Shown piece by piece: positions 1 to 36,412 of a stretch of DNA of 36,412 bases. Numbering within the stretch: the first letter of the stretch is position 1; each line of letters starts with the position of its first letter. Made by a program: the position numbers and the translations under genes. Source of the DNA: Parachlamydiaceae bacterium (GTDB lineage Bacteria; Chlamydiota; Chlamydiia; Chlamydiales; Parachlamydiaceae); assembly GCA_030147755.1 (NCBI GenBank), contig JASBUW010000166.1, forward strand, positions 1 to 36,412, written 5' to 3'. Below the pieces are notes generated by a model. It did no database searches. It worked only from the letters and a program-made list of their open reading frames with translations, and was not told the origin of the DNA.

Positions 1-40
1 TCAATATAACCCTCGACGCGATTTGTTCAATCGCGGGAGC

Positions 41-92
41 TTTCACGCTAGCCCAAAATTCCAGGATTCAGCTGGAAGGAGTATATACACAA
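41..92. repeat. Partial copy of the hairpin repeat found at 2383-2502
   Basis: This stretch matches 2411-2462 at nearly every base, including the shared core CCCAAAATTCCAGGATTCA and the trailing TATATACACAA. It therefore holds only the loop and right arm of the 2383-2447 hairpin plus the first bases of the second hairpin; the left arm is missing. It lies just upstream of the multicopper oxidase gene, so the in-frame open sequence before codon 122 is repeat rather than protein. Confidence 0.75.
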
Positions 93-121
93 GTTGCGAT
101 TGCTACCAAAGGTTTAAACAT

Positions 122-1537
122 ATGTGCCAAACGATACTATTCAGTGTTTGTGCCTTCTTTGCGTGGTTCAGCCATCTCTATGCGACTGAACCTTCTTCTC
201 AGCCGATCGTTCTTCAAGTTCAAGAACGAGACATCGTCGTCAATGGAAAAAAGAGCCAAGTTTATGCCATTGTGCAACCTAATGGAACACAAGGGTTATT
301 CTTGAAAAAAGGGGATCAATTCAATGTAGTTGTCGAAAATCGCATTCCCCATCCAACAGGCATTCATTGGCATGGACTCATTCTGCCCAATAATCAGGAT
401 GGTGTGCCCTATGTCACTCAACCTCCCATTCTGCCTGGCGAACAATACGCCTATAACTTTCTCTTGATTCAGGCAGGGAGTTTTTGGATGCATGCGCACT
501 ATGGTTTACAGGAACAAAAATTGTTAACCGCACCTCTTATTCTGTATGAACCGAGTCAGCAGCAAAATGAAACCCAAGATATTGTGATGTTCCTCTCTGA
601 TTTCACCTTTAAAAATCCCTTAGCCATTTTTCAAGAATTACAAACTCAACATGCGGGTATGTCATCCATGAAGCCCATGGATATGAAAGCTGATTTGAAT
701 GACGTCCAATATGATGCCTTTTTAGCCAATTGGCGCACATTGTCTGATCCAGATGTGATCCAAGTAACACCCAATCGTGAAGTACGCGTGCGTGTGATTA
801 ATGGTTCTAGTAGTACGAATTTCTTTATTGATTTGGGACACTTAGTCGGAGAAGTCATTGCCATTGATGGATCAGACATTCTTCCCATTCGTGGCTCGCA
901 TTTTGAGGTGGCTGTTGCGCAACGTCTAGACTTTCGTCTCAAAATCCCTTCCGGTAAAGGAAGTTATCCTATCCTTGCAAGAGGAGAGGGCACTCAATTA
1001 CAAACAGGCTTGATTTTAGCTACTCCTGAAGCTCGAATTCCTTCTCTTCCAGAAAAGAGAGAAAAAACAGCAAAAGCTTTTTCATATAAGCAAGAGAGAA
1101 TATTAAAAGCGAAAGATCCACTTCCACAAAAAGCCATTGACCGTCGTGTGTTAGTCAATTTAGAAGGAGACATGATGAAGTATATCTGGACCATCAATAA
1201 CAAAGCATGGCCTGATCATACACCTCTGATGGTAAAACAAGGAGAGCGTGTAGAGTTGGTTTTCGTGAATAAAACAGATATGTCTCATCCCATGCACTTG
1301 CATGGACACGCATTTCAAGTCACAGAAATTAATGGACAAGTGTTACAAGGTGCCTTACGCGATACGATTTTGGTTCTGCCTAAATCGACGGTAAAAGTGC
1401 AGTTTGATGCTAATAATCCCGGTGTGTGGCCGTTGCATTGCCATAATCTTTATCATCAATATGCAGGGATGATGACGACGCTGAACTACGAAGGATTTAA
1501 AGGACCAACATTTAAGATTCCTAAAGAAGAGCATTGA
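122..1537 (+). CDS. Exported multicopper oxidase (CopA/CueO-like)
   Basis: This encodes a 471-residue three-cupredoxin oxidase that would couple oxidation of a substrate, perhaps Cu(I), to reduction of oxygen in the periplasm. All copper-binding motifs are visible: HWHG at residues 82-85, HAH at 124-126, HPMHLHGH at 389-396 and HCHNLYHQYAGMM at 439-451. Together they supply the type 1, 2 and 3 ligands, including the axial Met. A Met-rich stretch (about 170-180, MSSMKPMDMK) resembles copper-sensing loops of CueO/CopA. A signal peptide covers about residues 1-21. I chose ATG 122 because AAAGG lies 8 bases upstream and the signal peptide begins there; the longer frame from 23 would translate a repeat. 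The terC-like gene follows 68 bases later. The family is certain; the substrate is not. Confidence 0.92.
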   Translation: MCQTILFSVCAFFAWFSHLYATEPSSQPIVLQVQERDIVVNGKKSQVYAIVQPNGTQGLFLKKGDQFNVVVENRIPHPTGIHWHGLILPNNQDGVPYVTQPPILPGEQYAYNFLLIQAGSFWMHAHYGLQEQKLLTAPLILYEPSQQQNETQDIVMFLSDFTFKNPLAIFQELQTQHAGMSSMKPMDMKADLNDVQYDAFLANWRTLSDPDVIQVTPNREVRVRVINGSSSTNFFIDLGHLVGEVIAIDGSDILPIRGSHFEVAVAQRLDFRLKIPSGKGSYPILARGEGTQLQTGLILATPEARIPSLPEKREKTAKAFSYKQERILKAKDPLPQKAIDRRVLVNLEGDMMKYIWTINNKAWPDHTPLMVKQGERVELVFVNKTDMSHPMHLHGHAFQVTEINGQVLQGALRDTILVLPKSTVKVQFDANNPGVWPLHCHNLYHQYAGMMTTLNYEGFKGPTFKIPKEEH

Positions 1538-1605
1538 AAGTGCTGGTATTGAGTCGATAAAATGTTTGCTCTTGCATTTTAGAAAAGGTGATTAGGTAAA
1601 TTCAA

Positions 1606-2343
1606 ATGGACACATTATTTAGCATCCATTCCATTATTCCTTTTTTAACATTGTTTGCTTTAGAACTTGTTCTTGGAATTGATAATATTATATTCATTTC
1701 GATCATTTCCGATAGATTACCTGAGCACCAGCGGAGAAAGGCCCGCACGTTAGGCCTTTTGTTGGCGATCATCACGCGTATTGCTCTCTTATTTTCTCTT
1801 TCTTGGATGATGAATCTGACAGAACCACTTTTTACCATTTTTGGCCAAGATATTTCCGGTCGAGATATCATTCTTATTTTAGGGGGATTGTTTTTGATTG
1901 CTAAGAGTACGCATGAAATTCACAAGAAGTTAGAAGCTGCTGAAGAAAGCCATACTGTGCCTAAAGCATCCCATTTTTTATTGGTGATCGTGCAGATTCT
2001 TTTGTTGGATATTGTCTTTTCTCTTGATTCTGTGATCACTGCTATTGGCATGGTTAATGAGCTTTCTATTATGGTAGCGGCAATTATTGTCTCCACACTC
2101 GTGATGATTTTTGCTTCCCATACAATTGCGGAATTTGTGGATCAACATCCGACGATCAAATTATTAGCCCTTAGTTTTTTAGTCCTCATTGGAGTCGCGT
2201 TATTAGCAGATGGTTTCGGTACGCATATTCCAAAGGGCTATATCTATTTTTCCATGACTTATGCCTTGATTGTAGAGTTTTTGAATATGCGTATTCGCAA
2301 AAAGAGAGAACCGGTTCACTTAAAGAAGGATTTACCGCTTTAA
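1606..2343 (+). CDS. TerC-family integral membrane protein, probable metal (Mn) exporter
   Basis: This 245-residue polytopic protein has the TerC pattern: an acidic motif in the first helix (GIDNIIFISII, Asp26-Asn27), a second acidic helix LDIVFSLDSVITAIG (Asp135, Asp141), and about seven hydrophobic segments. TerC/Alx/YkoY-type proteins are known to export manganese or deliver it to secreted enzymes. Here it follows the exported multicopper oxidase on the same strand, so the two may share a transcript and a role in envelope metal supply; that link is inferred. No yybP-ykoY Mn riboswitch fits in the 68-base gap upstream. The C-terminus is short and charged (KKREPVHLKKDLPL), as expected of a cytoplasmic tail. 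Confidence 0.88.
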   Translation: MDTLFSIHSIIPFLTLFALELVLGIDNIIFISIISDRLPEHQRRKARTLGLLLAIITRIALLFSLSWMMNLTEPLFTIFGQDISGRDIILILGGLFLIAKSTHEIHKKLEAAEESHTVPKASHFLLVIVQILLLDIVFSLDSVITAIGMVNELSIMVAAIIVSTLVMIFASHTIAEFVDQHPTIKLLALSFLVLIGVALLADGFGTHIPKGYIYFSMTYALIVEFLNMRIRKKREPVHLKKDLPL

Positions 2344-2382
2344 TAGCAAAGAGAAAAAAAACTTGCGGATGGATCTATACTT

Positions 2383-2447
2383 CTTCCAGTTGAATCCTGG
2401 AATTTTGGGCTTTGACGCAGCCCAAAATTCCAGGATTCAACTGGAAG
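2383..2447. repeat. Perfect hairpin, 29-bp arms, 7-nt loop
   Basis: The left arm 2383-2411 and right arm 2419-2447 are exact reverse complements (CTTCCAGTTGAATCCTGG... and its complement), with loop TTGACGC between. It begins 40 bases after the terC-like stop codon and could stop transcription, but there is no clean T-tract. Its right arm recurs near the window start (41-92), and a fragment (GAATCCTGGGAATT) recurs before the hairpin at 30087. It is thus part of a dispersed repeat rather than a one-off terminator. Confidence 0.85.
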
Positions 2448-2452
2448 GACTA

Positions 2453-2502
2453 TATACACAAACAACTTCAAAAAAACCGATTTTTGAAGTTGTTTGTGTA
2501 TA
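2453..2502. repeat. Hairpin repeat family, copy 1 of 3
   Basis: A 22-bp arm beginning TATACACAAACAACTTC is followed by its exact complement after a 6-nt spacer. Nearly identical hairpins occur at 12115-12163 and 30087-30136. It sits directly after the 2383-2447 hairpin. The stem ends in A/T runs around the loop, so read from either strand it is not a standard terminator. Confidence 0.88.
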
Positions 2503-2780
2503 AGATGCCGATATCATGCGGTTATTATGCCGATAAAATTTAATCCTCTTTACAAAATTATTTTAAAAATTGCCACTTGTCTGACTAGAATAGAGGCGGT
2601 AGGAATGTCTTAGAATTTTCCAGAACTTTTTGAAGATTACCAAAAGCTTAGGATTCCTTTGATCCCTTTGGATCTTTGAATGGCTAAATATGGCATGGTT
2701 CAGAAATAATAAATCACAGCAAATCTTTGAAAGGAATAAGATGACTGAAGAAGTTTTCAGATTTGATTTTATCGGATTGA

Positions 2781-3104
2781 AAATTAACTCTTAGATCAAG
2801 AGATCTGATCCAAAATGCTGTTGAGGTATACGTTTCTAGCGCTTCTATTTGGGAAGCAACAATCAAAGCGAGGCTAGGCAAGCTTGATGTGAAGATTGAT
2901 GAGTTGGTAAAGGCTATCTCTTCTAGTGGCTTCTTAGAATTACCAATAACAGCTGAGCACGCTGCTGCCACTCATCGCCTTTCCGATTTTCATCGAGATC
3001 CATTTGATCGTATATTACTTGCACAGGCGATTACTGAGCCTTTAGCCTTTTTAACAGCTGATGAATTGCTAAAAGATTACTCAAAACTTGTGATAATTAT
3101 TTAG
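2781..3104 (+). pseudogene. Remnant of a VapC-type PIN-domain toxin
   Basis: Reading in frame from just after a TGA at 2778 gives the middle and end of a PIN-domain protein: EVYVSSASIWEATIKARLGKL, then HRDPFDRILLAQA and FLTADELLKDY, which carry later acidic active-site positions. Intact VapC proteins of this type begin with a hydrophobic strand and catalytic Asp (LLDTH-like); none is found upstream. Codons before the TGA read LILSD, which would continue the family pattern, so an internal stop and loss of the N-terminus both seem likely. The only start in the intact part is a GTG at 2889, giving 71 residues that lack the first catalytic Asp. No antitoxin gene is recognisable upstream. Confidence 0.7.
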
Positions 3105-3123
3105 TGCGCGAAGTAAGAAAATT

Positions 3124-3211
3124 CGGAGGAGGTGGGATTCGAACCCACGGTACGGGGTTAGCGTACACACGCTTTCCAAGCGTGCTCCTTAAGCCACTCG
3201 GACACTCCTCC
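3124..3211 (-). tRNA. tRNA-Ser (anticodon GGA)
   Basis: Read on the minus strand, this is an 88-nt class II tRNA. It has acceptor stem GGAGGAG/CTCCTCC with discriminator G, anticodon loop TTGGAAA (anticodon GGA, reading UCC/UCU), a long variable arm and T loop GGTTCGAATCC. The 3' CCA is not encoded. It lies downstream of dnaB on the same strand. Confidence 0.97.
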
Positions 3212-3266
3212 AAAGGAAGCCAAAAGCTTAGAGTATCTTAGATTTATGATGCAAGAGTTAACTTGG

Positions 3267-4715
3267 CTATTGCGGAGAAAAATGACTGAATGCCGCCTCT
3301 GTTTCAGCATCTTGAGGAAGATTGTCATACTTGACCGGCGTATAATTGACAAATTGCGCGTATTCTTTTCTGAATGTGAAATGTACGCTGCCAACGCCTC
3401 CATGACGGTTTTTGGCGACAATAAGCTCAGCCATACCAGGCTTGTCTAAAGGATCATAATATTCACGACGCAGTAAGAACATGACAATATCCGAATCTTG
3501 CTCAATACTTCCACTTTCACGCAGGTCACTCATCATGGGACGATGCCCTTGGCGATCCTCCACTTTACGTGAGAGCTGGGACAAGCAAATAATGGGAATA
3601 TTTAATTCGCGTGCTAAATTTTTCAACATACGTGAAATTTCTGAGATTTCATTTTGACGACTTTCAACCGTACGGTTAGCGCCAGAACCTGAAATCAATT
3701 GTAAATAGTCAATAATGAGTAAACCTACGCCATAACTTTCTTTCATGCGACGGGCACGCGCACGCAAATCGGTAATTTTAAGTCCCGCTTGGTCATCAAT
3801 AATCATCACCCGTTTTTGCATTTCGCTGACACAGCTGACAACGCGCTGATATTCAATTCCATTCAAAGAGCCGGTCTTGATTTTATCTGATTCGACTTCT
3901 GCTTGTGAACAAATAATGCGGTGCACAAGCTGTTCTGCAGACATTTCTAACGAAAAAATTCCTACTGGAATGTTGTTTTTGAAACAAACATTTTCTGCAA
4001 TATTAAGAGCAAGAGACGTTTTTCCCATCGCAGGACGAGCGGCCAAGATCATCAAGTTAGAGTTATTGAGTCCATTGATCATTTTATCTAAATCGACAAA
4101 ATGAGAAGGGATCCCGCTAATTCCCGTATCCTCAGGTCCTCGCAGCGCATAACGCTCTTGCTTTTCTTGCAATTCTTTTAAGTAAGGAATACCCGATTCA
4201 GAACGCAATCCCGAAAAGATATCAGTAATCAATACACCTGCAGCCGGATTCGCCGCTTGACTAATTTGGAAAAAAAGCTGTTGGGCTTCATCTAAAGCCA
4301 CATTAACATCTAAAGGTTGCTCCAATGCTGTTTTTTCAACCAATTGTGCAGCATGAATCATTCTGCGCAGCAAAGCTTTACTATGGACAATGTCGACATA
4401 CTCTTCAATGAAGGCAGATGTTCCTGCATATTGCGCTAAAGTTGTCAGGTAAGACAAACCCCCGACAGTGGTGAGCTTTTCTTGGCGTTTGAGTTCTTCT
4501 GCCACAAGGTGAATATCAGCAGGTTTATCCTTTTTATAAGCAGTTTTTAAGACTTGAAAAATGATTTTATGCTCAGTGAAGTAAAAATCAGAATCATCTA
4601 AAGCATCAGCTGCGATATTTAAGCTATTAATGCTTGTCAGCATACAGCCTAATACCATCATTTCTGATTCTTTCGAGTGCGGAGCCACTTTTACTTTAAC
4701 ATTTGATTCTGTCAT
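3267..4715 (-). CDS. dnaB: Replicative DNA helicase DnaB
   Basis: This 482-residue protein is the hexameric helicase that unwinds the replication fork and recruits primase. The N-terminal all-helical domain spans about residues 10-150 (MVLGCMLTS, then KKDKPADIHLVAEEL). The RecA-like motor follows, with Walker A AARPAMGKTS at 225-234, SLEMSAEQLV after it, Walker B LLIIDYLQL near 335, and motif QLSRKVEDR. The length is normal and no intein interrupts the Walker region. It starts at ATG 4715, divergent from ndh across about 137 bases. tRNA-Ser(GGA) lies 55 bases past its end. Confidence 0.98.
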   Translation of the reverse strand: MTESNVKVKVAPHSKESEMMVLGCMLTSINSLNIAADALDDSDFYFTEHKIIFQVLKTAYKKDKPADIHLVAEELKRQEKLTTVGGLSYLTTLAQYAGTSAFIEEYVDIVHSKALLRRMIHAAQLVEKTALEQPLDVNVALDEAQQLFFQISQAANPAAGVLITDIFSGLRSESGIPYLKELQEKQERYALRGPEDTGISGIPSHFVDLDKMINGLNNSNLMILAARPAMGKTSLALNIAENVCFKNNIPVGIFSLEMSAEQLVHRIICSQAEVESDKIKTGSLNGIEYQRVVSCVSEMQKRVMIIDDQAGLKITDLRARARRMKESYGVGLLIIDYLQLISGSGANRTVESRQNEISEISRMLKNLARELNIPIICLSQLSRKVEDRQGHRPMMSDLRESGSIEQDSDIVMFLLRREYYDPLDKPGMAELIVAKNRHGGVGSVHFTFRKEYAQFVNYTPVKYDNLPQDAETEAAFSHFSPQ

Positions 4716-4852
4716 TTTCCTGCCTCATTGTTGCGCGCCAAGCATAAAGGATGATCAGACAAAAAGTCCATTTCAAAAAAAAATTAAAGTTTTTGGTTGG
4801 TAATTTTAAAAAAAATAGATAAATTGACCCACAAACAGTTAAAGGAAAATAT

Positions 4853-6112
4853 ATGACTAAAGTGGTGATTATTGGTGGAGGATTCGGAGGAATTAACGCA
4901 GCCCGGTCTTTGAAACGCGCCCCTGTAGATGTGGTTGTCGTCGACCGTATGAATCACCACGTTTTTCAACCTCTTCTTTATCAAGTGGCAACGACTGCTT
5001 TAACTATTAATGATATTGCGTCTCCTATTCGGGAAATTTTAAAAGATCAAGCCAATGCATGCGTGATCATGGACTGTGTGGAACGCATTGATAAAGCCCA
5101 GCAAAAAATTTATATGACAAGCGGAGAAAGCCTGACTTATGATTATCTGATTCTTGCTCCTGGAGCAAAACATTCCTATTTTGGGCATGATCAATGGGAG
5201 TCTTTTGCGCCTGGTTTAAAAACAATTACTGATGCCATCCGTATTCGTGAAAAAATCCTCTTAGCTTTCGAAAAAGCAGAACGTTGTGAAAATCCAACTG
5301 AGGCACAAAAATGTTTGCAATTTGCCATTATTGGAGCAGGGCCCACAGGAGTAGAATTGGCAGGATCTATCGCGGAATTTGCTCATTATACACTTTTTAA
5401 AAACTTTCGTCATATCAACCCTGCCACCTCAAAAATTTATCTGATTGAGGGAGCGAATCAAGTTTTGCCTAGTTATCCTCCTCGTTTAAGCGCTAAAGCT
5501 CTTAAAAATCTTCAAGATTTAGGAGTCGACGTTCTACTCAATACCTTTGTCACCAATGTTTCGTCGGAAGGTGTACAGATAGGAGATAAATTTTTAGAAA
5601 CCCCCAATGTCATCTGGGCAGCAGGTAATCAAGCCTCACCCTTATTGAAAACACTTGATGTTCCACTTGATAAACAGGGTCGAGTCATTGTCAATCCCGA
5701 TTTGACGATTCCCGGTTACGCGAATATATTCGTCATCGGTGATGCGGCTTACTGCTTAGATTCTAAAGGACAGCCTTTGCCGGGAATTGCTCCAGTCGCT
5801 ATTCAAGAAGGACGTTATGTAGCAAAAATCATTAAACAAAATATTCCGGCTTTACAGCGCCCACCATTTGCTTATTTTGATAAAGGAACGATTGCAACCA
5901 TTGGACGTGGAAAAGCAGTTGTTGTGTTACGCCAACTAGAGTTTTCAGGCTTCTTCGCTTGGTTAATTTGGGGTTTTATCCATGTCTTTTACTTAATTAG
6001 TTTCCGCCAACGTCTCATGGTTTTCACACAATGGTTATTTCTTTATCTTATGAATAAGAGAATAGGACGCGTCATTACGCATTCTAGCGATCAAATCAAT
6101 AAAAAAAATTAA
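4853..6112 (+). CDS. ndh: Type II NADH dehydrogenase (NDH-2)
   Basis: This 419-residue flavoprotein oxidises NADH and passes electrons to quinone without pumping protons, at the inner face of the membrane. The FAD-binding motif GGGFGG is at residues 8-13. A second dinucleotide motif, IIGAGPTGVELAG, lies near 160-172 for NADH. The HHVFQPLLYQVAT stretch and the late GDAAY motif are typical of the family. The C-terminus (about 360-405) is aromatic and hydrophobic, consistent with the membrane-anchoring segment of NDH-2. AAAGGAA lies at a suitable distance before ATG 4853. It is divergent from dnaB. Confidence 0.95.
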   Translation: MTKVVIIGGGFGGINAARSLKRAPVDVVVVDRMNHHVFQPLLYQVATTALTINDIASPIREILKDQANACVIMDCVERIDKAQQKIYMTSGESLTYDYLILAPGAKHSYFGHDQWESFAPGLKTITDAIRIREKILLAFEKAERCENPTEAQKCLQFAIIGAGPTGVELAGSIAEFAHYTLFKNFRHINPATSKIYLIEGANQVLPSYPPRLSAKALKNLQDLGVDVLLNTFVTNVSSEGVQIGDKFLETPNVIWAAGNQASPLLKTLDVPLDKQGRVIVNPDLTIPGYANIFVIGDAAYCLDSKGQPLPGIAPVAIQEGRYVAKIIKQNIPALQRPPFAYFDKGTIATIGRGKAVVVLRQLEFSGFFAWLIWGFIHVFYLISFRQRLMVFTQWLFLYLMNKRIGRVITHSSDQINKKN

Positions 6113-6179
6113 AAATATTATAGTGAAATATTCGATTTAAATATACTTATTTATTTTTTTGAAATTAATTTACGTTTCA

Positions 6180-6208
6180 TTGACACTGCCTAATCAAAGT
6201 TGTATACT
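6180..6208 (+). promoter_or_regulatory. Predicted sigma70/sigma66-type promoter
   Basis: TTGACA (6180-6185) and TATACT (6203-6208) are separated by exactly 17 bases, with TG just before the -10 box. This is a near-consensus vegetative promoter. It would start a transcript about 140 bases ahead of the His/Gly-rich gene at 6357. An AGGAGGG at 6215 has no start codon in range, and a second TATAAT at 6315-6320 lacks a good -35 box. Confidence 0.6.
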
Positions 6209-6356
6209 TTTATTAGGAGGGTTAATAAGAAAATTAATTCATTTTTAAATATAAGAAGCATAATAATTCTTATATTTTATCCAAGAACCATTTAATGGCC
6301 TAATTTTTGCATATTATAATAATGTGCATTCCTAACAGATACCCAAGGAGGGGTAT

Positions 6357-6935
6357 ATGTACCGTTCCTTAAAATACTTTTTTGTTGGTTTAGCGACAGC
6401 TGTATTTAGCTTTCTTCCCTTGACTTCTGTAGTGGCTGGACATGGAGGTGGACACGGAGGCGGTCATGGTGGTCATGGCGGACATCATGGTGGACATGGT
6501 GGTCATCACGGCGGACATCATGGTGGTCATCACGGTGGACATCATGGTGGGCACGGTCATCATGGTGGACACGGTTGGCATGGACACCATGGTTGGCACG
6601 GAAATCATGGCTGGCATGGACATGGTTGGGGTGATGGCTATTATTGGGGCGGATATCCTTATTACTATGGTGGATATTATCCCAATTATTATTATAATTC
6701 TTATGATTATCCTTACTATGATAGTTATACTTATCCTTCTTCAACCTATTACTACAACACCTATCCTTCTTCTACTTATTACAACACTTATCCTGTAGAT
6801 AGTGGTGGATACAGCTACCCTGATAGCTCTTATTATTACAATTCTTCTAGTAGTAACTACTCTCAACCAGCGAATTCTGTGTATAGCAATATGAATCAAA
6901 ACATGAATAAGAATCAGAACATGAATCAGAACTAG
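6357..6935 (+). CDS. Exported Gly/His-rich, Tyr-rich low-complexity protein, possible metal binder
   Basis: This 192-residue protein matches no enzyme family I recognise. A signal peptide covers about residues 1-28 (cut near SVVAG). Residues about 29-95 are almost only Gly and His (HGGHHGG-type units, then HGWHGH), about 96-160 are Tyr/Pro/Ser-rich (TYPSSTYYYNTYP), and the tail is Asn/Met/Gln (NMNQNMNK). Dense His would bind Ni, Zn or Cu; that is a chemical inference. It has the strongest ribosome site in the area, AAGGAGG. The stop at 6933 interrupts the Asn-Met repeat, which continues in frame for 12 more codons to a TAA at 6972. A similarly built protein follows at 7096. Confidence 0.85.
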   Translation: MYRSLKYFFVGLATAVFSFLPLTSVVAGHGGGHGGGHGGHGGHHGGHGGHHGGHHGGHHGGHHGGHGHHGGHGWHGHHGWHGNHGWHGHGWGDGYYWGGYPYYYGGYYPNYYYNSYDYPYYDSYTYPSSTYYYNTYPSSTYYNTYPVDSGGYSYPDSSYYYNSSSSNYSQPANSVYSNMNQNMNKNQNMNQN

Positions 6936-7018
6936 AACATGAATATGAACAAAAACATGCGTTTCAGTGGATAAATAATACAGCTAGAACTGATAGATAT
7001 TTTATCTATTCTAAGCAT

Positions 7019-7046
7019 AAGCTCAAGATATTAAAATCTTGAGCTT
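7019..7046. terminator. Hairpin between the two His-rich genes
   Basis: An 11-bp perfect stem (AAGCTCAAGAT, loop ATTAAA, ATCTTGAGCTT) follows the first His-rich gene. No T-run comes after it, so it may be a weak terminator, a processing site or an mRNA-end stabiliser. It overlaps the open frame upstream of ATG 7096, which argues against a longer start for the next gene. Confidence 0.45.
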
Positions 7047-7095
7047 TGAATTATACAAAGGGAGATTTATAGCTCTTCTCTCAAAGAAGGTGTAT

Positions 7096-7530
7096 ATGTT
7101 ACGTCATTCTTTAAAGATTTGGTTATCAAGTTTGATGATAATGGCAGTAGGTTTAGTTTCAACGCCTTCATTATTTGCGGATGGTAAAAAATCAAGTAAG
7201 CATGCGAGTAGTAAACACCATCATAAATCGCATAGACATGAGCACTCTAGTAAAAGTAAACATCATCATCACAAATACCATAGCCATCATAAACATCATC
7301 ACCATAAACATTATCACCACAAGCATTGGAGGGATATAAGAGACTATCCACTTTCTTATCGCTATTATGGCTATCCCAGAGGAGATGTTTATTCAAATTA
7401 TCTCTATACTTATCCTTCTTATTACTACACTTATCCGAGTACTTCTTATCTTTATACCTATCCTTCTACACTCTACTATAGTTATCCTACGACTTCTTAT
7501 GACTATTATTATTACAATTTACGTAGGTGA
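7096..7530 (+). CDS. Exported His/Lys-rich, Tyr-rich low-complexity protein, second of a tandem pair
   Basis: This is a 144-residue protein of unknown function. From ATG 7096 it begins with a clear signal peptide (MLRHSLKIWLSS..., cut near SLFADG). A Ser/Lys/His-rich block follows (KHHHHKYHSHHKHHHHKHYH), then a Tyr/Pro/Ser/Thr block (YTYPSYYYTYPSTSY). AGAAGG lies five bases before the ATG, so I prefer it to an upstream TTG at 7039. The order of parts (signal, His block, TYPS block) matches the protein encoded at 6357, although the His spacers differ (Lys here, Gly there). This suggests a diverged duplicate. A metal-binding or surface role is inferred from composition alone. Confidence 0.82.
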   Translation: MLRHSLKIWLSSLMIMAVGLVSTPSLFADGKKSSKHASSKHHHKSHRHEHSSKSKHHHHKYHSHHKHHHHKHYHHKHWRDIRDYPLSYRYYGYPRGDVYSNYLYTYPSYYYTYPSTSYLYTYPSTLYYSYPTTSYDYYYYNLRR

Positions 7531-7641
7531 TGCTGAGGTTGAAAAAGAGATTTTTCAGAGAAATAGAAGAGTAAACGAAACAATGCTTGCATAAAAACGA
7601 AGTGCCTATTACGATAGTCGTTTAAATTTCTGTGTTTGTTT

Positions 7642-7729
7642 GGAAAGATGGCTGAGTGGCCGAAAGCACGTCCCTGCTAAGGACGCATACCCCTAAAGGG
7701 TATCGAGGGTTCAAATCCCTCTCTTTCCG
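7642..7729 (+). tRNA. tRNA-Ser (anticodon GCT)
   Basis: This 88-nt class II tRNA has acceptor stem GGAAAGA/TCTTTCC with discriminator G, anticodon loop CTGCTAA (anticodon GCT, reading AGC/AGU), a long variable arm (ACCCCTAAAGGGT) and T loop GGTTCAAATCC. CCA is not encoded. It is the second Ser tRNA in the window. Confidence 0.97.
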
Positions 7730-7734
7730 CATCG

Positions 7735-7767
7735 GGCTTTGAGCGTGCTACGTTCAAAGCCTTTTTT
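7735..7767 (+). terminator. Rho-independent terminator after tRNA-Ser(GCT)
   Basis: GGCTTTGAGCG pairs with CGTTCAAAGCC (11 bp with one G-T) across loop TGCTA and is followed by six T residues. It starts six bases after the tRNA. Confidence 0.88.
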
Positions 7768-7768
7768 A

Positions 7769-7871
7769 TTTCTCTTTGTTCTCCTCTGTGCTCTCTGTGT
7801 ACTCTGTGGTTAAATTTAAATAATTAATAACCACAGAGGACACAGAGAGCACAGAGAAGAACAAAGAGAAA
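7769..7871. repeat. Long inverted repeat built from 9-bp NNCTCTGTG units
   Basis: Arms 7769-7812 and 7828-7871 are 44 bp each with two mismatches, separated by 15 bases of A/T. Inside the left arm, three consecutive nonamers (7782-7790, 7791-7799, 7800-7808) end in CTCTGTG with two variable leading bases. The right arm touches the stop codon of the ABC permease gene, so the hairpin probably forms the 3' end of that operon's mRNA. Confidence 0.9.
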
Positions 7872-8723
7872 TTAAGCTTCTTTGAAGCGAGGTTTACGTC
7901 GAAAAATAGCCAAGCTTAAGACATAGGCAATTCCTGCAATTAGCGCAATGGTGGCTCCCGTCGGCCAATCTAAATAATAGGCAATCGCATTTCCGCTAAA
8001 ACAAAAAAGACTACTAATGAGAATGGCCAGCATCATCATATAGGATAAGCGAAAAGTGAGTAAATTCGCGATAGCGGCTGGAATTGTCAACATGGTCATT
8101 ACCAAGACAATTCCCACTACTTGAATGAGAAGCACAATGCAGACAGCCACGAGAATTAATAGCAGAACATACAGCGTATGCACGGGTAATCCTTGTAGGC
8201 GCGCTTGATCTTCATCAAAACAAATGGCTAAAAAGCGCTTATGTAAGCATAAAATGAGCAAAATGACGCCGATATCTAATCCGCCTAAGATATATAAATC
8301 TGTCTTAGAGACCCATAAAATATTTCCAATTAAAAAATTGGTGAGTTCGACGTTAAATCCGGGCGTTTGAGAAATAAAGAGAATCCCAATTGCCATTCCA
8401 ATGGACCAAATTGCTGCAATGGCCGAATCTTCTCGCTGACGATAATTGAGGTGAATCCAGCCTATAATTAACGCAGACAATAAAGCTGCTGCTAGCGCTC
8501 CATAAAGCGGAGAGGCCCACGTAATGCCTTGCGCGCGTTCTAGCCAAATGCAGAAACCAATTCCACTTAAAACCGAATGAGAAATACTTCCCCCAATAAA
8601 TACAATGCGTTTAACAACCACATAAGAACCAATAATTCCACTCACGATAGAAGCGGCAATGCCAGCTAAGAAGGCGGCCAATAACAGAGAATTTGTCATC
8701 AAGGCTTCGAAAAATGAGGGCAT
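7872..8723 (-). CDS. Metal ABC transporter permease (ZnuB/MntB family)
   Basis: This 283-residue ABC-3 family permease has about eight or nine hydrophobic helices. Family signatures include GSYVVVKRIVFIGGSISHSVLSGIG near residues 33-57 and, late in the protein, VVGIVLVMTMLTIPAAIANLL. It forms the membrane channel of a Zn or Mn importer with the ATPase and binding protein encoded just upstream on the same strand. The gap to the ATPase gene is six bases, so they are one operon. Which metal is carried cannot be read from the sequence. Confidence 0.93.
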   Translation of the reverse strand: MPSFFEALMTNSLLLAAFLAGIAASIVSGIIGSYVVVKRIVFIGGSISHSVLSGIGFCIWLERAQGITWASPLYGALAAALLSALIIGWIHLNYRQREDSAIAAIWSIGMAIGILFISQTPGFNVELTNFLIGNILWVSKTDLYILGGLDIGVILLILCLHKRFLAICFDEDQARLQGLPVHTLYVLLLILVAVCIVLLIQVVGIVLVMTMLTIPAAIANLLTFRLSYMMMLAILISSLFCFSGNAIAYYLDWPTGATIALIAGIAYVLSLAIFRRKPRFKEA

Positions 8724-8729
8724 AGTGAC

Positions 8730-9482
8730 CTAGGGCGTGGTTAAGGGAGTGGATTGAATAGGCAAATGATAAAGACCAAAGACGAAATGCTCACAGACTT
8801 CTGCGGGTTTTAGCGAAAAAACGCGTCCTTGTACACATAAAATACGCTCGACATGATCAATGGCAGCTCGCAAATCATGCGTGACCATTAAGATCGTCAT
8901 TTCTCCTTTGAGTTCTTTGAGAATAGCATAAATATCGGCTTCTGCTTGACTATCCACACTTGCTGTCGGTTCATCAAGCAATAACAGTTGGGGATGAGAA
9001 ACCAAAGCTCTGGCAATTAAAACACGCTGCGCTTGACCTCCTGAAAGGGTGCCAAAAGGAGCATTTTTTAATTTTTCTAATCCAACGCGTTCTAAGGCTT
9101 CATGAGCCACTTGACGATCTTGTTTGGAAAAGCATCCATACCAAGGAAGATGGTTAAGTAAACCGGCTAAAACGACTTCTTCGACTGAAATAGGAAAATC
9201 GCGATCGAAACGCATCGCCTGTGGAACATACGCCAGAGGCATAGTGCGTTGCGGAGAAATTCCAGGAGTTTGATCAAACACGCGAATGCATCCACGAGAA
9301 GGTCTGAGAAATCCTAAAATGAGTTTAAGCAGCGTGGTTTTGCCTCCTCCATTGGGTCCAATGATTCCCATAAATTCACCGGATTCAACGGTGAAGGACA
9401 CGTCATGTAGCACGGGCATGCTGTGATAAGAGAAAAAAACGTGCTCAAACTGTATTAAGGGAGGATTCATCTGTTTATCCAT
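8730..9482 (-). CDS. Metal ABC transporter ATP-binding protein (ZnuC/MntA family)
   Basis: This ATPase of about 250 residues powers the neighbouring permease. It has Walker A GPNGGGKTT, signature LSGGQAQR, Walker B LLLLDEPTAS and the switch His in MVTHDLRA. The open frame extends to 9500, but I prefer ATG 9482, which overlaps the end of the binding-protein gene by eight bases (AATGGATAA) and implies translational coupling; ATG 9470 (MNPPLIQFEH) is also possible. The frame order binding protein-ATPase-permease is the common one for this importer class. Confidence 0.93.
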   Translation of the reverse strand: MDKQMNPPLIQFEHVFFSYHSMPVLHDVSFTVESGEFMGIIGPNGGGKTTLLKLILGFLRPSRGCIRVFDQTPGISPQRTMPLAYVPQAMRFDRDFPISVEEVVLAGLLNHLPWYGCFSKQDRQVAHEALERVGLEKLKNAPFGTLSGGQAQRVLIARALVSHPQLLLLDEPTASVDSQAEADIYAILKELKGEMTILMVTHDLRAAIDHVERILCVQGRVFSLKPAEVCEHFVFGLYHLPIQSTPLTTP

Positions 9483-10335
9483 TGGCAAAGGCATGAGCAA
9501 TTTCCCGCATGCTTGTCAAATAATGTTCAGAATAAGGATCTAAAATGACCAGTTTGGCTCCCAAAGTTTCAGCCACGAGTTTGGCCGCTTTGTTATTGTA
9601 CTGCATTTGAATAAAAATCGAGCGCATATGCAGTTGACGGACAGTATTCAAGAGTTTCGTCATTTGTTGAGGAGTCGGGTCTTTGCCTTCTACTTCGATG
9701 GAATATTGCTTAAGATTATAATCACGACAAAAATAAGCGTAAGCAGGATGAGAAACAAGAATGTTGCGATTTTCTAAAGGAGCTAAAATGCTTTGGATCT
9801 CTTGATCCAAAGCATGTAATTCTTGTTGAAAAGCGAGCAAGTTTTGTTTGTAAAGTTCTGTATGCTCTGGAAACGCTCTCATGAGAGTAGCCGCAATGGT
9901 TTCAGCTTGAATTTGCGCTTGACGTGTACTTAACCAAAAATGTAAATCGACGGATCCTGGGCAACAGCCTTTATGATGAGGATCTCGAATCAAATCGAGT
10001 CCTTGCTGCAAATTGACCACCTCTAATTGAGGTTGATGGCTTTTTAAAGCTTGAATCGCTCGATTTTCAAAGGGTTCGCCGATACGAAACCAAATAGTGG
10101 CTTGGCTGGCGGCCAGCATTTGTCGTGGAGTGGGTTCATAGGTATGAGAACTGGCTCCGGCCGGAACCATGAGATAAATTTGCACGGTTTCTTGAGCAAT
10201 TTTCTCCACAAAAAATTTGTGAGGTGCAACACTCACTAACACAAAAGGAGCTGTTTGAGTGTTGGCCCTTAAACAAGCTGAGCTTGCCATGACCATCAAA
10301 AACAGCCAAAGAGAGTGTCGCCATAGATGAAACAT
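9475..10335 (-). CDS. Metal ABC transporter substrate-binding protein (ZnuA/TroA family)
   Basis: This 286-residue periplasmic protein captures Zn or Mn for the importer. It has a signal peptide (about 1-24); a Cys at 21 follows SSA, a poor lipobox. Family ligands are visible as His64 (SSHTYEP), His132 (DLHFW), His196 (SHPAYAY) and Asp266 (LDPYSEHY). The His-rich flexible loop of many Zn-specific ZnuA proteins is reduced to RDPHHKGCCPG, so Mn or broad specificity is as likely as Zn. It is the first gene of the three-gene operon, 61 bases after the BTB-protein gene. Confidence 0.92.
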   Translation of the reverse strand: MFHLWRHSLWLFLMVMASSACLRANTQTAPFVLVSVAPHKFFVEKIAQETVQIYLMVPAGASSHTYEPTPRQMLAASQATIWFRIGEPFENRAIQALKSHQPQLEVVNLQQGLDLIRDPHHKGCCPGSVDLHFWLSTRQAQIQAETIAATLMRAFPEHTELYKQNLLAFQQELHALDQEIQSILAPLENRNILVSHPAYAYFCRDYNLKQYSIEVEGKDPTPQQMTKLLNTVRQLHMRSIFIQMQYNNKAAKLVAETLGAKLVILDPYSEHYLTSMREIAHAFANG

Positions 10336-10396
10336 AACTGTTGACTATGCCTTTTATAGAAAGCTTTTTTTGCAACAGTTTAGCATTTCTATTTAT

Positions 10397-11977
10397 TTAA
10401 GCATATAAAACTTCAGAAATTTCTTCCGGCGTTTCTCCTACTTGCCATGCGGCATAATTCTTTAAAGCTTGCACGTTATTCCCGCAAAAATGCACACAAC
10501 TTTGTTGAAGACGCGTATCTTGTGTTTGAAGGGCTAGCTCATAAAGAGGACGCACATTTTGCACACATAATTTTCCTTCTAAAAGCACCCTAAAATTTTT
10601 ATAGTCATCGCTGTCTACTCCGCCTAAGATCTCTTGACAGCTTTTAAACCAAAAATGCATTTCTTCAGAGCAAGCAAATGGAGAAGCCAGTAAACCTATC
10701 ACCTGAGCTTTGGCATGTTGACAACAATGCTTTTCTAAAGCATCTGAATGAATGGCTTGCGCCTTTTTCCAACAGGCTTCCCATGTTGTGTTATTCATTT
10801 TCTGTGTCAGATATTGATTTTCTACGAGAGTCTTAATCTCTTGCAAGTCAGGATGTTGATTCAGAATGTATTCGATTTCTTTCTCTTTGAATTGTTTATA
10901 TTGATCGATGATATGCCATTCCAAGGCTTGGATGAGTTTAGGGGCGATCAGAAAATCGGCGATTTGAAGCAAATCAATAATAAGTTCTTTATTTAACTGC
11001 AACTTGGGTTTTTGATGATCCAATAATTGGAGCGCAAGTTTAAAAGCTTCGGGATTTTCAATATCTGCGATTTCAAGTGGATCCCCTGCTTCATCTTGCG
11101 GTCTATTCTTAATGAGATTGGCTATATGCTGACTATAATTCTGCAAGAGGTTTGCATTCACTTCTACGCTTTCTCCTTTGAATTGAAGAGTGAGCTTAGT
11201 ACCATTTGCTTGGGGAGGTTCATCAAGTAATAAGATCCAGTAATTTTGAAGTGCATCTTGCACCTCTTCATTTTTAACTTTTTTTAAGCGTTCTTGCAAC
11301 TGACCGACAAAAAGGGGATTTTGACGTGCAATTTGTTTAAAATCGCGACTTTTTAATTTCTTGACGAGATTATCTTCTTGATCAGTCGGTAGCGAAAGAA
11401 TGCCCATCCACTGTCGATGAGGCTCTGCAGGAGTTGCCTCAATGAGTTGTTTGAATTGTTTCTCGCCTAAAGTACGGAAAGCCACACCGAGCTGTTCAAA
11501 ATTCATGAGAGTAATTAAATTTTTTTGACTTGTGACGTCTGCTTTGTTTAGTAAACGTTCAACATCTTGGTTGGTTAATAAACTATTAGGACCATAGTTA
11601 TTCTCAAAATCAGTGATAAAATGTTTTAATTGAGACACTTTATAGGTGCCCCAGAGATAATCTAGCCCAGCAGCAACTCCTGCTGCTATAAGACCTAATA
11701 CCCAGCAAAGCGCAATAGCCATAATTCCAAGGCATTGCATGTTAAGAGAACCAGGTGCAGTTATTCGACGTCCTTGCTCAGTAGTGATCCATACTACTTT
11801 TTTGCTTAAGATATAAATTCCTGTGAGTACGCTAGCTAGAGTCCCGAATATCCCTGTTACAAGCGCAGTAATGGCAGCATGATTATTATTATAATCATTT
11901 GCTCGCTGGACTTGTTGGGTAAATTCATTTTTTACTAAATGAAATTGTAAACCTATATTTTGATTAACTATGTTCAT
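10397..11977 (-). CDS. BTB/POZ-like protein with two N-terminal membrane helices, candidate host-directed effector
   Basis: This 526-residue protein has two hydrophobic helices at about 33-57 and 81-106, a helical linker, and a BTB-like domain at about 258-357. The BTB evidence is KLTLQFKGESVEVNANLL, then ADIENPEAFKLALQLLD, then ELIIDLLQIADFLIAPKLIQ; it follows the BTB order of strand, hydrophobic A helices and the DLLQIADFL helix. The remaining residues are helical and may be a BACK-like tail. BTB proteins recruit cullin-3 ubiquitin ligases in eukaryotes, and amoeba-associated Chlamydiae are known for expanded BTB and F-box families. The paired helices resemble inclusion membrane proteins, though the loop is longer than usual. 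The ribosome site AGGAG precedes ATG 11977. Confidence 0.75.
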   Translation of the reverse strand: MNIVNQNIGLQFHLVKNEFTQQVQRANDYNNNHAAITALVTGIFGTLASVLTGIYILSKKVVWITTEQGRRITAPGSLNMQCLGIMAIALCWVLGLIAAGVAAGLDYLWGTYKVSQLKHFITDFENNYGPNSLLTNQDVERLLNKADVTSQKNLITLMNFEQLGVAFRTLGEKQFKQLIEATPAEPHRQWMGILSLPTDQEDNLVKKLKSRDFKQIARQNPLFVGQLQERLKKVKNEEVQDALQNYWILLLDEPPQANGTKLTLQFKGESVEVNANLLQNYSQHIANLIKNRPQDEAGDPLEIADIENPEAFKLALQLLDHQKPKLQLNKELIIDLLQIADFLIAPKLIQALEWHIIDQYKQFKEKEIEYILNQHPDLQEIKTLVENQYLTQKMNNTTWEACWKKAQAIHSDALEKHCCQHAKAQVIGLLASPFACSEEMHFWFKSCQEILGGVDSDDYKNFRVLLEGKLCVQNVRPLYELALQTQDTRLQQSCVHFCGNNVQALKNYAAWQVGETPEEISEVLYA

Positions 11978-12114
11978 GTTTTTAACTCCTATTTAATTAA
12001 TTTGAATATAAATCATTATTTTGTTTGTTGCAATATTAAATTTAATTAATGAAGTTAGTTAATTTAAAAACAAGGAACTTGAAAATATTCATCTTGTCTA
12101 TCCTGCTTACAAGA

Positions 12115-12163
12115 TATACACAAACAACTTCAAAAAACCGATTTTTGAAGTTGTTTGTGTATA
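12115..12163. repeat. Hairpin repeat family, copy 2 of 3
   Basis: The same 22-bp arms as at 2453-2502 (TATACACAAACAACTTC...), here with a 5-nt centre (ACCGA region). It lies upstream of the BTB gene, with no gene end next to it, which argues against a plain terminator role. Confidence 0.88.
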
Positions 12164-12411
12164 AATAAGATCGCAAGCAGCAAGATAGGTAGAATAAATA
12201 CAAGGCAATCGCATAATAATTTTTTAAATAATCAGTAATTCATAAAAGTGCAACGCAAAGGCGCGGAGAAAGACAAGATAAATTCAAAACAGGAAATTAA
12301 GAAGTTTTACATGCTTTAAAAAGTACTGAAGTATGCAACAAGCTCTAGGAGTACTGTGGAATCTAGAAGATAAAAGTCTGTTTTTATATGCATCAAATTT
12401 TCAAATAAATG

Positions 12412-12457
12412 GGTCATACGCGAAGCGTTTGGAGCTCCAAACGCTTCGCGTATGACC
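12412..12457. repeat. Perfect 46-bp palindrome carrying the end motif of the 17-kb element
   Basis: The sequence is its own reverse complement from end to end, with centre GGAG/CTCC and no loop. Each half contains CGCGAAGCGTTTGGAGC, the sequence that ends the elements at 16600-17011 and 36251-36412. It may be two element ends left joined after loss of the middle. Confidence 0.88.
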
Positions 12458-12522
12458 AGAAAATCACTTTAACATGTCAAGTCGCTAAAAGTCAGTTTTT
12501 AGTGCGTAAGAATACTTACAAG

Positions 12523-12975
12523 CTATTTTTTAGGCTGCGTTTTTTTATCCTGTTTGACAGCAATTTTACGCACTTGCCCTTGCTGCGTTTTCTTAAATTT
12601 AATTTGCAAAACGCCATTTTGATATTCCGCTTGTTCAGAGCTTTCTTCTATTTGAGAAGGGAGTTCCACTTGATAAAAGAAAGAATTGCGTGCACGACGG
12701 TAGTATTTCTTTTCTTTGTCGGATTCTTCCTCTTTCTTTTCTCCTTTAATCCATAAAGTATTTTGGTGCACAGAAATATCTAAGTCTTCGGATGATAAGC
12801 CCGGTAAATGTGCTTCTACATAGACGTTTTGATCATCTTCCGATACGCTCACACCTGTATCTTCGCTAGAACCCATCCAACGTCCCATCCGGTCTTCCAT
12901 TTCTTCCCATAAGCTAGGGAGAGAGGAGGGAATGCGTAAAAAAGCACGGGGAATTAAATTGCGTTCACGACTCAT
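12523..12975 (-). CDS. Small heat-shock protein, Hsp20 family
   Basis: This 150-residue chaperone would hold unfolded proteins in the cytoplasm. The alpha-crystallin domain spans about residues 40-140: VSVSEDDQNVYVEAHLPGL, then DISVHQNTLWIKGEKKEE, then ELPSQIEESSEQAEYQNGVLQIKF, which is the typical A-x-x-x-n-GVL closing motif. A C-terminal IAV could serve as the IxI oligomer contact. I chose ATG 12975 because AGGAGG lies six bases before it; an in-frame ATG at 12999 lacks one. A vegetative-type promoter sits at 13023-13051. No CIRCE operator is seen. Confidence 0.93.
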   Translation of the reverse strand: MSRERNLIPRAFLRIPSSLPSLWEEMEDRMGRWMGSSEDTGVSVSEDDQNVYVEAHLPGLSSEDLDISVHQNTLWIKGEKKEEESDKEKKYYRRARNSFFYQVELPSQIEESSEQAEYQNGVLQIKFKKTQQGQVRKIAVKQDKKTQPKK

Positions 12976-13022
12976 AATTAACCTCCTGTTAAAAGTCATT
13001 TTTTTGCGTCTTATTGACTTGT

Positions 13023-13051
13023 GTATAAAAAATCACCTTGAATATAGTCAA
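13023..13051 (-). promoter_or_regulatory. Predicted promoter for the Hsp20 gene
   Basis: On the minus strand TTGACT and TTATAC are spaced by 17 bases, about 50 bases before the Hsp20 ribosome site. The fit is close to the vegetative consensus. The opposite-strand LOG gene starts 36 bases away, so its promoter may overlap. Confidence 0.5.
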
Positions 13052-13086
13052 ATTAAAAATATCTTATCATTTAATTTAAAGCTTTT

Positions 13087-14127
13087 ATGATTCAATCTCA
13101 AGAACCTGCGTATTCTCACTCTAATCCAGAAATGATGGAAAAAATCAAAGAACTCGTGGCTTTCACAGGAACTGATCCACAGTCACTAGCAGCTGATCTG
13201 GTCAGTCAAATTATTTATAGTAGTCTCAAAATATTAAACACAGACTATGATCTTGGTCAACTCAAGCTGATGACACGTGCTTTTAAGGAAATGCGTTATG
13301 CGTACCAAGTGTTTAACGAACATCGAAAAGGACGTTGTGTAAGTATTTTTGGATCGGCACGTACCCCAGAAAGTCATCCCGATTTTCAAATCGCTAAAGC
13401 TTTCAGTTTAGCGATCAGTTCAAAAGGGTGGACGTGTATGACGGGAGCAGCGGATGGAATCATGCGAGCCGGATTAGAAGGTGCTCAAAAAGACGCCAGT
13501 TTTGGTTTATCTATTCGCTTGCCTTTTGAGAATACGACGCATACATTGCTAGCTGGGGATCCCAGACTCATCAATTTTCGTTATTTTTTCACACGCAAAC
13601 TCATGTTTTTGAGTCATTCTGATGCGGTGGCTGCTTTTCCGGGTGGTGTGGGTACACAAGATGAGTTGTTTGAAGTGCTTACGCTTATGCAAACCGGAAA
13701 AGCCAATATTGTTCCTGTTATTTTGTTAGAAGGAGAAGAAGGAACTTATTGGAAAGCTTGGGAAGATTATGTGCACCATAATTTATTAAACACAGGGTGG
13801 ATTAGTCCCGATGATCTTCACTTTTATTACCGTGCTCCTAGCGTACAACAAGCTGTCGATCATATTGAGCAATTCTATCGACGTTATCATTCAAGTCGCT
13901 ATGTCAAAGATACCTTGGTCATACGCTTACTCACACCTCTAACGGTCGAGCAAATCGCTCTCTTAAATGATGAATTTCGCACTCTTATGAAACAAGGATA
14001 TATCTATCCGACAAAGCCTTTGGAAGAAGAAAAAGACCATTTAGATCTCCCTCGTATTGCTTTTGAGCATAATCGTAAAGGCTTTGGATTATTGCGCGCT
14101 CTTATCGATCGTGTGAATGCTTTTTAG
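13087..14127 (+). CDS. LOG-family protein (nucleotide 5'-monophosphate phosphoribohydrolase-like)
   Basis: This 346-residue protein has the LOG/Rossmann core: SIFGSARTPES near residue 86, GAADGIMRAGLEGA near 120-133, RKLMF at 170-174, and the signature PGGVGTQDE at 185-193 with the catalytic Arg and Glu positions kept. Family members cleave ribose from nucleoside monophosphates, making free bases or, in plants, active cytokinins; many were once misnamed lysine decarboxylases. About 80 extra residues precede the core and about 120 follow it, making it longer than the minimal family. It is convergent with the next gene and overlaps its end by four bases. Confidence 0.85.
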   Translation: MIQSQEPAYSHSNPEMMEKIKELVAFTGTDPQSLAADLVSQIIYSSLKILNTDYDLGQLKLMTRAFKEMRYAYQVFNEHRKGRCVSIFGSARTPESHPDFQIAKAFSLAISSKGWTCMTGAADGIMRAGLEGAQKDASFGLSIRLPFENTTHTLLAGDPRLINFRYFFTRKLMFLSHSDAVAAFPGGVGTQDELFEVLTLMQTGKANIVPVILLEGEEGTYWKAWEDYVHHNLLNTGWISPDDLHFYYRAPSVQQAVDHIEQFYRRYHSSRYVKDTLVIRLLTPLTVEQIALLNDEFRTLMKQGYIYPTKPLEEEKDHLDLPRIAFEHNRKGFGLLRALIDRVNAF

Positions 14128-14648
14128 TGAATGGTGCGTGCCGCAAGTGTAATATGAAACTCATGATTAAAAAGCTTAGGGGATAATCCATAGTGGGAGC
14201 GCAGCTTTTCTAGCTGCGGAGCTTCTACCTCCAATATGATATACTCTTTATTTCCGTTGCGTACCGTGCGGATATCTTTGGGCTTAAAATAAAAGGTTTT
14301 TCCGACTTCTGAAATCGGTCCTATTTGCTTGGCTTCATTCTCATAAAACACACTAATGTGTGCTCCCACCTTAGTTTGACGGGTAATGGAGCTTGGTTTG
14401 TCGAATCCCGGTTGTTCAATCAAAGGAAAAAGACGATGGACATAGTCATTACTGACTTTGACATAAACATATCCATCCCCTATCTGGGTTAGCGTTCCTG
14501 TATGTGGCAATTCATGTTGAGCAATGGAAAGTGCGCGTTCTTCTACCGTAGAGGGAAATCGAGTTTGAATTTGATAACAGTTAACTTCGCTAGCTAGTAA
14601 TAGAAAGACGAACAGAAAAAAAGAACGCATCACTTGCATAGAATTCAT
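14124..14648 (-). CDS. Exported protein with paired H-x-S/T motifs, 2H-phosphoesterase-like
   Basis: This 174-residue protein begins with a signal peptide (MRSFFLFVFLLLASEVNC within residues 7-24). Two motifs fit the 2H phosphoesterase signature, H-h-[ST]-h: HISV at 97-100 and HITL at 165-168, 68 residues apart in a short alpha/beta protein. Such enzymes open cyclic phosphates or cut 2'-5' linkages in RNA or nucleotides. The assignment rests on these motifs alone, so it is tentative; if right, an exported member is unusual and would act in the periplasm or on the host. Three in-frame ATGs (14648, 14639, 14630) are possible starts. It sits nine bases after the small gene at 14658-14963 on the same strand, so the two are probably co-transcribed. 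Confidence 0.6.
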   Translation of the reverse strand: MNSMQVMRSFFLFVFLLLASEVNCYQIQTRFPSTVEERALSIAQHELPHTGTLTQIGDGYVYVKVSNDYVHRLFPLIEQPGFDKPSSITRQTKVGAHISVFYENEAKQIGPISEVGKTFYFKPKDIRTVRNGNKEYIILEVEAPQLEKLRSHYGLSPKLFNHEFHITLAARTIH

Positions 14649-14657
14649 CTTGTTTAT

Positions 14658-14963
14658 TTATACCTCTGGAAATAAACAGCGCGGAGTCACCTTTTTGCTT
14701 TTTGCAGCAGAACGAAAAAGATGATTATGATTATCTAAATATGCCACTATATCTTCATGTAATTGATTTAATTCTTTTACTCTAGATGAGAAATTCTCCT
14801 TATTGTTTTTTATTCTGCTTTCTAATGAATTAATTTGCAATATTAAGTTGTTTAATTTTAAAATAGTGTCTTCTTTGTTTTTATTGTTTTTAATTTTTTC
14901 AAATTCTTTTTTTAAATTTATAGTGGCTTGTGAATAAGACGGCATTGATCTAGTGATACGCAT
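14658..14963 (-). CDS. Small coiled-coil protein of unknown function
   Basis: I do not recognise this 101-residue basic protein. Residues about 15-80 are Lys/Asn/Leu-rich with heptad-like Leu and Ile spacing (LNNLILQINSLESRIKNN), predicting a coiled coil. There is no signal peptide or membrane segment. AGGAG at nine bases before ATG 14963 supports translation. Its base composition is more AT-rich than the neighbours. It precedes the 2H-phosphoesterase-like gene by nine bases. A secreted effector or chaperone is possible but unsupported. Confidence 0.6.
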   Translation of the reverse strand: MRITRSMPSYSQATINLKKEFEKIKNNKNKEDTILKLNNLILQINSLESRIKNNKENFSSRVKELNQLHEDIVAYLDNHNHLFRSAAKSKKVTPRCLFPEV

Positions 14964-15139
14964 AGCTTAAACTCCTAAAAAATAATTATATAAGCGCGAT
15001 CAGTATAGCAATTTTGGAAATAAAAACAAATAAAATATTTATTTTAATTTATTAAAAATTTTATTTGTTATATAAAATAATTTAATAAATTTATATTTTT
15101 ATATAAATATATTTCTTTACGTTTGAATATTCACAAAAC

Positions 15140-16387
15140 TTAAGAAGCTAGCCAGGTATGATGCATGAGTAAATAAGCAGCGCCGCTCATCAAGAGAAGA
15201 GCAAAGAAACCTAAAAGATTGGACCACCAAGGATTGGTATATTGTTGCATGATGGTTTTGCGGTTGCAAATATGAAGAAGGAGAGCGATCAAAAAGGGGG
15301 CTAATAGACCATAAACCACGGAGGTATAAATGAGAGCTTGAATAGGATCTAAAGAAAAGAGGTTGGAAAGCCATCCTAAAACAATAGAAGAGAGAATCAC
15401 GCTATAAAAGCCCTTCGCTTCTTTAAAATGTTTATCCATGCCTTTTTGCCATCCAAAGGCATCTGCAAATAAATAGCCTAAGCATCCTGCTAGAACCGGG
15501 ATAGCAAGTAGACCTGTGCCAATGACGCCAAGCGTAAAAAGAAGAAAAGCGAAAGGTCCTGCTAAAGGTTCTAAAGCTTTCGCTGCATCTTGAACGGTTT
15601 CAATGTGGGTGATGCCTGCAGGAAACAACACGCTACCTGTGGTCAAAATAATGAAAAACATCACGACGTTGGATAAGAGCATGCCGAGATTGACATCTAT
15701 TCTCATTTCTTGCAGTTCTTTTTTTGGCGGCGTATTAGGTTTATGGTTTCTTTCTTCTACAGACATAGATGTTTGCCAAAAGAAGAGATAAGGAGAAATC
15801 GTGGTGCCTAAAAGAGCCACTAAGAGCGTGATAAACTTGTCATTCCATTCGATATGGGGAATTACAGTTGCCCATAGCACGGCTGGCCAATCTTCTTGTA
15901 CAAGAAAGGGTACAATGAGATAAACCAGTAGAAAAGCGCATAGCCATTTAAGAACGCGAGCCATTTTTTGATAAGAGAAAAAAATAAGCCCTAGAATGAG
16001 AAAAACAGTAAAGCATAAGGCATGAAACCAACTAGGTAAAACAGGCAGGAAGAGGTGTGAGACAGCTCCCATTGCGGAAAGATTGGCAGCAATGTTAAAT
16101 GTAATCGCAGGAAATAAGGCGATTAGCATGAGCCACAAAAGTGTTTTGGGATAGTGACTTTTGATGACTTTTCCTAGTCCACTATCTGTGACAATGCCAA
16201 TTCTGGCGCACATTTCTTGAATGCAAAACATGAGTGGATAAGTGATGAGCGCTGTCCATAGGGTGGCAAGCCCAAAACTGGCTCCCGCTTGCGAGTAAAT
16301 GGCAATGCCGGAAGGGTCATCATCACTCGCTCCTGTGACTAGTCCAGGACCAAGTTTTTTCCATAGAGCGCTAAGAGAATTTTTCAT
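15140..16387 (-). CDS. Nramp-family divalent metal transporter, DPSG subtype
   Basis: This 415-residue protein has about eleven hydrophobic helices and the Nramp fold. The first helix carries TGASDDDPSGIAIYSQAG where classical MntH has DPGN. The helix-6 motif is GTTISPYLFFWQTS, without the Met of the canonical MPH motif that selects transition metals. It is therefore from an Nramp-related branch whose metal (Mn, Fe, Mg or other) cannot be assumed. Two gene-free spacers flank it: AT-rich DNA after its end and the palindrome block at 16430-17011 before its start. The ribosome site before ATG 16387 is weak. Confidence 0.88.
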   Translation of the reverse strand: MKNSLSALWKKLGPGLVTGASDDDPSGIAIYSQAGASFGLATLWTALITYPLMFCIQEMCARIGIVTDSGLGKVIKSHYPKTLLWLMLIALFPAITFNIAANLSAMGAVSHLFLPVLPSWFHALCFTVFLILGLIFFSYQKMARVLKWLCAFLLVYLIVPFLVQEDWPAVLWATVIPHIEWNDKFITLLVALLGTTISPYLFFWQTSMSVEERNHKPNTPPKKELQEMRIDVNLGMLLSNVVMFFIILTTGSVLFPAGITHIETVQDAAKALEPLAGPFAFLLFTLGVIGTGLLAIPVLAGCLGYLFADAFGWQKGMDKHFKEAKGFYSVILSSIVLGWLSNLFSLDPIQALIYTSVVYGLLAPFLIALLLHICNRKTIMQQYTNPWWSNLLGFFALLLMSGAAYLLMHHTWLAS

Positions 16388-16429
16388 TAGACCCGCTTTG
16401 GTCGTCCCTAATCTAAGTTTTAAAAAGTT

Positions 16430-16547
16430 GTGGACATAGGTGGACTACGTGGACTTCGTGGACGCCGTGGACATAAAACTTTATACAGCTATTCAAGTTT
16501 TATAAATTCAATTAGCTAAATCTTTGCCTGATGTCCACGAAGTCCAC
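16430..16547. repeat. Inverted array of 9-bp GTGGACNNN units
   Basis: GTGGAC starts at 16430, 16440, 16449, 16458 and 16467 (steps 10, 9, 9, 9). The complement GTCCAC starts at 16523, 16532 and 16542 (steps 9, 10). The two arrays face each other across 47 AT-rich bases. The 10-base step next to GTGGACATAG occurs in both arms, so one arm is a copy of the other with units lost or gained. A diverged third array lies at 36041-36077. Confidence 0.87.
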
Positions 16548-16599
16548 CTATGTCCACTATTTTTAGCCTTGGAGTTATGCAAAAACGTTCTTTCGCACT

Positions 16600-17011
16600 C
16601 CTGAGTAACTAAACATTGTTATTAGCTCGCTCTTTTAAAGTGTTTTTTTAGTAATTGATCAGAGCGTGCTTAAAAAGACAGGTTTTATCTGTGTGGTAGC
16701 ACTATCACTGCATTAGCCCAGACCGAGCGCGTTTAGCGCTCGTTCTGGGTAAATAATGCCATTTGATTAGCACTGCGGTTAGCAGTGCAATTATTCGGCG
16801 CCCTTGTAGCACTGCTAACCGCAGTGCAATAGGTTGTGCATTAAATCCCAGAACGAGCGCTAAACGCGCTCGGTCTGGGCTAATGCAGTATAAGTGCTAC
16901 CGCACAGATAAAACCAGTCTTTTTAAGTATACTTTGACCAACTACTAAAAAGGTCACTGTTACTTTTTGATATTAGCAACAAAGTTGCTTGGGGGCTCCA
17001 AACGCTTCGCG
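16600..17011. repeat. Nested-palindrome element, about 0.4 kb
   Basis: The main arms are 16669-16749 and 16847-16927, 81 bp each with a few mismatches. Within each arm GAGCGC/GCGCTC forms its own small hairpin. The 97-base centre holds a second inverted pair, GCACTGCGGTTAGCAGTGC (16770-16788) and its complement (16809-16827), each also a hairpin. Weaker symmetry extends outwards on both sides; the left limit is approximate. The right end, CTCCAAACGCTTCGCG, is the shared end motif. No transposase or convincing gene lies inside, and a second copy starts at 36251. It resembles a non-autonomous (MITE-like) element. Confidence 0.85.
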
Positions 17012-17079
17012 TAAACTCAAAAGAGTCTTTTAGCCTTTCAATAGCATAGAAATAGGAATTTAGCCATTCTTTTCGTTTA

Positions 17080-18201
17080 TTAAAGTTCTTTATTAGGCAA
17101 TGCTTTTCCTAAGGCATAATAAGAAGGTCCTGCTTGTGCAATGACACCGCCTCCTAGGCACGTTGTGCCTTCATAGAAGACAATGGATTGTCCAGGTGTG
17201 ACAGCACGCTGAGGTTGAGGAAACGTTACCCAAGCACGTCCATTGTCAATGTGTTGAATCACACAAGGTTGATCCACTTGACGGTAACGTACTTTAGCAT
17301 GGCAAGTAAAAGGTAAGACAGGTGCTTGATCAGTCAACCAGCTCAATTGAAAAGCTTCTAGTTCATCGCAATATAAAGCGGGATGGTCCGCTCCTTGTTC
17401 CACAAAAACAATGTTTTGTTGCCTATCTTTGGCGACGACAAACCACGCTTCACCGGCTCCTCCGATACCCATTCCTTTGCGTTGACCTAAAGTGTAATAG
17501 GCAGATCCCATGTGTGAACCTACCACTTTGCCTTGCAAAGTTTGGAAGGGGCCTGGCTGTGCACCAATATATTGGCTTAGAAAAGGGCGAAAGTCCCGTT
17601 TTCCAATAAAGCAAATCCCTGTGCTATCTTTTTTTTCTGATGTGGCGAGACCATATTGGCGTGCTAAGGCACGCACTTCCGATTTTTCTAATCCGCCGAC
17701 AGGAAATAACACTTTCTCTAAGATAGATTGCTTGAGCGTATACAAAAAGTATGTTTGATCTTTATTAGTGTCTTTGCCTTTCACTAAATAAGGCTGTTGG
17801 TTGACATATAAATTTTGACAATAGTGTCCGGTGGCTAAATAGTCAGCTCCCATTTCGAGGGCTTTGTCTAAAAACACTTTAAACTTGATTTCGCGATTGC
17901 ACAAGATATCTGGATTAGGGGTGAGCCCTTGTTTGAAGTCTTCAATGAATTGCGCGAAAACTTGCTGGCGATATTCTTCCACGAAGTTGACAGTATAATA
18001 AGGGATGTCTAATTGGTTGCATACGCGCCGCACATCTTCATAATCGTGAGTTGAGCGACAAACGCCGTGGTCATCGACTTCCTCCCAATTTTTCATAAAA
18101 AGGCCAATTACCCGGTAACCTTGCTGTTTCAGCAATAAAGCGGATACAGATGAATCGACGCCGCCTGACATGCCGACAATAACTGTTTGTTGTGTTGCCA
18201 T
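17080..18201 (-). CDS. mnmA: tRNA-specific 2-thiouridylase MnmA
   Basis: This 373-residue enzyme puts sulfur on U34 of Lys, Glu and Gln tRNAs. It has the PP-loop SGGVDSS at residues 12-18, the first catalytic Cys at 101 (NPDILCNREIKF), the second at 197 (DSTGICFIGKRDF), and the C-terminal beta-barrel ending with the Val/Thr/Pro-Gly-Gln motif (RAVTPGQSIVFYEG). The length is normal. It stands alone between the palindrome block and the giant gene. Confidence 0.97.
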   Translation of the reverse strand: MATQQTVIVGMSGGVDSSVSALLLKQQGYRVIGLFMKNWEEVDDHGVCRSTHDYEDVRRVCNQLDIPYYTVNFVEEYRQQVFAQFIEDFKQGLTPNPDILCNREIKFKVFLDKALEMGADYLATGHYCQNLYVNQQPYLVKGKDTNKDQTYFLYTLKQSILEKVLFPVGGLEKSEVRALARQYGLATSEKKDSTGICFIGKRDFRPFLSQYIGAQPGPFQTLQGKVVGSHMGSAYYTLGQRKGMGIGGAGEAWFVVAKDRQQNIVFVEQGADHPALYCDELEAFQLSWLTDQAPVLPFTCHAKVRYRQVDQPCVIQHIDNGRAWVTFPQPQRAVTPGQSIVFYEGTTCLGGGVIAQAGPSYYALGKALPNKEL

Positions 18202-18241
18202 TTTTGTTATTCCTTATCTAAATAGGCTTAGGGCGTGTCTT

Positions 18242-18275
18242 AAAATGCTAGCGCCCTAGCATATGATAGCATTTT
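18242..18275 (-). terminator. Hairpin at the end of the giant gene
   Basis: AAAATGCTA (18242-18250) and TAGCATTTT (18267-18275) form a 9-bp stem that starts at the stop codon of the 2435-residue gene and ends, on its strand, in TTTT. A second overlapping stem (AGGGCG/CGCCCT) is possible. Confidence 0.45.
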
Positions 18276-21200
18276 CATGAGTTGAGTTGAATAGGGATGT
18301 TGTGCTCATGGGCGTGTCCAATTTGTTCCAGTTCGTGAAGATGTAAATTGAAGTTTTTTTGATCTTTAAAATGTGGGCGAAGACTAGTATAAACCTTATG
18401 CCAGCTTTCTAGATAGTGCAGATGCTCTTGACGAGAGAGGGGTAAATCCAAAATCAAGTGGACTAAACGATGCGAATAGGTTAAGTCGTCTTTGTCAATC
18501 ATATATTGTCCGACTACCGGCATAATGCCGGAAATTTGAGTAAGATAATCAGATTTCATTCTAAAAAGAGAGCGACGTTGATAAATTAAGCTTAACAGTT
18601 GGAGAGCAGGCGCGTAAGCTCTATCTAAAACGACTTTAGTCCAGTTAAAATGCTCACGGGCTTCCGCATATTTTTCATCTAGAAACTTTTCATCTATTCC
18701 TCTTTCTAAAGTATGCATTAAAAGTGCATGCGCTTCCGCATGAGATTTATCTGAAGCTTGAGGAACTAAAGTTTTAAGAGCCGATAAGAAACGGAAAAAT
18801 AAAGCTTGTCGTTTAGAAAAATAAGCAGTAGGATCTGCCGGTTCTGCTAAAATAATATTGATAAATTCTGCAGAGATAGGAAAAGATGTTTTTGTCACAG
18901 TACATTCTTCTAAAAGATCAATGTATTTTTCCACTTTTTGTAAATAAGCTTCAAAATCTTTAGTGTGGTGAGCATAAAATTGAAAAGAATAAGTCGCAAA
19001 GGCGAGTTTATGCCGATGCGCACCTTTTTCCTGAATAAGAGTGCCAATTGATTCAAATAAAGCTTTATCCTCTGCATTTCCTGCCTCTAACCAGGGTGAA
19101 GAAGGCGTAATATGTGGTGTCAGGATTTTGATAAGAGTAGTCATGAGATTATCACATACTAATAGAGGATCATCATGCGGCTCTATTTGACTCAAACACC
19201 TCAACCATTCTTTCAAAATTTTGCGTTGATGCTGCTGGTCATGTACTGAGAGAACCTTAAGTTCACCTACAACAGTGGGATGAATTAAACGTTCTGTCCA
19301 CCTTTGCGCAAGCACAGTAGGTTTGGGCACTATGGCTTGCCATTTAGGGGAAAGAGTGGATAAATCTAATTGTCCTCTTTCTTTCGTGGATTCCGCTTTT
19401 TTCACGAGTGGCATAAATTCTTTTAAAAGTTTCAAATAAGCCATATTGCCATTGTTAAACATTTCATGATCGTATTGATATTGAAGAAATGTCAAGCAGA
19501 CATCAAGATGATAAAGATAGAAATGATCGACAGGATGCTTTGAGCACTTATCTAAATAGTGGCGTGCAGCTTGCCAGAATAGAGGAAAGACTTTTTTGGT
19601 GATCTGATGTTGAGAGTGGGCAGTATTTTGATTGGGATAGTTATAAAGTAAGCGATGAATGAAATAATCAAAAAGCGGTTCTACTTGGTTATTTTTACGT
19701 ATATGAGATTTTAGGGCATTGAAGAGTTTAGTATAAGTAGGCATAAATACATCGTATTGACGAGCATGAACGAGAATTGTTTGTAAATGCTCTGCAACAG
19801 TAATAGCTCGATGAAAACATAAAGGAGTATTTTGATCTAATAAACGCTTCAAAACACGCTCACACACTAGCTTGTGCTTAAGTGTGACATGATTTGTTGG
19901 ACAGATATTGAGATTTAAATACAATTCATATTCCATTAACTCATCAAGATGGTTTTTAAAAATTCCTTTCTGTTCGGCTTTTTTCAGTAATTTTTCACAA
20001 TAACCGGCGTGAGATAAATTAGTCACTTTGGCATGAGGGGGTAAATCCTGTATTTTGATAGCAGGGCTTAAAGGGTAGAGATAAATAAAAGTGCGTAATA
20101 AATCTCTCATTTCTGTTGCATGAGGAGCCGGTTTTTTTTCTAAATCGGTATCGATATATTGATGAAGAGTCTGTAATAAAGCCACTTTGATTGGATTCTT
20201 ATTTTTAATCGATTGCATGACCCAAGAAGCGTATTCTTTGAGGCAATTTTGGTAAGCAGGAGAAGCCTTAAGAGTCACTTGGTTTTTTGTGCCTAAAATG
20301 CGTTTTAACCCTTTGGTAAACTGATCCGTATGCACGCGGTTGCAAGGATTAGCGCGCGCATAAGGGTAAATAAGGTCTAGACTCCGATTTATCATATCTT
20401 GTAAGGAGTCAGCATGCGCAAAAAGATAAGGTGTCCACTTTTGGTAAGCTGTAAGTAATGTTTCAACCGTGGCATCATCCGGATCGCCTTTTACATCTTT
20501 TAATGTGCCATCATAAAGAGCAATTAAAAGTTGGTAACTGAGCTTGCTTTTTTCTTGAAGGGATAAATTCATTTTTTTAAAAGCTATCTCTAAAAGCTTT
20601 TGAGCTGTTCCTAAATCTTTTGAAGCGGGTGAAGTCAATAAGTGAGGAAAGCTAATTAAAAAAGAGGCTTTTAATTTTTCTATTTCTTGGATTGAACCCT
20701 TCTCCAAGATAGGCGTGCACAATTGAATTTGTAAATCCACATGATCGGTGGGAGTGTGTGTGGTCAAGGCAGTTAATATAGAAAGAAGTGCAGCACAAGA
20801 AGGCGTCTCTTGCTGACAAATGGTTTGAAGACGAGTAGTTGTAGATGTCCAAAAAGTCTTCTCCTTCTCTTTAAAAGAGGGATCTTCTTTTAAAGCAGCT
20901 AAAAGTGTTTCTTTTTTTAAAGAGAGGTAGCGCGTAGCCATTTCTTGCAAGTAAGGAAGATAAATAGAAGAAGATTGTAGAAAAGGTTGTAAAAATTGGC
21001 CGATTGCGAGTAAGCCGGCGGGATGTTGGGAATATTGCATATGCTGAATTAAAGCGAGATCTATTCTGTTTTCCCATTCGGTCAATTGATCCGCATCAGT
21101 TTGTGGCATATGGGGATTTTCCGCTCGCCATGCAGCGACAAGATCCGTTTTTTTCTTCACGATTTGATCAAAAGCGGCTTGATCAAATGTAGAAAGCGAT

Positions 21201-24200
21201 AATTGTTGGATTGCACCTAATAATACACTTTCTAAATTTTTGCGTTTGAAAAACGTGTTTAAAGAATCACTAAGAACAGGAGATAACAATGTAGGATCCT
21301 CATAGTAAGGAATCAGATCTTCAGGTTGACAATCTGCTAGCAAAGCAAAAGCGAGTGTCCAACATTCTGCACGCACTGGAGAAGAATTAGAGGGCAAAGT
21401 TTGATACGATTTCCACACTTCTTGGGTTAAAGTTTTATCTTCCTGCTGAAGCGGTGATTTGATCGACTTCCATAGCAACAACCAAAGTGCTTCCTCTTTG
21501 ATTTGATAGGTTGTTAAGAGATCGAAAGCAAGTTGCCGTTCTTCTTTTGTAGGCGAAGCAGAGTCTAAATAACGATGCAAAACATGAGTGACAAAAGGAA
21601 GAAGTTCTTGTTCTTCTTTTTTATCTTTGTTAAAAGTCGCGTGTAGGTGAGGATCTAATAGCTGCTCACGAAGGGATTCAACGGATGCAGACGATTGCGA
21701 TTCAGTCAGAAGACTTTTCCAAAAGCCTTGTAGCCTCTGACGTTGTGTGGAAATCTCTTCAGGAGTTTGAGAAATTGGAGTGTAGAAACTGATTGAAATT
21801 TGCTTTAAAATTTTAAAAGTTTGCGACCAATCTTTTTTCTCAATCAAGTGCTGCGCACACTTGAAAAAAGATTCTCTTAATTGTGTTTTTTGCTCTTTAT
21901 CTTTTAATTGTGGTTGAGATGTGTCTTTCACAACAGTGTTGAAGTAAAAATCTAACCATGGCCATAATTCTTCAGTTGTTAAAGTAGTTTGTAAGCAGGT
22001 AATGAAATGAGGAATTTCAGAATAAGAAGTAGGCGGAATATGCTTAATTAAATCATCGAATTTTTCCATGCTAACCAATTGTTTGAGGCGATCAGCAGAA
22101 GGGGAAGAAGCAGAAAGTTCTTGCTGACATAACCACCAGACGTGTGAAACTAAAGATTCATGTGAAATTCCATGGCGATTGAGATTTAAAATGAGATGAG
22201 CTGCTTCGTGTGCACACTGATTTTCCTGCAATTTTTCGAGGATTTTGAGGTGTTGCGATGCAATCCACGTTAAAGATTTGGGAGAAGGGGGTTGAGGAGA
22301 CTGTTGTAAGAGGTTAGCGATGAGTTTAAATAAGCGTAAATTTTGTTTTGTGTCTCGAGTTTTATGCATAAAACCCATGAGTTGTTCACAAAGGATCCAC
22401 AAAGTAGGAAAACGGTTAGCAGGATCAATCGCTAAAGTAGCTTCTAAATAATCAAATAAAAGTGTTTTCCATTCTTCTTCGGTGGAAGCTTGGTTAATCA
22501 AAGATTTCAATTCAGGACGAATTAAAAATTGATCCATTTGTGAAAAGGGTAAATTTGCTGCCGCCTTTGCAGCGACATCCTCATTTTTTAATTGCGCTAC
22601 TGTAGAATCAAAAGCTAAACGCATTTTGTCTTGTACTTCTTCACGTTTGTGAGAAGGCGTCACAACAAGTAAGATCTCCAAAAACTTCAAAGGAAAAGCA
22701 TGCGTAGATGCGCTTTCTGCTGCCACCCAGTTTAAAGCCCAGTCATAGAAAGCAACGACCGTTCTTACTTCTTCTCTTGCTTCTTGAGAAACATGTTCGA
22801 ATAAAGCTAGGCTTAAGGGTTTTTGATGCGCTTGTAGCAAGCTTTTTCCTAATGCAATCTGTAAAGATTGGATACGTTCCTTAGTCGCCTTCTCGCGATC
22901 TATAATTCCTTCTTGCATGAGGATATGATATAAAGACATGAGATAGAGGGCTTCTGCCGGTTTTTCCACAGAAGATTCTAAACGTGTTAACCATCTTTCT
23001 GTTTGGTCTTCCGATTGCAAACAATGACGACGACTCATTTCTAATAAAAAATAATCGGCTGTCGTTTGATATAAGGGAATGCCTTTTAAGGTATCTAAAA
23101 AACTCAATAAAATTTGATTATCTTCTGGAGTAAAAGCTTCAGCAGCATTTTGCTCAAAAAGAAAATAGAGGAAAGGAAGTAAACGATCAAGATCGCAAGC
23201 TATTTGTTCCGGAGCATTTTCATGATAGGCTTGAAGCAGCTGAAAAATGCGATCACTCTCTTCTCGAGGAGATAAAAAATGTCGAGGCTGGCTCGTTTGT
23301 AAAAAAGATAAAGCTAATGCAGGTTTTCTTAAACATAATTGATTAAAAATTTTCCATCCTGTTTCAATTGGAATTTGGTTTCGCGGCAAATGTTCTTGTG
23401 TTTTCCACCAGCTATAACTTAAGTGCAGTAAATCGAGTTCTTGGCTTTGCAACATGAAATCGATCCAATCGAATTCCGAAATAGTCGGTTTTTCTTTGAG
23501 AGTTTGCAATGCTTTTGCATACGTGGGGGATAGATGAGGGACGAGCTTTTCAAATATGTGAAGGTATGCAGATCTATCTTGTTCACGCATTGTTCTTTGT
23601 AAAAAGAGCTTTCGTCCAATACTCAGTAAAGCTTCTTTACTTAATGTAGGATTTAAAGAAGAAAGAAAAAGATGTAAACTAAGAGAATTGAGCAGGGGTG
23701 AACTGTGTTGATGCCATTTTGTTGCCATGTCCAGAAGTATCGAAGAATTTAAATGCAGATGCGCTAAAGAAGGCAATAAAGGGGAAGGATTAAAAGAAAA
23801 AGGAAAAAGCGTCGTCATCGCACTTTGTAGCTGTTGAAAAGCAGCAGGACAAGCATGGTGCGCAAGATAAGTGCGTACAGTTTGATCATCTTCTACAAGC
23901 TGAATAGGGAGAAAGCCTAGTTCAGGTGCTCTTAAGCGAAATACCGAGCGACAACCATGCGTTGTTGCCAAATGAGGAGTATACAACCACATCAGCAGTC
24001 CCATCCAAGCGGATGCCACAGAAAAAGGGATTTTTTCATCAACTAACGCTTTTTTAAGAGCAATTAAAAGATTTTGCTCAGGTTGATTGTCAGCCAGGGA
24101 TAACCACCTTTTCTGGTCGAATTTTTTCCAAATTTCGAAAATTTCTTGATCAGATAGAGAGGAATGCGTGCGTAAAGATTGACAAGCACGAAAAAGAAAA

Positions 24201-25582
24201 CCAATCACCGCAGCGGAGTCCACTTGTTTGGTATGAGAATCGACATATTTTGTGTTGATTTGTTCTTCAAGCAAGTCAGAGATGTATTGACTATCCGAAA
24301 CGTCCAAATTAACAGGCTGCTCAGAATTTGGTCCATGGAGACGTTTATGGCGTTCTTCTAAAAATTCTTGTTTGAATTGAAGTGTATTTTGAACCATTTC
24401 TTGTTCAATAGTGGGTTGCATCGAACGCCAAGGCTCATGCATGAAACGACACCAAGCATCTACATCAGGATTTAAAATAGTGGTTGTTTCACAAAGTAGG
24501 TCAATGAGGGCTTTAGAGGCGGTAAAAGGACGACATTTAATCGTTAAGTGGTGGTAAAGATAAATATGAGAAAGAGAAAGAGTCCAACAGGTTAAACTAG
24601 ACAAACAAGGATGTTTTAGAGAAAGTTGTCCATTGGGTTGCAAACTGACAAAAACCAAATCTAGAGGTTTATGATCCACCAAGTCTAAACCCAAAATGGT
24701 ATATTGAGTAGGAGGCTTATTCACGATATGGCGTTTGGATAATCCTCCAAATTCGACTATCAAAGCTTCTTGTAAATTATATTTTTTAGAGGGTGCATAT
24801 TTTACAGGATTTTTTTCGCTTAATTTAGTTTCATAGACATTACGATGTGTTAATTCGGGTAGTTGTGCAGCAAAATAAGACAAGGCATGTTTGCTCAAAG
24901 ACGTAAGAGAAGGAAGCGCGCCTTGAGCAATGACACGTATATCGTCATCTTTACCCTCTTTTAAAAATTGCTGTTGAACGTGAAATAAGCTAAACCAAGC
25001 CGTAATGCGTTCACTTGGTACCGCCGGTGAAAAAAAAGACTGAGCATTATACTGAAAAGGGTGCAACCCTATTTTCTGCAAAAGTCCTCGTCCAAAAGAT
25101 TCAGCATCTACAAGGGGAGGTAAAACTGTGAGTTTTCCATTTTCTTCAATCTGCTGTCTTGATAACTCAATCAATAACTCAGCGAGTGTAAAAGAAACGA
25201 TTAAACTGGCTCCATTTGTAAAATGAGGATTATTTAACCGAAGAGTTTTAAATAAATCTTGACGGAATTGCTCAATGACGCGTTGAATCTCCGGATGTTG
25301 CATCTCATTTGGATTAGAATGATGATACGGGAAAGTCAATAAATCTTGATGGTCAAAAGGAGCACAAGGATTTCCAAAAGCATCGCAAATTCCTGCTTGT
25401 TGCAACTCAGCCATGACCTGATCGGCTTCGCTAAAACAAAAATTCACGGGGACGGGTTTGGGCTCTTCCTCTGGCACTGCTGAACATATAGCAGAAGAGG
25501 ATGAAGTCTCTAAAGGAGTTAAGGCCTCTAAAGAAGCCATTAAAGCCCGCGGATCTACAAATGTTAGATGCGGAAATACCAT
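18275..25582 (-). CDS. Giant 2435-residue helical protein of unknown function
   Basis: I do not recognise this protein. It is one uninterrupted frame of 7308 bases with no signal peptide and no membrane segment. After a Ser/Glu-rich start (SSSSAICSAVPEEEPKPV, about residues 27-47), about residues 60-400 are mixed alpha/beta. The rest is nearly all amphipathic Leu-rich helices, which suggests a long HEAT- or TPR-like solenoid without a clean repeat I can phase by eye. His, Gln and Leu are abundant; low-complexity runs are few. Large solenoid proteins in intracellular bacteria are often secreted effectors or scaffolds, but nothing here proves secretion. It has no good ribosome site before ATG 25582. 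It stands alone, with a hairpin at its end and a perfect hairpin 155 bases upstream of its start. Confidence 0.85.
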   Translation of the reverse strand: MVFPHLTFVDPRALMASLEALTPLETSSSSAICSAVPEEEPKPVPVNFCFSEADQVMAELQQAGICDAFGNPCAPFDHQDLLTFPYHHSNPNEMQHPEIQRVIEQFRQDLFKTLRLNNPHFTNGASLIVSFTLAELLIELSRQQIEENGKLTVLPPLVDAESFGRGLLQKIGLHPFQYNAQSFFSPAVPSERITAWFSLFHVQQQFLKEGKDDDIRVIAQGALPSLTSLSKHALSYFAAQLPELTHRNVYETKLSEKNPVKYAPSKKYNLQEALIVEFGGLSKRHIVNKPPTQYTILGLDLVDHKPLDLVFVSLQPNGQLSLKHPCLSSLTCWTLSLSHIYLYHHLTIKCRPFTASKALIDLLCETTTILNPDVDAWCRFMHEPWRSMQPTIEQEMVQNTLQFKQEFLEERHKRLHGPNSEQPVNLDVSDSQYISDLLEEQINTKYVDSHTKQVDSAAVIGFLFRACQSLRTHSSLSDQEIFEIWKKFDQKRWLSLADNQPEQNLLIALKKALVDEKIPFSVASAWMGLLMWLYTPHLATTHGCRSVFRLRAPELGFLPIQLVEDDQTVRTYLAHHACPAAFQQLQSAMTTLFPFSFNPSPLLPSLAHLHLNSSILLDMATKWHQHSSPLLNSLSLHLFLSSLNPTLSKEALLSIGRKLFLQRTMREQDRSAYLHIFEKLVPHLSPTYAKALQTLKEKPTISEFDWIDFMLQSQELDLLHLSYSWWKTQEHLPRNQIPIETGWKIFNQLCLRKPALALSFLQTSQPRHFLSPREESDRIFQLLQAYHENAPEQIACDLDRLLPFLYFLFEQNAAEAFTPEDNQILLSFLDTLKGIPLYQTTADYFLLEMSRRHCLQSEDQTERWLTRLESSVEKPAEALYLMSLYHILMQEGIIDREKATKERIQSLQIALGKSLLQAHQKPLSLALFEHVSQEAREEVRTVVAFYDWALNWVAAESASTHAFPLKFLEILLVVTPSHKREEVQDKMRLAFDSTVAQLKNEDVAAKAAANLPFSQMDQFLIRPELKSLINQASTEEEWKTLLFDYLEATLAIDPANRFPTLWILCEQLMGFMHKTRDTKQNLRLFKLIANLLQQSPQPPSPKSLTWIASQHLKILEKLQENQCAHEAAHLILNLNRHGISHESLVSHVWWLCQQELSASSPSADRLKQLVSMEKFDDLIKHIPPTSYSEIPHFITCLQTTLTTEELWPWLDFYFNTVVKDTSQPQLKDKEQKTQLRESFFKCAQHLIEKKDWSQTFKILKQISISFYTPISQTPEEISTQRQRLQGFWKSLLTESQSSASVESLREQLLDPHLHATFNKDKKEEQELLPFVTHVLHRYLDSASPTKEERQLAFDLLTTYQIKEEALWLLLWKSIKSPLQQEDKTLTQEVWKSYQTLPSNSSPVRAECWTLAFALLADCQPEDLIPYYEDPTLLSPVLSDSLNTFFKRKNLESVLLGAIQQLSLSTFDQAAFDQIVKKKTDLVAAWRAENPHMPQTDADQLTEWENRIDLALIQHMQYSQHPAGLLAIGQFLQPFLQSSSIYLPYLQEMATRYLSLKKETLLAALKEDPSFKEKEKTFWTSTTTRLQTICQQETPSCAALLSILTALTTHTPTDHVDLQIQLCTPILEKGSIQEIEKLKASFLISFPHLLTSPASKDLGTAQKLLEIAFKKMNLSLQEKSKLSYQLLIALYDGTLKDVKGDPDDATVETLLTAYQKWTPYLFAHADSLQDMINRSLDLIYPYARANPCNRVHTDQFTKGLKRILGTKNQVTLKASPAYQNCLKEYASWVMQSIKNKNPIKVALLQTLHQYIDTDLEKKPAPHATEMRDLLRTFIYLYPLSPAIKIQDLPPHAKVTNLSHAGYCEKLLKKAEQKGIFKNHLDELMEYELYLNLNICPTNHVTLKHKLVCERVLKRLLDQNTPLCFHRAITVAEHLQTILVHARQYDVFMPTYTKLFNALKSHIRKNNQVEPLFDYFIHRLLYNYPNQNTAHSQHQITKKVFPLFWQAARHYLDKCSKHPVDHFYLYHLDVCLTFLQYQYDHEMFNNGNMAYLKLLKEFMPLVKKAESTKERGQLDLSTLSPKWQAIVPKPTVLAQRWTERLIHPTVVGELKVLSVHDQQHQRKILKEWLRCLSQIEPHDDPLLVCDNLMTTLIKILTPHITPSSPWLEAGNAEDKALFESIGTLIQEKGAHRHKLAFATYSFQFYAHHTKDFEAYLQKVEKYIDLLEECTVTKTSFPISAEFINIILAEPADPTAYFSKRQALFFRFLSALKTLVPQASDKSHAEAHALLMHTLERGIDEKFLDEKYAEAREHFNWTKVVLDRAYAPALQLLSLIYQRRSLFRMKSDYLTQISGIMPVVGQYMIDKDDLTYSHRLVHLILDLPLSRQEHLHYLESWHKVYTSLRPHFKDQKNFNLHLHELEQIGHAHEHNIPIQLNS

Positions 25583-25736
25583 AATTAATTACTCAACAAT
25601 TAAATTTGATTATTTTTATTAATATAAGTGTTGTTATTTTAATTGATTTTCTAATTTTTGTGGATTATAAAATATTTATTATGATTTTAGGGATGCATAT
25701 CTTAATGTTTAATGGACCCGATTATGCAAAAGACCA

Positions 25737-25870
25737 AAGGACAAACGACCAAAACGACACAAACGACCTTAACGACAACGTGAAAAGACTAAGTGGACGA
25801 ATCACTTTGTCCACTTAGTCTTTTCACGTTGTCGTTAAGGTCGTTTGTGTCGTTTTGGTCGTTTGTCCTT
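25737..25870. repeat. Perfect hairpin with 62-bp arms and a 10-nt loop, made of 9-bp units
   Basis: Arms 25737-25798 and 25809-25870 match without a mismatch across loop 25799-25808. The left arm is a run of nonamers sharing AACGAC: 25741-25749, 25750-25758, 25759-25767 and 25768-25776, with variable first three bases. It lies between the divergent starts of the giant gene and nrdR, not at a gene end. Confidence 0.93.
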
Positions 25871-26212
25871 TTGCTTAAGATGAGTTAAATAATTTTGCAA
25901 CTGTCTCATTAGGTCTATGAGGTCCATTAAAATTTATGAAGAAATTTTTTGAGATATTTTTCTCACAAAACTTCTAGACTCTTAATAGCTTCTTATATAT
26001 GTTCAGCAAATCCTTCAAGTAGCGGTCAATAACCCTATTTGAGCAGAATTTAACTCTCAAAATAGATGAAGAATCAAGAATCAAGAATTGAGAATAAATA
26101 AGAAAATTTTTAATAAAACGAGAAAAATATTCATTTTTTTAATTATAATTAATTATAAAGATAGATAGAATATTTAAAATATGTATATGGATTTAACAGA
26201 AAAGGTGGACGA
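25871..26212. other. AT-rich spacer before nrdR
   Basis: I see no gene, strong promoter or repeat here. It holds only short direct repeats (GAATCAAGAATCAAGAATT near 26072) and A/T runs. The nrdR ribosome site (AAAAGGTGG) is at its end. No convincing NrdR box pair was found by eye. Confidence 0.5.
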
Positions 26213-26686
26213 ATGAAGTGTCCATTTTGTCATTATGAGGGATTGAAGGTCACAGATTCTCGTGAAGCGACGGAGATGAATGCAATTCGTAGGCGACGAG
26301 AATGTTTACAGTGTGCGAAGCGATTTACGACTTTCGAAACTGTAGAATTGACGGTTCAAGTCAAGAAGAGAAATGGGACCTATGAAGATTTCCAACAGCA
26401 AAAACTCATTAATGGAATGGCAGCTGCTTGTCGTCATACCAAGGTAAGTCATGATCAAGTGATTGTATTGGCTTCTCAAATAACAGATGAGTTAATGCAA
26501 GCGCAAGTCAGGGAAATTAGTACAACGCAGTTGGGCGAAATGGTGATGAAATATTTACAAGCGCTAGATCCTATTGCTTATATTCGTTTTGCTTGTGTAT
26601 ATAGGCGATTTAAGGATTTAGGAGAGTTAGAAGAAGCCATCAAGACAATTCAAAGTAAAGATGAAACAAACTCTTGTTTGGCATAA
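26213..26686 (+). CDS. nrdR: Transcriptional repressor NrdR
   Basis: This 157-residue regulator senses ATP/dATP and represses ribonucleotide reductase genes. A zinc ribbon uses Cys3, Cys6 (CPFC) and Cys31, Cys34 (CLQC), with the RRRREC stretch between. An ATP-cone follows from about residue 49 (VKKRNGTYEDF) to about 139. No reductase gene is in the window. It is followed by dksA and lspA, an order I recall from Chlamydia (CT406-CT408). Confidence 0.96.
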   Translation: MKCPFCHYEGLKVTDSREATEMNAIRRRRECLQCAKRFTTFETVELTVQVKKRNGTYEDFQQQKLINGMAAACRHTKVSHDQVIVLASQITDELMQAQVREISTTQLGEMVMKYLQALDPIAYIRFACVYRRFKDLGELEEAIKTIQSKDETNSCLA

Positions 26687-26819
26687 GGGTTTGTGATATT
26701 CATAGGCTTTTAGGCCTGGACGTGCTTTAAAATGACTAAGAATGACTTGAACAGCTCATTATGAATTTTAAAACATCCCCCTAATTAGCCGTAAATTGCA
26801 CATGAATAGGAGGCTTAAA

Positions 26820-27185
26820 ATGGTACTTAAAAAAGCAGAACTAGCAAAATTCAGAAAGCGCTTAGAAGACATGCGTCGGCAGTTGACTCATTCATTGAAA
26901 GGGTCGACCGCAGAAGTCAAAACTCCCGATGAAGCCACAGGATATTCACAACATCAGGCAGACCAGGGAACAGATGATTTTGATCGTACAATTAGCTTAG
27001 AAGTGACAAGCAAAGAATATGGAATTTTGCGTCAAATTGATCGTGCTTTAGAAAAAATGGATGAAAATACCTATGGGGTCTGTGATATCACAGGTGAAGA
27101 AATCCCCTTAGCGCGTTTAGAAGCTGTGCCTTATGCGACAATGACCGTCAAAGCGCAAGAAAAGTTTGAAAAAGGATTACTCTAG
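26820..27185 (+). CDS. dksA: DksA/TraR-family protein with a degenerate zinc finger
   Basis: This 121-residue protein has the DksA plan: an N-terminal coiled coil (about 1-35), an acidic turn with QADQGTDDFDR (46-56), and a C-terminal finger TYGVCDITGEEIPLARLEAVP. DksA normally binds RNA polymerase's secondary channel. Only one finger Cys remains (Cys88); the other three positions are replaced, so zinc is probably not bound. ATG 26820 is chosen because AGGAGG lies seven bases before it; a TTG further up would translate through that site. The stop is eight bases before lspA, so the two are likely one transcript. Confidence 0.88.
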   Translation: MVLKKAELAKFRKRLEDMRRQLTHSLKGSTAEVKTPDEATGYSQHQADQGTDDFDRTISLEVTSKEYGILRQIDRALEKMDENTYGVCDITGEEIPLARLEAVPYATMTVKAQEKFEKGLL

Positions 27186-27193
27186 GCTTCGTG

Positions 27194-27724
27194 ATGAGTG
27201 AAATGTCTTCGACTACTAGCCAAGATGCGAAATTGTCTATTTCTTTAGTGTGGATTGGTCTCTTTGTTTTGTTGATGGATCAAGTGACAAAGGGACTTGT
27301 TTACGCCTATTTACCTGTGTTGGATTCTTCTCTTCACTGGTATCCTTACGGAGGAATTGGCATTTTTAAGAATTTTATAGGGCTTGAGTTTTCCATTAAT
27401 CATATGACCAATACTGGCGCCGCTTGGGGTGTATTGGGAAATTATCAACTCCCTTTAATTATTTTGCGCATTGGGCTCATCATAGGGCTTTGTTATTATC
27501 TTATTTGCTGTAATCGAGAAACTTCTTGGCAAATTCCTTTAGTCTTAATCATTGCAGGTGCTTTGGGCAATGTGTTAGACTTTTTTATCTATGGACATGT
27601 GGTCGACATGTTTCACTTCGTGTTGTGGGGATACGATTTTCCGGTATTTAACGTTGCAGATAGTGCCATTTCAATTGGAATTGCTTTATTGTTTCTGCTG
27701 TCTTGGTTAAAAGCAAAAGCATGA
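27194..27724 (+). CDS. lspA: Lipoprotein signal peptidase (signal peptidase II)
   Basis: This 176-residue inner-membrane aspartyl protease removes signal peptides from lipoproteins after lipid attachment. It has four hydrophobic segments and the family motifs: MTNTGAAWG near 71-79, GALGNVLDFF at 122-131, VVDMFHF with catalytic Asp138, and FNVADSAI with catalytic Asp156. The Arg that often follows GNxxD is Phe here. ATG 27194 directly follows a GTG at 27191; either could serve. Its TGA overlaps the next gene's ATG (ATGA). Confidence 0.95.
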   Translation: MSEMSSTTSQDAKLSISLVWIGLFVLLMDQVTKGLVYAYLPVLDSSLHWYPYGGIGIFKNFIGLEFSINHMTNTGAAWGVLGNYQLPLIILRIGLIIGLCYYLICCNRETSWQIPLVLIIAGALGNVLDFFIYGHVVDMFHFVLWGYDFPVFNVADSAISIGIALLFLLSWLKAKA

Positions 27725-28416
27725 TCCCTCAGTTGCCTTTAAAATCGAGTCCTGGTCCTTCTCTCCAAGCTTCTAAGTGGCAAAAAATTCCTGTTTTATT
27801 AGATGATGAGGAAATGCGTGCTCTTTTCCACGCACTGGGCACTTTCTGGATTGTACAAGTCAGTGGTCTTATTCCTAATGGGCAAGAAATTATTCCTCAA
27901 GACGCTTTTTTAGACGTTTATCATCATTATCTTTCGGCGCTTAAACAAGGCGAAACGCCTCAAGATCCCCGTTTGCGTGCTTATTTTTCCTCTGTTTTAA
28001 CGGTCGATTTAGAGGCGCTTTATGCCGTGCAAGTGAAGCCTGACCAGCGGTTGGTGAAAGTTGAAAAGCCCGTCATTCAATTGCAAGCACATCGTTTTGA
28101 CTATTCATTGGCAGATCAAACTTTTCGTTCAATGGTGATGGGCGCAGATAGTATCCAGTGGGGAATCCAATTTGCTTATCCCCATCTCTACCAAGATACA
28201 CAACTGCACGTGATGACAGTCAGGGAAAATGAACAATTTCCCAATACCGCTCTTTTTAAGCGCCTGCAGAGATGGATGCGGGAACAGACAATTGCTACTC
28301 CTTTCGAAGTGAATGGGAAGCGGACAAATGTCCCGATTCGCCTAGGGAAACAGTGTCTCAGTTGGATTAATACTCATCCCCAATTTGTCGCCAAAGGATT
28401 AAGTATCAAAGTGTAA
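27721..28416 (+). CDS. Unknown protein translationally coupled to lspA
   Basis: I do not recognise this 231-residue protein. ATG 27721 overlaps the lspA stop as ATGA, a strong sign of coupled translation. It is soluble by eye, without signal peptide, membrane helix or Cys-rich site. Mixed alpha/beta content with notable stretches HRFDYSLADQTFRSMVMGADSIQWGIQFAYPHLYQD (in parts, near residues 118-153) and FEVNGKRTNVPIRLGKQCLSW near the end. It is probably a Chlamydiae-specific conserved protein, given its place behind lspA, but I cannot assign a function. Confidence 0.75.
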   Translation: MIPQLPLKSSPGPSLQASKWQKIPVLLDDEEMRALFHALGTFWIVQVSGLIPNGQEIIPQDAFLDVYHHYLSALKQGETPQDPRLRAYFSSVLTVDLEALYAVQVKPDQRLVKVEKPVIQLQAHRFDYSLADQTFRSMVMGADSIQWGIQFAYPHLYQDTQLHVMTVRENEQFPNTALFKRLQRWMREQTIATPFEVNGKRTNVPIRLGKQCLSWINTHPQFVAKGLSIKV

Positions 28417-28562
28417 TTATATTTAAACAAATTTTATTTAAACTTAATTTAAAATAAAAATTATAGTAAATTAATTCAACGATATATTATAATTAAACCT
28501 GGGAAGGGAGGATGTAACTCTTCCTAAGGCCTGAGATCTAGTCCTTTTAATAGGAGGATGTT

Positions 28563-28760
28563 ATGGAAAAACTCTCAATGCATGAAATGCATGAATGTGT
28601 GGGGGGCTTACAATTGATTACTGGTTTAAACAACCTCAGTAATGGTGTAAAGGTTATACAAGCACCTACAGCTGCAATTCCTGGAGCATTAAATGCTTTT
28701 AGCCATGTTTTAGCAAATGTTGGCAATATTGATAATATTGCTGTTAATCCTTTTGCTTAA
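28563..28760 (+). CDS. Double-glycine leader peptide, candidate bacteriocin or signal precursor
   Basis: This is a 65-residue precursor. Residues 1-15 (MEKLSMHEMHECVGG) fit the double-glycine leader pattern, with LS, a hydrophobic heptad and Gly14-Gly15, cut by C39 peptidases. The predicted mature peptide (16-65, starting LQLITGLNNLSNG) is 50 residues, hydrophobic, Asn/Ala/Ile/Val-rich, with one Lys, one Asp and no Cys. This points to an unmodified class II-like bacteriocin or a signalling peptide, not a disulfide or lanthionine peptide. AGGAGG lies five bases before ATG 28563. A C39-containing ABC exporter is encoded 5 kb away (33783-35978). No immunity gene is recognised beside it. Confidence 0.78.
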   Translation: MEKLSMHEMHECVGGLQLITGLNNLSNGVKVIQAPTAAIPGALNAFSHVLANVGNIDNIAVNPFA

Positions 28761-28870
28761 CAGGATAATGATAGCCTTTTATTGAACTCGTTGATGATGA
28801 ATCAAGCAAACGGGTGATAAAGGGCTTTTTCTTTTTCTCAAGTCTTATGAATTCCTTGATAAAGAAGATG

Positions 28871-28940
28871 TGTATAGAAAACTTGATTTTTCTATACATG
28901 ACGAACTTGTCATGTATAGAAAAATCAAGTTTTCTATACA
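28871..28940. repeat. Nested perfect palindrome, 32-bp arms
   Basis: Arms 28871-28902 and 28909-28940 are exact complements with loop GAACTT. Each arm is itself a hairpin, TGTATAGAAAA and TTTTCTATACA around CTTGA. It lies between the convergent ends of the GG-leader peptide and Fic genes and could end both transcripts. Confidence 0.88.
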
Positions 28941-28964
28941 TGATAAAAATTTGTCACTTCATTT

Positions 28965-30050
28965 CTACATATTTTTTGCACCTACATTGAGTAAAAGGCC
29001 AAATAAGGCTTTGTTGATATAGTAATTTTCTTTTCCCTTTTTGTGTTTAGACAGAATATCGAGGTTTACTAGTGCATCCAAATATTTCATAGCCGTTATA
29101 CGTGTGACTTGTAATTCTTGCATGATGAAATCGATTTTAGTATAAGGATGTCGGAAAAGGTTATTTAGTAAATCATGACTATAAATTTTGGGAAGATTTT
29201 CTCTCATTTTATGTTTATGAGTTTGCATTAAATTTTTGATTCCCGATATCAAATATGTAGTTTCCCGCGAAGTTTGCTCTATTCCTTCTAGCATATATAA
29301 TATCCATTGTTCCCACTCTTGGTGATCACGTACAGCTTGAAGCAATCGGTAATATTCGCTTCTATTTTGGTTAATGTAACGAGAAAGATAAAGGACCGGA
29401 GTATCCAATAAACCATACTTTACGAGATAAAGTATATTGATAATACGCCCCGTTCTACCATTACCATCGTAAAAAGGATGGATGCTCTCAAATTGATGAT
29501 GAATTATTGCCATTTTAATAAGAGGATCCAAATCACTCAGAGTGTCATTGTTGATGAATTGTTCAAGATTATTCATCAGTATACGAATTTGCTGTTCATC
29601 TTGTGGAGGACTGTAAACGATTTCACCTGTTTGATCATTTTTGAGCACAGTACCCGGAAGTTTGCGAAACCCGGCGCTATTTTCTTCTAGAGTTTGCTGA
29701 ATTTCCAATATATAGCTGTTAATTAACAAGCCATTTTTCTTGACTTTTTCATATCCATTGCGAAGTGCTGTTGCATAACTGTAGACTTCTTTAGCCGCGT
29801 AACTACTGAATTGTTTAGTAGATACGTCACTTTTATAAAGTTCATCATGAGTTGTTATGATATTTTCAATCGCAGAACTATCTTTGGCTTCTTGTAATGA
29901 AAGTGTGCTAATGAGAATGTTCTGATTGGGAATGATGCCGGCTACACCTTTCAATTCTGCTAGCGCTCGATGTGCTTTAGCAAGTTTTTTCAAAATAGAT
30001 TTTGTTTCAAGTTCAAAAGAAAGAGGTAATTGTGGGATGCAGTAACTCAT
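28965..30050 (-). CDS. Fic-domain protein with N-terminal inhibitory helix
   Basis: This 361-residue protein would transfer AMP (or a related group) to target hydroxyls. The complete Fic motif HPFYDGNGRTGR is at residues 191-202, so the enzyme should be active. An inhibitory motif of the [ST]xxxE[GN] type, SSAIEN, is at 58-63 and would block ATP binding until displaced; this is the N-terminal (class II) arrangement. A winged-helix segment near the C-terminus (TKIDFIMQELQVTRITAMKYLDAL) is common in stand-alone Fic proteins. I chose ATG 30050 because the extra 15 residues from 30095 are encoded by repeat sequence (CCCAGGATTCGAAC on the minus strand). It lies between the GG-leader gene and the exporter operon. 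Confidence 0.93.
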   Translation of the reverse strand: MSYCIPQLPLSFELETKSILKKLAKAHRALAELKGVAGIIPNQNILISTLSLQEAKDSSAIENIITTHDELYKSDVSTKQFSSYAAKEVYSYATALRNGYEKVKKNGLLINSYILEIQQTLEENSAGFRKLPGTVLKNDQTGEIVYSPPQDEQQIRILMNNLEQFINNDTLSDLDPLIKMAIIHHQFESIHPFYDGNGRTGRIINILYLVKYGLLDTPVLYLSRYINQNRSEYYRLLQAVRDHQEWEQWILYMLEGIEQTSRETTYLISGIKNLMQTHKHKMRENLPKIYSHDLLNNLFRHPYTKIDFIMQELQVTRITAMKYLDALVNLDILSKHKKGKENYYINKALFGLLLNVGAKNM

Positions 30051-30086
30051 ATTACTTCTTCTGTTCGAATCCTGGGAATTGATAAT

Positions 30087-30136
30087 TATACACAAACAAC
30101 TTCAAAAATCGATTTTTTTGAAGTTGTTTGTGTATA
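30087..30136. repeat. Hairpin repeat family, copy 3 of 3
   Basis: The arms match those at 2453-2502 and 12115-12163, with an extra T pair around a TCGA centre. GAATCCTGGGAATT just before it is a remnant of the 2383-2447 hairpin, so the same two-part repeat is present here in shortened form. It lies between the fic start and the end of the HlyD gene. Confidence 0.87.
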
Positions 30137-30204
30137 TATTCTTGACATAATGCTTCCTATATATTTTCATGAAGTTCTTCAATTCTATCAAGCTTTTCCA
30201 TTCT

Positions 30205-31533
30205 TTAAGTTGTCTCTTGATCTTCTTTTTTCTGAGATTCAGGAAAAAATAAAGGCTTCAATTCATGCATTTTCTGCTTCACCCACCAAACCGGGAAAAA
30301 ATAAAAGAGAGGACGTACTTCTTCGATGAGTCCCTTGAAAATACAGAGGGTTCCACTTGATAATTGGATAGCGGGTCCTTGACCTGAGGTCCAACGATAA
30401 CCACTGGGTGTATGAGGATCGCGCTCAGGTTCTATGACGACCTCAAAGACAGCGGTTTTTTTTTGCAAAAGATAATCAATTAAAGCGAGATTATGAATCA
30501 TATGTTGCAAGGTTTCTGGAGACACCGCATGCGAAGAGATCTGCGTGATATGCCCTAATATCGCCCCGTATTCTTGCGATTTGATATTCGTTAATTCAAT
30601 TTCAACAGGTGCTTGAAGAGCGATTTTCTTATTTTCTAAAGGTAAATAGCCATAAAAAACCTTATAAGAAGAATGATCCATCAATTCTAAGCGCGCCAAC
30701 AATTGACCTGAAGCCACATAATTGCCAGGCTGTACAAACCATTCTAAAATTTTGCCATGAATGGGACTATAAATATGGCTATAGTGAAGTTGAGCCTCGA
30801 CGATGGCTTTTTCTTTGATGACTTCTCGTAATCGTTCTTCTAAAATAATCACTTCTTGATCACGATATTCTTTTTTTAATAGAAAGTCTAAATTCAATAG
30901 ATCCGCTTTAGTCTTTTCTAAATCAATTTGTTTGCTCCATAACAATTCTTGGCTTTCTCGTAGGCTGTTTGTGCTTAATAATCCTTTAGCTGCTACGATT
31001 TTCTTTAAGCGTACATCTTCTTGTAAGATGGGAATATCTTGCTCTAAAGTGTGCACTTTAAATTCAGCGACTTTTATGCCTGTCACAAGAGATTCAATTA
31101 CCTCTTTCTTTTCCGCATAAATTTCATGCTGTAAGTGTTTTAAGCGTTTCTCTAAATTGACAATGGTTTGTTGAAAAGCTTCTCGACGGGCATTCAATTC
31201 GGGATTATCCAGAACAACTAATAATTCTCCTTCTTGCACTTCTTTCGCTACATTTGAATTCAAATAACGGACAAATCCACTAAAAGAGGCATCCAAGTTG
31301 TATAAGCCTTCTGCATTAACAGCCACACCTACGCCTTGTGCTTCAATGGGAATGGATCCCCAAATTAGCCAAATGAGAAGTCCTATCCCTAGGCAGGCAA
31401 AACTTAATCTTGTCCACCATTTGCGATAATTCATGACTTGAAGAATATCTTCGAAGCGTTTGGAGCTTGAAAAGCTTTCAAGAGCGGCTGGACGAAAGAT
31501 ATTTCTTTTTTGAGTGGGTTCTGGTTCTGTCAT
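30205..31533 (-). CDS. HlyD-family adaptor of an NHLM-type peptide exporter
   Basis: This 442-residue membrane-fusion protein would link the inner-membrane ABC exporter to the outer envelope. One membrane helix is at about 43-60 (LSFACLGIGLLIWLIWGS). A long helical hairpin (about 115-240) is flanked by the two lipoyl half-domains (VQEGELLVVLDNPELNARREA and YSPIHGKILEWFVQPGNYVASGQLLARL, in parts). A beta-barrel domain follows. It is the last gene of a three-gene operon, six bases after the middle ABC gene. Within its 5' part the DNA carries the 15-bp end motif of the palindromic element (31452-31466), read as SSKRF. Confidence 0.9.
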   Translation of the reverse strand: MTEPEPTQKRNIFRPAALESFSSSKRFEDILQVMNYRKWWTRLSFACLGIGLLIWLIWGSIPIEAQGVGVAVNAEGLYNLDASFSGFVRYLNSNVAKEVQEGELLVVLDNPELNARREAFQQTIVNLEKRLKHLQHEIYAEKKEVIESLVTGIKVAEFKVHTLEQDIPILQEDVRLKKIVAAKGLLSTNSLRESQELLWSKQIDLEKTKADLLNLDFLLKKEYRDQEVIILEERLREVIKEKAIVEAQLHYSHIYSPIHGKILEWFVQPGNYVASGQLLARLELMDHSSYKVFYGYLPLENKKIALQAPVEIELTNIKSQEYGAILGHITQISSHAVSPETLQHMIHNLALIDYLLQKKTAVFEVVIEPERDPHTPSGYRWTSGQGPAIQLSSGTLCIFKGLIEEVRPLFYFFPVWWVKQKMHELKPLFFPESQKKEDQETT

Positions 31534-31539
31534 AGGTCT

Positions 31540-33786
31540 TTATTCGGTATTTTGTTGAATTAAAAGCTGAGAAAATAAAGGAGATGTTTCTGTTAGCTCA
31601 GTGAACGTCCCCTGTGCTACAATTTTTCCTTTATCTAACACATAAATTCTATCTATCCCGCTTCGTAATGTATCTAAACGTTGCGTAATTAAAATACGTG
31701 TGACAGGAAGTTGGCTCAAATTTTGATGAATTTCTTGTTGCTTTTGACTATCTAAGGCACTGGTGGCTTCATCTAAAATAATAATCTTAGGTTTGCCCAC
31801 TAATGCGCGTGCTAATAAAATCATTTGTCTTTGTCCGCCAGATAGAGCCGCTCCTCCATTTGTCAAAATGGTCAGAGCTTTCATGGGAAGTTCTTGAAGA
31901 AAAGAAGTCATTCCTGCTAAATGCATCGCTTCATTCACCTCTGCTTCACCATAATGACGACCCGTTGTAATGTTATCTATGATAGAGCCATCTAAAATAG
32001 CTCCTGTTTGCAGTCCAATACCTAATTGCGAGCGTAAAATTTGCAGATTCAAACCTTTCATGTCTTTATTATCATAGTAAATGGATCCTTGTTGAGGGGT
32101 TTCGAAACCCAACAACAAACGCACTAGAGTGGATTTTCCACATCCTGATAAGCCCACGAAAGCCACACATTTTCCTGGGTCAATCTTAAAAGAGAGATCC
32201 TGAAGGACAGGAGCCATTTCAGGTTGATAACTAAAGTTGATGCGATCCACTAAAATGTCGCCTGTTAAAATACCGGGATCAGCTTTTGTGATAAATGATT
32301 CCGTCTCTGCTTTGGTAAAGTCTTTAATTCTCTCCCATAAAGGAGCCACTAAACCCACTTGCATAATGGTTTTGATGATTTGATTGAGCGATGAGCTTAA
32401 TAAACCAAAAGTGGTCATGAAAGCCATAAAACTGCCTAAAGAAATGGCTTGGCTCTCAAAAATAAAAGAAGTTTTTTTTGAGGATAATACCAAGATGACG
32501 GAGAGATATAAGATGCCTAAACCCGCATTTGACCAAAAGGCGTTGAAAACTGCCATTTTCATTTTGAGCAGGAGCATTTTAAGATCCATGCGCTTCATGT
32601 GGGCAAATGTTTGTTGCCAGCGGTGGAAAAAGCGGATTTCAGCAGCAGCTAAACGAATTTTGCTAATCGCTTGAATGATTTCAAACGTTTTATTGCTAGT
32701 TTGAATTTGACGCTCAATCAGTTGCCGGCCGTAGCGCATGATAAAAGGCAAGAAACCTAGAGTAATTAAAGACGCAATGCCTAAGATGGCTAATGCTACA
32801 AACGCGAGAGATTGTCCATAATAAAACAAGAGTAGAAAGAAAACTAATGAGAAAAAAGCATTTAAAAAAACCATGAGAACTTGGCTCGTTATCAGCTGTC
32901 GAATAGAAGTGATAGCGGTCGTAAAAGTAAATAAGTCGTATAAACTATACTTACGGAAGAATTGAGTAGGTAAACTCATCATACGCTGCCAAATGGCAAG
33001 CTCTAAATCTTGATCAACGAGTCCCATTAAACGCAGCAAGAGTGTTTCACGGTTAAAATTGAAAATAAGCGTTGTCAAAATGAGGAGTAAAGCACCTAAT
33101 GCGATTTGTAAGATTAATTGATTATTGCGATTAGGAATCGCATAATCAAATAAAAAGCTTGTGATCATGGGAAGGCTAATGCTGACTAATAAACCGCATA
33201 CCGCTAAAAATAAAAAGATGATCCATTCTCGTCTTCTATACCAAATGCCAAATGTCCATAAATTGCGAAATGTCAGCTTATGTTCCGGCAAAGCGCGATA
33301 AAATAAATAGCCTTCAGGAGATATTTGAGAAGCTAACTGACGGTTTACGGTTAGTGTTTGCTTGGCGGTAGGATTAATAAGCTGATACCCTTTTGTAAAT
33401 TGAGAAATAAGTGCCACGGGTTGATGATCTTTTTCATAAAAACCGACAAAAGGAAAATCTAACTTTTTCCACCATTCATCCACGAGTCGAAATTTTCGAT
33501 AATAAATTTGAGAGCGTAAACAAAGTTGATGAATACGCTCTTCAACATTTAGGTCTGTATCGGATTGTGGTGTAGATAACCACTCAAAGGTCAATCCTAA
33601 CTGTTGCCCCACAAGTTGACAGCTTGCATATAAGGCATTTTGATGAGGAGTCGTAAAAGAGAGTTCGGGCGGGATGATGAGCGTTTGCAGTTGAGAAAGC
33701 GATTGCTGCAATAAGAATTGATGAAAATTTGCTTGTTGTTCTGCCTGTTCAGACAGGTGTGGATCATCTGGGGGAAAAGGATTCAT
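31540..33786 (-). CDS. NHLM-type ABC transporter with N-terminal accessory region, no peptidase
   Basis: This 748-residue half-transporter has about 180 soluble N-terminal residues (including RIHQLCLRSQIYYRKFRLVDEWW and FYRALPEHKLTF), then a six-helix ABC membrane domain, then the ATPase with Walker A GLSGCGKST, signature LSGGQRQ and Walker B IIILDEAT. The N-terminal region matches my recollection of the second ABC protein of NHLM systems and contains no C39 catalytic set. It probably pairs with the C39-bearing protein encoded upstream. Its ATG overlaps the upstream stop as ATGA, so the two are made together. Confidence 0.88.
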   Translation of the reverse strand: MNPFPPDDPHLSEQAEQQANFHQFLLQQSLSQLQTLIIPPELSFTTPHQNALYASCQLVGQQLGLTFEWLSTPQSDTDLNVEERIHQLCLRSQIYYRKFRLVDEWWKKLDFPFVGFYEKDHQPVALISQFTKGYQLINPTAKQTLTVNRQLASQISPEGYLFYRALPEHKLTFRNLWTFGIWYRRREWIIFLFLAVCGLLVSISLPMITSFLFDYAIPNRNNQLILQIALGALLLILTTLIFNFNRETLLLRLMGLVDQDLELAIWQRMMSLPTQFFRKYSLYDLFTFTTAITSIRQLITSQVLMVFLNAFFSLVFFLLLFYYGQSLAFVALAILGIASLITLGFLPFIMRYGRQLIERQIQTSNKTFEIIQAISKIRLAAAEIRFFHRWQQTFAHMKRMDLKMLLLKMKMAVFNAFWSNAGLGILYLSVILVLSSKKTSFIFESQAISLGSFMAFMTTFGLLSSSLNQIIKTIMQVGLVAPLWERIKDFTKAETESFITKADPGILTGDILVDRINFSYQPEMAPVLQDLSFKIDPGKCVAFVGLSGCGKSTLVRLLLGFETPQQGSIYYDNKDMKGLNLQILRSQLGIGLQTGAILDGSIIDNITTGRHYGEAEVNEAMHLAGMTSFLQELPMKALTILTNGGAALSGGQRQMILLARALVGKPKIIILDEATSALDSQKQQEIHQNLSQLPVTRILITQRLDTLRSGIDRIYVLDKGKIVAQGTFTELTETSPLFSQLLIQQNTE

Positions 33787-35978
33787 GTCTTATTCCTATG
33801 CCTTTCAGCATTCACTAAAACTTGATAAAGGCCAGGTTGTTGCATGAGTTCTTGATGATTTCCTCTTTGTATAATTTTGCCTTTATCCATCACTAAAATT
33901 GTTTCGCAATCTTGAATGGCTCCTAAACGATGCGTGACAACAAGACAAGTGCATCGTCTTTTGCGAATATTCAATAAAATTTGTTTTTCTCTGAGCGCAT
34001 CCACTGCGCTTGTGGCTTCATCTAAGATTAATAACGAAGGATTGCGCGCTAGCGCACACGCAATTTCGAGTCGTTGGCGTTGACCCCCACTAAAATTAGC
34101 TCCTTGCTTTTCGATCAAAGACTGATAGCCACCGGGACGTAACATAATTTCATCATGAATACAGGCATCTCGAGCAGCTTGTACAAGATTGTGATGGGAA
34201 ATCAGCGGATTAAGCAAGTTAAGATTGTGTTCAATCGAATCATTAAATAGCATGGGCATCTGTTCGACAAAAGCAATATAGCGTGCTAAATCCTCTGGTG
34301 AATAATCTAAATGCGAAATTTCATCAATTAAAATGTCCCCTTTCCAAGGTTTAAGTAAGCCTCCTATTAATTTAATGAGCGTCGATTTTCCACATCCGGA
34401 AGGTCCTATTAAAGCTGTAAAGGATCCGGGAGTGAGCGTTAAATTAATATCTTCCAAAAGAGGAGCAGCTAAACGATTAAATCCAAATGAAAGATTTTTA
34501 ACTTCGATATGTCCTTTAAATTCACTTAAGCGAGCAGGATGCGGCCTATCAAGTGCGGGATCTTCCGGGTGTAATAAAACATCGTTGAGACGGCTTGTAT
34601 TGATGGTCAGTAATTGTAAAGTTTGGTTGAGGTTGATTAAATTTAAAACAGGATCTGTAAAATTTTTAAATAAAATTTGCAAAGCGAAAAATTCTCCTAC
34701 TGTCAGATAACCTTGAATGATGCGCCACGCCCCAATGACTAAAACTGCGATATAACCGAGAGAAGAAAGAAAAGGAGAAAGCGTGCCTAAAACAATATCT
34801 GCGCGCGCCATTTCTTGTGTAGCATTCAATGATTTTGCGTATAGTCCTCCATAGCGAGATAAAAATTGGTATTCTCCGCCTACTGCTTTTAAAGATTCTA
34901 TATTTTCTAATCCTCCTAAAGTAAAAGAGGAAAGCAGTCCTTGAATTTGTCTATAATTAGAATAAGCATTAGCGCGTGAGCGATAAAGATAAACCATGGT
35001 AAATAGATTAAGAAATACTAAAGTCATGCCTATCAAAGTGATGGGAACATCATAATAAAACATGACAATCGCAAAAAGAAAAGCAAACCATAGACTAATA
35101 AAAGCAGATAGCACTTGCCCCACAAATGTGTCTGAGACAGCTTGATTTAAACCCATACGACTTGCGATTTCTCCTCCATACCTTTGCATAAAAAAAAGAA
35201 GGGGAAGGCGCAAAATGCGCCAAAGAAATTGGCTCGATAATAGAGTCGAGAGCTGAATGGAAAAATTGACGGATACTCGACTTTGTAGAAATTGGATGAG
35301 AGTGGCAACAATCATCATCACAAAAATGGCAATGATAAATCCCACTTCCCAGCTATGCAGGCGGGCAATGAGAATATTATCGATAAATATTTGGCTTAAG
35401 ACCGTTAAAGCAAGAGCTGGAACGATGGCCAATATGCCGACGAGTAAACCAAAAAGCAATGGCCAACGAAAGAGTTTCAAGCGCTGTTTGATATTTTGCC
35501 AAACGGGATCTACCGTTTTTAAGCGTTTAAAGGCATCAGAAGGAGTTAGGATGAGAACCACACCAGTAAAAAGTTGATTGAGTTCTTCGTAACTAATTTT
35601 TCTAGGACCTGTAGCAGGATCATTAATGTACACATGTTTTTTGCTAAAACCTTCAATGACAACAAAGTGCTTAAATTCCCAAAAAGCAATCAAGGGGAGA
35701 GGCGCTTTATACAATTCTTCTAATTCACAACGGTAGCCTTCTGTTTTTAATCCGTAGGATTCTGCTGCACGTAAGATATTTAAAGCATTCACTCCATCGC
35801 GCGAAGTGGCACATAATTGGCGGGCTTCATCCAAAGAAACTTGGCGTCCATAATAGCCTGTGATCATGCAGAGAGCAGCAGCGCCGCATTCAGCTGCTTC
35901 TAGCTGAATGACTGTAGGAGTGCGACATCTGCGATAAGAAGCGCGTGTAGGACGTGGAATAGAAGAGGGCATGCGCAT
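33783..35978 (-). CDS. Peptidase-containing ABC transporter (C39 leader peptidase)
   Basis: This protein of about 731 residues cuts double-glycine leaders and exports the peptide. The C39 domain spans about residues 20-150: Cys31 in LEAAECGAAAL, His104 in EFKHFVVIEG and Asp120 in INDPATGP form the expected triad. A six-helix membrane domain follows (about 180-450), then the ATPase with Walker A GPSGCGKST, signature FSGGQRQR and Walker B LLILDEAT. I chose ATG 35978 (or 35972). The longer frame to 36083 would translate the GTGGAC repeat at 36041-36077. It is the first gene of the operon, overlapping the next by four bases. Confidence 0.92.
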   Translation of the reverse strand: MRMPSSIPRPTRASYRRCRTPTVIQLEAAECGAAALCMITGYYGRQVSLDEARQLCATSRDGVNALNILRAAESYGLKTEGYRCELEELYKAPLPLIAFWEFKHFVVIEGFSKKHVYINDPATGPRKISYEELNQLFTGVVLILTPSDAFKRLKTVDPVWQNIKQRLKLFRWPLLFGLLVGILAIVPALALTVLSQIFIDNILIARLHSWEVGFIIAIFVMMIVATLIQFLQSRVSVNFSIQLSTLLSSQFLWRILRLPLLFFMQRYGGEIASRMGLNQAVSDTFVGQVLSAFISLWFAFLFAIVMFYYDVPITLIGMTLVFLNLFTMVYLYRSRANAYSNYRQIQGLLSSFTLGGLENIESLKAVGGEYQFLSRYGGLYAKSLNATQEMARADIVLGTLSPFLSSLGYIAVLVIGAWRIIQGYLTVGEFFALQILFKNFTDPVLNLINLNQTLQLLTINTSRLNDVLLHPEDPALDRPHPARLSEFKGHIEVKNLSFGFNRLAAPLLEDINLTLTPGSFTALIGPSGCGKSTLIKLIGGLLKPWKGDILIDEISHLDYSPEDLARYIAFVEQMPMLFNDSIEHNLNLLNPLISHHNLVQAARDACIHDEIMLRPGGYQSLIEKQGANFSGGQRQRLEIACALARNPSLLILDEATSAVDALREKQILLNIRKRRCTCLVVTHRLGAIQDCETILVMDKGKIIQRGNHQELMQQPGLYQVLVNAERHRNKT

Positions 35979-36040
35979 TACTCGACTTAACCTTGAAATT
36001 TTCTTTTCTACTCTTGTTTTGAGATATAAACAAGTAAAAG

Positions 36041-36077
36041 GTGGACATGAGTGGACCACGTGGACTTCGTGAGACAA
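36041..36077. repeat. Diverged GTGGACNNN array
   Basis: GTGGAC starts at 36041, 36051 and 36060 (steps 10 and 9), followed by the altered unit GTGAGACAA. The 10-then-9 spacing is the same as at 16430-16457, so the two arrays share descent. No inverted partner is visible. It lies just upstream of the exporter operon, in its likely promoter region. Confidence 0.75.
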
Positions 36078-36250
36078 TTGCAAAAGTATTTTGCATGTTA
36101 TACAGCGATTCTTTGGAAGTCAATCGTGTCCGGGATCAAAAAGAATCTATTCTAGAATGCTCAAAAGAACACTCAAAAATTCGTGTTTTGTGGAAAGAAG
36201 CAATAAATTAATGCGATGTGCGACTTATCCAAATGAATTTATTATGATGA

Positions 36251-36412
36251 CGCGAAGCGTTTGGAGCCCCTAAGCAACTTCGTTGCTAATATCAAAAAGT
36301 AACAGCGACCTTTTTGGTAGTTGGTCAAAGTATACTTAAAAAGACTGGTTTTATCTGTGCGGTAGCACTATCACTGCATTAGCCCAGAACGAGCGCATTT
36401 AGCGCTCGTTCT
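36251..36412. repeat. Second copy of the nested-palindrome element, cut by the window end
   Basis: This matches the reverse complement of 16850-17011 over the same 162 bases with about nine differences and no gaps. It starts with the end motif CGCGAAGCGTTTGGAGC and reaches the GAGCGC/GCGCTC stem before the window stops. The rest should lie beyond base 36412. Confidence 0.92.

Follow-up and report, generated by a model that had tools for sequence, protein, structure and literature searches.

A short double-glycine leader precursor beside an NHLM-type exporter in a chlamydia-like bacterium

The reading frame at 28563-28760 of the window (the whole stretch of 36,412 nucleotides analysed here, from a Parachlamydiaceae bacterium) very probably is a genuine gene, encoding the precursor of a small secreted peptide. 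From its sequence, the precursor is quite likely cleaved and exported by the adjacent transport system, and by analogy with known peptides there is an even chance that the mature peptide is antibacterial and microcin-like. The precursor family appears to be new and its kind is known. The gene, its leader motif, the conserved core, the intact protease and ATPase motifs of the exporter, and the linkage of precursor and exporter in two families were all computed here and support this reading.

The precursor gene and its leader

As the original prediction had proposed, the 65-residue product begins with a double-glycine leader, and its gene carries a strong ribosome site, the Shine-Dalgarno sequence AGGAGG, which can be read in the sequence and ends five bases upstream of the ATG start (Table 1). 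The leader is 15 residues long and ends with Gly14 and Gly15. It agrees with the full double-glycine pattern of C39 substrates, i.e., L(-12)xxxE(-8)L(-7), a hydrophobic residue at -4 and an end in GG, GA or GS. The C39 protease domain LahT150 recognizes L-12, E-8, L-7 and the hydrophobic residue at -4, and cleaves a synthetic substrate carrying just the last 13 leader residues (PMC6363468). The residues read by the C39 domain (L-12, E-8, and hydrophobic residues at -7 and -4) are present in the window leader, all of them within the last 13 positions. The leader has no match to the TIGR01847 double-glycine signal model at E up to 1, where such a match is a supporting criterion only and the motif itself defines the leader. 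Neither a long nitrile-hydratase-like nor a Nif11-like leader is present, and the 15 residues match no family at E up to 1.

The 50-residue core is free of Cys and has a net charge of 0, in accordance with the earlier description of a Cys-free core with almost no charge; 26 of its 50 residues are hydrophobic. The C-terminus, NIDNIAVNPFA, is not the Gly/Ser-rich end for siderophore attachment by which class IIb microcins are recognized, and the weight originally placed on the NPFA ending is misplaced, as it is not conserved among the relatives. The suggestion of a new peptide is supported, the family being probably new, and the precursor has no significant match in Pfam, NCBIfam, PHROGs or the PDB. 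An AlphaFold model (mean pLDDT 50) was set aside as evidence.

A hairpin with a T-rich tract behind it lies 3' of the precursor stop and is a probable intrinsic terminator; the region 28758-28850 has a minimum free energy of -22 kcal/mol (z -2.25). A simple terminator scan, whose loop limit is 8, omitted this hairpin. From the hairpin and T-rich tract, the precursor gene is probably transcribed alone, as a monocistronic unit. Further downstream, between the precursor and a Fic gene, is a perfect inverted repeat of 32 bases with a 6-base loop, which could be a bidirectional terminator; it has no other substantial copy in its own genome and is therefore not a repeated element there. Rfam gave no match over 26000-36412 of the window.

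Table 1. Coordinates of the precursor gene, its neighbours and related loci (window positions unless a locus or contig is named).
Feature	Position	Strand	Description
Shine-Dalgarno site	28552..28557	+	AGGAGG
Precursor ORF	28563-28760	+	ATG start, 65 aa
Double-glycine leader	28563..28607	+	MEKLSMHEMHECVGG; L-12, S-11, E-8, M-7, C-4, G-2, G-1
Putative mature core	28608..28757	+	LQLITGLNNLSNGVKVIQAPTAAIPGALNAFSHVLANVGNIDNIAVNPFA; 50 aa, homologous to L017 core
Probable intrinsic terminator	28774..28838	+	hairpin then T-rich tract, from folding energy
Inverted repeat	28871-28940		32-base arms
SoFic-like Fic protein	28965-30095	-	NF046030, E 7e-121, below cut-off
Membrane-fusion protein, NHLM HlyD	30205..31533	-	TIGR03794, above curated cut-off
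ABC2, NHLM exporter subunit without C39 peptidase	31540..33786	-	TIGR03797, E 1.5e-194, below curated cut-off
ABC1, C39 peptidase-permease-ATPase	33783..35972	-	TIGR03796, E 3.8e-249, just below cut-off; Pfam Peptidase_C39, E 2.5e-38
2435-aa protein	18275-25582		
Two small His/Gly/Tyr-rich proteins	6357-7530		adjacent
Second NHLM-type exporter, same genome	contig C69 (L018) 4004-13949		with TolC
Precursor homologue	L017:10326-10526		leader MNKKKLTDNELKNCVGG, then 49-aa core; another family of the same order
M48-type metallopeptidase	L017:9033-9965		Pfam, E 5.5e-9
Short-leader peptide	L020:12668-12832		54 aa, METKELNKEELKSVVGG
Short-leader GG ORF	L092:8538-8693		
Short-leader GG ORF	L093:7356-7502		no recognised ribosome site
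Precursor with long GG leader	L023:640-906		88 aa; leader ends LSESEMSKISGG
NHLP-type precursor	L083:2778-2984		Cys-containing core, LSACGGFCTDSSSG; another genome of the order

The adjacent exporter

The placement of an NHLM-type exporter next door is borne out: TIGR03794, TIGR03796 and TIGR03797, which together mark this type, are the best-matching families of three window proteins (HlyD, ABC1 and ABC2). The start of ABC1 was placed at an in-frame ATG downstream of a TTG at 36083. ABC1 keeps the C39 set Gln23, Cys29, His102 and Asp118, invariant among 45-46 homologues from the order; ABC2, which lacks a peptidase domain, has Walker A, LSGGQ and Walker B. A C39 exporter with an intact active site is thus linked to the precursor gene in the window, and an exporter also lies near the gene at L017 and L020 (two loci in the same order; see below). 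The precursor is on the strand opposite to the exporter. Past the exporter ORF, the window contig (C133) continues for only about 330 bases. The window holds no TolC; a TolC-like gene is found on contig C69 of the same genome, beside a second NHLM-type exporter whose ABC2 is 1009 aa long and which includes two HlyD proteins. A double-glycine precursor beside this second exporter was sought on that contig and none was found.

In a tree of 46 ABC1 proteins, the window protein groups with those of C69 and of genomes G003, G022 and G023 (98/98 support), and the L017 protein lies elsewhere. Since the two exporters are apart in the tree, the precursor, judged by sequence, is conserved across rather different exporters. 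The short-leader loci do not form one clade.

The Fic protein is encoded in the gap that separates the precursor from the exporter, with the same strand as the exporter and about 110 bases after HlyD, which would suit a modifying enzyme or immunity factor of the system; such a role is very unlikely, however, given that eight related genomes carry Fic proteins 70-82% identical to it and only one of these genomes, G023, has a match to ABC1, on a different contig from its Fic gene, and that the L017 locus has no Fic gene. Fic was rejected as a component on this distribution, seven of the eight Fic-bearing related genomes being without an ABC1 match. The statement that no modification enzyme and no obvious immunity gene lie nearby also stands: no modification gene was recognised near the precursor in the window with Pfam and NCBIfam, nor any immunity gene in the window, whose contig ends close to the exporter, or beside the L017 precursor.

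In the proposed search of the bacterium's own genome for sister precursors, two leader patterns run over its 3.46 Mb find the precursor ORF. None of the remaining matches is a convincing precursor with a short leader, as they are out of frame, in what we take to be ribosomal protein L2, or where a longer frame begins. This search combined DNA patterns with a protein search, which unusual leaders could escape.

Homologues and other short-leader loci

One full-length homologue was found among 234 genomes of the same order, at L017 (41% identity over 51 aa, E 1e-9). The original prediction was to be abandoned if no homologue had a conserved GG site; the L017 homologue keeps it, and the claim survives. 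Conservation between the two precursors extends over leader, GG and core, and includes the Cys at -4. The cores alone align with a score of 79, about 11 s.d. above shuffled sequences (mean 24.4, s.d. 5.0; 0/5000 as high), and the leaders with a score of 40 against a shuffle mean of 12.9. Across 46 ungapped codons, the differences at codon positions 1, 2 and 3 number 23, 10 and 29, a coding-type pattern that reads as that of a protein under selection. The L017 precursor adjoins, and is convergent with, a complete TolC-HlyD-ABC1-ABC2 operon; it is opposed to its exporter as in the window, but with no Fic gene in between. An M48-type metallopeptidase gene lies next to it.

These data bear on whether 28563-28760 might be a chance frame with a GG and no gene at all. 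Short as it is, with no Pfam or NCBIfam match and a single full-length homologue, the frame has a strong ribosome site, a probable terminator, and a homologue with coding-type substitutions beside an exporter in another family. Moreover, order-1 resamples of the window never (0/200) yield a short ORF that starts with ATG and combines a Shine-Dalgarno-like site with this leader consensus; the real window has one. We regard a chance origin as extremely improbable.

The 54-residue peptide at L020 adjoins a third ABC1 exporter. Its leader is related to the window leader, so that the leader is conserved across all three loci, and its core similarity is insignificant (730/5000 shuffles as high). It passes TIGR01847 (18.0 bits, cut-off 15.7); its score in our own profile is not independent, as the peptide was first found by position and then put into the profile. 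Scans of genome_contigs (two), viral_contigs and plasmids found no relatives of the precursor. Other weak whole-genome matches (E 0.009-0.9) were rejected as relatives, most being in long reading frames and some containing stops (one inspected).

The original prediction held the pairing of a short classical leader and an NHLM-type exporter to be unusual, which is not supported, as this combination is already known elsewhere. Within the same order, the loci L017, L020, L092 and L093 each have a short-leader GG ORF close to an NHLM-type exporter. On the Bradyrhizobium plasmid pCB82_1 (NZ_CP121651.1), four genes with the 16-residue leader MIRELIDTELEVVAGG and Cys-free cores stand beside annotated NHLP exporter genes, their cores having no significant similarity to the window core; in Methylobacterium, a short leader is found near an NHLM-type exporter. 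In cyanobacterial group V clusters, which have an extra ABC transporter without C39, 16/37 precursors are neither NHLP nor Nif11 (PMC3140520). That short-leader peptides accompany NHLM-type exporters in several lineages recommends mining these exporters beyond NHLP and Nif11 precursors. NHLP-type leaders also occur in the order, at L021 and L083 (TIGR03793, E 2e-12 and 6e-12), and the precursor at L023, near HlyD and ABC1, has a 52-residue Gly/Ser/Lys-rich GG leader. The literature searched yielded no paper on chlamydial double-glycine peptides, an absence that is not proof, and a paper on sponge chlamydiae mentions RiPP-like clusters only (PMC9666466).

Proposed export and function of the peptide

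Cleavage, export and activity of the peptide are what we infer from these sequences. Within the adjacent ABC1, the C39 domain would hold the 15-residue leader as a helix and the precursor would be cut after Gly15. The core, which is not visibly modified, would leave the cell through ABC1 (together with ABC2), the adaptor of HlyD type and an outer membrane channel of TolC type whose gene lies elsewhere. The mature peptide may then act, in a microcin-like manner, against other bacteria sharing the niche.

The class II microcins of Enterobacterales (microcin V and relatives) resemble this arrangement in their leader of 15-18 residues ending in GG, their ribosomal peptide of about 5 kDa, and their C39 exporter and HlyD-type adaptor; they are exported by a C39 ABC transporter, a membrane-fusion protein and TolC (PMC10233263). 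The corresponding set is found as the C39 ABC transporter and membrane-fusion protein of the window and the TolC-like gene on contig C69, with TolC in the operon at L017. Unlike the class II microcins, the window has an exporter of the two-ABC NHLM type, a core that matches no known family, a microcin activity that is predicted only, and no immunity gene found. Each class II microcin has an immunity gene, whose product (51-216 aa) is usually encoded adjacently and shares no sequence features with the others (PMC10233263). The missing immunity gene at the window and L017 loci weakens the microcin label; the label is still tenable because double-glycine peptides of Bacteroides without an immunity gene are cited in the same review (PMC10233263) and because contig C133 ends near the exporter.

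NHLM systems with NHLP or Nif11 precursors (TIGR03793/03798) have the same three exporter families and the same GG cleavage logic (PMC2887384), but their GG lies on average at positions 83 and 70, against 15 residues in the window leader; the window locus, moreover, has no maturation enzyme, and its core is not hypervariable but conserved between the two homologues. The Bradyrhizobium pCB82_1 peptides share the short GG leader, a Cys-free hydrophobic core and an adjacent exporter, and the 'other' cyanobacterial precursors share the exporter set without being NHLP or Nif11 (PMC3140520). The EbfG1-4 proteins of Synechococcus elongatus are likewise small GG proteins whose export is aided by a C39 peptidase transporter; they differ in their role in biofilm control (PMC4997328), and the likeness drawn here is one of description.

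EbfG1-4, which use the GG motif and a C39 exporter in biofilm control (PMC4997328), raise the alternative that the exported peptide is a signal, or a surface or aggregation factor, between cells. The lack of a recognised immunity gene at the window and L017 loci and a core conserved between families rather than hypervariable would fit such a role, which we nonetheless consider unlikely: no receptor or response-regulator gene was recognised nearby and, in our judgement, a known peptide signal would be shorter and less hydrophobic than this core.

Environmental chlamydiae are obligate intracellular bacteria. The genome looks environmental-chlamydia-like, judging by gene sets of this kind and by the comparison set for the phylum, which is a single order of 234 genomes. 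An exported peptide would meet host compartments first, so that it might be delivered to the host vacuole, or to the host cell itself, and act on the eukaryotic host. We think this improbable, as a culturable plant-associated bacterium (Bradyrhizobium) also combines this type of exporter with Cys-free short-leader peptides and the core has no host-like feature that we could see. The broader proposal is that an intracellular bacterium resembling chlamydiae secretes a microcin-like peptide which is unmodified, belongs to a new family, has a conserved core and lacks an immunity gene, and which kills rivals in a shared host cell or acts on the host; it is speculative and we put it forward with little confidence.

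If expressed, the microcin-like precursor favoured here would be a candidate secreted peptide of a chlamydia-like intracellular bacterium, where, in our own judgement, peptide competition and signalling are little explored, and its conserved core offers a concrete 50-residue peptide for synthesis and testing. Elsewhere in the window, we note a 2435-residue protein for which Pfam gives nothing significant (best E 0.05), and the two small His/Gly/Tyr-rich proteins, which have hydrophobic starts and are possibly metal-binding.
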